Part shown: piece by piece, positions 1 to 64,000 of the stretch
Layout: each line of letters opens with the position of its first letter
Numbering within the stretch: the stretch's first letter is position 1
Assembly: GCA_950295325.1 (NCBI GenBank)
Contig: OX485807.1
Coordinates: 30,537,666-30,601,665 of the forward strand
Length of the DNA: 64,000 nt
DNA from: Polytrichum commune
Lineage: Eukaryota > Streptophyta > Polytrichopsida > Polytrichales > Polytrichaceae
Direction of reading: 5' to 3'
Translations under genes and position numbers: made by a program
The notes under the pieces: generated by a model
Database searches by the model: none
The model's input: only the letters and a program-made list of their open reading frames with translations
Told to the model about the DNA's origin: nothing

Positions 1-967
1 GAGAGGGGGTGAGGATGCTCATGTATATGGGTTGATTTTTGCTAAGTCTCATTTTGAGGGGGAATTGATGGTACATTAGTGGGTGGGTTTGGGTTTTTTT
101 TTTTTTCATTTGAGGGGGTATCGGCACCGATACACCATTTGAGAGGGGGTGAGGATGCTCATGTATATGTGTTGATTTGCCAATACACCCTCAAATCAGA
201 AGAAAAAAAAAAAAAAAAAAAAAAAAAAACCCCCAACCCACCCACTAATCTACCACCAATTCCCCCTCAAAATGAGACTTAGCAAAAATCAACCCATATA
301 CATGAGCATCCTCACCCCCTCAAATGAAAAAAAACAAACCCCCTAATATCTTTGGACCTTCATAACTTCCACTTGCGTTGTCCAAATCTAACAAACAACC
401 GCTCTATTGTTATTTACATTCAACGTAGATGGCAATGCACACCTTAGTTGTTCCATTCAAGCAAGTACTCAGAAAGTTATGCCTCTTCAAACCTTAGCAG
501 TGGCCGGGGAGTGGCTCCCAAGACTGCTAAGGTTTGAAGGGGCATAACTTTCTCAGTACTTGCTTGAATGGGGCAAGTGAGGTGTGCATTGACATCTAAG
601 TCTCATTTTGAGGGGGGATTGGTGGTAGATTAGTGGGTGGGTTGGGGTTTTTTTTTTCTCATTTGAGGGTGTATCGGCACCGATACATCATAGGAGAGGG
701 GGTGAGGATGCTCATGTATATGGGTTGATTTTTGCTAAGTCTCATTTTGAGGGGGAACAGGTGGTAGATTAGTGGGTGGGTTGGGTTTATTTTTTCTCAT
801 TTGAGGGTGTTTCGGCACCGAAACACTATAGGAGAGGGGGTGAGGATGCTCATGTATATGGGTTGATTTTTGCTAAGTCTGATTTTGAGGGGGAATAGGT
901 GGTAGATTAGTGGGTGGGTTGGGTTTTTTTGCAAGTGGAAGTTATGAAGGTCCGAAGATATTAGGGG
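1..967. repeat. Foldback-like nested inverted and tandem repeat block
   Basis: A unit of about 125-140 bp (T-rich run, a TATCGGCACCGATA-like palindrome, GAGAGGGGGTGAGGATGCTC and TGGGTTGATTTTTGCTAAG) occurs about 1.3 times at 1-180 and about 2.5 times in tandem at 600-930. It occurs once inverted at about 217-325. A further inverted pair brackets the block: 340-376 is the reverse complement of 931-967 apart from one base. A third hairpin sits inside (about 433-588) around a GC-rich loop. The architecture resembles a foldback or MULE-like non-autonomous element. No transposase and no target-site duplication could be assigned, and the left end is cut by the window edge. Short ORFs here are Lys/Pro low-complexity readings of the repeats. 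Confidence 0.65.
433..588. repeat. Hairpin with ~70-bp arms
   Basis: The left arm, starting CAATGCACACCTTAG and ending AAACCTTAGCAGT (about 433-502), is closely complementary to the right arm, from ACTGCTAAGGTTTGAAG to GGTGTGCATTG (about 522-588). The loop is about 20 bp and GC-rich. Part of the left arm recurs, diverged, at about 1868-1955, where the inverted partner is largely missing. Confidence 0.6.
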
Positions 968-2440
968 CTAAGTTGTGTCATGTAATGACGCTCTCGGCCC
1001 CGAGAAGGGGTAGGGGGTTGGGTTCAATCTTTGTTTCGGGGACCCTCTCGGCTCCGAGAGGGTAAGGTATGTTTTGAACGGGACCTGATTAGTATTGACG
1101 TCCTCCACCCTGTTGGTTCCAAGACCTCCCCCCACATTCCAAATTTCACACTCAATTTCAACCAAATATTTTCAGCCTCTAATCAAAATCACTAAATACC
1201 TTACCTTCTCTCAAGCACAACCTAAACATCCTCCACTTGGAGCCATTCCCGGGTCAATGATGTCTAGGGCTTGGTCCTGCGCGAGCGCCCCACTGAAATT
1301 GGCATATCTCCTACCTCACACCTCCACTGTCGCGACCCTTGCTAGCTTTTCTTCACTTAGCTCAATCACTTTCCAACCCTAGCAAGTGTCCCGAGCGCTA
1401 ACCTGCACATCCCACGCACATGCATGGTTAGCTTTCAAAACCGCGGACCTTCAATCTCATATTTGGTCACCAAACCCTCCTACACATGCATTCGGGACTC
1501 TTCCCCTTAGTAGGTAACCCATGGCTAAGGTGGACTTCCATCCATGGAAGTCCACTCCTTAGTTGGTCATAGTGTTGGTAGGACAACACTACAACCACCC
1601 GGAGCACATTGCCAAGTATGCTCCGGGGGGGTCGGTCGGCAAAGCCGCCTCACCCATATAAGCCTCTAGGACTTTTGGCGGGGCCCCTCCCCCACCGTCA
1701 ACATCCCTTTTGTCTCTCTACCAAGAGTTGGGGCCAAGTAGACATTTTCCCTTAGCCGCTGGGTCTAGAAGCCTCCCTGCAGCTTCAGACCTTCATAACT
1801 TCCACGTGCAGTCTTTGAATCTAACAACCAACCACTCTATCGTCATCTACGTTTCACGTTGATGCCGATGGACACCTCACTTGCCCCATTCGGACAAGTA
1901 CCAAGGAAGTTATGCCTGTTTAAACCTTTGCAGTCCCGGGAGCCACTCCCAGGCCACTGCTGTTCCAGGGCGCTGTCCCGGGACATCATCCCACTCAAAG
2001 TGCTATATCTCCTAGCTCACACCTCAGATTGAGGTGTTCTTGAGCGTTCTAGAATTGGGACGCCACAAGCTACTCATAGCTTATGGCTTTACCCTCATGA
2101 CTCCTAGTCTTCGTGGGTGGGAGGTGTTCTAAACGCCCGGGGCCCTCACCCACATTAGGATCACTTGGTCCCTCTCACCAATGGCGTCACAAGTCCCGGG
2201 TGTCACTCCGGGGTCCCCTCTGTGCCCATAGTGTTGCGGGCACTCCTTATGGAGAGGTACGCGACATCCACCCCCTACCGCCTCTTGGAACCGAGAACCC
2301 CATAATGTGACATAACAAAACATTCATCAAAGCAACTCCCCCTAACCTGAAATCCTTTCAACCTACCATTCAATCTATAGTGTGACTTATTTTCATCCAT
2401 ATTCAGAGAACTCAATTTCACATGCCATTTTTGCAAAAAT
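968..2440. other. Non-coding, GC-richer tract with short hairpins
   Basis: No supportable gene was found. The tract includes several short palindromes, such as CTCTCGGCTCCGAGAGGGT near 1042 and a 10-bp-arm hairpin at 1531-1554. A segment at about 1785-1960 is related to 352-505 ('ACCTTCATAACTTCCAC..TGC' start). The short ORFs differ in frame and lack recognisable domains, so they were not annotated. Confidence 0.4.
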
Positions 2441-2824
2441 CTAAACGTGTATCTGCCCTTATTGCATATTATCTGTGACCCAAACAAACTGTGCAAATTG
2501 AGTATTCTTTTGTCTCCTCGTCTGATCCGCTCTTATTGGGATTGTTGCGATGCTCACTCTCTGTCATTGATGGTTCGCGTGATCCTCTGTGCTCCTGTTC
2601 TTCCTCTATTGGTTGTAGTTCCATGTTCCTATCTGATGACCTGTGTCAACCTCTCCACACGCATTGGATGCAATCCTTGGAGAAACATACCAAAAACAGG
2701 AAACTCGAAACTCGAGTTGGTAAGTCTATACTTGCCTCTATATTTCATGTATAGTTCATTTTTTATAGTTCAACTACATTGATTCCGCCATTATCCGGAT
2801 GAGTTTCCCACCCGGCATTCAAGG

Positions 2825-3226
2825 AAATTGATTAGGCGCAACAAGAAGGCCCCGTCAACAAAACACGCCAATAATTGTGCCTCAACCCTATCACTGAAAG
2901 CCAAAGTGCACAAATTGTGCATGCTTCCAGCCCCTGCCTTAGGATGCATCGTCTCATTGGATTCCGGCACGCCCCCAAAGGTTCAGCAATACTACTTGAC
3001 GATTTCGTAGCTGCCAGCATGCACTTGTCCTAACTTCAAGGAGATGGCGACTAAAGCAATTGGAAAACGGGGTCAATGGGCCAACTGTAAGCATTTATAT
3101 TATTTGTTTACTATAGTGTGTGATTTGGACTCGGATTCAGACACGTTCATTCATGCAGCTAGTTTTAGCTTCAACGAAGTGAAGCGAGTTTTGGAGGGTG
3201 GTTTGTTGAAGTACCTTGATTCTTAG
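2825..3226 (+). pseudogene. Remnant of SWIM zinc-finger (MULE-type) transposase C-terminus
   Basis: One reading frame runs from about 2828 to the stop at 3226 but is broken by TAG at 3008-3010. It aligns with the C-terminal part of the larger transposase at 6640-6957. A SWIM zinc finger is visible: a CxC pair coded at 3020-3028 and a CKH at 3086-3094. The downstream 'F(I/V)HA.S.SFNE(V/I)K' stretch is shared with the 6.9-kb copy. SWIM fingers are typical of MULE/FAR1-type transposases. The catalytic domain is not recognisable upstream (2440-2780 holds only unassigned short ORFs), so this is a truncated, stop-interrupted copy. Confidence 0.7.
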
Positions 3227-3700
3227 AGTTTTCTGTTTCTTTAAAGAAACATATGTATGCAAGATATGTTATAATGATGATGTAGTGAGACTAAAAGGGC
3301 CACTACAAGACATTTGACGCACCACATGTATTTCTCTTTCCCAAAGTTGCGTGACCCTTTTAGAGTACCACTAATTCTCATTATACTAAAACAATATGTG
3401 TTTGACTTGAGACAAACCCATATTTATTACTGATATTACTTCCAAATGTTCAATTAAACACCCTAAACCATATTTTTCACTGATACAATAACATTTTTTC
3501 CTGTATCAGAGCCCTTAATTGTCCACGGTCATAGGTCCCACTGTTCACTAAGTTTAGAAAAAAAATCCTAAAAATAATTTTAGTCCAAAAATACCATAAA
3601 CTTACTGCTTAAAATAACATTTTAATCAAAATATCTCGGAAGTTACCGCTCACCGCTCACCGCTCAACGCTCGCAAAATAGCTTCGTCCTACGCCTCAAA
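3227..3700. other. Non-coding spacer
   Basis: AT-rich sequence with no gene seen. It holds a short run of CCGCTCA heptamer-like repeats (about 3647-3670). A similar run, with CGCTCAT units, lies at about 7765-7822, so both flanks of the transposase region carry this motif. Confidence 0.4.
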
Positions 3701-4480
3701 ATAGGGTAAGTGACACTATTACACAATAATAACATATGACAACCATATGACTCCACAAAGTAAGCCAAATACTAATGGTTGATACAGAAGTTACTACACA
3801 TAGTAAAGTAGGTCCATCCGCCAAACAGTGAGAAATATATGCTATTGCCGGAGATGTTTACTAAAACCAGTCATATGCACTTACTATACCGAGTTATAGA
3901 TGTCATGCATTACTTTCCGTGATTACTAAGGGCAGTGACGTGGAGAATTCAATTTATTACCCGTAAGATGACTTTGTATAGTGAAGTGCGAATGTTAGTA
4001 CACCCCTACATGACTACGTACTTTACTCCACATAGTAAAATGGATATTACGCCATAAAGTGAGAATTCTATGTCATTGCCGGATTTATTTACTATAATAA
4101 GTCACACGCACTTACTACGTAAAGTTATGGATTTCCTTCGTTATTGTCCGAGATTACTAGAGGGAGTGATATGGAGATCTTTTTTCATTTCACATATATG
4201 ACTTTGTGTAGTGAAGTGCAAAAGTTAGTACACACCTACATGACTTGTCCGAGATTACTAGATGGAGTTATATGGTGACGTTTATTATGTTGCTTATATT
4301 GACGAGGCATAGTGCAGTAGGACATGACTTTATGAAGTGAAGCACGCGGAGCACCCCAAACTTCACTGCCATTGGGAACGTGTCCATTGGGAACGTCTTG
4401 TCCGACATGACTATGACCAGACTTTACTGCTTGTCCGAAGCGACTGGTCGTTTTCTACGTCAATAAAGTCTGGATTTTCT
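3700..4480. repeat. Imperfect ~230-bp tandem repeats upstream of the MULE transposase
   Basis: About 3790-4025 and 4030-4250 are two diverged copies of one unit. Shared blocks include CACATAGTAAA, GTGAGAA, CATTGCCGGA, CACTTACTA, GATTACTA and GTACACNCCTACATGACT. A partial third copy runs to about 4330. The block ends in a doubled CCATTGGGAACG motif near 4370-4400. Related sequence occurs in inverted orientation at about 25530-26480. The position directly before the transposase ORF and a second copy elsewhere without coding sequence suggest subterminal repeats of a MULE family. No matching inverted terminus was identified 3' of the transposase. Confidence 0.5.
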
Positions 4481-4529
4481 CACTCGTAGGAGTTAAAAAA
4501 CCTAGTTGTAAAAGACGTGTTTTGTTGTA

Positions 4530-6960
4530 GTGGATGGAGAGAAACCGTTGCTTATATCTGACACTGAGATGCAAGAAGTTATGTACAAGTTTGAGAGTTT
4601 CACAAGTCCTACACTACGCCAGAATGTTTGCAAATTCAAGCGAATGGGTAGAAGTGGTGTTATTGATGGGGTATGCGAATTACGGGGAACAACTCGTTGG
4701 CCATTTGTACAGGATAACATATTTCCAGGCCAAAGAAAGAAGGGAGACAAAGTGTTTGTTTTCAAAATGTCGGAGGTTGGCCCTGGCTCAGGGGTTGACC
4801 TAGTTCAAAGAATGCAGCTTGGTGGTGATTTACAAGATGCATGGATCATGTTCGACCACGTAAAACGTGTCAAATGTTACACGACCTTCGCATGTCATGT
4901 ATATGACTCATGTTATTGCAAAGTTATGACTATAGCTCTTTGTGATATGATGTCGGAAACTCATGATGCTCAAACCTACTTATGGCATGGACTTAATGGC
5001 GTCATGGCAGAGCACGGGGTGCACAACGTCAATTTCAAAGGATTTATGGCTGACAGTGCACAAACAAATTGGAATGTTGTTCATGAGATTTATGGTACCG
5101 GTGACAAAACGGTGCCAATGCAGGGAAATGAACGTTCTTGTCTCTTGCATTGGACCAAATGCATGCAAAGGGCTACCAATCAATTCATCAAGCCAGAGCT
5201 TAGGGATGAACACAAGAGTATATGCACTCAATATAGAGACGTTAAAACAGTGGACAAGGCAAACACCCGGTACTTGGCAATCCGTTCATGGTGGTTTTCT
5301 AGCGGAGCAGCCTCCGACGTCGATGTTCCAGCTTTGGACGCATGGCTAGAATGGTGGCATTTTCGCTATCGTCAATGGGGAGGTTATATGCATCTTGTAA
5401 GTATTTATAATCTCTTTGCACATTGTTCGTACATGCGGTCTTGTTGGTATGGGTGTTCATGCTCATGTTTTTTCCGCAAAACCAATATTGCCTAACTGTA
5501 CAACTACTTTTGAGCAAGAACTTTCAGATGAAGAGAAGGCAGAGATGCCATTATGCAATTTGTCTGAAACAGTACACGCCTTTTGGACTAGACAATTAGG
5601 AAAACAAGGGGACAATATTTATGAAGCAACTGTTGATGATTTTGCACGTGCATTCATTCAGTGTACCAGGTATAATGCATTTCTCACCAGCAGAGCGTTT
5701 GGCACTGGTTCCACAAAAGAAGAGCTTCGTCTGCGAACTACCAGCAGAAGTGGAAATTTGTCTTCCATTTTTAAGGCTATGGAGAAACTTCCGGGCTCAG
5801 GTGACTTTTTGGTTAATGTCCCACAATATGCTGGTGAAGAAGTATTTGGCTCCACCAAGCGACAACTTCATGTAGAACCAGGCGCGGATGACGATTCACA
5901 TCGTTTTGATAAAATCAACTTTTCTCACCCAAAAGCTTCCACAAAGGCTTTGAGGACAAGCTTGCATGATTCTCCTTCAGCATCTGCGGAACACGATCTT
6001 GAAGCTGATGTTCCTACAATACTTGTTGAGAACCAAACATCCAATGTTATAGAGTCGGTTCATCATGTCACTGGAGTTCAAGAAAGTGACTGCGATGTTC
6101 AGCAATGACATTATGGCATATTCATCGAGTGCCATCTGTGGGAAAGAAGGTTTGCTTTGCAATGCAAACTAGGACTGATCAAAAATGCATTCAAAAACTA
6201 CCGTTGTCAATTCCTGCCCCTACGTACTTTGGAGTTTTACATGTGCGAAGCAAGAACAAGGATTTTGAGCAGTTATTTTACTTTTGCCCTGACGATATTG
6301 CAAGGTGTGTCAAAGGTACTCAACGCAAGTGGATCAAATCTCGTCCTGATGTTCCTGATGTTTGGCCAGTTCAAAGAGGAACTAACCTTAACGCTCGTGA
6401 AATTATGATGCTTGAACAAGCTAGTTTCCAGTTGCAGCAGAGGCAACATACGGCACAAAAATGATTTTTTTGGTAATAATGAGGCCGTTGCTGCACAAAT
6501 TCGAAACATTCCTGAACCAGTTGATCCTCAAAAGTACCTCATTTATAGAAATGGCAGAACCACTTGTCGCAACTTAAACCGAGATATCTTCGTTGCACAA
6601 TTGAGTAGGTGGAAGTCTTTTACTCTTGTTGATGCTGAAATCTCTAATGTCACTCTTGTTCCTAGCCCTAGAATTGGAGCGGTCATTGACTTGGTCTCTA
6701 AGCACGGGAATGAGGCCAAGGAGTACAAGGTGAGCATAGGTCATTTTCCAGAGTGCTCCTGCATCGATTTTCAACAGATGGTAATCAAGTTCAAAAAACA
6801 CGGACAATACTATAACTGCAAGCATTTGTACTATATTTACCGTATTGTTTGTGGCATGCAACGCGATGAAGACCGTTTCATTCATGCTACATCTCTTAGC
6901 TTCAACGAGATAAAGCATCTTTTTCTCAACGGAATTGTTGACCGCATTTTAGTTCCATAG
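4530..6960 (+). pseudogene. MULE-type transposase with SWIM zinc finger, one intron, frameshifted
   Basis: Exon 1 (about 4530-5396, 289 codons, no clear ATG at its head) resembles the RNase-H-like core of plant MULE transposases. Asp109 lies in 'IMFDHVKR' and Asp175 in 'GFMADSAQ', and a Cys/His patch 'SCLLHW' is at 204-209. The third acidic residue was not assigned. A 118-bp intron (5397-5514) has a GTAAGT donor and a CTAAC branch-like motif 18-22 nt before the AG. It joins exon 2 (5515-6105) in phase 0. After TGA at 6106 the homology continues in another frame (about 6105-6462). It then shifts again at an A-run near 6457-6461 into the last frame, ending at TAG 6958-6960. The SWIM finger (CSC..CKH) is coded at 6754-6825. 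Two frame changes suggest a dead copy, though sequencing error at the homopolymer is possible. A role as a domesticated FAR1-like factor is less likely given the breaks. Confidence 0.75.
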
Positions 6961-7349
6961 TACATTTTATTAGGGACCTTGGAGATAATTGTATTATTTC
7001 CAAGATAGTTACCTAGTGGATTAACCAACATTCCACTCAAAAATAAAATGTTGTGAGATTCATGTACACGTGGATGATATTATATCGTGAATTTATTGTC
7101 CATTCCATTTATTTTCTAGAATCATGATAATATACTATTATCATTTTGAACATTTACAATTGTAAATTTTATTGAACCAATTTATTTTCTTCACATGTTT
7201 TTTTTGTTGCTAGAACAAGATACCTTAATCTCATATACTCTAAGTAAAAAAAAAAATTATTTCAGAACCAATTATCCACACTTGTCATCTGTAAGCCATC
7301 CATGCTTGAAGCAACCCTAAACAGTCAATATATAGGTGGTAAAAAGAAT
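6961..7349. other. Non-coding 3' flank of the transposase
   Basis: AT-rich sequence with no gene, tRNA or clear terminal inverted repeat recognised. The 3' end of the MULE element should lie in or beyond this stretch. Confidence 0.3.
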
Positions 7350-7545
7350 TTAAGACATCCGCCTGTGGATGCGAGTAGTGTAAGAGACTGATGTTAGGTC
7401 TGCACCAACCCGGGTTCGAATCTGGTTGGTTGCATTGACTGGTGTTATCCTGAAATGAGCTAGTGATAAAGCAAGAAGTAATATGTAGGTGGATATAGAG
7501 AAGACTTTACTACGCAGATGTGCGTAGATCCTTCTCATTCATTTT
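7350..7545 (+). mobile_element. Possible tRNA-derived SINE
   Basis: A near-consensus RNA polymerase III B box (GGTTCGAATCT, 7413-7423) is preceded at about 40 bp by an A-box-like GGATGCGAGTAGTG. The unit ends in T-rich sequence (about 7530-7545). The segment cannot be folded convincingly into a full cloverleaf, so it is not an intact tRNA gene. SINE is the best guess from box spacing alone. Confidence 0.35.
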
Positions 7546-7830
7546 TACCTTCTCATTTTAAATGCATTATTGATTAAAAGGTTATTGTTTGGAGACACTA
7601 CAGTAATCCATCCAACCGAAAAATCTTGTGGATTGTTACTTTGCTTGGAGTAGTTATTGTCACCACATCATCTCAAAACGGCGGTAATAGGTCCAAAAAT
7701 TCATTCATTTAATTGAAATCCACGGTTTTAGGTCACAAAAAATTATAGATTTCCTCTTCATTGCTCATGGATTTCTGCTCTCCGCTCATAGATTTCTGCT
7801 CACCGCTCATACCATAGTGTCATTCCCGGT

Positions 7831-8066
7831 ACTTGCAGTGAAAAATACTACTATGAATAGTACTAGGATGAATAATTCTAATATTTGCAGTGAATAGTAT
7901 CGCTATGAATAGTATTTTTAATGAATAATGTCGGGATGAACAATGCTTCCTAGATCTTTTGGTGGCACTAATTTCATATTGTAAAGAAATTTAGTATCAT
8001 CTTCACTTATTTCCCACACCCACTATTAGCCCACCCTCCAAATTAGGATAATTCGTGTCGTGTCAC
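7831..8066 (+). mobile_element. Truncated R-family MITE (half copy)
   Basis: Only the half of the R element containing 'TGAATAGTATTTTTAATGAA', 'CCTAGATCTTTTGGTGG' and the terminal 'TTAGGATAATTCGTGTCG' is present. The complete copy is at 37753-38925. The site GTATTTTT at 7912-7919 is the unfilled target of the MITE inserted in copy B at 38210-38770. Confidence 0.6.
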
Positions 8067-8815
8067 TTACCAGTTTGACTCCTAGCAAATATCCAATGCT
8101 AACATAGAGTTACCAACTTCTCGACTAGTTCCCCTTTCCACTCATCTTATCTTGATTATACCTACGCCTTTCATGTTTTTGCAACCCTTTCTTAACACCA
8201 AGAATATTGTAAGCTTTATCCGTAAGGAGTAAGAACAACCTTACCTTTTTTCCAGGTGGTTTCTAAGATGATTGGAATCATCCACCCAAGTGTGAGGATG
8301 ATTTCAAAATCTTGAATAATGATATCTAAGTTCGTGCTACTCCACATGAAAGACTACTCCATGAAATGATGGAACAAGACACATACATAACTTTCATATA
8401 TCAAATCTGCTAAAACTTAGGGTATGTTAACCCTATGTATAAGCATGTTAAGGTTTTCAAATAGAATAGCATGAGATAGTGGCTTTGAACTTCGATTAAA
8501 AACTAATAGCTCTTTTCATTGTAATGTGGTCTACGAAACTGTGCTTCTAAAAACAAGATTACATGGTTGTGGGCTCAAAACTATCACTACAATCATACTT
8601 GAAACAAGGTGTGTGACTCAACAATCATACATTCAACATTCAACAATTTGTTCAGCTTAGAAAAATTACATAATCATTTGTATGTACATCTATGCCAAGA
8701 CATGCAAACCTCTTTCGGCAAATATGGGCTGAATCTCTGTAGAACCAGACCATTCACGAGCACGACCCAATCGCTAGTGGACCCCATTGGTTTGTTGGTC
8801 CTAGATTATTAAACT
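8067..8815. other. 3' flank of ankyrin gene A (non-coding)
   Basis: Conserved with 38926-39741 in copy B but with indels. Small plus-strand ORFs here, near 8610-8812, change frame and length between the copies, which argues against coding. This is probably 3' UTR and downstream DNA of the minus-strand gene. Confidence 0.4.
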
Positions 8816-11656
8816 TCATACTCTGACATACTTGTTATACATTCTCCTTACGGACCTTTTTTGATGAAACACTAACCGACATAAGCGAAGTACATAGAAC
8901 GTCAATACTCCTAGACAGACTAGTCCCCCCAACAGTATACAAATGCCCACAGCGTTTCTTTCGCTCCATCCGAATGGTACAACTGCAATGCTTGCAGCTG
9001 AGAAACTTGCGAGTATACAGACGATAGAAATCAACAATAAAACACTGGCAAAACGTATACTTCGTTGACTTCTTTTCACTTCATCGTCCATGGATTCTTT
9101 TGGCATTGGAAGAGAAGGAATTACTGCTGTTATAATGGATGCCACCGAGAAGAAAAACGAGAGGCAGTTCCCAATTAAATAAATTTGTATCAGCATGTGA
9201 TCGACGCGGATATACCCATCCGCTGAATCATATCCTCGGGGTGGTTGAAGTGGCCCAATGAAAGAAGCAGTGGCCACCAAGGCAGCAATAACCGATGTCG
9301 CATTTGCTGCATCACTTAGACTTTTTTTGACACTTAGATTCTCACTCACCACTTTTTCATACCACCACTGCGAAGCTTCGCTGTTCGCCATAGACCCTGG
9401 AAATGGAGCTTCGTCATCATCATTTGTTGTCCAAACATCAATGCCTGCTTGCAAGAGTAGGTTGATGCAACTCCTTTCATTCCCTGTGTAATTCCTTGTG
9501 GAATTGTCAAAGCTTAAGCTTGAGGGTGGTGAACTTTGTATGACTGTATTGGCCAAAGAATCATACGGCATAAAATCTTGCAAAGTGAGAAATTGATTCT
9601 GAATTCGCTCTCCTGCAGAGGTGTTGTTCAAAGTCACAGCGTAATGTAAAGCTGTGGATTTTTTATGACTTAGAGCAAACAAATCATAACATCGACTACG
9701 CAAGATGGCTCGTGTTGCTTCAACTTGACCAAAAAAAGCAGCATAATGCAAAGCTGGCATTGTCGAGGAAGTATCATCTTCATAATCTACTAATTCTATA
9801 TCCCATTTGCCTCCATCTTGAACTCGTTTTTCCTGCACATATAGTGAAAAATGTCAACTAATGCTTGTCAATGTAACGCTTTTACTTAGGTTGGATAGCA
9901 TTTATTGAAAATATATGATAGATAAAATTTGACATTCAGTATGAGGTATTTCTTACAAAAGCAAAAGTCTTTTTTCCCCTCACTTAATGAACCCCAAAAT
10001 GCTTAGATCAAATATTTTAAATTTTAAATAAATTCAAAAACAAATCCATACGTTAAGGAGTAGGCCCAAAATGTTGATATGTCCCATCGATGCAGCAAGT
10101 TGGATTGCAGATAAATCTTGTCCCTCATGTAGAAAAGATTCATGCCCTTGGTTCTGTACAAAAAGTCCCCGTCTTAAATAATCATTTAAATGATCTCTTT
10201 TGGACCGTGCTGGAAGTTTTATGAGTTGTTCTACCACATTCATATGGTTGTGCAACACTGCCAAGTGAATGGCAGTGCAATGCTCCTGTTCTTTATACTC
10301 CGGCGAAAGGGTGACACAGGGTGCTTTCCAATGCAACAAAGCAACCCATTCCTTGTAATGTTGTGGATGAACTCTGGCACCCACATCTACCCACTTGATC
10401 CGAAGTAAGCACTCTGCATTGTCAAATTTTGAAATGACCATAGCATGAAGAGGGGTGCGGCCTGCAGCATCCCTAGCATTCCAGCATTCATAAGCCTCCC
10501 CATCACTCACACCTCCAAGAAATTCCTTAGTCTTCATCATCCTCCAGAACATGTGCACAATATCCAAGTTCCAGTGTTCAATGGCAACATGCAAAGGTGT
10601 TCTTCCTTGTGGATCATGCATCTTGAACAAGGCCGTCAATACCCCTTGCACCTTACACTCCCTGACCACTGCTGCAATAAAGTAGAATCGAACATGACTG
10701 TACTTGTCTACATTTGGCGTGCCCCACCAAATTGAGTCCACAGAACAAAGAAAGTGGATAAACACTTCTTTGGCATCCACAAACTCAAATTCGGGATGCA
10801 TCCTACACTCGTCAACCCAGTCTTCAATGCACTTTTGTACATGCTCCTCTGTGAAACCGCTATTTTTCTCAATGTTTTTCCTTATAAAATCTTTAAATGA
10901 GGGAAGCTCAAGTTCTCCATATTTTTGATATTTTTTATGCTCGGGTATATCCTCCATGTATTTTATCGGGTTTTCCCAGACTCTCTGGATTATCTTATGG
11001 ACTTCCATTTCATCTCTGTCACTTTCAACTCTTTCACTTCCCAGATCATCGTTGGAGATGTTGGGCGATGTTGGAGAAGGAGCATCGTCACCTGTGTAAG
11101 CCGTAGAACTAAGTGAACGAGCACCATTGTTGATTTGTCCATTCCCATCATCACCCATGGACAACGGATTTTGATCTGGTGAATGGATGCTCCTCATAGA
11201 TTTCCAAGTCAAGTAATTCAGAGACGAACATATCTTAACATCATGTACATGCTTATCAAGCACGCCTTCCTCAGCACACCATTCAATAGCGCCTTTCAAG
11301 AGTCTGACAACCTTGAAACTTCCATTCATGACCGCCATTCCAATAACAGTTAATCCCTCTGCATTCCTTTTGCTCAACAATTCCTCCAGTGTGAAGTTGA
11401 TGCCCTTCTGGTTGCATCGACCTCCAACATTGAACATGTTGAGCACGTCTTCCACCAACTCCGCATAGCCATGCCTCACTGCCATGTCTAACACAGTGAC
11501 ATCCCCATCCCCCATTTCTTTAAGTAAAAGAGGGTCTCCCCCTAGCATATTCCGAAGCACTTTGCAACTCCCCAAACGTTTCAAATTTCGGAACCAATCC
11601 GAGGCCTCCCAACCTCGAACAAAATACTTCTCTGTAATAGAGTCCCGGTTCGCCAT
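8816..11656 (-). CDS. Ankyrin-repeat PGG-domain membrane protein, copy A (2 exons)
   Basis: Exon 1 is 11656-10052 (535 codons) and exon 2 is 9832-8816 (338 codons plus stop), giving about 873 residues. The 219-bp intron starts GTATGG and ends ATGTGCAG, phase 0. The start is ATG at 11656 with G at -3 and G at +4. Ankyrin-type helices ('TPLHVAIEHW', 'TPLHAMVI', 'TAIHLAVLHNH') lie near residues 53-75, 101-123, 350-375, 398-420, 459-481, 514-535 and 559-582. A Ser/Asp-rich low-homology segment (about 160-225) splits the two ankyrin blocks. The C-terminus has a PGG-type membrane domain: a first hydrophobic helix at about 714-731 followed by PPRGY (PPGGY in most relatives), then helices near 747-775, 795-821 and 829-851. 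A basic tail ends the protein. This architecture is that of plant ACD6/ITN1-like proteins, thought to act at the plasma membrane in defence or stress. The specific role here is inferred only. Confidence 0.9.
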
Positions 11657-11712
11657 TGCAAAGCAATAGGTAACTTATGTAGCTCTGAAAGCCTAGCGTC
11701 ACAAGTGAAATG

Positions 11713-11735
11713 CACGTGTTGGAAGAAAATTTATA
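11713..11735 (-). promoter_or_regulatory. Candidate core promoter of ankyrin gene A
   Basis: Reading the minus strand toward the gene, a TATAAAT motif (11735-11729) lies 73-79 bp before the ATG. A CACGTG G-box core (11718-11713) lies just downstream of it. The equivalent place in copy B reads TAGAAAT. The transcription start is unknown, so the TATA assignment is inference from sequence and distance. Confidence 0.4.
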
Positions 11736-11736
11736 G

Positions 11737-13440
11737 TCAATAGCCCCTCGAGAAGGACAAAGTAAAATTTGGGAGCAATTTTTGTCCGTATGAATGAGTC
11801 CCACCTTGATCCATATGAATATTAAGTACTTCCCACAAGAAGTCTATTGAGCAAAGGCATGATCCGAATACATGCTCGCCAATGTCCACCTAGGCTGAAA
11901 GAACAACATCACAATGTCATTCTCATGAACAAAAGGGCTTGGGCCTCTAGGGATCCAAAGAATGGGGCTACTAACCTCCACATGTGAAAGGGAAAATTTA
12001 ACATCTCGACATGTCAAAAGTCTTTGTAATTTACTTCATTGCAAATATTCACAAACCCTAAGTACAAAATTGTATTATGTAATAAAGTTATATCGTAAGG
12101 CTCAAAACCAACTTATGAAAGGTGAACTTAACAACTTAATTTGAAAGATGACAACCATACTATCATGGGTAGTAATGGTGTCTCAAATGATTAGATATTG
12201 CATAGAACTCTAGAATTGTACGTTAGATTCCTTCATGAACTTGATTGTATTTGCACTATCATTTCAGCTTATTCCCTTCAACTAGAGAAACTCATTAAAA
12301 CTATTTCAAGAAGAATTAATTTCATTAAGAAATGACTAAGATGGAGTTGCCATCAACAAAATTTCATATTTCTTTCCTCAAAAGCCATGTCACGGCTTAG
12401 TTGACCTTCAAAACTTAAGAGGCAAAACTCAGGAACCGGCCCATTTAAGAAAGAAAAGTTTTAAAATACTTAAAGGTCTAACATAATTTCCAAGAAACCA
12501 CAAGATTTCTCCTATAAGAGATGTGTAATCTCCTTAACACACCAATTGAATTCAAGCCACTACGAAAAGATTTATTGAGCAATTACAGACATCACCAACA
12601 ATACAACTTCACACTATTTGAAATCAAAGCACTCCGAAATGATTTGTTGAGCAATTACAAACATCACCAACAATACAACTTTCTCTAGGTCCTAAGGTCA
12701 ACGTGCCTAATTCAATTAAAAGTCTTGATCGGACACCTATATTTGTGTGGTATGTGGTTAGGTGAAGCTCCAAAAACGGATATAAAAAATAAGGCATCGT
12801 CCCAAATATGATAATAACTATTCTAGATTTAATAGTCACATACTTGGAAAGACATGTATGACCATTTAATGAGCACAAGAATTTTGACTATGGTAATGAA
12901 TTCATATGAGCTCCAAATATCACGAGGAAAGTGGCCAAGGCCTTGATTTGGATTGGCTACCATCTCGTACCAGTCACATATTCTAATTTCTAGGAGAAGT
13001 GGGCGATTTAAGACAAAGTACCATTTAAGACCCATCTACCTTACAGTGCACAAAGAAGCACTGCTCCAAAGACACATGATGTGGGTGTAAGCTTAACAGT
13101 TACTGATTTACGAATCGAAGTTAAGCAGGCCCATTCTGACGAGCTATCCTCTGTCGCAGTTCCACCTTCAGCGATCTACAACTAAAGTCACAACACCCTA
13201 AATCTGTACAAAACTAACTAATTAACTTACCTCCACATAACACAACCTACGCGAATAATATTCAGTTGATTTTCTAAATTGGACACCTTTATTTGATTGG
13301 TGTGGTTAGGTGAGGATCGAAGAACAAAAATCATAAAGACAACTCTTTAAAAGAGATTTGATTACGTCTTCAAATGTTATTAAACAATCCACACTAAGTG
13401 GTGAACACAGTTGGAAGCACATATGTATTCAATAAAGAAT
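11737..13440. other. Upstream non-coding region of gene A, unusually conserved with copy B
   Basis: From about 12361 to 12990 I see no difference from 43221-43850. Flanking parts differ at about one base per hundred. It contains a two-copy tandem repeat of about 70 bp ('TTGAGCAATTACAGACATCACC', about 12548-12680). ORFs are short (84 and 68 codons on the minus strand) and overlapping, and are conserved only because the DNA is. No known domain was found. Confidence 0.5.
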
Positions 13441-13850
13441 CAACAATCATGCACTTCATATAAAATATCATGACTAAAGTAGGGGAGATTTGTTTTTGTT
13501 GATCTTTCAATCGTAGATTTGGTAATGCAACTCAACTTTTGTTGTGTATCTTTGATAGGTAGAAGTTGAACATAAAAACGAATCGAATAACATCCACATA
13601 CCTTAGATGGGCCCAGATTCAGTCGAGTAGCTGCATAAGTGCTCAGTTGGAAGTTGAAATCAAATCCCTTTCCTCGTGCTCCACCCGCTTCAGTCTCTCC
13701 TGCTGCACCGTTCACACAAAGCCAATACCAACTCAAGCTCTAGAAACTAAGATGTGTGGGTGTTGTTCGGTTACTTTTCTTAATTGGACCCCTATTAAAT
13801 GATTGGAGTGTAATTAGGTGAGGATCAAAGAAAAAACACCATAAAGACAC
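12716..13850 (+). repeat. Dispersed 'GGTTAGGTGAGGATCAAAGAA' repeat, three copies in A
   Basis: A block reading roughly 'CTAATTGGACACC..TTTGATTGGTGTGGTTAGGTGAGGATC' occurs at about 12716-12790 (most diverged), 13262-13345 and 13765-13850. It occurs again at 28490-28570 and in the three equivalent positions in copy B (about 43576, 44122 and 44625). The stretches after copies two and three (13345-13765 and 13850-14190) are also related, so this part looks like a tandem duplication of a unit of about 500 bp. Function is unknown. Confidence 0.5.
13596..13736 (-). other. Exon-like ORF with GTATGT donor (unrecognised)
   Basis: A minus-strand frame reads a Gly/Ala-rich segment ending in 'STYAATRLNLGPSK', followed directly by GTATGT, a plausible splice donor. 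The counterpart in copy B (44588 down to about 44456) keeps the reading except for a 1-nt deletion near its upstream end. A second exon-like stretch follows upstream at 14394-14230. It begins after TGTGTGCAG and has a 'QVEVVVVILTKDADEFTQ' core. No family was recognised. These could be pieces of a decayed gene carried in the duplication. Confidence 0.25.
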
Positions 13851-14399
13851 ATGTTTAAAAGAAAATGGAATATATCTTTCAGTACTCTCAACAATTTCGC
13901 ACTCAATTATGAACACGATTGGGAGAACTTGTCTATTCGGTAAGAAATCAAAAAACATGCATTTCCGATTATGACTAAATCAAGGGAAGTCCGAATTTTA
14001 CTGATGTATCGTCATAGATTTGCTACTGCAACACAAGTTGTAGTTTTATAATATTCTAAACGATAGAAGTTGGAGAACATGGAAAACGAATTAATCAAGA
14101 CGCACCAACCTTAGCATCTTCAGAGATCGGCTGCACAAGCACTCATGATACTCACACATAGACAGCTGAGGGTAGAAAGATGAGCACAGATGCAGAAGAC
14201 ATAATAGCTTTGTGCTTGTTGAGCAGATATATATATTGGCCACTTGCCTGCAGGAAACCGTCTCTAAGTGAGTCATTCACTAAGTGACCAAGTCTTTTGG
14301 GACCGGGCCACCCGATTTTGATTTGTGTGAACTCATCTGCATCCTTTGTCAAGATGACCACTACAACTTCAACTTGAATGCGAGCGTCCTGCACACAAT

Positions 14400-16549
14400 T
14401 CTAGACTCTTCACAGCAAGGGGCGATTTACACAAGACCACTACCTATTGATTGGTCAGCCCTGCTTTGGGAAAGATAGTGTGAAAATAAAAGAGTGGTCC
14501 TTCATTGGAGAGAGGGAATTCTCACATACGACATATCTCTAGATATATATCCTTGAAAAATATATATATCCTGGAGGTTATTTTGTTTAGTTGATTTGGC
14601 ATTGGAATTAGTCCTGAAGACTCCGGATTGTTCTAATCTACTTCATTGGAGATGAGTCAACCACAAACCTCTAGGGTGTCAGGGCCAAAGCATGATAAAG
14701 TGAACAAGAAAAGTGTTCTACCCCTTCACTTTGATACAATTTTTAATATGTAATATGGGAAGTAGGCTGAATTCTATTCAAAAACTTCAATTCAAGACCA
14801 TGGAGCCCTTCATTGAGTTTGAACCAAACATAGTACACAATTTGTGCCTCATTAGTAGTATGGAGATACGTATCACGGGTTGTGCACTCATTGCTAGAAT
14901 TGGGAACCACGTGCGTGCATGACCTTGAAAATAATACCCCTAATATACAAGATTTCCACCCTCTTAAAAATGATATACATACAATATGTAGCTAGGAAAT
15001 CCCCTTGAATGCATACACAAGTGAGAAATAAATAAATCATATAGACCCCAACCATATGTAGATGCCAGAAAGATCATATGGAACATATGGCTATAATACT
15101 CTTAGCAAGACATATTTATTTATCACTGATGACATCATTGAATACTCATTCATCAATTGGATGTAACTTATACAAATTTTGTTTACGCAAGATAAGTCAT
15201 TATAGCCAATGCAATAGTGGTTTCTAATTCTACCATCAAATGACTTTTCAGATTGTAGGTCCACATTGGCCCATTCTTATTTTGATACCAACATAACCTT
15301 ATTGTATATGGGAAGGCTAGTAATAGAGGTGAGGGAAGCTAAGACATGAGCAATGATTGGCGAGCATTGGGCGATAACACATAACTTTTTTACATTGGAA
15401 GGCTAGTTCTAGATGTCAATTAGTTGTCGATATTCACTCCACATGTTGCCAATTTTGTGGCCCATCCTATAGACCCTTCCCAAATACCAAGTCTTGGTGG
15501 TCACTGTTTTAGCCAACTTGTTTTTTTAATCCATCTTTTCTTCACCACTTTAACAATTGCTTGAGAGATAATTCATTCCACACGATCACATCTCAATTTC
15601 AATAAATAATCATTATGCGCGGCTCTACATAGTCAAACTTAAGGTTTGACATACAACATACACGTGATCCCAGTGAACCTATCCTTGGACAAAGTAGGAA
15701 CACCATTCAATGCGCATATTGGATGAAATATTCATTTGGATCATTTTTATATTACTCACATCATTATAATTGACTATGGGCCTAAAGGTAGAAATACAAC
15801 TAGGAGTACTTCAATTATATGCCTAGTATATCTACAAAGATAGAATAAATAATACCCATATCTTATGTGTAGTTTGTAACCCCTAGGCACAATTAATACC
15901 CCTTTTGTGCACCCACGTGGGTACATACTTTTAGTAATGAGTGCATCTCCCGAGATACATATGAAGAAGATCCTAAACTAGGTGGCGGTTTTGAGCTAAA
16001 ATCTACTTTATTTCAAAATTTGTTATAATTTGTCTGTATAGTTCAAGTATTTGGCAAGATCATATTTTATGTAAGTGTGCCACAAATTTTGAAGCAAGGT
16101 ACGTTTCCTTGACGTCTAGTTCACCCTCACTTTCCAAAAACCGACAATCATGGAAGTTTAGAATCTACTTCTATGGATATAAATCATGTAGTTTGCAAAT
16201 ATATCTATGAAAACATCATGACCCACCTTATTAGTAACTTTGATATGAATCAATATTATGGTTTGGAGTTATAAAATTAGGAAATGTGGCTACTTGCCCC
16301 TCTAAATTAGCAGGCTACAACTTTCGTTCACTTTACCATGCTTTGGCCCCTCAAGTTATTTTGTTGGACGGATGAGTGCTCAACATGAGATAATTCTCTC
16401 TCCCCCTTCAAAATGGTCTTGGTGTCAATAGAAAAGCGACTATACTAAGGGCAACTTTAAATTATAGCTTTAGGGCCCTTGACTCGTGATATGCAAATTA
16501 TGTGATTGGTCGAGAAGCCAGAGATGGTCTAAGTTCACTTTACACTCGA
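14400..16549. other. Non-coding part of copy A with a ~780-bp stretch absent from B
   Basis: Conserved with 45230-46600. The exception is about 15283-16064, which is missing in B, where TTATTTT is followed at once by ATGGAAGTGTGCC. The joint carries a short TATTTT-like microhomology and no inverted termini were seen, so deletion in B is more likely than insertion in A. A 69-codon ORF at 14713-14922 has a conserved core in B ('NSIQKLQFKTMEPFI') but a different start and end, so it was not called as a gene. Confidence 0.45.
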
Positions 16550-17132
16550 AACACGATATTCAATATTTTGAGAGAGTGGGATCCTCTCAAAATAATATTG
16601 GCCATTTGGACACCTAAAAGTCATGTTAGGTTGATAAATACTAGATTATACTTCAGACGTGTAGTTTCCATTAAAATAAGAGTATGTTAAGCTAGGAAAT
16701 CGACTCATTTAGGTTGAGTCGACCTAAATGAGGACAATTATGTTAGTTGATTTAAGGTGAGTCGACCTAAATGAGGACATTATGTTGTTAATTTAGGTTG
16801 AGTCAACCTAAATGAGGACAATATTTTGTCAATTTAGGTTGAGTCGACCTAAATGAGGACAATTATGTTAGTCAATTTAGGTTGAGTTGACCTAAATGAG
16901 GACAATATGTTAGTCAATTTAGGTTGAGTCGACCTAAATGAGTCGATTTCCGAGCTTAACATACTCTCATTTTAATGGAAACTACAGCAGAATTTATGGC
17001 AGAAAATCAAATGTTATTTTTTTACTTGTACTCTACAACTTTCAAGTGGTTTTCATTTCATTGTTGGATTAATAGTTTGCTTTATGTACTCTCAATTCAT
17101 TGGAAAACTCTCATTTTAATGAATATTGTGTT
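16550..17132 (+). mobile_element. 583-bp non-autonomous element built of palindromic tandem repeats
   Basis: Present in copy A and absent from copy B. B reads straight through CACTCGACCTTG (TCGA at 46599-46602), whereas in A the insert is flanked by TCGA (16546-16549 and 17133-17136). Ends are inverted: AACACGATATTCA against AACACAATATTCA. Inside, a second inverted pair (about 16661-16713 and 16933-16985) flanks about six tandem units of 41-43 bp. Each unit carries a hairpin (ATTTAGGT..ACCTAAAT) around GTCGAC. No coding capacity was found. A 4-bp target-site duplication does not pin down a superfamily. Confidence 0.75.
16706..16945 (+). repeat. Six ~42-bp tandem units, each with a TTTAGGT/ACCTAAA hairpin
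   Basis: The unit is TTTAGGTTGAGTCGACCT followed by AAATGAGGACAATTATG and TTAGTCAA, with small variation in length and in the GTCGAC core. It lies at the centre of the 583-bp element. Confidence 0.8.
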
Positions 17133-17136
17133 TCGA

Positions 17137-17797
17137 CCTTGTAGGTCTATGGGACCAAGGAAATTTGAATGGATAAAATTCTACATGGTGTCCTATATAG
17201 CAACAAGTGGACAATATTTTATGGTCTACCAGATATTGTTACAAGCATATCAAAAAGAGGCGGATCTAACCACATGAAGGTCCCTAGCTATATACTTTGT
17301 AAATCACATGTGGTCAGGGCTTATTTAATGATGGGCTATTTATCTAAAAATCTTGAATAATTGGCACCCTAGTAGTAGATAAATGGTACTTTGAGGTATT
17401 TTTCAAGACACCATGAACCTATTTTATAGACTCTATTTCATTTGTAAACTATACCATTTTATCAAAATCTTGGAATATTGATATAAATTGACATTAATCC
17501 ATAACAAAATTACAACAATACTTTAAAAAACTTTTCAAATAATAAAAATTGTGCTCAATGCCCAAAGTGCTACAATTTGGTGTGGTTACTTTCAAGACCT
17601 AGAGCAAAAAGTAGAACAAAGGAAAAAATAGATTGTTCTTACAATCAAGCAATATTTTTAAACTAAAAATTACAACTTAAAACTTACAAGATGAGTCAAA
17701 TATCCAACATTATTGTGTAGAAAGAATCAAATGCCGAACAATATTGTGTACAAGGGTAGGTATTCAAGCTTGATCAATAGCAATGCAATTCATAGAG
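17137..17797. other. Non-coding, conserved with copy B
   Basis: Includes a 63-codon plus-strand ORF (17169-17360) whose counterpart at 46635-46826 stays open and is similar. It overlaps a dispersed repeat containing 'TGGACAATATTTTATGGTCTACC' and has no recognisable domain. No gene is called. Confidence 0.3.
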
Positions 17798-18001
17798 CTA
17801 TGATTTTCCCACAAATTCATCTAAGCCCTTAGCATCTACAGGATCAAGCGAATAAATCTTCCCAATTGGATCATACTCCATTTTCACATTTGACATGATT
17901 GAATTTGCATCCACCCACTTACAATATGTTTGGTCATTGTGGAGTGTGAGATGTCTTAAAGTAGGGGAAATATAATACATCGTGAATTCAAAGCTGGACA
18001 T
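17798..18001 (-). CDS. Conserved 67-codon ORF, unknown family (copy A)
   Basis: The ORF stays open in both duplicates with 8 residue differences in 67. It contains 'TYCKWVDANSIMSNV' and ends 'LDEFVGKS'. The pattern C-x-(W/F)-(V/I)-D, a D about 15 residues later, then (S/T)L and LD(E/K) is also visible at 61640-61750. This suggests a shared domain of about 50 residues. It is likely the last exon of a longer or decayed gene: the frame upstream meets TGA near 18030, just before a GAAGGTACG that could be an acceptor. Function is unknown. Confidence 0.4.
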   Translation of the reverse strand: MSSFEFTMYYISPTLRHLTLHNDQTYCKWVDANSIMSNVKMEYDPIGKIYSLDPVDAKGLDEFVGKS

Positions 18002-18261
18002 GGCAACACCCTTTTTAAATGTGTCGTACCTTCAAATTTGCTTGCAAGGTCCAAAACCGGGTCTCTTGAAACCCCTTTACGATCCAAAACACATCCCCCA
18101 ATAACACTAAACTTCCTCAAAAGCACACACAAGACTCACGGCCCATGACCATTGCACTTCAAGTACTATCATTGATGGGAGAGGCGGAGCTAGTCTAAGT
18201 TCGTTTCACACTATGTTAGAGGGACCAACAGTGGTGCAACAAAGTAAGTGAATGCAAGATT

Positions 18262-18500
18262 AATGTAAAGGCTACATGGATTTCTACATGGTATCAAATG
18301 GATCATGTTTCATGGTCACTTGAAAGAGCATTTGGTTGAGGGCCCAGTCACATATGATTTCACACTACAATTGAGAATGTGACCCCACTACATGACTTTG
18401 GAAATGTCTTGGGACGGGCTTTGGACACTTCTTTTGGGCTCTCATAATTTCATGGTCACAACTCGTAGCTCGTGTGTGAAGTGACCCTAAACCATGATGT
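18262..18500. repeat. Dispersed repeat (copies at 18.3, 23.9 and 47.8 kb)
   Basis: The shared string contains 'ATCAAATGGATCATGTTTCATGG', 'CATTTGGTTGAG.GCCC' and 'CACTTCTTTTGGGCTCT'. Copies are at about 23862-24225 and 47752-47975. A shorter related block occurs at 18995-19052, in 'CAAGAGCC..TTTTCATGGTCATGG'. No coding sense was found. Confidence 0.5.
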
Positions 18501-19900
18501 CCAATGCCAACTTCTAAATTGGATGATTTTTAGCCAATCGAGGCAATTTCTCACCCAATCCAAATACATCCATTGAACCTCACATAAAGTCTTCACTCGT
18601 CCAAACATTACATATCCTACTTTATCAATAAAACTTTAATACCACCTATAGCTTTCACCTACCCTACTTTTAGATATAAGATTGTATGGTTCATTTTATT
18701 CAAGCTATAGTAATTCCAAAATTTACATAAATTTTGTTCTATTGAATTAAAAGTACCCTATATTTTTCTCACGTGGTTTAATAAAGTTTCGACATAAACA
18801 TAAACTAGGGGTTGTGGCAATCATTTAAATTACCTTTGGCACCTAGAAATATTATATTTGCATGGCAGGGACTCAAACCTGACCATATGTTGCGGCCCTT
18901 CAACATGGTCCACTTTCACTTTACACTAACCTTGAAGACCCATTCATTGCAGAATTAGATTTCCATTTCCTACGGTACAGACTTTGGATGATTTTCAAGA
19001 GCCCTAAAATTTTCATGGTCATGGTTCTTGATTTGTGTGTAAAGCGACCTTGAATATAATTTTGTGTGGTATTGGAATTAGTGTGCCATGTTAATGAGGT
19101 GGTCTTCTTGACTTGTTGTGTAACACCAACTTTTGGGAGATATCATGTGTCTTTATTTCTACTTGCCACATGGCCATTATGTAGAGCTCAACTACCTCCA
19201 CTTGTTCCTAGGGTTGCCCGTATCATAATGACTTAGAGCGTCGTCCGGATTAAGATTGTTAAACTACCTAATCTCCTTGTCGTTTGTTGTTGTCCTCCTT
19301 TGGTTTGAGGACGGCTTCCCTTGTTACATTGATAGGTGTCTTAGTTCCTCTTTTAGAAGTTACTCTACTTTGTGTTCATCATGATTGATTTTTAGGTTTA
19401 ACTTAAAGTCCCCTTCATTGTGATGAACCCTTCTCTTGGTGATATCTCTTCAAGTGGTCACGTGCAACTAAATGATGCTCTTACTTTATTAACTCAATTG
19501 CTTATAACTTTCTTCTTGTGTTGGATCCTTCATGTGCCGTAATTGCCTTTCAAGCTCAAATTTTACTTCTTTAGAATTGATCTAGATCTTGTTAATTTCT
19601 CCTCGTATATTGTAGTGTTGCATCTTTTTATGTGCCACAATTGTCTTTTAAATTTAAATGTTACTTCTTAGTATGGATCTAGATCATACTAACCTCTCTT
19701 TGTACATCGTAGTGTTGCAATTTCTTCATGTGCCACAATTGTCTCTTTTCTTTCTCCGAGACTTCTTTGTAGAGATTGAAGTCTTCCCTTACTCGAGGGC
19801 TTAAACCCTTCTCTCAATTCACATTAGAGTTCCTTTCTTAACCCAAGTGTTATTTCAACCATGTTGTGATAGGAACCGAGTAACTAAGTAACTTTGAGTA
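18501..19900. other. Non-coding, conserved with copy B
   Basis: No gene was recognised. The site GCTTAAAC at 19799-19806 is the empty target of the 335-bp element found in copy B. Confidence 0.35.
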
Positions 19901-19914
19901 ACATTTTTCATGGT

Positions 19915-20375
19915 TGTAGTTCCAAGTAGCTCTAGTAATCCAACTATCTATTTTCTCCTTCAAGTAGTTAGTTGAATTTTTTCTTCAAGTAGCTAAATAA
20001 CCAAGTAACCAAGTAGCCAAGCAACGAGTTCTTCTTCTTCTCAAGTAGCTAGTCAACTTTTCCTTCAAGCAACTAAGTATCTTAAGTAACCAAATTGCCA
20101 AGTAACGAGTTTCCTCTTCTCTTCCAAGTAGCTAAGTATCATAAGTAACCAAGTTGCAAAGTAGCCAAGTAATCCAAGTAATCTCTCTTATAAACTTTGT
20201 GCAACTCTCTTATAAGTTAACCAAGTGATCAAGTAGCCAAGTAACCAAGTAGCTAAGTATCTCTTCTATAAGTAATCAAGTAACCAAATAGCTACGTAGC
20301 CAAGTGACCGATTAGCAAGTTAACTTTCCTTCCAAGTAGCTAAGTAACCAAGTAGCAAGTTAATTTTTCTTTCAA
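19915..20375 (+). repeat. Minisatellite of AAGTAGCTAAGTAACC-like units (copy A)
   Basis: Irregular units of about 8-10 bp (CAAGTAGC, TAAGTAACC, CAAGTAACC) alternate with TTCTTC-rich spacers. The counterpart in B is at about 49735-50185. No ORF runs through it. Confidence 0.7.
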
Positions 20376-21004
20376 GTACCTTTTCTCTTGATTCTCCTTT
20401 CTACTCTCTTAATTGTCGTTCTCAATTAGCGGAGTTTCTTTTTGACAAGACATACGTAGCAATCAATCTAATAACCACCAAAATTATTGTTGAATACCCT
20501 CTTTCCATGTAGTGGAGATTTCCTCTTCACATGTGTAACAACACTTCTACTAACTTTTCATTTTCCTATCAACTTATGAGAAGGCATCTTATATCTTTCT
20601 CTCGAAGCTTGTCAGTTCTCTCAATCCTCAACTCTTCTTCATATGATGGTTTTCTTCTTCATAAAAATCCTTCAACACAATATCATTAATGCAACATCAT
20701 TATTATATGAGCTACGTCCAAATTTAGTGTAGTTGTATAAACATGTAACAATCAATACTTTCGACAACTTAAATGTGTGTCGAGGTCAGGTTCAACCATT
20801 AGCCTTAGACGGTGTAACTTGTTGCTGACCGGTTTACACAAACATCACTCCCACCAAAATTAGATTATTCTAGATTTCCATTTCTACGAAGGTGGTCGCA
20901 TGTATACTATTATTGCCACTTAGTTTTGTATCAGTCTCTAAGGTTTTTTTGCCATCCAAGGGTTTTATGCCATCCAAGGGTTTTATGCCTTGTTGGAATT
21001 TTCT

Positions 21005-21335
21005 AAGTTCTTCAAGCCTTCTCGGATTTTGGTTAAGTCTTTATCTTCAAAAGTTCTTCAAGCCTTCTCAGATTTTGGCTAAGTCTTTATCTTCAAAAGT
21101 TCTTCAAGCCTTCTCGGATTTTGGCTAAGTCTTTATCTTCAAAAGTTCTTCAAGCCTTCTCAGATTTTGGCTAAGTCTTTATCTTCAAAAGTTCTTCAAA
21201 CCTTCTTGGATTTTGGCTAAGTCTTTATCTTCAAAAGTTCTTCAAGCCTTCTCAGATTTTGGCTAAGTCTTTATCTTCAAAAGTTCTTCAAACCTTCTCA
21301 GATTTTGGCTAAGTCTTTATCTTCAAAAACATTTC
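21005..21335 (+). repeat. 46-bp minisatellite, about 7 copies (copy A)
   Basis: The unit is AAGTTCTTCAAGCCTTCTCG followed by GATTTTGGCTAAGTCTTT and ATCTTCAA. Copies differ by one to three bases. Copy B has about 4 units. Confidence 0.85.
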
Positions 21336-21344
21336 AAGCCCCAC

Positions 21345-21465
21345 ACGCCCGATAGGCTTTGCGGCAAGTCTTATCCTCCCGATAGGCTTTGCGGTAAGTC
21401 TTGCGCTCCCGATAGGCTTCGCAATAAGTCTTGCGCTCCCAATAGGCTTCGTGGCACTCACGTGA
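21345..21465 (+). repeat. 30-bp tandem repeat, about 4 copies
   Basis: Units read CCCGATAGGCTTTGCGG followed by TAAGTCTTGCGCT. They directly follow the 46-bp minisatellite. A shorter, decayed version is at 52507-52590. Confidence 0.75.
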
Positions 21466-21548
21466 GATAGTCGACGTAAAATGAGCTCCTTTAGACCCCC
21501 TTTGTGGCTCTTTAAATAGGATATAGTATCTACCATTTCTTTGATGTG

Positions 21549-22664
21549 CCAGTAGGGTCTCTTTCCCCTATTGCCAGATGTGTGATTTTGCTATTTCTAG
21601 TGATGTATGTAACTAATGTCTAATTTTGTCTAGGAAAATCTATTTACAGTATTAACCATGTGCTATAAATTTATGTGCTTGTGGAAAACATTTGGTGCAT
21701 TTAGCTATTGCCTAGATGTGCCATGGGATTCAGTTGCATCTCATGTAATCCCATCCATTCAAAATTGGTTACATTCATTTGCATCCATTCAAGCGGTTGA
21801 AGTGGTTAAGATTGTCCAACAAATGGTCATCCCAATCATATATTGTTTCATCCACCTAGTTTCGTCTAAGGTTACTATTTACTCACTATCTACTCTAGCC
21901 TTTCTACTATGTTCCCCAAAGTCTCGGACCCAATCTCACAATCTTGTCCTAACCAACCTTAACGGCTCGTTCCCGAGTCCATGTCACATTCCCAAGGGCT
22001 TAAGGCCCGGTCCTGGCTAAGGGCCCTTTTTAAGGTCTCATTCCTCGCCTTTACCCCAAGCTTGTTGGCATCCGATCTTATCTTTTGCCGGTTCCCTGTC
22101 ACATCTTCCGCCGGATCCTGCCTTTGCTTCTAGCCCATCTTGATTGACTAAGGGTTGGCTATGGTCCCCCAACTCCCAATTGGTTGTTGGGCGTTGGCCT
22201 TGTGTCCGCTTCTAGTTTTCTCTGCTCTTAGTTGGCTCTAGAATTTCCATGGTGTACAATGTGTAATGCAATCATCTCCACATTGATTAAGGATTTTTAT
22301 GCTATTTTGTATTCATTACTTCTCATTCTTATTGACTTTTCAATACTTGGGCGATCAATCAATTTTGTATCTTAGATAAGGAAGTTTAATGATCATTACC
22401 CAAAATGATTGGTAGTGGAATAACTTAGATACGCAAGAATCAACCATAATGTTGAATAAGGCAACGAGCTGCTAGGGGCCAAAGGCCCACCGCTGGTGGG
22501 AGAAGAAGTCCGCAAGGAAGTTGGCGAAGCAGGAAGTTGACGAATCTCAACCTTCGGACCGAACGGAAAATCATGGGGGACCAACTCCCGAAAAAAAGTC
22601 CCAATAAATTAAAGAATAACTCTAATATGCGAAACTTAATATACATGCACATACTTAAATTATA
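21549..22664. other. Single-copy spacer, no recognised gene
   Basis: Begins where homology between the duplicates ends. A 120-codon plus-strand ORF (21658-22020) has no recognisable domain and biased composition. Minus-strand ORFs at 22396-22652 overlap in two frames. None is supported. Confidence 0.35.
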
Positions 22665-23111
22665 CTATGGCCTTCTCATCACACTTCTATTATCCAACAA
22701 ATTGGGCGCATGAATCTCATATATATTGGTGTGTTGTACACCACATAAGGGGCATACGGAGGTTTGTTCTTTGAACAACATTCGAGTACAAATAATCATT
22801 TTGTCACCTAAGGCGTTGGTTGTGAAGTCTGCAAGATATGCGTTAGTTGCTCCATATGGGGTAGAGCCTTGGGTGGGCATTGTTGCATCGGTGTATGAAT
22901 TATGTACTAATCGATATTGTTGTTTACAATTACCCATCTTTGTCACGCCACATATTCCACAACAATATAAATGTTTGAAAAAAGAATTTGTATGTTTTGT
23001 CCAAGAATCATGCATATCACTTCTGTGAGACCACGATCGATCCCATCGTTGAAATCGTTGTGTACGTCTTATTCGAATGCGTTCATGTACTTCTTTTTTG
23101 AACCTCGTCAT
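22665..23111 (-). CDS. Cys-rich hypothetical protein, 148 aa
   Basis: An uninterrupted ATG-started ORF. The N-terminal third is basic (Arg-rich, 'RIRIRRTQRFQRWDRSW'). The middle and end carry two Cys pairs, 'CCGICG' near residue 50 and 'CPLCG' near 120, plus other Cys and His. This is compatible with a zinc-ribbon-like fold. It is among the longest unexplained ORFs in the spacer. No introns, neighbours or regulatory signals support it further, and it may derive from a transposon. Confidence 0.4.
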   Translation of the reverse strand: MTRFKKEVHERIRIRRTQRFQRWDRSWSHRSDMHDSWTKHTNSFFKHLYCCGICGVTKMGNCKQQYRLVHNSYTDATMPTQGSTPYGATNAYLADFTTNALGDKMIICTRMLFKEQTSVCPLCGVQHTNIYEIHAPNLLDNRSVMRRP

Positions 23112-25529
23112 ATTAGTTATATTTTACTTCAACCAAGCTATTCAAGTCAACATATTAAGTTGTTTGAAGGCTTCTTTATGTGAGGAAGTCAGGGTTGTAG
23201 ATTTATTACATGAGTACAATTTTATTTTTATTGAGCTGTATAATTTCGTGTAATTGTTGCTATAGGATGTGCACAATAACACCTTCTTATGTATGGTTGT
23301 GTATAGATTGTATGATATGTGTAGGTGCAGCGCAACAATACACGCTGCAATCGATTATTCACGCAAATGAAATATGACCGATGATGCTAAAACATGTCCC
23401 TGGGCAGTGCACAAGAGTAGTTTTCTAGATGAAGTGCTTTTGGTTTATGAGGATGTCATAATAGGCTAACTTGTATACTAATAGGTCTAATTCTATTGGT
23501 GTTGCAAGGGAGTTTTGTATACTGTATTGAATTTCCAGAGAAGCATAAGTGGAATTGTGAGGTTGACATGGAATATAATGTGCGTTGAATGTATGTATGT
23601 GTTGTATGCGTTGAGATTTGAAGTCATGATTATTTCAAATATAGAGACATTGCCAAAAACCAGGAAACTACAACTTGGAATATATGAGAAACAAATGCAG
23701 CCGCAACAGCAATTAGCAGGACCTTCCAACAAAGTTTGTTCTACAAAATAATATTCCAGCTGTTGATGTCATACGGAACCTATCCCTGCTGCCTTGCCTT
23801 GCCTTGGTTTGTCCAACGCAACAACACTCCAACCTCGGATCTCGATGCAAGACGGATGTGAAGTCTGCATGGATTTAACATGGCATCAAATGGATCATGT
23901 TTCATGGTCATTTCTATTTTTAGAAAGAAACCTCTTGGAGGTAGGCCTAACATAAAATGAGGAGACCATTGCACTCCAAAATCTCACCACTGTTGATTTA
24001 TTATATTTGATCGTGTGTGAAGACCCCCAAATGGATAGAAATTCAATGAAATAACATTTGGTTGAGAGCCCGGTCACTTATGACTCCAAAGTAGACTTGA
24101 GGGCCCGTTACCACACCACTTGATTTTGGAAGTGTCTTGGGACATCCTATGAGCACTTCTTTTGGGCTCTTACAAGTTCATGGTCACGGCTATCGGCTCG
24201 TGTGTGCAATGGCCCTAAGTAATAAGGTAACATGCCCTATATATTGTTCTACATGTTGAGCAATTTTTCTTTTTATGTACATTGGCACCTCGTATGGAAT
24301 TTTTGTTCCTATGTAGAGGAAGTAAACAAAACTATGCCATAATTGTTTTGAGTCTAATCTATCATTTTTGAATTAGCTATGAGATTTCAAAGTATCATAC
24401 TAGATTGTGCTATAATAGAGTTCAACATGTTTCAATTTAGACTTGAACAACTCCTATTATAGAATCAAACCTTGTCTATATTTATTACCTCTTAGTTTCT
24501 CTTTACACACTCATCACGTGTCTTAGCCCCGACACCTAATGAGCTAGTTACACACTAACTTGGTTCTAAATATCCTCACCAAGCATCCTATATCCAACAC
24601 CCTAGCCAACCAATCATAGCAAAGGAGTGGGAAAGGAGTTTTCTTGTCCTTGAATCCATGCTTACCTTGTCATATTTAGAGAGATGTTGTTCTTTATATT
24701 TGGTACTTGCCTCTCCCATGTAAGGTCGATGCATCCACAGTCGACCATGTCCATTTAACCACTCACCAGGTCATGTGATGCCGGCATGGATTTTAGGCAA
24801 GCGGAGTTGAGGCTTATGTGGTGGTGGCTCTTGATTGATTACACTCATAAGAGTTTGGACAATCGTCGTAGCCAAGCATTAGCATTTAGATGAGCGGTTG
24901 AGGGTTAACCTATACATCGACTATGTGTTACCCTTACTTTACCGCTTCAAAATTTCTAGCAATTTCCGTGTTCATGAAAGAAAAGAAAAAAAAGTGCATT
25001 CTCCTTAGAATATGTTTCTCTTCACGAGAAATATAATTCATAGCCAAGCAAATGCAAACTCTCTTGTTTTATCCGTTATGGATGCCTCAACCTTAAGTGC
25101 TTCTAAATTTCCTTCATGAAGATGGGCTACACCTAATTCCAACACCTCCCCTCCCTCATTTTTTTACTGCATTGGGATCTTTGAGAACCCAAGGACCCTA
25201 TTTTTTAAATTTGTTCCCTAGAGTTCGATGAAACGGCACCCCTTGGGAAATAGGACAAGGTTACGTTAGCCTTTCGCAATGGCTTCCAAGCAACCCAAAA
25301 CTAGGCATCGTGTACTTGGCACTTCAATTAATGTATCCCTATAATTGGGAGATTTTCATAGCCTAGTAGAACTTAAATATTTGTATTTTGTTTCCAAAGT
25401 AATAAATAGTGTGGAATGTTCATAAATTAGTGTGGGCCAGCCTAATTGCACATGCTAGCACTTGTAGGGTCACTAAACCAAAACACATATTTCTCGACTT
25501 GGTTTTAATATACTTCTACAAGTCAAAAA
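23112..25529. other. Non-coding spacer with a dispersed-repeat copy
   Basis: About 23862-24225 is the third copy of the repeat at 18262-18500. The rest has no gene, RNA or terminal repeats that I can support. Confidence 0.35.
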
Positions 25530-26480
25530 AATAGACATTTGTTGCCGTTAAAAACGACTTGCCGCTTCAGACAATCAATGAAGTATGGGCGTAGTTGTGT
25601 TGGACAGGACGTTCCCAATGGTAGTGAAGTTTAGCTTACTACACATACATTTGATGAATGAAGTGATGTCAAGGCACTAGCACAAGTCATAAATGTAGTC
25701 TACGATAATTTGCATTTCACTACAGATTGTCATATGATGAAGAATGCACAAATATACCAACCATAGCAACAGTCAATAAAGAACAATATGGTTAATATAC
25801 AAAGATACTTCAAACAAAATAACATTATTTGATCTTTACTCTCCACATCACTACACCATTTATGGTATTTAATGTCACTTACTACTTGGAGTTATGCATT
25901 GGTATGACATTACCTTGTTGATATATATTTTTACCAAGCAAAGGTTTTAACGTTGCATAGCGTCCAAACAACCAATTCAACCTTTGTCAGCAAGAAATGA
26001 TATCTATAGTCAAAAGTTATGCCACAACGTAACTCCAAATAGTATAAATACCACAAACAGCGTACTTCTAGTAAACCCTGGTAAAAATGAGACTTGTTAA
26101 TAAGTGTACATAGTAAGCTCGTGTGACATGACATAGTAAATTATAAGAAAACATCACAAAATATTGAGTATACTTAGTGATATACAATTTACTATGTTGA
26201 GTAATGTATTCCCAATAAGGGATGTAAAGTCCACTTCAATCAATAATATATGGCTTACTTTGTATAGTCACGCGGTATGTATATGATTGAGTTGTGTTAT
26301 TGATATTGGTGAGGTTTGTATGACTGGATTAAGTAACATATTTATGGATATGTAGGATTTGGTTGACCATAAATGAGTCAAATATGTATGATTCGACGAA
26401 GTCACATGATTATCTAGTCATGGACATAGTGTTCACTCCTATTCGTCATACATGCATTACTACGTGGAGTCAACTGTTCA
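25530..26480. repeat. MULE-related repeat block without coding sequence
   Basis: Carries in inverted orientation motifs of 3700-4480, including GGACGTTCCCAATGGTAGT (from 'GGACAGGACGTTCCCAATGG') and many CACTTACTA / TACTATGTNGAGT / GTTATG-type blocks. It is probably a non-autonomous relative of the transposase-bearing element at 3.7-7 kb. Boundaries are approximate. Confidence 0.45.
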
Positions 26481-26492
26481 TTAGGAAACATA

Positions 26493-26546
26493 AGCCAAGG
26501 TGTAGCACAGTCTGGTAGAGACTCAATTCTTAATTGAGCTCCCATC
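26493..26546 (+). tRNA. tRNA-Lys(CTT)-like 5' half, degenerate
   Basis: TAGCACAGTCTGGTAGAG resembles a tRNA D arm. It is followed by a 5-bp anticodon stem CTCAA/TTGAG around TTCTTAA, placing CTT at the anticodon. The D stem is mismatched, no T arm with TTCRA follows and the acceptor cannot be paired. It is at best a tRNA pseudogene or a tRNA-derived repeat head. Confidence 0.3.
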
Positions 26547-28200
26547 ATCTAGCATCCGGCCGTTATATTCCAAGGACCCGCATTGTTGAGTAATGTTATG
26601 ACTATTGCGTTGCTTATAATACAATGTTACTCTGAACACAACTAAACAAATGTACCTTCCAAGGTTTTCCTCAACAAAAATCAACAAATTATCACAACCT
26701 TCTGCGGGAGACTCTTTGGCCAAATTGTTCGTCATGTCGAGTTTCTATCAACCATTTGCAAGTGCATCAACATGACAGATTCATAAACAATTAGCTCTGA
26801 AATCCAACAACTGTTTGAGACCATTTATATCATCTCAGTACATTGAAGATATTTTCCGAAGTGTAGCAGCCCAAGATCCCATTTAAATGCAAACCTGTGA
26901 CTAAGGTTTGCCAGCACTGCACAAATCAACAAATTAGCAAAGAACTCTTCTGCAATTTGCAAATGCATCATCAATAGGTATGACATATTGATAAAACTTC
27001 GGCCTTCGGCTTCGAATGTGGATAATTTTTTTGCCACAGGTCTAATACGGTTACTTATTTTTATTGGACACCGGAAAGACATGTGTTTCAAATTGAAAGA
27101 TGAATTCATACCGGACTCCTAGTTGGGTTAGATCAGTTTATCAAACCACCGAATAGGTCTAAGTCCTTCAGAGTTTAGCTAAAAAATGGCATTTTGTTGT
27201 CTTCATCTTACATATTAATCTTAAAGAAACAACCATGACCTCATATCGAATTTGCTCCTCATCATGATGGGATTAAAACCTCACCTAACTTAACCCTAAG
27301 ATGAGACTACATGGTAATTAATTAATTGCCAGACTAGACCGATTGCTTTTCTAGCACTACCAAACTTGATTTAGGCACCTAAACCTTAAACTTGATTCAG
27401 ACAACTTGATCAAATGATTATACTACCAAATACCTGATCTAATTTGATTATCCTTGCAATCGATTGGGTTGGATACCGAAGAAAATGATGCAATTTTGGG
27501 CATCTGACACATGGCTATGAATGAAGACTCTTCCACATTGCAGCAGGATACCATTTCTTTCCATTCAATTGGATGCAAAGGTCTGAGGCATTGTTGTGTT
27601 TTAAAAAAAGTTAAAATCAGTCTACTGGTCTTTTCAGCATTTCATGTTTCCTCACAGAGATTTCCCAATCCTCAACTTCAATATCTGGGTGCAAAGTTCT
27701 TATCTGCCATGACATAACTCTCTCAGAGGTCAATCATTTTTTGAAACTAGGATTGCTAAAATTTCATAAGTAGCTTGAAATTCTATCAGTTACTTGCATC
27801 ATCACTTGTGTTGTTGTTATGTAGATATAGCCTCTTCAATTCTTGAATGTATCATAACTCAGCCTAATGCCCTTCAGTTCGTTTCTCAGTGGAGGATGAG
27901 TTTTGTATGCACTTTGAAAGGGGATGATGATGAGTACTTTAGGTTTGCAAACCTTGTGCAAATTCATTCAGCTTGAATTCTTCGGTTCTTTTTACAGCAG
28001 TTAGCCTTATATTAGATGCACATTGTTCTTTTCCTCATTCTGACTCCTTTGAGAATGCATTCACATGTGATGTGATATACTGATGTCAGAGATCTCATCT
28101 TCCTTGTGTATCTATGGGATTGTAAGCCTAATTTCATGTTTGCAACGTGATTTGTGATTGTTGTATTGCAGAATTTTTGTTTTTTGTTTTTCAAAACTTC
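26547..28200. other. Non-coding or unassigned
   Basis: Two loosely similar stretches ('ATCAACAAATTA', 'TTTGCAA(G/A)TGCATCA') at about 26680-26775 and 26925-26990 suggest an old tandem duplication. Small ORFs at 27511-27717 and 27794-27976 have no recognisable features. Confidence 0.3.
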
Positions 28201-28216
28201 TCCATTATAGCTCATG

Positions 28217-28457
28217 TCTAAGATGGAGACTTTCGAAATCGAATGAGAGGACGATGGAACCAGCTTGGGCAAATTTAGGGCGAGGTCACAGGGAAAAATT
28301 GTCGCCGAGGATCTCAAAAACATGAAGAAGAAATTAGGACACGATGGCATTTTGCTTGACGACACCACAGAGCTTACTGACACTGATCTGCTCACTCCAG
28401 GACGCATTTACAAGTTTCGAGAATCCATATATATTGATGCTCCCTCCGCACCAGGTA
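28217..28457 (+). pseudogene. Exon-like ORF with premature TGA and GTATGT donor
   Basis: ATG at 28217 opens a frame that meets TGA at 28244-28246. It then continues for 70 codons of hydrophilic, protein-like sequence ('KIVAEDLKNMKKKLGHDG', 'LLTPGRIYKFR') to 28457, followed by GTATGT. Alternating charged and hydrophobic residues and a length of about 80 suggest a small beta-grasp-like or similar N-terminal domain, but I do not recognise a family. A dispersed-repeat copy follows in the presumed intron (28490-28570). The TGA suggests a pseudogene unless the true start is downstream. Confidence 0.35.
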
Positions 28458-28570
28458 TGTAAAGTCTGACCTTAAACCCTTTGATATGCGGGTTTTGTTC
28501 GGTTAATTTTCTTAATGGGACACCTGTATTCGATTGGTGTGTGGTTAGGTGAGGATCAAAGAACGACTAT

Positions 28571-29867
28571 GCAATCAAGTAGTACTCAACTTTATAGGTT
28601 CCTCTGTCAAATCAGAAGCACTGGAGTTTAAAAAAAATAGCAAGAACAATTCAAAACCAAGTGGGAATTAGAGATCAAATTCCGACCTGCTCCTAACAGA
28701 TACTCAGATGCTGCAATCTTCTTTGGTGACAGAAACTCCATCACGAACATCCGCCACAGTTGCTAGTAATAAGGTTACTTGCGCTCATTGAGATGAACAA
28801 TGTGCCATTGAAGGAGACATACTTGCTGACAATCCGCTCCGGTTGGAGAATGCAAGGTCATGTGTCTTCAGAATCTCCATGGCCATTTTAGAACTGGACC
28901 TCTCGATGGCCAGTGGTGGTATCACCTCTTGCTCTACCTCTCCATAGGAATACCAATCCTCCCTACTTCTCCCCTAGCTTTGCAAACATGACCTCAGGAG
29001 GATCCGACATTGAGAGGTAGAGCAGGCTTCCCACAAGCGGCCATGGCCGGGCCAAAATAATATATTATCTGTGGGGTTATTCTTGCTCTAATGCCACCGA
29101 CACTTATTAAGTTGGAACTTATATGGTACTGAAAGTTACATATGCAACTCAAAACTCATAACTCTAGAGTTTCAGACCTCAAATATCCTACCGGTGGCAG
29201 GTTGTTTTTTGAGTCTGCATTCTAGAGCAGCTCTTTCTAAGAGTTGTAAAAGATTTATTTGTCCAAGGTTGTGTACAAGAAGCATCGTACGTGGTTAATG
29301 TAAGTTGCACTCACTGTATTTCAGGATTTCTTTTGGTTATATCTCAATACCCACATGCATTTGAATCTCAATGGGGTCAGGTTCACCATTATTGATTTTC
29401 AAACGTTTTGGGACACGCTTGTGCCTCCTGGGACTCGGTCTAATTTTGGGGCAATGTCTGTAATCCTTTGAATAAGATACCCAATGCAAGCTTGATCACA
29501 AGAAATAGGTGTTATAAGAGGTCAATTCAACTTTTATCATTCCTTTCTTTTACAGATACTCTGGCTTCAGTCTCAAACAATGGAAATTACTCTGTCCTCA
29601 TTAAATCATCAGTCTCTGAGCAATGATACAAACCATACCAACATTTTCTTCATGAATGTGCTTGGCTGAGCACATGCAACGACCGCTTAGCTTAATTAGC
29701 ACTCGAGCTGAGGGATAGGTCCTTTATAGCCACTGCAGGAGGTTTCAGTGTAGGATGGGCAAGGGATCTCATTCGTAGACAAACATTAGGGTAACTGAAA
29801 TTCTTGTAACGCAATAGATGGCAGCAATAAAGATCGGAGGAAGAAAGCAGAGTTTCATTGTAAATAC
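28571..29867. other. Non-coding spacer with one inverted repeat
   Basis: A 13-bp perfect inverted pair (28930-28942 TGCTCTACCTCTC and 29012-29024 GAGAGGTAGAGCA) surrounds a loop of about 70 bp. Read on the minus strand, 29492-29471 contains a 'LALGI'-coding stretch after CAAG. This could be a further exon of the gene at 29868-30231, but the support is weak. Confidence 0.3.
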
Positions 29868-30231
29868 CATCTCTATGTGTGGTGCTGCACCGTTCGCACT
29901 CACTGCTTCTATGTCGAACTCCTGTTCTCCCTTCTCCTCAATGCCAGCCATCAGCTTTCGATTCGCTTTATTCACGATGGGAAGAAATGCTCTCACCCGA
30001 TCCAATACTGCTGCCACAAAGCGAAGCACAACACTTAAGGACTTAGGGTTTAGGGTTTAACACACCACCAGCATACACACGCTTCATGCATTGAACTGCT
30101 TTCTTTGTGAATTCTAAAAACAAAAATCAGGAACAACCGAAGGTAATCGAGAGAAGCTCACCGGGTAGCTCTCTCTCTCCAGCTGCAAGACCTCCTTGCT
30201 CGTCCGCTCCTTTCTCCTTCGTCTCCATCAT
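29868..30231 (-). CDS. Probable NOPCHAP1-like (DUF4598) protein, first two exons
   Basis: Exon 1 is 30231-30162 (23 codons plus one base, starting MMETKEKG). The intron is 30161-30011 (GTGAGC..GTGGCAG, 151 bp). Exon 2 is 30010-29868, ending '..APHIEM' before GTATTT. The phases fit exactly: exon 1 leaves one base and exon 2 starts with two. The joined product has 'AVLDRVRAFLP', 'ANRKL' and 'FDIEAV..PHIEM'. These are the order and spacing I associate with NOPCHAP1/DUF4598 proteins, which help assemble box C/D snoRNP core proteins. A doubled telo-box (AAACCCTAAACCCTAA) lies in intron 1. The usual 'LALG' segment after IEM is missing from the open frame and would need another exon. The family call is recognition by eye, so moderate. 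Confidence 0.55.
30041..30059 (-). promoter_or_regulatory. Double telo-box (AAACCCTAAACCCTAA)
   Basis: Plus strand reads TTAGGGTTTAGGGTTTAA. Telo-boxes are a known plant element near starts of ribosomal-protein and ribosome-biogenesis genes. Here it sits in the first intron of the putative NOPCHAP1-like gene, about 170-190 bp from its ATG. The gene identity makes the association sensible, but function is inferred. Confidence 0.45.
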
Positions 30232-30458
30232 ATTCCCTCCACACATGCACGCATACGCTCACCCTGAAGTGGATTCGGACTCATTTTGATGAATAAATGG
30301 GTTAGTGCTCACATATTGAGCATGGTTCCTGAGGAGACGCGACGGCAAGGCGCTCCCCTACATAACCCACGAAATCTGGGAAATCTGGGGTTCAACTCCT
30401 TGCGCCCACGCTTGCCTCGCCTAACTGCACCTGGAACCATACCCAAAACCACACCAAA
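30232..30458. other. 227-bp interval between divergent ORFs; tRNA-like B box
   Basis: Lies between ATG 30231 on the minus strand and ATG 30459 on the plus strand, so it could serve both as a bidirectional promoter. It contains GGGGTTCAACTCC (30388-30400), a B-box/T-loop-like motif, preceded by a D-arm-like CAAGGCGCT. No acceptor pairing was found, so no tRNA is called. Confidence 0.35.
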
Positions 30459-30611
30459 ATGAGCTCCAAACAAGAGCGCCTGCCATGCCTCCGGTTGGTA
30501 CCGGAGGTAGCAGCGGATCCAGCTCCGGAGCGAGACTTCTTCGGATGCCCGCTCTCTATCTACTGCACATTGGTGTCACACGGCTACGGGAAGCAGTTAC
30601 AGAAGCTTCGA
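30459..30611 (+). CDS. Hypothetical first exon, divergent from the NOPCHAP1-like gene
   Basis: ATG at 30459 opens a coding-like, higher-GC frame of 51 codons. It includes 'FFGCPLSIYCTLVSHGYGKQ' and ends at CTTCGA before GTAAGT, a strong donor. If unspliced, the frame stops at 30668. The family was not recognised. Head-to-head placement with the minus-strand gene supports its being real. Confidence 0.35.
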
Positions 30612-30668
30612 GTAAGTGAAATTGAGGCCATCCACAAATTACAGCAGATGTCCCGACATCCCTGCTGA

Positions 30669-32837
30669 TGATGGCGGTAACGGAGAATAAGCTTCGGATA
30701 GAGAAACAAGTAGAGAAGCAAAGAGAGAGTTGAGGTTGCGTTGGTGCGAGCAATGAGTGCAAAGAGCGATGAGGAGACGAAGCAACAAACGGGGAAGACA
30801 GAAAATGACAGCATTACGAAGATTCTAGGATTCGTAGATTTACGGCATTTTCAAGGTTTCGAATTGGCGACGTGGCCTCACGAGAGGCCAGAACCCTGGT
30901 TCGCCTCCCATAGACTTCTTCTCGACAAGTTGGTAGATATAAATAAATGATATATATATACATATATATATATCGAATGTCACTCGTCCTTGCCCGTGAT
31001 CATACACTTCTTCTATTGCAACTTCCTTCCTTTCCTATATCCTCGAGTTGTCTCTTTTCTATCAAATAAGTTGTTTTGAAGTAACCAAACACTTTCTCTC
31101 ACTTTCCATTTCTATTGATAATCTCTCATAACATTAACTCTTTAATTTTCACAAGTCATCCTAGTAACCAACTCTACTCACATACATTGTAATTTTACTT
31201 ATGCAACTACTCTCACCTCATTTGAGTGGTTATAATTGCTCATTACACACTTGCCTTTCACCACCTATAATTTCTCTCACCTCATGTGAGTTTCTATAAT
31301 TCACTTCTCTTCTACTTTCACAATTATTCTCACCTCGTGTGAGTTTTCTTTATTCAATCCTTACACAATTTACTTCTCCCCACTTTCACATCTATTCTAA
31401 CCTCATGTAAGTTTTCTATACATAGCACTCTTTGAACAAAAAGATGTCTCTCGATCATAACCTCTTAACTCAATAATGACTATGCCAACAGTTACTTTGC
31501 CTCTACCTTGAAAAGCTATGGAGAAGGTTTGAGCTTGAAGCTCTTTGCATTAAAAAATGGAAATGGTACAAATGACCTAGCTCTCGTAGCCAATCTCTCA
31601 TGAATAAGATACGCTAATACTTATCCTAACACTATAAATAGTGGGAGGCGGCACCTAACATGTGCCACCCTCCTAAATGTTTATATCTTCTATTTCTTTT
31701 AAGAAGATGAGTAATGCTCTTTTAAAATCCTCAAAAAGAGAACATATCTCCTTTATCTTCTTTTACATCCATAGTGTGGTAGATTATGTCTTAGGATCTA
31801 TCTATCACTATCTAGGTACGGAGAAGTTCTAAGAGTAGCCCAAGAAGTCGATTCTTGATTGTTATTCCGTTCCACCTCTGGTTTCCTCACCTATGTGGCC
31901 GAAAAGGTATTTCATCAATATGAAGCACACTAATCCTAAGTGGCTTGCCATGTGGCTTACTATCTTCCCAATTCACTAATGTTTTACTTGCCTCCAACAA
32001 CAGCCTACTAGTCTAAAGTGATTCATTAATTGCAAATGGCTCACTACTTCTAAGTGGCTCAGTAATCATAAATTGTCTTACTCTTAAATTGCCTCACTAA
32101 TTCAAATACGATTTCTCATAAAACGGCTCACTAGTTTGATCACCCCCTTTCGGTTGATACCATCGGGATCCGCTTGATTCCCTTGGAACTTGGTCGATAC
32201 CCGCCTGACTTGGTTGATACTCTCAAAACTTGGTAGATACCCGTGGGAGGTATCATCGGGATTTGGTTGATAGCCAACCAATGTACCTTGAAAAGGGTCC
32301 TATTCCCCCCACCAGCTCCATCATCGGAGCTCGGAGATTCTGCTATCTTCTGATGTTGGTGCTGTGATTTATGCATTTTTTCCTTAGCCTTGAATTTTCT
32401 GCTTCTTCTTCCTAAGTTTTTATTATGAAGCAACTGGTCCTAACACCATTGTAAGACAATCAATGTGAGTCGATGATGAATAGTTTGGACCATAATAAAC
32501 TAAATGTTAGTGTCCTTTTAAAAACACTGTCCACCGAACCGCAAAAGAGTTTGTTGTTACCATCCGTTATTTAACTTTGTAAGATAAGGCGACGTGGATG
32601 TCTCAAACCCAGGTCATACTCATAACTTGCCGCAGTGACTCTTAATGGACCAAGAAGCTCTCAAGGGAACTCTCTATGATTACAATATCATAATCCAATC
32701 TCTTATCCTATTATCGTAGAAGAATCTCTGTTTCAAAAAATAAGATAAAAATGAAAAGATTCCCTTAAGTTTTGTCACAAGTCAATCCTACATTGGTTGA
32801 GACCCTCTTGAAACCCATTTGAAAACTATACTATGAC
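30669..32837. other. Non-coding spacer with two short tandem arrays
   Basis: (TA)n lies at about 30950-30973. Four repeats spaced 53-68 bp carry CTCACCTCATGTGAG-type palindromes (31212, 31276, 31329, 31397). At 32145-32280 about five units of 24-30 bp share ACTTGGTTGATACCC. No gene is supported. Confidence 0.45.
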
Positions 32838-33909
32838 TAGTGGTGATTTTTCACAAGGTCCCCAACATGTCCAGGGACATGTTCATAAAAAAAACCTTTC
32901 CAGTGGACAGGTTCTTAGAAAATGAACCGGTTTTTGGACGTGTCAAATTCACTTTGGATGGGTTCTAAAAATAACAATATTTTTGATAATTTTTTCCAAA
33001 CAATATAATTGGTATAAATATCAGTTATATTATGTCATATATGACATGTGAATATAAGCATAATGCAACCAAACCACTAATACCCGATCGAAATATCCAT
33101 CTTGAAGTGCTTGATACACCTGCATACATTAATTCATCAACCACAAAATTTAGAACCTTTTTAACATAATGTCAAAGATTATAATTGAAGGTAAACTTAG
33201 CAATTGAATAAGAATTAGTATATATAAACATGTTCAAAAATTTAAAAATAAAGAGCTACTCACCCTTCAAAGAAGTTGATGAATTCTCCTATCCTTCATG
33301 TTTCTCCAAACAAGCATCACTGCATTTCAGTTGATGTTTTCAACTGGAATATTTTCACATGAAATGCTCATCAAAGCATTCAAAGTCTCTAACTTCAAAC
33401 TAGCACGTAGATGACTTTTGATTAGGCTTTGCCTAGAAAAACCCCTCTTGTGGAGGGAATGCGGGTGGTGACGGATGGGCGATAACTTGTGATGGAAACA
33501 CCTTGAGGATAGAGTGTGGGGAAAGAAATGGGAGATTGAAGGACAAGAAATAAAAAGAAATGATGGTGGCAGAGGAAATTAGAATGGGGTGTACTCGAAA
33601 GATGAGAATCGACAACAAAAGACAGATAATTGATAGCCATTGAAGGCATAATTTGTGAAGATCCTATTGTTTCCAAGTGCAAACAATCACATGTCAACAT
33701 CTTTTGTTTTTTTTTTGTTTTTTGTTTTTTTTGTTTTTTGTTTTTTTTTAAAATTTTTTACCAACATTGTAAGAGACTTATTTATATGTATTGCGGGACG
33801 GGTATTTTCATTTCCAAACCGGTTGTGGGACGGGTTGTAATTTTTTTTGCCTTTCAATTCAAGGTTTTTGGACGTGGACGGGCAAAAACTTTGTGAAAAA
33901 CCAGCCCTG
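32838..33909 (+). mobile_element. Non-autonomous hAT-like element, 1,072 bp
   Basis: Imperfect terminal inverted repeats: left TAGTGGTGATTTTTCACAAG, right (reverse complement) CAGGGCTGGTTTTTCACAAA. It is flanked by 8-bp direct repeats with one mismatch (ACTATGAC 32830-32837 and ACTATAAC 33910-33917). CA/TA termini and an 8-bp duplication are hAT hallmarks. Subterminal GGACGTG, ACCGG and GGGACGGG motifs recur. No transposase coding sequence was found. It contains a T/G homopolymer tract (33697-33755). Confidence 0.65.
33697..33755 (+). repeat. T-rich (T4-10 G)n low-complexity tract
   Basis: Runs of T separated by single G, ending in AAAATTTTTT. Confidence 0.8.
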
Positions 33910-33920
33910 ACTATAACACT

Positions 33921-34494
33921 ACACTAATGATCCTCCTTATTGAGGGTCGGCTAATAGCCTAATAATGTGTGTGGAAAATTAGTGACGGTGATACTAAATT
34001 TCTTACGCTATGAAATTAGTGCCACCGGAAGATCTAGGAAGTATTGTTCATCCTGACATTATTCTTTAAAGAATACTATTCATAGCAACATTATTCATAA
34101 TAGCACTATTCACTGAAAGTAGTGGCATCATGTACAACATTCATACAATTCATAATGGTGTCCTTTTCGTCTTGTTACCTAAGTTTCTTCCCATAAGGAT
34201 AAGACATTGAAAGTCCTTCTCATATGCTAAATATGAAAATAAAATTTGTTGGCCATAGGGTTCAGTAGTTTTGTGCTAACAAGCATGTCTTTACATATAA
34301 TGATAATAATAAAACTATCACTCTACAAGCACCTTAGAGCATGCTCTAATTTGCTTGAAATGTATGGTAAATGAGCATGTATTCATGAATTTCATATCAC
34401 CCTGTAAAAATTTCAGTTGTCACTAATTTCATGACTTGCAAAATAGTGTGTGTTTCAGGAATTAGTACCACATGCACTAATTGCGATAAAATAG
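33921..34494 (-). mobile_element. R-family MITE, copy 1 (inverted)
   Basis: Aligns in reverse with 37753-38925 (minus its insert) and 62373-62723. Family ends read (C)GACACTAATTATCCCAAT. Internal landmarks are 'ATCTAGGAAG(T/C)ATTGTTCA', 'TATTCATAGCAACA' and 'AAATGTATGGTAAATGAGCA'. CACTA at the ends hints at a CACTA-type MITE, but no clean target duplication was found. It begins 12 bp after the hAT-like element ends. Confidence 0.6.
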
Positions 34495-37400
34495 TCTTGT
34501 AAAGATGACATAGAACACCCTCTATGATACAATCTCACATAGTGGTCCCCCTTTCGGTTGTCCATTTGCCATGGAAAATCCCGAAAAGTAGTGTGCTTTT
34601 TGGGGGAATCACTTCTAAACACTTGAGGCCTTGACGTCCATCAATTTCATGCACTCAAATGGTGTGGCCAAGCACTTAAAATGTTGCGTGAGAGGCACTT
34701 CATAATGGTCATTACACGCAAGGGACATCTAAAATGTTTCCCTTCAAAAACTACTACTTAAATGGACCAAACACATTTCATGAATCACAACGATGATTTG
34801 GTATTGTGGGGAATAACTCACATTGTTCTCAAGCACTGGAGATTTCCAAGGGCCACAAAGTAGGTAGACCGCTTTGATGATATGTTAGGTCAAAATTATT
34901 CTACAAAGAGCTTAGAGGAACCAAAATAATAATAAATAAAAATATAAGGGTTTATCACATCTTGGTGATCATTAAACCAAAATTTGCTAGTTTGTACATC
35001 ATTTATGAAAGCAACAATATCATGAGTACAATAACCTATAATGGTTTTTCATGGCTTGGGTTGGGCCCCTACCACTATTACCGAAGGTGAAAACCCATTC
35101 AATTATATTATAACATGTATAAATTAGACAATTTGACTCTAGAAATACCATTAGCGGCTCCTAAATATTTCAAAGGAGCCCACTTAAGATGGAATAACCA
35201 CCAAACTTATGGGAGTCAAGTTATTACTAGAAATCTCCCATTACCTCAATAATAGTGGTAGAGGCTCAATTCAACGAGTTGGGCGTCTAGCCCTGGCTCT
35301 TCCTAACATATCTATCATCAAACCAAGGGTTGTCTTTGCCATTCTTACTCCTCCACAAGTGGCCCAAGGTCGGGGGAGGCACCAACATAGGGATATCAAT
35401 CACTTGGGTATAAAAACCAAGTATTATTATTGGAAATGCTTACATAATCCACCTTGGGTGGTTCACTCGTTTTTAGGTTAATGAATCACATGCAAAAATT
35501 GGATATTGAAAAAGAAGGGCTATTAGAGTTTTCTTGACATTTTTTTGTACCCCTTCTATTACATAATAGTCTTTCAGTCAAGTTTCCTTTTTCTTTGCTC
35601 ACTTTAGGTAAGATGTTTAAGGGAAGCATGCCTATATTATATAATACCTTGGATCTAGGATGAAGTCCAATGGTTTCAAGACACATTATTAACTTACAGC
35701 CTTATAAGTAACATAACATAAAACACCCTTGTTGCAATATCTAGTCGACTCAACCTGTGATGTGCATGGGTATATGTAGGACATCACTGTTAATGTATTT
35801 TCGCACTCCTTCCTTGCTCTATTAACTAGTTCGCCGCTAGTCATGTCCAAGCCTTGCATAAACACCTCCCAAGCTAGTTCCTCATCCCTAGACATCTCCT
35901 TTGACGTACAATCCCCTACAACTTCCGTTTAAGGCTTGAAACATGCCCTGGACACTACCTACCAGCTCACGTTTTTGGCCCAATCAGCCAACTTATGGAG
36001 GTCGTTTCCACAATATAAGCTTGGATCTACCATCTCTAACCTCCTACCAACCTACAGTATAGTTTTCGGGCCATTCTCACCACTTTCATATTTTCGACCG
36101 ACTCACGTTTTTAGTCAGAGCCGGCAACTTCTGGAGGTGGTTTTCGCAAACCGAGTCCGGATCTTACCTCTCTAACCTTCTACCAACTTATGGTACATTT
36201 TTTAGGTCATTCTAACTACTTGCTTTGGACGTCCGTGCATACCCACCCTTTCTACTTTCGAATGCATTCCTTAGTACTACATCACAAGTTGTCCGATGCA
36301 CATTTTCAAAAACACATTCAACTCCTTTGTCTTGTCAACCCTAAGACTATGTTAGCTTCCAAGAAGGGTAGTGATAGGAGAACACCAACAATGAATCTAC
36401 TCTTCAAATCCCTCCTCTAACACTTTATTGCTTGTTTTTCCAGGACTGTGGTATTGTTCGGACTGCAATACACTTCCAGATTGCCACCCGTCCAGATCTA
36501 AAAACTCACAAGCATACATATCTTCTCTAAGGGTCTAAGTCCTCTCCGCAAATGTGTACTAAGAGAGCCAAAAGGCTCTAGGCCAATCGTTATATACTTC
36601 AAAACAACTACCACTAGGTGGATCAACTTAGTAGGGAGGAAATATCTCTATTCATGTGAAAAATCAAAATCAAAATATCAACTATAAAGAATTAAACTTA
36701 AATAATTTGTATGAAATGTTGATCACATCAAGTTATGCTTCAAATGTGGTATGTGCATCATCATGATGATTTTGTATGTAGAATAAAAATATAGAAATAA
36801 ACATCATCTTGGATGATTTGAATGACATGTTTTCTAGTTTATTTGTGAATGTTGTTGACACTCTACACATAGGATCAAATTCTTTCACACATTTCAAATT
36901 AAGCTATAAGTCTTCATAAGATGAACATATCTACAAAATATCTAGACAAATTAATGTCATCTTCATTTTATAAGTATTTTCTCAAGTTTTTGCATTGAAA
37001 ATGCTTACACAAAGCTCGCGACCTTCTATAGAAAGTCCAACTATACAGATTTGTTCTTTGACTTTGTGCCAACAATTTTGCTAGATAGTTGTTTCATAAA
37101 GCAAACCTGCAAATCTCACTTTATAATTGTCCTTGAAAACACATGAAACCCTAAGGATAATAAGAATTAAGGGCTAACTTGATCCGTATACATATGTATA
37201 TTCAATGGGTCACATTGTGGTTGATAGCAGAAGGAGCTAGAGCAAATCACCTTTCATTGAACATGATTTTTTAAAATCCTTTCTACAAAGTTTGGGAGGA
37301 GACTTGCGGTCTTCAATGCCCTCATATGATTTTTAGGTAGCACCTATATATTCATGTCATGAAAAATCATATCAAATATGATATTGGGTATTTTTATAAT

Positions 37401-37752
37401 AACATCATCCTAGGGAAACTTGGGGTCTCGGAATCAAATATAAGCTATATTTATGCCATAATCTTCTATTTCTAAGGGATCGACCTTGATTCATATGACA
37501 TATGGCAACTCTCATTAAATTGCTTTGAAATCTCAAATTTGCTTTGATTTCAATCGACTTTTTTGAGGATGTTGTGTTTACGTACCTTCTAGCACATATC
37601 CACATTTCATATCAAAGTCCCTAAGTAAGTCTTCACGTAGTATACTCTAAAAAGTACATAGAAAGTTTGCAGACCAATATCCACATTTCTATTGTAATCT
37701 CACTCGATCTTAGACTTGAATGGTTTATTTTCTAAGAGTACATGCATAAATA
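34495..37752. other. 3.3-kb interval between inverted R copies; one 130-bp tandem duplication
   Basis: About 35965-36098 is repeated, diverged, at 36099-36215 (CTCACGTTTTT..CAACTT.TGGAGGTNGTTT). ORFs at 35209-35481, 35936-36175 and 36190-36420 have no recognisable domain, and two of them fall on the tandem repeat. No gene or RNA is supported. Confidence 0.4.
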
Positions 37753-38925
37753 CGACACTAATTATCCCAATAGGTGTGTTGTGTACTAATTCCTGAAACA
37801 TGCATTGTTTTTTCAGGTTTCAAAATTAGTTAGGGTTAAATTTTTTACTAAGCGATACAAGATTCATGAATACATGCTCATTTACCATACATTTCAACAA
37901 AATTAGTGCGTGCTCTAAGGTATTTGTAGAGTGATAGAAGAAATTATATGCAAACATATGCTTGTCAGCATATCCTTACTCAACACTATGGTTGAGTTAT
38001 GCTTTTATATTTAGCAAATGACAGGGGCCACTGCTATCTTAACTTTATGGAAAGAAACTTAGATAATACGAAGAAACTAACACTGATATAAATAGTATGA
38101 ATATTAAGAATAGCACCAGTATTTGTAGTGAAAAATATTGCTATGAATAGTATTAGGATGAATATTGTTGGTATTTGTAGTGAATAGTGTTGCTATGAAT
38201 AGTATTTTTCACGGGTAGGTCACTCTAAGGCATTTTTGTGCACCACATGCGGCTAGGGGTTTTTTGTTTCGGGGCTATTTACCTTCAAGGGTTGAATTAA
38301 AGCCTCCCTATAATTACTTAAATTTCAAAAATGGCCCATTTGTTTGCACCCTTCCATTACTTGTATTGTCCAAGTCACTGCAATTTTTTGTACTCTATAT
38401 TCCTTTTAAGTAATAAAAGCTAATCTACTTCCTAACGCATTGACGAATGTTAAGGGAAACCATGGAAACAAAGAAGGGTGCAAACAGTAATATCATTGCA
38501 AACAAAGTTATGAAGAAAACACATAGGAGACCATAGCAAACATACTAAATATACCTTCTAGGATCCTTATCTTCAGCCCCTATATTAATTTTACAAAAAA
38601 ATAATGGCCCACATTTTATGTCCATCTAACTTACTTATAATGGGATTGTCTACATTTAATGGCCCCTTCATTATTTGGAATTCCTTTATAATTTTTATTT
38701 CAAATGATTTTAATCCTCTCTATATTATGCCGCACGTCGTTTTTAAAATGCACTAAGTGACCTACCCGTGGTATTTTTAATGAACAATGTCAGGTTGAAC
38801 AATGCTTCCTAGATCTTTTGGTGGAAATAATTTCATAGTGTAAAGAAATCTAGTATCAGCTTCACTCATTTCCCACACCCACTATTAGCCCACCCTCACT
38901 AATTGGGATAATTCATGTCGTGTCA
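37753..38925 (+). mobile_element. R-family MITE, copy 2, interrupted by another MITE
   Basis: A complete R copy running from about CGACACTAATTATCCC to GGGATAATTCATGTCG, split by the 561-bp insertion at 38210-38770. Homology to segment A begins inside it at about 38110, so one duplication breakpoint falls within this element. Confidence 0.65.
38210..38770 (+). mobile_element. 561-bp MITE with perfect 15-bp TIRs and 8-bp TSD
   Basis: Ends CACGGGTAGGTCACT / AGTGACCTACCCGTG are perfect inverted repeats. GTATTTTT flanks both sides (38202-38209 and 38771-38778). Segment A has the single GTATTTTT (7912-7919) without an insert, so this is a true insertion after, or polymorphic at, the duplication. 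The 8-bp duplication suggests hAT-type mobilisation. It has no coding capacity. A second member is at 56582-57077. Confidence 0.9.
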
Positions 38926-39741
38926 CTTACCAGTTTGACTCCTAGCAAATATCCAATGCTAACATAGAGTTACCAACTTCTCGACTAGTTCCCTTTTCCA
39001 CTCATCTTATCTTGATTATACCTACGCATCTCATGTTTTGCCAACCCTTTCTTAACACCAAGAATATTGTAAGCTTTATCCGTAAGGAATAAGAACAACC
39101 TTACCTTTTTTTTCCACATGGATTCTAGGATGATTGGGATCATCCACCCAAGTGTGAGGATGATTTCAAAATCTTGAATAATGATGTCTAAGTTCGTGCT
39201 ACTCCACATGAAAGACTACTCCATGAAATGATGGAGCAAGACGCATACATGACTTTCATAAATCAAATCTGCTAAAACTTAGGGTTTGTTAATCCTATGT
39301 CTAAGCATGTTAGGGTTTTCAAATAGAATAGCATGAGATAGTGGCTTTGAATTTTGATTAAAAACTAATAGCTCTTGTCATTGTAATGTGGTCTACGAAA
39401 CTGTGCTTCTAACAACAAGATTACATGGTTGTGGGCTCGAAACTATGATTCACTACAATCATACTTAAAACAAGGTGTGTGACTCAACAGTGATACACTT
39501 AACATTCAACAATTTGTTCAGGTTAGAAAAATTACATAATCATTTGTATGTACATCTATGCCAAGACACGCAAAGCTCATTCCTGTGCCAAAATATAGGC
39601 CGAATTTCTATAGGTATTAAAAAGAAACAGACCTTCACGAGCACGGCCCAATTGCTAGTGGAACATGCTGGTTTGTTGGTCCTAGATTACTAACTTCATA
39701 CTCTGACATACTTGTTATACATTCTTCTCACGAACTTATAA
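38926..39741. other. 3' flank of ankyrin gene B (non-coding)
   Basis: Parallels 8067-8815 with small indels. ORFs on either strand are not conserved in frame with A. Confidence 0.35.
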
Positions 39742-42514
39742 TTATGGAACGCTAACCGATAAGCGAAGTACATATAATGTCAATATTATTAGACAGACTC
39801 CTCCCCCCAACAATATACAACTGCCCACAGCGTTTCTTTCGCTCCATCCGAATGGTACAACTGCAATGCTTGCAGCTGAGAAACTTGCGAGTATACAAAT
39901 GATAGATATCAACAATAAAATACTTGCAAGACGTATACTTCCAACACGTTGTCTTCTTTTCGCTTCATCGTCCATGGAGTCTTTTGGAATTGGAAGAGAA
40001 GGAATTACTGCTGCTATAATGGATGCCACTGAGAAGAAAAAGGAGAGGCAGTTCCCCATTAAATAAATTTGTATTAGCATGTGGTCGATGCGGATATACC
40101 CATCCGTTGAATCATATCCTCGGGGTGGTTGAAGTGGCCCAATGATAGAAGCAGTGGTCACCAAGGCAGCAATAACCGATGTCGCATTTGCTGCATCACT
40201 TAGACTGTTTTGGACAAATAGATTCTCACTCACCACTTTTTCATACCACCACAGTGAAGCTTCACAGTTCGCCATAGACCCTGGAAATGGAGGTTCGCCA
40301 TCTTTATTTGTTGTACAAGCATCAATGCCTGCTTGCAAGAGTAGGCTGATGCAACTCCTTTCATTCCCTGTGTAATTCCTTGTGGAATTGTGAGAGCTTA
40401 AGCTTGAGGGCGGTGAACTTTGTATGACTGTATTGGCCAAAGAATCATACGGCATAAAATCTTGCAAAGTGAGAAATTGATTATGAATTCGCTCTCCTGC
40501 AGAGGTGTTGTTCAAAGTCACAGCGTAATGTAAAGCTGTGGATTTTTTATGACTTAGAGCAAACTGATCATAGCATCCACTACTCAAGATGGTCCGTGTT
40601 GCTTCACTGTGACCAAAAAAAGCAGCATAATGCAAAGCTGGCGTTGTCGAGGAAGTATCATCTTCATAATCTACTAATTCTGTATCCCATTTGCCTCTAT
40701 CTTGAACTCGTTTGTCCTGCACATAGAGTGAAAAATGTCAACTAATGCTTGTCAATGTAACACTTTTACTTAGGCTGGATAGCATTTAAGGAAAAGAAAT
40801 GATAGATGATATTTTGACATTCAATATGAGGTATTTCTTACAAAAGCAAAAGTTACTTCCCCCTTATTTAATCAACCCCAAAATGCTTAGATCAAATACT
40901 TAAAAAAATAAAAATAAAATTCCATACGTTAAGGAGTAGACGCAAAATGTTCGCATGTCCCAGAGATGCAGCAAGATGGATTGCAGATAAAATTTTTCCC
41001 TCATGTAGAAGAGATTCGTGGTCTTGGCTCTGTACAAAAAGTCCCCGTCTTAAACGATCATTTAAAAGATTTGTTTTTGACTGCGATGGAAACTTTATGA
41101 GTTGTTCTAGCACATGCATATGGTTGTGCAACACTGCCAAGTGAACGGCAGTGCAATGCTCCTGTTCTTCATACTCCGGCGAAAGGGTGACAAAGGGTGA
41201 TTTCCAATGCAACAAAGCAACCCATTCCTCGTAATGTTGTGGATGAACTCTGGCATGCACATCTACCCATTTGACCCGAAGTAAGTACTCTGCAGTGTCA
41301 TATCTCGAAATGACCATAGCATGAAGAGGGGTGCGGCCTGCAGCATCCCTAGCATTCCAGGATGCATAAGCCTCCTCATCACTCACGCCTTCACGAAATT
41401 CCTGATTCTTCATCAACCTCCAAAACATGTCCACAATATCCAAGTTCCAATGTTCGATGGCAACATGCAAAGGCGTTCTTCCTTGTGGATCATGCATCTT
41501 GAACAAGGCCCTCAATACCCCTTGCACCTTACACTCCCTGACCACTGCTGCAATAAAGTAGAAACGAACATGACTGTAGTTGCCTACATCTGGCGTGCCC
41601 CACCAAATTGAGTCTACAGAACAAAGAAAGTGGATAAACACTTCTTTGACATCCACAAACTCAAATTCCGGATGCTTCTCACACTTGTCATCCCAGCGTT
41701 CAATGCAGTTTTGTACATGCTCGTCTGTGAAACTGCTATTTTTCTCTCTAAAATCTTTAAATGAGGGAAGCTCAAGTACTCCATATTTCTTATTTTTTCG
41801 ATATTTTTGATAACTTTCATGCTTGGGTATATCCTCCATGTATTTTATCGGGTTTTCCATAACTCTCTGGATTATCTCATGGACTCTCATTTCATCACTT
41901 TCCACATCAGTGGCCAACGTTGGAGAAGGAGCATCCTCACCTGTGTAAGCCGTAGAACTAGGTGAACGAGCACCATTGTTGATTTGTCCATTCCCATCAT
42001 CACCCATGGACAACGGATTTCGATCTGGTGAATGGATGCTCCTCATAGATTTCCAAGTCGAGTAATTCACAATTTCCAGAGATGAAAATATCTTAACATC
42101 ATGTACATATTCATCATGCATGGCTTCCTCATCACACCATTCAATAGCGCCTTTCAAGAGTCTGACAACCTTGAAACTTCCATTCATGACCGCCATTCCA
42201 ATAACGGTTAGTCCCTCTGCATTTCTTTTGCTCAACAATTCCTCCAGTGTGAACTTGATGCCCTCCTGGTTGCATTGACCTCTGGCATTGAACATGTTGA
42301 GCACGTCTTCCACCAACTCCGCATAGCCATGCCTCACTGCCATGTCTAACACAGTGACATCCCTATCCCCCATTTCTTTAAGTAAAAGAGGGTTACTCTC
42401 TAACATATTCCGAATCTTATTGCAACTCCCCAAACGATTCAAATTTTGGAACCAATCTGAGCCCTCCGAAGCTCGAACAAAATACTTCTCTGTAACAGAG
42501 TCCCGCTTCGCCAT
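39742..42514 (-). CDS. Ankyrin-repeat PGG-domain membrane protein, copy B (2 exons)
   Basis: Exon 1 is 42514-40928 (529 codons) and exon 2 is 40716-39742 (324 codons plus stop), giving about 853 residues. The intron (40927-40717) has the same GTATGG donor and TGCAG acceptor as copy A, phase 0. Ankyrin repeats, the PPRGY segment and four hydrophobic C-terminal helices match copy A. Differences include in-frame indels in the low-homology segment after residue about 145, about 42 residue changes over about 318 aligned positions of exon 2, and more in exon 1. Near the 3' end two bases are missing relative to A (CTTATCGG for CTTATGTCGG). After 'YVLRL' the frame therefore gives 'SVSVP' and stops, so the basic 'RRMYNKYVRV' tail is lost. 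Membrane helices stay intact, so it may still function. It is the less certain of the pair to be expressed (see the TATA change). Confidence 0.85.
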
Positions 42515-44300
42515 TGCAAAACAATAGGTAACTTATGTAGCTCTGAAAGCCTAGCCTCACAAGTGAAATGCACGTGTTGGAGGAAAATTTCTAGTCAATA
42601 GCCCCTCGAGAAGGACAATGTAAAATTTGCGAGCAATTTTTGTCCGATTGAATGAGTCCCACCTTGATCCATATGAATATTAAGTACTTCCCACAAGAAG
42701 TCTATTGAGCAAAGGCATGATACGAATACATGCTCGCCAATGTCCACCTAGGCTGAAAGAACAACATCACAATGTCATTCTCATGAACAAAAGGGCTTGG
42801 GCCTCTAGGGGTCCAAACAATGGGGCTACTAACCTCCACATGTGAAAGGGAAAATTTACCATCTCGACATGTCAAAAGTCTTTGTAATTTACTTCATTGC
42901 AAATATTCACAAACCCTAAGTACAAAATTGTATTATATAATAAAGTTATATCCTAAGGCTCAAAACCAACTTATGAAAGGTGAACTTAACAACTTAATTT
43001 GAAAGATGACAACCCTACTATCATGGGTAGTAATGGTGTCTCAAATGATTAGATATTGCATAGAACTCTAGAATTGTACGTTAGATTCCTTCATGAACTT
43101 GATTGTATTTGCACTATCATTTCAGCTTACTCCCTTCAACTAGAGAAACTCATTAAACCTATTTCAAGGAGAATTAATTTCATTAAGAAATGACTAAGAT
43201 GGAGTTGTCATCAACAAAATTTCATATTTCTTTCCTCAAAAGCCATGTCACGGCTTAGTTGACCTTCAAAACTTAAGAGGCAAAACTCAGGAACCGGCCC
43301 ATTTAAGAAAGAAAAGTTTTAAAATACTTAAAGGTCTAACATAATTTCCAAGAAACCACAAGATTTCTCCTATAAGAGATGTGTAATCTCCTTAACACAC
43401 CAATTGAATTCAAGCCACTACGAAAAGATTTATTGAGCAATTACAGACATCACCAACAATACAACTTCACACTATTTGAAATCAAAGCACTCCGAAATGA
43501 TTTGTTGAGCAATTACAAACATCACCAACAATACAACTTTCTCTAGGTCCTAAGGTCAACGTGCCTAATTCAATTAAAAGTCTTGATCGGACACCTATAT
43601 TTGTGTGGTATGTGGTTAGGTGAAGCTCCAAAAACGGATATAAAAAATAAGGCATCGTCCCAAATATGATAATAACTATTCTAGATTTAATAGTCACATA
43701 CTTGGAAAGACATGTATGACCATTTAATGAGCACAAGAATTTTGACTATGGTAATGAATTCATATGAGCTCCAAATATCACGAGGAAAGTGGCCAAGGCC
43801 TTGATTTGGATTGGCTACCATCTCGTACCAGTCACATATTCTAATTTCTAGCAGAAGTGGGCAATTTAAGACAAAGTACCATTTAAGACCCATCTACCTT
43901 ACGGTGCACAAAGAAGCACTGCTCCAAAGACACATGATGTGGGTGTAAGCTTAACAGTTACTGATTTACGAATCGAAGTTAAGCAGGCCCATTCTGACGA
44001 GCTATCCTCTGTCGCAGTTCCACCTTCAGCGATCTACAACTAAAGTCACAACACCCTAAATCTGTACAAAACTAACTAATTAACTTACCTCCACATAACA
44101 CAACCTACGCGAATAATATTCAGTTGATTTTCTAAATTGGACACCTTTATTTGATTGGTGTGGTTAGGCGAGGATCGAAGAACGAAAATCATAAAGACAA
44201 CTCTTTAAAAGAGATTTGATTACGTCTTCAAATGTTATTAAAGAATCCACACTAAGTGGTGAACACAATTGGAAGGACATATGTATTCAATAAAGAATCA
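42515..44300. other. Upstream non-coding region of gene B
   Basis: The counterpart of the TATA-like motif reads TAGAAAT on the minus strand (plus ATTTCTA at about 42588-42594), while the G-box CACGTG is kept (42571-42576). 43221-43850 looks identical to 12361-12990. The repeat copies at about 43576 and 44122 match those in A. Confidence 0.5.
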
Positions 44301-46600
44301 ACAATCATGCACTTCATATAAAATATCATGACTAAAGTAGGGGAGATTTGTTTTTGTTGATCTTTCAATCGTAGATTTGGTAATGCAACTCAACTTTTGT
44401 TGTGTATCTTTGATAGGTAGAAGTTGAACATAAAAACGAATCGAATAACATCCACACACCTTAGATGGGCCCAAATTTAGTTGAGTAGCAGCATAAGTGC
44501 TCAGTTGGAAGTTGAAATCAAATCCCTTTCCTCGTGCTCCACCCACTTCAGTCTCTCCTGCTGCACCGTTCACACAAGCCAATACCAACTCAGGCTCTAG
44601 AAACTAAGATGTGTGGGTGTTGTTCGGTTACTTTTCTTAATTGGACCCCTATTAAATGATTGGAGTGTAATTAGGTGAGGATCAAAGAAAAAACACCATA
44701 AAGACACATGTTTAAAAGACGATGGAGGATATCTTTTGGTACTATCAACAATTTCGCACTCAATAATGAACACGATTGGGAAAATTTACCTATTCGGTAA
44801 GGAATCAACAAACATGCACTTTCGATTCCCATACTAAATCAAGAGAAGTCCGAATTTTACTGATGTATCGTCATAGATTTGCTACTGCAACACAAGTTGT
44901 TTTTCTATAATATTCTAATCGGTAGAAGTTGGAGAACATGAAAAACGAAGTAATGAAGACGCACCCACCTTAGCATCTTCAGAGATCGGCTGCACAAGCA
45001 CTCATGATACTCACACATAGACAGGGTAGAAAGATGAGCACAGATGCAGAAGACATAATAGCTTTGTGCTTGTTGAGCAGATATATATATATTGGCCACT
45101 TGCCTGCAGGAAACCGTCTCTAAGTTAGTCATTCACTTGTGACCAAGTCTTTTTGGGACCAGGCCACCTGATTTTCATTTGTCAAGATGACCACTACAAC
45201 TTCAACTTGAATGCGAGCGTCCTGCACACAATTCTAGACTCTTCACAGCAAGGGGCGATTTACACAAGACCAAGCAATGTGACCACTGCCTATTGATTGG
45301 TCAGCCCTGCTTTGGTAAAGATAGTGTGAAAATAAAAGAGTGGTCCTTCATTGGAGAGAGGGAATTCTCGCATACGAGCGTATCTCTGGATATATATCCT
45401 TGAAAAAGTATTTATTTTGGAGGTTATTTTGTTTAGTTAAGTTGGCACTCGAATTAGTTCTGAAGACTCCGGATCATTCTAATCCATGTCATTGGAGATG
45501 AGTCAACCACAAACCTATAGGGAGTCAGGGCCAAAGCATGATAAAGTGAACAAGAAAAGTGTTCTACCCCTTCACTGTGATACAATTGTCATATATAATG
45601 AGAGAAGTAGGCTCAATTCTATTCAAAAACTTCAATTCAAGACCATGGAGCCCTTCATTGGGTTTGAACCAAACATAGTACACAATTTGTGCCTCATCAG
45701 TAGTATGGAGATACATATCACGGGGGGTGCACTCATTGCTAGAACCTGTGCATGACCTTGAAAATAATACCCCTAATATACTAGATTTCCACCCTCTTAA
45801 AAATGATATACGTACAATATGTAGCTAGGAAATCCCCTTGAATGCATACACAAGTGAGAAATAAATAAATCATATAGACCTCACTCATATATATATATAT
45901 GCCGGAAAGAACATATGGAACATATGGCTATAGTACTCTTAGCAAGACATATTTATTTATCATTGATTTTATCATTGAATACTCATTCATCTACTGGATG
46001 TAACTCATACAGATTTTGTTTACTCAAGATAAGTCATTATAGCCAATGCAATAGTGGTTTCTAACTCTACCATCAATGCCTTTTCATATTGTATGTCCAC
46101 ATTGACCCATTCTTATTTTATGGAAGTGTGCCACAACTTTTGAAGCAAGGTACATTTCCTTGACGTCTACTTCACCCGTTCTTTCCAAAAACCAACAATC
46201 ATGGAAGTTTAGAATCTACTTCTATGGATAGAAATCATGTAGTTTGCAAATATATTTATGAAAACATCATGACCCACCTTATTAGTAACTTTGATATGAA
46301 TAAATATTATTATTTGGAGTTATAAAATTAGGAAATGTGTCTACTTGCCCCTCCAAACTGGTAGGCTACAACCTTCGTTCACATTACCATGCTTTGGCCC
46401 CTCAAGTTTCTACGTTGGACAGATGAGCGCTCAACATGACATAATTCTCTCTCCCCCTTCACAATGGTCTTGGTGTCAATCGAAAAGTGACTACACTAAG
46501 GGCAACTTTAAACTAGAGCTTAAGGGCCCTTGACTTGTGATATGCAAATTATGTGATTGGTCGAGAAGCCAGAGATGGTCAAGAAATTCACTTCACACTC
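44301..46600. other. Non-coding part of copy B with exon-like remnants
   Basis: Contains the counterpart of the exon-like ORF at 13596-13736 (44588 down to 44456, one base shorter upstream). It also holds the third repeat copy (about 44625) and a short (TA)n near 45887. The 780-bp stretch of A is absent at about 46114. Confidence 0.35.
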
Positions 46601-47282
46601 GACCTTGCAGGTCTATGGGACCAAAGACATTTGAATGGATGAAATTCTACATGGTGTCCTATATGGCAACAAGTGGACAATATTTTATGGTCTACCGGAT
46701 ATTGTTATAGGCGTTTCAAAAAGAGGTGGATCTAACCACGGGAAGGTCACTAGCTATATACTTTGTAAATCACATGCGGTCATGGGTTATTTAAAGATGG
46801 GCTATTTATCTAAATTTCTTGAATAATTGGCACCCTAGTAATAGATAAATGGTACTTTAAGGTATTTTTCAAGACCCTATAGGTAAATACAATATACACC
46901 ATGAATTTATTTTATAGACTTTATTTTATTTGTAAACTTTACCATTTTATCAAAATCTTGGAATTTTGATTTAAATTGACATTAATCCATAACAAAATTA
47001 CAACAATACTTTAACGAAACTTTCAGATAATAGCCATTGTGTTCAATGCCTAAAGTGCAAAAATTTGGTGTGGTTACTTTCAAGACCTACAACAAAAGTA
47101 GAACAAAGATAAAGATTAGATTGCTCTCACAATCAAGCAACGTGTTAAAAAAACAGAACAGAATGAACCTATAACATAAGTAAAATATCCAACATTATTG
47201 TATATAAAGAATCAAATGCCCAACACTATTCTCTACAAGGGCATGTATTCAAGCTTGATCAATAGCAATGCAATTCTTAGAA
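46601..47282. other. Non-coding, conserved with A
   Basis: Empty site TCGA (46599-46602) for the 583-bp element precedes it. A 63-codon ORF at 46635-46826 parallels 17169-17360. A 25-bp insertion relative to A lies at about 46876-46900. Confidence 0.3.
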
Positions 47283-47486
47283 CTATGATTTCCCCACAAA
47301 TTTATCTAAGCTCTTAGCATCTACAAGATCAAGTGAATAAATCTTCCTAATTGGATCATACTCCATTGCCACATTTGACATAATTGAATTTGCATCCACC
47401 CACTTACAATATGTTTGATCATAGTGGAGTGTGAGTTGTCTTAAAGTAGGGGAAATATAATACATCGCGAATTCAAAGCTTGACAT
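47283..47486 (-). CDS. Conserved 67-codon ORF, unknown family (copy B)
   Basis: Same length and start as 17798-18001 with eight substitutions and no indel. It retains 'TYCKWVDANSIMSNV' and 'KIYSLD'. Preservation of the frame while nearby DNA carries indels suggests constraint, or a recent copy. Function is unknown. Confidence 0.4.
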   Translation of the reverse strand: MSSFEFAMYYISPTLRQLTLHYDQTYCKWVDANSIMSNVAMEYDPIRKIYSLDLVDAKSLDKFVGKS

Positions 47487-49304
47487 GGCAACACCCTTTT
47501 TAAATGTGTCGTACCTTCAAATTTGCTTGCAAGGTCCAAAACAGGTCTCTTGAAACCCCTTTACAATCTAAAACACATCCCAATAACACTAAACTTCCTC
47601 AAAAGCACACACAAGACTCAAGGCCCATTACCATTGCACTTAAAGTACTCTCATTGGTGGGAGAGGCGGAGCCGGTCTAAGTTCGCTTCACACTATGTTT
47701 GAGGGACCCCATAGAGGTGCAACAGAGTAAGTGAATGCAAGATTAATGTAAAGGCTACATGGATTTCTACATGGTATGAAATGGATCATGTTTCATGGTC
47801 ACTTGAAAGAGCGTTTGGTTGAGGGCCCAGTTACATATGATTTCACACTACAATTGAGCATGTGACCCCACTACATGATTTTGGAAGTGTATTGGGACAA
47901 CCTTTGGACACTTCTTTTGGGCTCTCACAATTTCATGGTCACAACTTGTAGCTCGTGTGTGAAGTGACCCTAAACCATGATATCCAATGCCAACTTCTAA
48001 ATTGGATGATATTTAGCCAATCGAGGAAATTTCTCACCCAATCCAAATACATCCATTGAACCTCACATAAAGTCTTCATTCGTCCAAACATTACATATCC
48101 TACTTTATCAATAAAACTTAAATACCACCTATAGCTTTCACCTACCCTACTTTTAGATATAAGATTGTATGGTTCATTTTATTCAAGCTATAGTAATTCC
48201 AAAAATTTATATAAATTTTGTTCTATTGAATTAAAAGTACCCTATATTTTTCTCACGTGGTTTAATAAAGTTTCAACATAAACATAAACTAGGGGTTGTG
48301 GCAATCATTTACATTTACCTTTGGCACCTAGAAATATTATATTTGCATGGCGGGGACTCAAACCGGACCATATGTTGTGGCCCTTCAACATGGTCCACTT
48401 TCACTTTATACTAACCTTGAGGACCCATTCATTGCAAAATTGGATTTCCATTTCCTATGGTACGGACTTTGGATGATTTTCAAGAGCCGTAAGATTTTCA
48501 TGGTTATGGTTCTTGCTTTGTGTGTAAAGCGACCTCGAATATCTACTTTTGTGTGGTATTGGAATTCAATTTGGTGTGTCATGTTGTTGAGGTGGTCTTC
48601 GTGACTTGTCGTGTAACACCAACTTCTAGGAGGTACATGTGTCTTTGTTTCTACTTGCCACCTAGCCATTTGTAGAGCTCAACTACCTCCACTATCGTAT
48701 CGTAATGACTTAGAGCGTCGTCCGGATTAAGATTGTTAAACTACCTAATCTCTTTGTCGTTTGTTGTTGTCCTCCTTTGGTTTGAGGATGGCTTCCCTTG
48801 TTACATTTATAGGTGTCTTAGTTCCTCTTTTAGAAGTTCCTCTACTTTGTGTTCACCATGATTGATTTTTAAGTTTAACTTGAAAGTCCCCTTCATTGTG
48901 ACATCTCTTCAAGTAACATTGTGACCCTTCTCTTGGTAACATCTCTTCAAGTAGTCACGTCCAACTAAATGTTGCTCCTAATTTATTAACTCGATTTTTT
49001 GTAACTTTCTTCTTGTGTTGGGTTCTTCATGTGCCGTAATTGCCTTTCAAGCTCAAATTTTGCTTCTTTAGCATTGATCTAGATCTTGTTAATTTCTCCT
49101 TGTATATTGTAATATTGCATCTCTTTATGTGCCGCAGTTGTTTTTTAAATTTAAGTGTTACTTCTTAGTATTGATCTAGATTGTATTATCCTCTCTTTGT
49201 ACGTCGTAGTGTTGCAATTTCTTCATGTGCCACAATTGTCTCTTTTCTTTTCTCCAAGACTTCTTTGTAGAGATTGAAGTCTTCCCTTACTCAAGGGCTT
49301 AAAC
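47487..49304. other. Non-coding, conserved with copy A
   Basis: 47752-47975 is a dispersed-repeat copy. An 85-codon ORF at 48347-48604 is not open in A over the same span, so it was not called. A small duplication of CATCTCTTCAAGTA occurs near 48902-48955. Confidence 0.35.
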
Positions 49305-49639
49305 CTCGGGGGGGGTAGTCATTGGTTGGAGTAGCAATATACGTGCGAACAAATGATAGGGTATTTTAAAAACATGGGGGCTAAAAATTATAAATGGACT
49401 TAAGAGTAATATAGGGTATCAAAAATGACCCTGGACATCTTTAAAGTACTATAGGGTATGGAATAATAGGTAATTTGGAATTATAAGTAATGCAAGCCAT
49501 TTTTCTATTAACCCAAAGTAGAAATTTACATAATGATAGCATGTGAAAAAAAGAAGAGAATTGAAAGTAATACCCCCCTATAAAATAGTGGTTGTTCGCA
49601 CCTATATCCTTAACTTTTTAACACACTGCCCCCCCCGAG
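49305..49639 (+). mobile_element. 335-bp element ending in CTCGGGGGGG / CCCCCCGAG
   Basis: Flanked by GCTTAAAC (49297-49304 and 49640-49647). Copy A has one GCTTAAAC (19799-19806) and no insert. The termini are inverted C/G runs. A subterminal inverted pair (GCAATATACGTGCGAACAA and TTGTTCGCACCTATATCC) lies within. No coding sequence was found. The 8-bp duplication suggests a hAT-related MITE, and the poly-G ends are unusual. Confidence 0.85.
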
Positions 49640-49734
49640 GCTTAAACCCTTCTCTCAATTCGCATTAGAGTTCCGTTCTTAACCCAAGTGTTATTTCAAT
49701 CCTCTTGTGATAGGAACCGAGTAACTAAGTAACT

Positions 49735-50185
49735 TTGAGTAACCTTTTTCATTGTTGTAGATCCAAGTAGCTCTAGTAATCCAACTGTCTTTTCTCCTTC
49801 AAGTAGTTAGTTAAAAAAAATTTCAAGTAGCTAAATAACCAAGTAACCAAGTAGCCAAGCAACGAGTTCTTCTTCTTCTCAAATAGCTAGTCAACTTTTC
49901 CTTCAAGTAGTTAAGTATCTTAAGTGACCAAATTGCCAAGTAACAAGTTTCCTCTTCTCTTCCAAGTAGCTAAGTATCATAAGTAACCAAGTTGCAAAGT
50001 AGCCAAGTAATCCAAGTAATCTCTCTTATAAACTTTGTGCAACTCTCTTATGAGTTAACCAAGTGATCAAGTAACCAAGTAACCAAATAGCTATGTAGCC
50101 AAGTGACCGATTAGCAAGTTAACTTTCCTTCCAAGTAGCTAAGTAACCAAGTAGCAAGTTAACTTTTCTTCCAAGTACCTTTTTC
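49735..50185 (+). repeat. AAGTAGCTAAGTAACC minisatellite (copy B)
   Basis: Counterpart of 19915-20375. It is shorter by several units, mainly around 50060-50090. Confidence 0.7.
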
Positions 50186-50732
50186 TCTTGATTCTCCTTT
50201 CTACTCTCTTAATTGCCATTGTCAATTATTGGAGTTTATTTTCAACAAGACATAGGTAGCAATCAATTTAATAACCACCAAACTATTGTTGGATACCCTC
50301 TTTCCACGTAGTGGAGATTTCCTCTTCACATGTGTAACAACACTTCTACTAACTTTTCATGTTCCAATCAGCGTATGAGAAGGCATCTTGCATCTTTCTC
50401 TCGAAGCTTGTTAGTTCTCTCAATCCTCAACTTTCTTCATATGATGGTTTTCTTCTTCATAAAAATCCTTCAACGCAATATCATTAATGCAACATCATTA
50501 TTATATGAGTTACGTCCAATTTTAGTGTAGTTGTATAAACATGTAACAATCAATACTTAGGACAACTTAAATGTGTGTCGAGGTCACCTTCAACCATTAG
50601 CCTTAGACGGTATAACTTGTTGCTGACCGGTTGACACAAACATCACTCCCACCAAAATTAGACTATTCTAGATTTTCATTTCTACAAAGGTGGTCACATG
50701 TATACTATTATTGACACTTAGTTTTGTATTAC

Positions 50733-51858
50733 GTTCTTTTTTCTAGCTCTCATGGATCCTCAAGGGTAGATGTTCTAGGCTTCTAAGTTTATGTTCCCCT
50801 AAATCCTAATGTCAAGGTTAAGTGGTTTTGGAATGGGATTTACTCCTATATCCAACATCACGTTGAATTACTCCTATATCTTTCATGGTTTGAATGACTT
50901 GTCATCACAAATATTCCATCCAAAATTCCAAGAGTGTGTAGTTAAGAGTATCAAAGTCCTTATGTAATTCAAGCATACTTCCTCGCTAATGCAAATCTAC
51001 TTAGTTTCGGAATGACACTTGATTACAAAAAATCATTTATGTCATCATTCACCAAGTACATCTCCATATTGATTTCATGAAATCTTACATCTAAAGTATT
51101 TGATCCATATCCTAGTCATTTATGTATATGATTTAATATAATCGATGGTCAATGTTCCCATACTTTCTACATATCTTTCTTAATTATTCTCAAAATCCCC
51201 TTCCTTGATGTGAGGGGTATAATGAAGTGAAATCTTAAGTTTGTGCTTGATTGCATGGCGGTGGTTGATGTAGCCCACTTGGCGACCTCTCCTTTGTCTT
51301 TCCTTTCTCAATGACTCCGTGTCCGTTGAATTATGCCTCTCCCGTCATTTGGTACTTAACCCGTAATTTCAACTCCAAAGATGCTCAAGGGCCTTGGTAA
51401 GTAAGTACCCTTAGCTTCAACCTTCAAATTTTGGGTGTTCAACCATGTGCTTTGATGAATCAACCGAGAATTTATCTTTGAGTCTTAATCATGTGAGTTT
51501 TTTCAAGTTTCCTATCTCTGATGGTTTCCCTCTAAAGCCTTGGGGTCTTCACGCTCCGGCAAATCTTCTTAGTCTTGGAGTCTTCACGCTTGGTAAATCC
51601 CTAAGTCTCTAAATCTATTAGTATCTAAGGGTCTTCATGTCGGCCGAGCCTAAGTCCTTTAGGTCCCTTAGTCTCAAGGGTCTTGAATCCCTTTGTGTCT
51701 CAAGGTTCTTGAAAACCCTTAGTCTCTTCAAGGGTCTTGAATTCTTTTAGTCTCTTCAAGGGTCTCAAAGACCCCTTAGTCTTTTCAAGGGTCTTGAAAT
51801 TCCTTAGTCTCGAAAGGTTGGGAATTTCCTTAGTCTCTAAGGATTGCAAAATCCCTTA
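50733..51858. other. 1.1-kb part of B missing from A, with degenerate short repeats
   Basis: About 51540-51850 is an imperfect array of AGGGTCTTGAA / CCCTTAGTCTCT units of about 30-40 bp. In A the sequence jumps from TTTTGTATC to AGTCTCTAAGG, so the missing stretch ends in this array, consistent with deletion by misalignment of repeats in A. Confidence 0.55.
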
Positions 51859-52232
51859 GGGCCGGTTTACACTACGGTGGAGAAGGCCTCCGGTCGGTCA
51901 AGAATGCTTGGCCAAGACATGGTTATATGAGGCAAATGGTGGATGTGCCGGAGAAGAATTAAAGGCAATAAAATATTGTTATTGAGTTGGGCTTCTCCGG
52001 CCTCTTGAGGCCGGACAAGAAACTCCTCCTCCATAGAAGCCCGACTCCAAAAAGTGCCGCCATGTAGGCGGCCATGTCATTTTATCATCCATGAGAAAAG
52101 TTCACCACCATTGTTTTCTTCACCTAGTGTAAACACCCACCGGTCAAGAGTTGCATTTTCGACCAATCACAATTGAGAAACGCCCTTTTTTTCATGACCG
52201 GTGGACTTCTCCACCATAGTGTAAACCGGCCC
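51859..52232 (+). mobile_element. Tourist-like (PIF/Harbinger) MITE, 374 bp
   Basis: Terminal inverted repeats begin GGGCCGGTTTACACTA with one mismatch soon after (ACGG / ATGG) and continue into GTGGAGAAG. TTA flanks both ends (51856-51858 and 52233-52235). A TTA duplication with GG-starting ends is the Tourist/Harbinger pattern. No coding sequence was found. Confidence 0.8.
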
Positions 52233-52288
52233 TTAGTCTCTAAGGTTTTTTTGCCATCCAAGGGTTTTATGCCTTGTTGGAATTTTCT

Positions 52289-52490
52289 AAGTCATTATCT
52301 TCAAAAGTTCTTCAAGCCGTCTCGGATTTTGGCTAAGTTTTATCTTCAAAAGTTCTTCAAGCCTTCTCGGATTTTGGCTAAGTCTTTATCTTCAAAAGTC
52401 CTTCAAGCCTTCTCAGATTTTGGCTAAGTCTTTATCTTCAAAAGTTCTTCAAGCCTTCTCGGATTTTGGCTAAGTCTTTATCTTCAAAAA
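52289..52490 (+). repeat. 46-bp minisatellite, about 4 copies (copy B)
   Basis: Same unit as at 21005-21335 with fewer copies and some internal shortening. Confidence 0.8.
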
Positions 52491-52678
52491 AATTTCAAGC
52501 CTCACGCGCCCAATAGGCTTTGCGGCAAGTCTTGTGCTCCCGATAGGTGTTGTGGTAAATCTTGCGCTCCCATAGGCTTTGCGACACTCACGTGAGATAG
52601 TCGACGTAAAATGAGCTCCTTTAGGCCCCCTTTGTGGCTCTTTAAATAGGATATAGTATCTACCATTTCTTTGATGTG

Positions 52679-54380
52679 TAAACACTACATTAGTGACAAA
52701 TAGCCAATACCGGTAGCCGGTAGTATGTGACCGTCGTTAGCGGAGATCATTCAATGTCATAGCACTACTATGGGGGAGGAGGTATGGCGGGTTGTAAGTC
52801 TATTTGTTTAGTTATGGCAGGTCTTGTAGGTTTGTGATAGGTTGTCGATTCTCTAGCCTTCGTTTGTGGACTAGTATCGAATGTGCATATTGTATGGCAG
52901 TTATGTTGATTTGAATGTGTTTTTTATTTTTCATGGCAGGGAGTTTAAGTTTTATTTCCAAATTTTTCATTGATGGGTTGGGTGTTGTGGCTCTTGCATT
53001 TACGACTATGACCATAAGTGGTACTACATTCCATCCTCTTATTGTGATGTTGTTGATGAGCAGTAGATATTTTGTAGTTTTCCTATCTAGAGTTTTTGCA
53101 GCAAAACTACCATTACAATATGTAAATTCTATAAATTATATGGTAGAATCTGGTGTAGGGGCTTCTAGTGGCAAATGATTTTATAAATGACTTATAATAC
53201 ATAGTTGGTCATGTGTAAACCTGAAGTTGCAATGACACCTTTGGATACCGCATGTGCACAACAATAGCCATGTTGGTATTATGTTTCCTTGGGGTAGTCC
53301 ATTGTGCATGTGTGATGCTTTTGGGCCACCCCCTTCCGAGAGAGCTTAAAAACATCACACAAGCATTTCTTAATTAGTTAATTTCGTTTGCACATCCTAC
53401 CTCACTACATTCATATATTAGGCATCACCCCTTACCTGGTTGGTGCACCCCTTAGCTCGAAACCTTCTAAGGCCTCGTACAGGTCCTTTGAAGGTCGAGT
53501 GACATCTCAAACCCTTCGGACTTCAACGGTCCGAAGGGTGGTGTCATTCTACCGAGTTAAGTTTCCAATTCGAGTTTATTGCCAACAAGGATTTACGATT
53601 TGTTTTGTATTTTTTTAATTGTTAAATGTGTTTATATTGGACTAGGGTGACAAACAACCTGTAGGTTCAACCTGTTGCACAATCTTCATAAATTGGAGTC
53701 ATTACTCCCAATCCATGGGGCCAACAACATAATAGTGAATTCGCAGGTCATTAATCTCACATTTCTACCAACAACATTTACAGTGGTCGTGTCCGTGATT
53801 AATCCGACTTACCACATATAAAATTTTCTAATAAATAAAGCTACTACCACAAAACATACCAAGGGATCCGAAAACAATGAAGTTGGGTATTCCCTTGGCG
53901 GTCAAATGGTCAAGTCACTTGACCTTACGAGATATGTGAGTGAGTATAGAAATGTATACCTTGGCCACATTCCCTCCAACCCTAAATGGAAGGCTAATAT
54001 TAATTAATTTATCTCAATTTTCATCGGTTAATTGGGCTCGATGTAGGCCGAGCCGCTACCTCTTTTCTTGTTTCACTTCCCGGACGTTGACATTGTCTCT
54101 TTCTTTGTAACTAGTTTGATTGTAAGCTTATGTTAGTTAACGATTAAAATATCATTTATTTCTTTTATACTGTAATTTAGGCCTAAGCATAACAAACTTA
54201 CTTAGTGTACATAATTATCTTTCTAATGATCTAAAAATCACATTAATAGCATAAAAATGCAAAAGTTATGAGGGTTGGAAGTGCGAGGTCAATTCAACCG
54301 ATCTTTCCAACCCACCTATACAACTTCCAACTTCAAAAATTCATAGTAAATTCATTACTACTTAGATCTGGGTTTTCCTT
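52679..54380. other. Spacer beyond the duplication; one strong hairpin
   Basis: 53511-53521 (ACCCTTCGGAC) pairs with 53529-53539 around a 7-base loop. Outer bases (TGACATC..GGTGTCA) extend the stem imperfectly. ORFs at 52915-53178 and 53388-53618 have no recognised domain. Confidence 0.35.
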
Positions 54381-54389
54381 GCACCATTG

Positions 54390-54910
54390 GAAAGCTATCA
54401 ACAAGATCTAATTGAGAAAAATATGATATTAGCGAGTTAAACCAAGATGAATCCAGCAGACTCCTTGTAACACAGCAGTCAACCAGGAAGTCTTAGACTA
54501 TGTATCATGTCTTTAGAAATTCTTATCCTATTAATTTCTTATTCAAATCAAACGTTCTAAATAACCATGGAACGATATTAAATAGATCTATTTGAGAATA
54601 ATATTTTATTTGTAAGTTAAAACAAGATGAATCCAGTAGACTCTCTATAATCCAGCAGTCAACCAAGAAATCTCCAACTACATATCCCGCCTTTTAAAAA
54701 TTCAAATCTTATTCAATTAAGACGTTTTAAACAATCTTACAAAGCTAAACAAAATATTTACTTGGAAAAAATATAACTTTTCAAAATTAAGTCTTTTATT
54801 GGGTTAGCCGGTCTGATCTAGCAACCGCTACCCAAATGAACACCTAGTTTATATATTCCATCTTTGAAAATTCATAACTAATTGCAACTTTAACCAAATC
54901 ACAAATGGGA
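54390..54910. repeat. Imperfect ~185-bp tandem repeat, about 3 copies
   Basis: Units share 'GTTAAA(A/C)CAAGATGAATCCAG(C/T)AGACTC' and 'CAGCAGTCAACCA(G/A)GAA', then 'CTA..TAT..C..CTTTNNAAATTC'. The third unit is strongly diverged. No coding sense is evident. Confidence 0.5.
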
Positions 54911-55929
54911 AACGGATATAGATAGCTATAGGAAATATCTCTAAATGAAAAATGATAAGTATTTTGTTTTAGATCATGAACTAAGCTTCCAAGGTATTGG
55001 CAGCTGAGGTCTACAATGCATCCACTTGCAATCTTACAATCGAACCTACATCTACAAAATAAACACACATTCTAACTAGGAGAGAGAGTAGTGGAATTTC
55101 TCAAGCCTTTCTATTAGGCCATTGAGAATGCAAGATAGAATTTTTTCCTAACTACATTAAAGTTGGGCTTCGCCCAAACATTAGAAGAACAGAGAGTGAA
55201 CAAAGTGGAAGGAGGGATTTTTAAATCCTCTCAAAAAAATGTTGGACCCCTCTACCACCGGCTTCATTTTTCGAACTCCTCCCCAAAATTTAGGCTCGGA
55301 GGTTTTCCCGGTTGAGGTTGCTACCCTCTGGCCGAGGTGGCTCCGACGGAAAACTTTAAGAATATTTTAAAAAATTTGCCATCGAGTTGAAAAATGGGCA
55401 AATAGACAAGTAGCCCCTTGCTCCCTTTCTTTTTTTTTCTTCAAAAGTTTTCAGGCCGATTTCACCTTCTTACGCCAACACCTCCAATTCTCTTGTGTGG
55501 CCCCTATTAACTAGTAAACTAACATTTGTTTAGCTAGTATCTACTAACATTTGCTTAGTTAGCAATTTTTACTAGGTAGCATATTTTTTTTACTTCGTTA
55601 TTTTCTAGTACTACTTAGTTTTCGTTTTAACCAACCTTATCCTTCACTAGAATTTTGTTACTTCCGGTTGAAGGCCCGAAGTTCTCGGTACTTCACCTTC
55701 CTTCTTGTAGGCTAAATACTAAATGAATTAATTTCCCCTAAATTCCCTATCAATTCTAAATTTTAATGCTATCATTCTAACTAAAAGTGATCCCGCGGAG
55801 TGGTGGACCACTCTAAAGGTTCACAGTGTGCCTACGTTCATAAGTGCGTAATGTTTTGATATACTATTTGATATGATAAGTTTACGTAATTCCCATACAA
55901 CTTTGTTGTGCATTTTTGTTATTAACGCA
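54911..55929. other. Non-coding spacer
   Basis: Contains a GGGCTTCGCCC mini-hairpin (about 55168) and a GC-richer tract at 55250-55345. Nothing else can be supported. Confidence 0.3.
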
Positions 55930-57680
55930 TGAATGTGTTGTTGTTAGCATTTGAGTAGTATGTATAACCATGTATTTGTATTTGATGAGTTGTAAATTGG
56001 GTATGTTTTTTAAGGGTTAAGCTTCTCTACCAAAGAAAAGTTATTTCCAAGCATGGCCCATATACTGTCCAGTTCATAATTTAACTAGGCACGTTTTTTG
56101 TTAATTTGTAATAGTGAGGGTTTTCTAGAAGTTGTTTGATAATAATACCTGGTCGATATCTTTGTTTTGGAGCCACTTGTGTAATTGGTGTGTTTGGTTT
56201 GCTATAACTTCTAGGTTATGCCTTTTATCATATTTGAGGACATATTTTTCAAGGTGTCAAATGAGGCTTTTGTCTTGTGTTTCTTGCATTGAGTGCCACT
56301 AGTCTTTTTGGAGGTAGTATGGTATAGGGTGTGCATGTTCAGATGGTGTTACGGCATCTCTATGATCTACTTCGCATCCCGAATTGGCTAGCGCGTCTGC
56401 TTGTTCATTGCCATTTATGTTAACATGGGCTTTGACTTCATGGAGTGTGGTGGTTTGTGTACGGGATTGTAGCATTTTGGTCATAGATTTGAGGATATTT
56501 GTATATGGGTGGTTGTTATGCAAAGTGGGATGTTTGATTTGTGTGTTTAGAATTTAGGGTTTTAGATATAGGACACTAAGGTACGGGTAGATCACTCTAA
56601 GGCATTTTTGTGCACCACGTGCGGCTGGGGGTTTTTTGTTTTGGGGCTATTTACCTTCAAGGGTTGAATTAAAGCCTCCCTATAATTACTTAAATTTCAA
56701 AAATGGCCCATTTGTTTGCACCCTTCCATTACTTATATTGTCCAAGTCACTGCAATTTTTTGTACTCTATATTCCTTTTAAGTAATTTTGGACAAACGGA
56801 AATCCCAATTATCATCCATCCCTGTGAGTCCTAAACCCATTTACATACCATACTAAACATACCTTCTAGGATCCTTATCTTCAGCCCCTATATTAATTTT
56901 ACAAAAAATAATGGCCCACATTTTATGTCCATCTAACTTACTTATAATGGGATTGTCTACATTTAATGGCCCCTTCATTATTTGGAATTCCTTTATAATT
57001 TTTATTCCAAATGATTTTAATCCTCTCTATATTATGCCGCACGTCGTTTTTAAAATGCACTAAGTGATCTACCCGTGCACTAAGGCAATTTGTAAAGATA
57101 TTTGCTAGTCCGTCACGATATGTGGTGGTGAGGAGTTGGAGGGTGTGGTGTATAGCCATCATTTCTACTCGTAAGTTGTTTTGTAGCCTCGGTAGACTTT
57201 CTTTAGCCAAATAGCATAGCCTACGGTCGGCCAAGGCTGCTTCCTACAAATTTGGTTCGAACCTGCGGATTACGGAAGAAAAAAAAGTCTGCAATTTTTA
57301 GATTTCTAATGGGATTGTATATGCCATATCAACCTTTTCATGTTTCCAATGTCCTTGAGTTGCTTGTTTAGGTGGTTTGAATGACATATTTGTGTAATAA
57401 CAAAATTGTAGTGGGTATTTGAGGGGTAGATATCATTCTAGGTTGGTGACGAGTGGGGTATCAATGGTTTGTGTGATTGGTAGGTAGGGGGGGGGGTATG
57501 TGAGTTTAGTTCATTTTGTACTACAATATACTGGAGTGAGTTCTCACGTAGGTGGTGCAGTTTGGATGAACATTGTGGGTATTTGTAGGGTGTAAGCAAT
57601 GGCGTCTATGTGTTGGGTATATTCTCTTGATCCAATGAATGTAGTTTTGTGGTGTATGCATAGTATATGGATGGCACAAC
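55930..57680 (-). pseudogene. LINE-type RNase H / C-terminal remnant, split by a MITE
   Basis: Read on the minus strand. 57680-57235 shows stop-broken protein-like sequence. 57234-57078 gives an RNase H-like core ('LPRLQNN', then 'RVEMMAI' with the catalytic-type Glu, and 'IFTNCL' where relatives have Asp). After the MITE (57077-56582), 56581-56299 continues the same domain: 'HNNHPYTNIL' and 'KAHVNINGNEQADALA', the typical closing motif with its Asp. Below 56299 the reading continues with stops ('TGQYMGHAW', 'FFGREA') toward 55930. This is the pattern of the RNase H and C-terminal part of plant non-LTR retrotransposons. Multiple stops, a lost Asp and the insertion make it dead. No reverse transcriptase was recognised in the window. 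Confidence 0.7.
56582..57077 (+). mobile_element. Second copy of the CACGGGTAG MITE, 496 bp
   Basis: Same family and orientation as 38210-38770, with the ends TACGGGTAGATCACT and AGTGATCTACCCGTG. It is flanked by CACTAAGG (56574-56581 and 57078-57085). Most of the sequence matches the first copy. An internal stretch of about 150 bp is replaced by an unrelated segment of about 85 bp. It sits inside the LINE RNase H remnant. Confidence 0.9.
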
Positions 57681-57681
57681 T

Positions 57682-57981
57682 TTTTGTTCTAAGCTCAATT
57701 CGTAATTATGGTGGTATTGTTGGCTCTTCGTATATGATGGTGTCAACTTTGAAGTGTGTTATGACATATGAGTTTGGGAAGGGGCCATCAATGTCTAATG
57801 TCAAATCTTCTCTTACAAGTATCCTCTAAAATCTTCACTACTAAGAGCTCAGAGCTTGAGTCCCCCCCCATGTACGCAACTCCTGAATTATATAGCGTTG
57901 ATTATAATCATCTATAATGCATTTTAGTCCAATCTTAAGTGACATAATTTGTTATATTGTAGGAAACTCTTGTAGCCCTCT
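57682..57981. other. Spacer before the zinc-finger ORFs
   Basis: A possible acceptor TATATTGTAG (57953-57962) lies 20 bp before ATG 57982. The in-frame TAG at 57973-57975 argues that the ATG is the start if this is the coding frame. Confidence 0.3.
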
Positions 57982-58385
57982 ATGGATTATGTAAAATTTG
58001 AAGAGTGCAAGCGCCTTACATGTTACAATAAAGATGGTTGTTTGTTGTTCAACCCTTCATATGAAAACCCCTTGTTTTGTGATTGTTGTACTTGTCATAG
58101 AAACTTTCACCATGCAATTTATAATATACCTCCAAATAGTGGTGTGTATGTAGAAAAAAATATAATGGTGGGTTTGATGATTGCCAATTGTTTTATCATG
58201 ATGGGACCAATGCTTTTAAATACGGTGCATGTGGATACCATAGATCATTACATAAGCCTCCACCATCAATATCACCATCATATTCATATAAAAATTATAC
58301 AAAATTTAATTATAAACATCATTTTTTATCACATGGTAATATTATGTTTATTGATGATGATAATGAATATTTAAAAAAATTCTAA
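57982..58385 (+). pseudogene. Two tandem ZF-HD-like zinc fingers in adjacent frames
   Basis: ATG 57982 opens a frame whose residues 4-44 read like a shortened ZF-HD dimerisation finger: 'EEC', then 'KDGCLLFNPS', then 'CDCCTCHRNFHH'. The consensus is ECxKNH..DGCxxFxP..xCxxCxCHRNFH. About 35 bp later another frame (58143-58385) reads a second finger: 'VCRKKYNGGFDDC', 'FYHDG' and 'GACGYHRSLHK'. The order is the same, but one Cys is replaced by Tyr in 'CGYH' and another by Tyr before it. Both fingers have only about 9-10 residues between the first Cys and the GC/DC, shorter than usual. The frame change lies between about 58125 and 58160, near a run of seven A. No homeodomain was seen downstream. 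An 81-codon ORF (58388-58633) follows and may be a continuation. The locus may be a decayed gene or a gene with an assembly error. Confidence 0.5.
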
Positions 58386-58633
58386 GTATGAGCTTGAAAT
58401 TAAATGATGTTATATCCAATGTCAATATTACTCCAATTTCTTTTATTAATATTAAATTGGGTTTTTTTGTTGGCAAGACTAGCTCTGATATTACAAACAT
58501 GGATGTTTATGATAGTTTGAATGTTGATGTAATTAACATATCCAAAAAACTACAAAAATTTGAAAACTATCAGTTAAAAAATATATTGAATGTGATTTTG
58601 GGACGTTTATTCCACGCCTTTCCAAAGATATGA

Positions 58634-60027
58634 AGAAATTTTTGTCAATATGGATCATTTGATGTCATCCATATTAGAAAGTAATGTATATTATCCGAGG
58701 AAAGTCATTTAATTTGTTTAACTTTCATATACATCTCTAACCCAAATTACCTCTCAAATGTGGAGTTCCTATCAATAAATTAAAGCATGAGATAACTTTC
58801 TTGGAATAAATGAAAGTGATTTAATCTCATTAGGAAGCTCTTACAATTATTGAACTTACAACATTCAAGAGAAGATCTTGGATAGTGAAACATTCTTTCA
58901 AAAGCAATCATTTTATTTTCCTTAATTTTAAGCATGATATATTTTTATTTCATATATATTTTTTAATAAAATGTATGGAATTATGTCTTAGGGGCTGTAA
59001 TGATCGATGAGAATATTTAGATATGCGCAATACATAATTATAAGAACAATGTTGGACTAAAAAATACAATTAATGTTCACTTAAATCGAGTATTACACAT
59101 ACAAGTAATGAAAAACAAGAACATTGTTGGTACACAAGATAGCCAACTTATTATTATCGTCTTCCTAGCAGAAATAATCAGATTTAAAGCAGTTGAAAAT
59201 CCTCTACTATTTATCTTCCACTATTTATTTAATATTCCACATCATATGTTATTTAGTGACATGAAAGATAATATATGTCATGAATTTTAGAACAACTCAT
59301 TAGTTATCAATAATGAGGTGGTAGATTGAAGATGGTTACTAAATATTCTTTAGATTGGAACCTTGTGGTATTCCGACTTGCATTATTCATAGCACATAGA
59401 AAAAAAATGATAAAAGTCTCCACATTAAATATATTTTAAAGCATATTAATGGTTTAATCGTATTTTGAAACATGTGTCTCTTGATCTCAAGACTAGCTGA
59501 TTTCAAATAAATCTTCCAATTTGTTAGGACCAATTATGGACACCAACCAAAACATATATAAAAGTAAGGTATTTATGTACACAATTGGGTTGATTGAATA
59601 GACATTCATTCATTTATCATTAATACTAATAAAATCAAAATCAAAACTTGGTATTTCAATACATATTCCCTATAAATACTTTGAAGTTAAGTCGACATGT
59701 GTCGCACTAGCAACTCTAAATAAGTGTAAGGACTTCATACATAAATTTTATAAAATAAAAAAATCTTTTGAAACTCCTTTATAAATATTAACGTGACCCT
59801 AAACCAACAGCTGTTAGGTTAGATTTAATTATAGGAAAATTTCCAAGCATGTAGGTTGGCAACATTTATTATACATTAGTACCAAACCTTTAGTGAAATG
59901 AATGTTTAGATTGATCTATGAAATAATAACCATGTATAATAAGTTTGATGCTAACAGGTTGAGTTGCAATTTACACATCTCACAACTTTGTACAAGAACA
60001 TATATATGAAATTATTAGTCCTCTCAG
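58634..60027. other. AT-rich spacer
   Basis: No gene, RNA or clear repeat was recognised. Confidence 0.3.
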
Positions 60028-60181
60028 GAGGATGCAAGTGATGGTGATGCAAGGAGGAGAAAAGTAATATTGGAGAGTAATTATAAGGGCATATTTGCAT
60101 TCAATAAGGATGGTTTCTTGATAAAGTTGGATATTGTTAATAGACATCTATGGATCATCTTGCAAGATCCGATATACATGG
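60028..60181 (+). other. Exon-like segment (CTCTCAG acceptor, GTAAGC donor)
   Basis: Between CCTCTCAG and GTAAGC one frame is open for the full 154 bp. It reads 'EDASDGDARRRKVILE', then a mixed hydrophobic stretch ending '..LQDPIYMG'. Protein-like composition and good splice borders suggest an exon of the locus that includes the fingers upstream or the ORF at 61.3 kb. No family was recognised. Confidence 0.3.
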
Positions 60182-60470
60182 GTAAGCAATTTTGAAATCC
60201 TTTATTGAATCTTCGAAAGACAATATTTTGGGAGGGATTTTTCTTATAATTGGCGATTTAATTGTTTATTAAATTTTAATATAGATTGTTAGATGAAGAT
60301 ATAAATGCAAAGAACAAAAAAAATACCATGTTGTACAATGTGATATATTTAATTGAATTAGAGTATGTTCGAAAATTTACATGTCGGAGTTGTTGTAAAT
60401 AAAAATTTCAAAAAATAATACATGTTGGGTATAATCATAAATATGAAATAATATATGAAAAGATAATGTT

Positions 60471-60472
<2 letters not shown>

Positions 60473-60512
<40 letters not shown>
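60473..60512 (+). repeat. (TA)n microsatellite
   Basis: About 20 TA dinucleotides, followed by ACACATATAC. Confidence 0.95.
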
Positions 60513-60522
<10 letters not shown>

Positions 60523-61275
60523 TTCTTATGGGATGAAGTATATCTCAATATAAAATATGGATATACTATTAGGAGCAATTGGATGAGTAGACAAACTCTC
60601 ACTGATTGCCACACAACTTGTCATCATGTTGTTTATTATGTCGGAATAATGAGAAATAACTACCCTATTTGTCATACCTATTATATAATATTGGTTCAGA
60701 TTATTATAAGGATTTTTCCTTCTTAAATAAAAATGAGAATTTTTTTTTTCTATTGAAGAATCTATAGAAATATGTTCTCACATTGGTATAACTAAATATT
60801 TTAAATATTTTAATAATGTAATATTAACTATCCAATTTTGAAGGACGGGAAATATATGGTGGTTATGAAATGCCCAAATGACAAGTGCTAATTTATGTGA
60901 TTATGTCTTAGTGGCTTATAAGAATCTTAAGATGGTGTGGCATGAGGGTGTTGTGATAGTGCAAAATAGGGTTGAAAGAATTTTCATAAAGAAAATACTC
61001 CAAACATTTGATAAATAGATTGACCCTTGGTCCCCCCCCCCCTTTTTTCTTCCCTTAGTTATGAATCATTAGCTTATAATACACATCAAAATTGTATGGA
61101 GAGACCTAATAATCATGTTGTTAATGATGGACCTCTTAAAAAAACCATAGTAATTTTGCAATCAACATTGTTACATGTTAAACAAAATGATAATGTAAAT
61201 AAAATAATTTTAAGTATGGGCTTAAAAAGTATCTAACAATAATATTCTACAATTGAAATACTATATAAAGGTAAA

Positions 61276-61900
61276 GTGTACAAGATGAGATTAAATTTTG
61301 AGCTGAACATACACTTCCTTAAGAAGTTATTCTTGGACATATTGAGGCGTGTGAGATATAAGTACACAAGTCCACATGTTTATGTGCATGATGATGATCA
61401 AGTGTATGTGAGATTATTTGATGATGTAGGGCTTATGTTTGATGAAAGTAAGGAGAAGTTAGCATGGCTCATTGGAAGGGTGCAGAAAATAATCAAGGAT
61501 GTTAATAAAACAAAAACCATGTGGATTACGCCCGAAGTGTTTTTTTTCCGATAAGATTATCAAAATATTGCCGAAGTACCACAAACAAATTGCAGGATTG
61601 CAGTACACATATGGAGGTTATGAAGGAGCCGAATGCAACTTCATTGACATGGAGAATGTTGTATGTATAATTTTAATAGTCATTGATACAAACAAGGATG
61701 CACAGACATTGGTTGTAAAGGATCATGATGCCTTGGACAAACACATGGATTGTGAGATGAAATGTAGAGGCTTATGTAGTGGGGGTAGAGGTAGGAAGAA
61801 AAAATGTGTTGCACCTGTAATTGTTGCACCTCCTTCCAAAAAAAAGACCTCCAAAGGGCCCTCTAGTATTTGTAAATATTGTACCGACATTTACTTCTAA
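61276..61900 (+). pseudogene. Unrecognised ~205-residue ORF with one frame change
   Basis: Frame 1 (61276-61554) runs through 'KEKLAWLIGRVQKI' to a run of eight T (61541-61548). After it, the protein-like reading continues in another frame ('SDKIIKILPKYHK..') to the stop at 61898-61900. The second part contains 'ECNFIDMENVV', a later 'VIDTNKDAQTL' and 'ALDKHM', which align with the 67-codon ORF of the duplicated segment. A basic C-terminus follows ('GGRGRKKK', 'PSKKKTSKG') with CxxC at the end, nuclear-protein-like. A one-base homopolymer slip would restore one frame, so the break may be an error or a real lesion. The family is unknown. Confidence 0.4.
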
Positions 61901-62372
61901 CACCCCTCTTCGACGCTCTACAAGTTTTAAAAGATCGGTGTTCGAATTATTTATATACGTTGTGGATTTCTCGTTTAATAAATATGCAACCCAACTTTTT
62001 CTACACCTCATCTAATTTAATATGCTTTTCACGTAACGCTTTTATTCTTTTACTTTTGTATAATTAGATATAATTTTTACAAAAGTTGTCCTCTAAACCG
62101 TTTTAGTGCCGATGCCCCTTGCCTATAATATGGGAGTTGCGTACCTGGGAAGTCTCCTACTCAAATCTAAGACTACTTGAACTAACTTTACAACCAACTT
62201 GTACTATGAGCTCAAACCACACTACTAACAACTCCAAAGTCTTTTGCCCTGACTTATGTACCAAAACCTAACCCTAACCCTAAATGAGGGATACCCTAGT
62301 ATTCATAAAATATCCCAATGAAACCAATAATTACCATAGTAGAACAAATAGTACAGTAGTATGTTATTGCTG
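61901..62372. other. Non-coding spacer
   Basis: Two to three CCCTAA units (about 62266-62284) resemble telomere repeats but are too few to call an interstitial telomere. Nothing else was seen. Confidence 0.35.
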
Positions 62373-62723
62373 CACTAATTATCCTAATTAGTGCGTGTGG
62401 TAATAATTCCCGAAACATGCGCTATTTTGCCAAGTCTCAAAATTAGTGAGGGCTAAAAAATTTATCGAGTGATACTAAATTCATGGATACAAAATTAGTG
62501 AGTGCTCTAAGGTGTTTGTAGAGTGATCAAAGGATATCATATGCAAAAGTGAATAGTGCCGGTACTTTCAATGAATAAATTTTTTAATGAATAGTTTCGA
62601 GATGGACAGTGCTTCCTAGGTCTTTTGATGGAACAAATTTCATACCGGGAAGAAATTTGGTATCACCTTCACTAATTTCCCACACTCATTGTTAGCCTCC
62701 CTCACTAATTGGGATAATCAGTG
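62373..62723 (+). mobile_element. R-family MITE, copy 3 (shorter)
   Basis: Starts CACTAATTATCCTAATTAGTG and ends CACTAATTGGGATAATCAGTG. It shares internal blocks with the copies at 33.9 and 37.8 kb ('GTGCTCTAAGGTGTTTGTAGAGTG', 'CAGTGCTTCCTAGGTCTTTTG') but lacks about 200 bp of their centre. Confidence 0.6.
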
Positions 62724-64000
62724 TAGTCATCACAAAATTACTGGGCTACAAATTACTTATTGGTCCAAAACTTACTAATGAACCGTATATTAATACTAAG
62801 TAATAGCTAGAGATTCTACAACTATTTCCACCCTTCACACCAAGGGGGAATAGTAAAATAATGTTCCAGGGGGTGGACTCTTCATTGGATACTGAAATGA
62901 CGTGTGTGGGTCATTATGAAACTAAACCCCCTGCATATGAGAAGTTTACAGAGGAAAATAAATGTATACGTACTAACATCATGTCAAAAAATGGACTCAT
63001 GTATTTATACTAATCTTTCCAAATTTTCTGATAAATGCCTTCACTATATATACAAAATAATAATCATGATTTGAAAAGGCCTTTATGACTTATAAAATCC
63101 ACTTTTACTTTCCAATGAGAAAGTCATTGAGCATTTTTTTCATTCATAGCATGTAACTCAATGATTGCATCAAAAAAACAAAGAAAAAAACACAATAACT
63201 TAGCCACAATTCAAAGAGCAAAACTCAAGGGAGTTCATGAGCACTCCAAGAGCCTCTAGTTCGTTAACCATAAAACTCAAATACAAGCTCCAACAAGAAT
63301 GGACAAGGTAATCATTAAGGATTATTACCAAATGACAATAATGAAGACATGAATTGGATGAAACTAACACATCTATTGTCAAAAAAAACTCTAAACCTTA
63401 GGGGCCCTTTTTGTACATTTACATTTATTTCAAAATCTTAATACCCTTTCTAAATTTGCAGACAAGAGAAAAATAACATCTCTCCCTTATGCATATTATT
63501 TATGCTAATGCCTCAAACAATACCCCTTCTTACACTTACGTTAGTGTATATGTTGTTTAAAGACTCCACCCCTAGGAATAATGCCCCCAAAGATTGGTTG
63601 ATGATTTGTACCAATTGAAGCTCACTAGACTAATTTAGGGTCGTTGATCCCGATTTAAGGGTTGATCTTCCTTCAAATGGAAATTCCTAGACACTTCACT
63701 AATAATTAATATTGTCACCGTTCTCTCCCCCAATTCACCTTACCCGTCAATAGATGTTATGAACATCCACTCTTGAATGACCCAATGTGTTGTGGGACCA
63801 GATTACCTTGAACTACATCCAATGGACGACAAAAGAATTCGCAATCTCATAAGTGAAAACTGATGTAACTTTGACGGTACATATACTACAGGCATGTTTT
63901 TTGTTCAATAACTCAAACTTTATTATGCAACTTAGGAATTTATTTCATGATCACTAAATTTGGACGACATAAGCGTGCTATTTGGACCCACCATTGTTGT
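62724..64000. other. Non-coding to window end
   Basis: AT-rich, with no ORF of interest and no repeat structure that I can support. Confidence 0.3.

Follow-up and report, generated by a model that had tools for sequence, protein, structure and literature searches.

On the forward strand of Polytrichum commune contig OX485807.1, in the 64,000 nucleotides which we analysed (the window), two successive stretches between 57982 and 58379 resemble the zinc finger of the ZF-HD superfamily. The locus is, in our judgment, probably the decayed remnant of a land-plant member of this superfamily which had a tandemly duplicated finger and no homeodomain and would have acted as MIF proteins do. An earlier reading of the sequence only had offered a decayed copy as the alternative to an unusual subfamily of tandem, short-loop fingers. 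The decayed gene is the better reading because metal ligands of the second finger are gone and the reading frame is broken twice.

Layout of the locus

The locus consists of three segments in three frames. Segment 1 (57982-58155, frame 1) comprises 58 codons from an ATG located six bases past an in-frame TAG (57973-57975). It carries finger 1 (CX4CX5CX12CX2CXCHX3H) and contains a stretch ending FCDCCTCHRNFHHAI. Frame 1 as such is open from 57982 to 58374, i.e., for 130 codons from the ATG. The similarity resumes in frame 3 with DDCQLF...YGACGYHRSLHK in segment 2 (58155-58379), in which finger 2 (C-X12-Y-X2-C-X-Y-H-X3-H) is followed by a tail rich in tyrosine and lysine; this frame is open from 58140. 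Segment 3 (58379-58633, frame 2) has 84 open codons, a stop and no recognised domain. Its best Pfam match, N1_PEX6 (E 0.097, 13.3 bits vs. a cut-off of 28.1), is taken as chance; from position and frame we infer that the segment is part of the same gene as segments 1 and 2. Joined over three frames the reading is 217 residues long and open to 58633.

The first frame change falls within 58137-58160. It lies after a frame-3 TAG (58137-58139) and no later than the last base of a seven-A run (58154-58160), which has the position and length given in the sequence-only reading. As the interval also contains a GTGTGT repeat (58142-58147), slippage is possible either there or in the A run. The second frame change falls within 58367-58385 and its interval contains a further seven-A run (58373-58379). 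Both changes are in the same direction, with one seven-A run in each interval.

Probable ZF-HD identity of the fingers

The ZF-HD dimerisation region is represented in Pfam by PF04770, with a curated (gathering) cut-off of 27 bits. Pfam names this family for each of the two stretches, in agreement with the proposal of two successive ZF-HD-like fingers in different frames. Each finger alone stays below the cut-off: finger 1 reaches 21.6 bits (E 2.8e-4; 57976-58155) and finger 2 15.3 bits (E 0.025; 58155-58379) or, with 58140 as its start, 15.0 bits (E 0.032). The whole frame-1 ORF attains 19 bits (E 0.0018), the finger being all that Pfam lists there. The joined reading of 217 residues matches in two stretches with 29.2 bits (E 1.2e-6), and is thus above the cut-off only when the three frames are joined.

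A small ZF-HD profile, assembled from five finger sequences, was run on 2366 six-frame segments of at least 18 codons. Finger 1 ranked first (E 2.9e-5) and finger 2 second (E 0.009), adjacent to each other and on the same strand; the third segment had an E of 0.32 (61795-61863) and was the next match downstream, i.e., this profile detects no third finger there. After addition of the window's own finger 1 to the profile, which then matches by construction, finger 2 had an E of 0.0077. Alignment of the joined reading against the three forward frames of 58651-62000 gave scores of 41, 44, and 38 vs. shuffle maxima of 53, 62, and 54.

The tail pattern CX2CXCHX3H occurs once in all six frames of the window, in finger 1, and a relaxed form admitting C or Y occurs only at fingers 1 and 2. 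Neither form was present in 60 second-order random windows of 64 kb; the patterns were composed after the fingers were known, and the control accordingly measures rarity and is no independent test. The two fingers align with each other at a score of 44, which was reached by 2 of 500 shuffles and, on repeat, by 20 of 2000; if finger 2 is started at 58140, 24 of 2000 shuffles score as high. The similarity between the fingers is thus at about the 1% level of shuffles.

It is rather unlikely that the fingers are not ZF-HD by descent and belong to a lookalike Cys/His-rich plant family such as DC1/C1-like. Such an origin would fit with single fingers that score under the Pfam cut-off and with a first half that departs from the ZF-HD pattern, the full-length form of which (CX3[HC]X5-13CX12-26CX2CXCHX3H) is absent from the window. 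However, at E up to 10 Pfam lists PF04770 alone for both fingers and lists no DC1/C1-like profile, a range in which the HMMER filters drop most matches above about 0.1. A DC1-like sequence scored 2.6 bits on finger 1 and gave no reported match to finger 2 up to an E of 100, whereas the ZF-HD consensus scored 15.1 and 12.3 bits, respectively. Further, DGC and CHRNFH are both present in the ZF-HD consensus printed in an excerpt of PMC9690586.

Anatomy of the fingers

An excerpt of PMC13087070 gives the ZF-HD pattern as CX3HX11CX12-26CX2CXCHX3H, with five Cys and three His; in an excerpt of PMC9690586 the ZF part is described as two pieces, CH2C and C3H2, with a spacer of variable length between them. 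In finger 1 the codons for the eight ligands begin at 58006 (C), 58021 (C), 58039 (C), 58078 (C), 58087 (C), 58093 (C), 58096 (H), and 58108 (H). The second half, CX12CX2CXCHX3H, has exactly the canonical spacing. The first half reads CX4CX5C vs. the canonical CX3HX11C; the His is replaced by Cys, and there are 10 residues from the first to the third ligand compared to 15. An extra Cys is encoded at 58084.

Could frame 1 simply be translated as is? The ORF 57982-58374 would then yield a working single-finger, MIF-like protein with finger 1 and a hydrophobic tail. The uninterrupted 130 codons and the eight occupied ligand positions, one with Cys for His, are in line with this. Yet finger 2 is encoded, in another frame, by part of the sequence of this tail, Pfam finds the finger alone in the entire ORF, and the first half of finger 1 is not CX3HX11C. 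We regard a working protein of this kind as improbable.

Finger 2 retains ligands at 58182 (C), 58230 (C), 58239 (H), and 58251 (H), and has the same X12 spacing as finger 1. Tyr is encoded at 58221 and 58236 in the positions where Cys is expected, i.e., the canonical second half is not preserved. When the frames are joined at the A run four of eight ligands are present and the first two have no counterpart; when frame 3 is read from 58140 there are five of eight. The earlier remark that the second finger is losing cysteines is thus confirmed, with three or four of eight ligands gone. A short first loop had been ascribed to both fingers. This is so for finger 1; for finger 2 it would apply only to a frame 3 that is read from 58140 on. 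In that case a Cys at 58149 precedes that at 58182 by 10 residues, as in finger 1, but the ten residues between them score -4 against their finger 1 counterpart. A short first loop in finger 2 is a possible reading, with support from the spacing only. Our results support the ZF-HD identity, the tandem order, the absence of a homeodomain and, for finger 1, the shortened first part.

Homeodomain and relatives

A profile built from two ZF-HD homeodomains detected no homeodomain-like segment near the fingers; its best match in the window (E 0.076 at 17681-17770) is 40 kb away, which agrees with the initial description of the locus as free of a homeodomain. Searches for relatives of finger 1 gave 4 pattern matches in viral contigs and 34 in prokaryotic genome contigs, and none was confirmed. 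Among solved structures finger 1 matched only two actinohivin chains (E 0.22 and 0.26), which we dismiss as chance; a MIF1-like finger matched none at E up to 1. Among the open-access matches listed in a literature search, which mostly excluded subscription journals, no title or abstract opening names tandem ZF-HD fingers.

With the MIF (mini zinc finger) proteins the locus shares a ZF-HD finger without a homeodomain, and finger 1 is canonically spaced in its second half. It differs from them in having two tandem finger-like stretches instead of one, a shortened first half in finger 1, a degenerate finger 2 and a broken frame. With the ZHD (zinc finger-homeodomain) transcription factors it shares the PF04770 finger, but no homeodomain-like segment, C-terminal in those factors, is found near the locus.

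Origin of the frame changes

An intron between the fingers was considered and rejected: the GT-AG pairs that lie past the final His of finger 1 and ahead of finger 2 enclose only 4-15 bases, which is too short. Around the second frame change (58270-58440) there are four GT-AG pairs of at least 40 bases (41, 47, 51, and 57), of which those of 41 and 47 bases fit the frame. For a plant intron, both lengths would be low.

The fingers could also be joined by programmed -1 frameshifting at the A7 runs, both of which are readable as slippery stretches with a -1 step. Against this, the 100 bases past the first A7 run have no stable structure. Their z-score is +1.18 and 178 of 200 shuffles have an equally or more stable fold, i.e., they fold worse than the average shuffle, and frameshifting is therefore unsupported at this run. 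Programmed -1 frameshifting is not known from this plant family. We hold this explanation to be extremely improbable.

The frame changes may instead be assembly errors, e.g., in the seven-A runs. In the plant the gene would then be intact and would encode a tandem-finger, homeodomain-free ZF-HD protein of about 217 residues which pairs with ZHD factors. Several observations are compatible with such errors: a seven-A run lies inside both frame-change intervals, both changes have the same direction, the joined reading is open to 58633 and exceeds the Pfam cut-off, and long open segments are unusually frequent in the region. However, Tyr in place of Cys at two ligand positions of finger 2 is beyond any run-length error, and the first frame change need not be in the A run at all. 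Also, of the five duplicated block pairs in the window, four were compared (11072 aligned bases with 701 mismatches and 50 gaps), and 6 of 23 single-base gaps there are in runs of at least four, so run-length error is not a dominant feature; the duplicated copies differ by several per cent, and this gap count thus mixes in real changes. One ankyrin pair has gap lengths of 18, 18, 9, 12, and 33, and the other of 6, 46, and 2. Finally, the ankyrin-type genes of the window have an open frame of 546 codons in each copy, and others of 345 and 331 codons; these frames are long and open, therefore the assembly is not broken throughout. Taking both sides, we think it unlikely that the gene is intact and the breaks are artefacts.

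Two points nevertheless count against a relic, besides the scores of the single fingers below the Pfam cut-off. Homopolymers are also places of assembly error, and the second frame change lies at one, as perhaps does the first. Further, the forward strand of 57930-61900 has seven open segments of at least 80 codons, compared to a mean of 0.31 and a maximum of 3 in 400 first-order random regions. This excess is overstated because overlapping frames are counted separately (132 with 81 codons at the locus, 135 with 103 codons at 61.2-61.9 kb) and because one of the seven segments contains an AT repeat. Still, such a richness in open segments is more than an old pseudogene should keep. There is a small chance that some land-plant lineage has homeodomain-free tandem ZF-HD proteins able to bridge two ZHD factors, with one full zinc site, its first half shortened and Cys-substituted, and one reduced site. 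The locus would then be one of these, intact or recently broken.

Surroundings in the window

The two 2-kb steps covering 58001-62000 have a G+C content of 0.277 and 0.304, vs. 0.333-0.475 in the other steps. More stretches that once were coding may lie in this AT-rich block, 61243-61897 among them. There, two overlapping forward frames of 102 and 135 codons have the look of a single protein whose frame changes near a run of eight T (61540-61547). In Pfam this stretch has nothing better than E 0.13, and its 135-codon frame has no match in phages.

The Pfam scan covered 43 frames of the window: 39 whole and one trimmed out of 65 frames of at least 85 codons (25 of the 65 were left out), and three shorter ones. 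Ankyrin and PGG domains were found, and one scanned frame matches NOPCHAP1 (E 2.7e-6). The joint presence of ankyrin-PGG and ZF-HD sequences indicates a land plant. A large, interrupted direct duplication (7912-20931 and 38771-50729; five block pairs with about 90-94% identity) carries an ankyrin-PGG gene in two copies, with long open frames. A 46-base tandem repeat is present near both duplicated blocks, at 21005-21328 (7.0 copies) and 52287-52489 (4.4 copies).

Two copies of a short element are located at 56583-57077 and 38211-38770, with end pieces that are 97.5-98.3% identical. The ends are inverted (YACGGGTAGRTCACT and AGTGAYCTACCCGTG) and the copies are flanked by the 8-base direct repeats CACTAAGG and GTATTTTT; from these features we take the element to be hAT-like and non-autonomous. 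The copy at 56583-57077 sits between two open frames on the minus strand, 56299-56553 and 56938-57243. The former matches RNase H below the Pfam cut-off (E 3.9e-5), and the two are perhaps one interrupted RNase H of a LINE. The broken open frames at 4512-6957, the last with a weak match to the SWIM zinc finger (E 0.084), presumably resemble a plant transposase.

Implications for the ZF-HD family

A MIF-like action is proposed for a homeodomain-free ZF-HD finger protein because of the behaviour of known MIFs. According to an excerpt of PMC13087070, AtMIF1 and ZHD5 form non-functional heterodimers, the DNA binding of ZHD5 being inhibited, and rice MIF3/4 interact with ZHD1/2. By analogy, the ancestral, MIF-like fingers of the relic would have bound the fingers of full-length ZHD factors and would thereby have kept these in complexes unable to bind DNA; such a protein might have linked two partners through its second finger. 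Small insertions or deletions would then have broken the frame twice, and finger 2 would have lost its three or four ligands. At present the locus would encode no more than a protein with one finger and an out-of-frame tail, and a functional product is unlikely.

Should a working tandem version exist, the dimerisation finger would be an element that can be multiplied to bridge partners, and the reduced site would show which ligands are dispensable. As a broken copy, the locus would be a record of domain duplication in a family whose small members, the MIFs, are described as single-finger proteins in an excerpt of PMC13087070, and would as such be of modest value.
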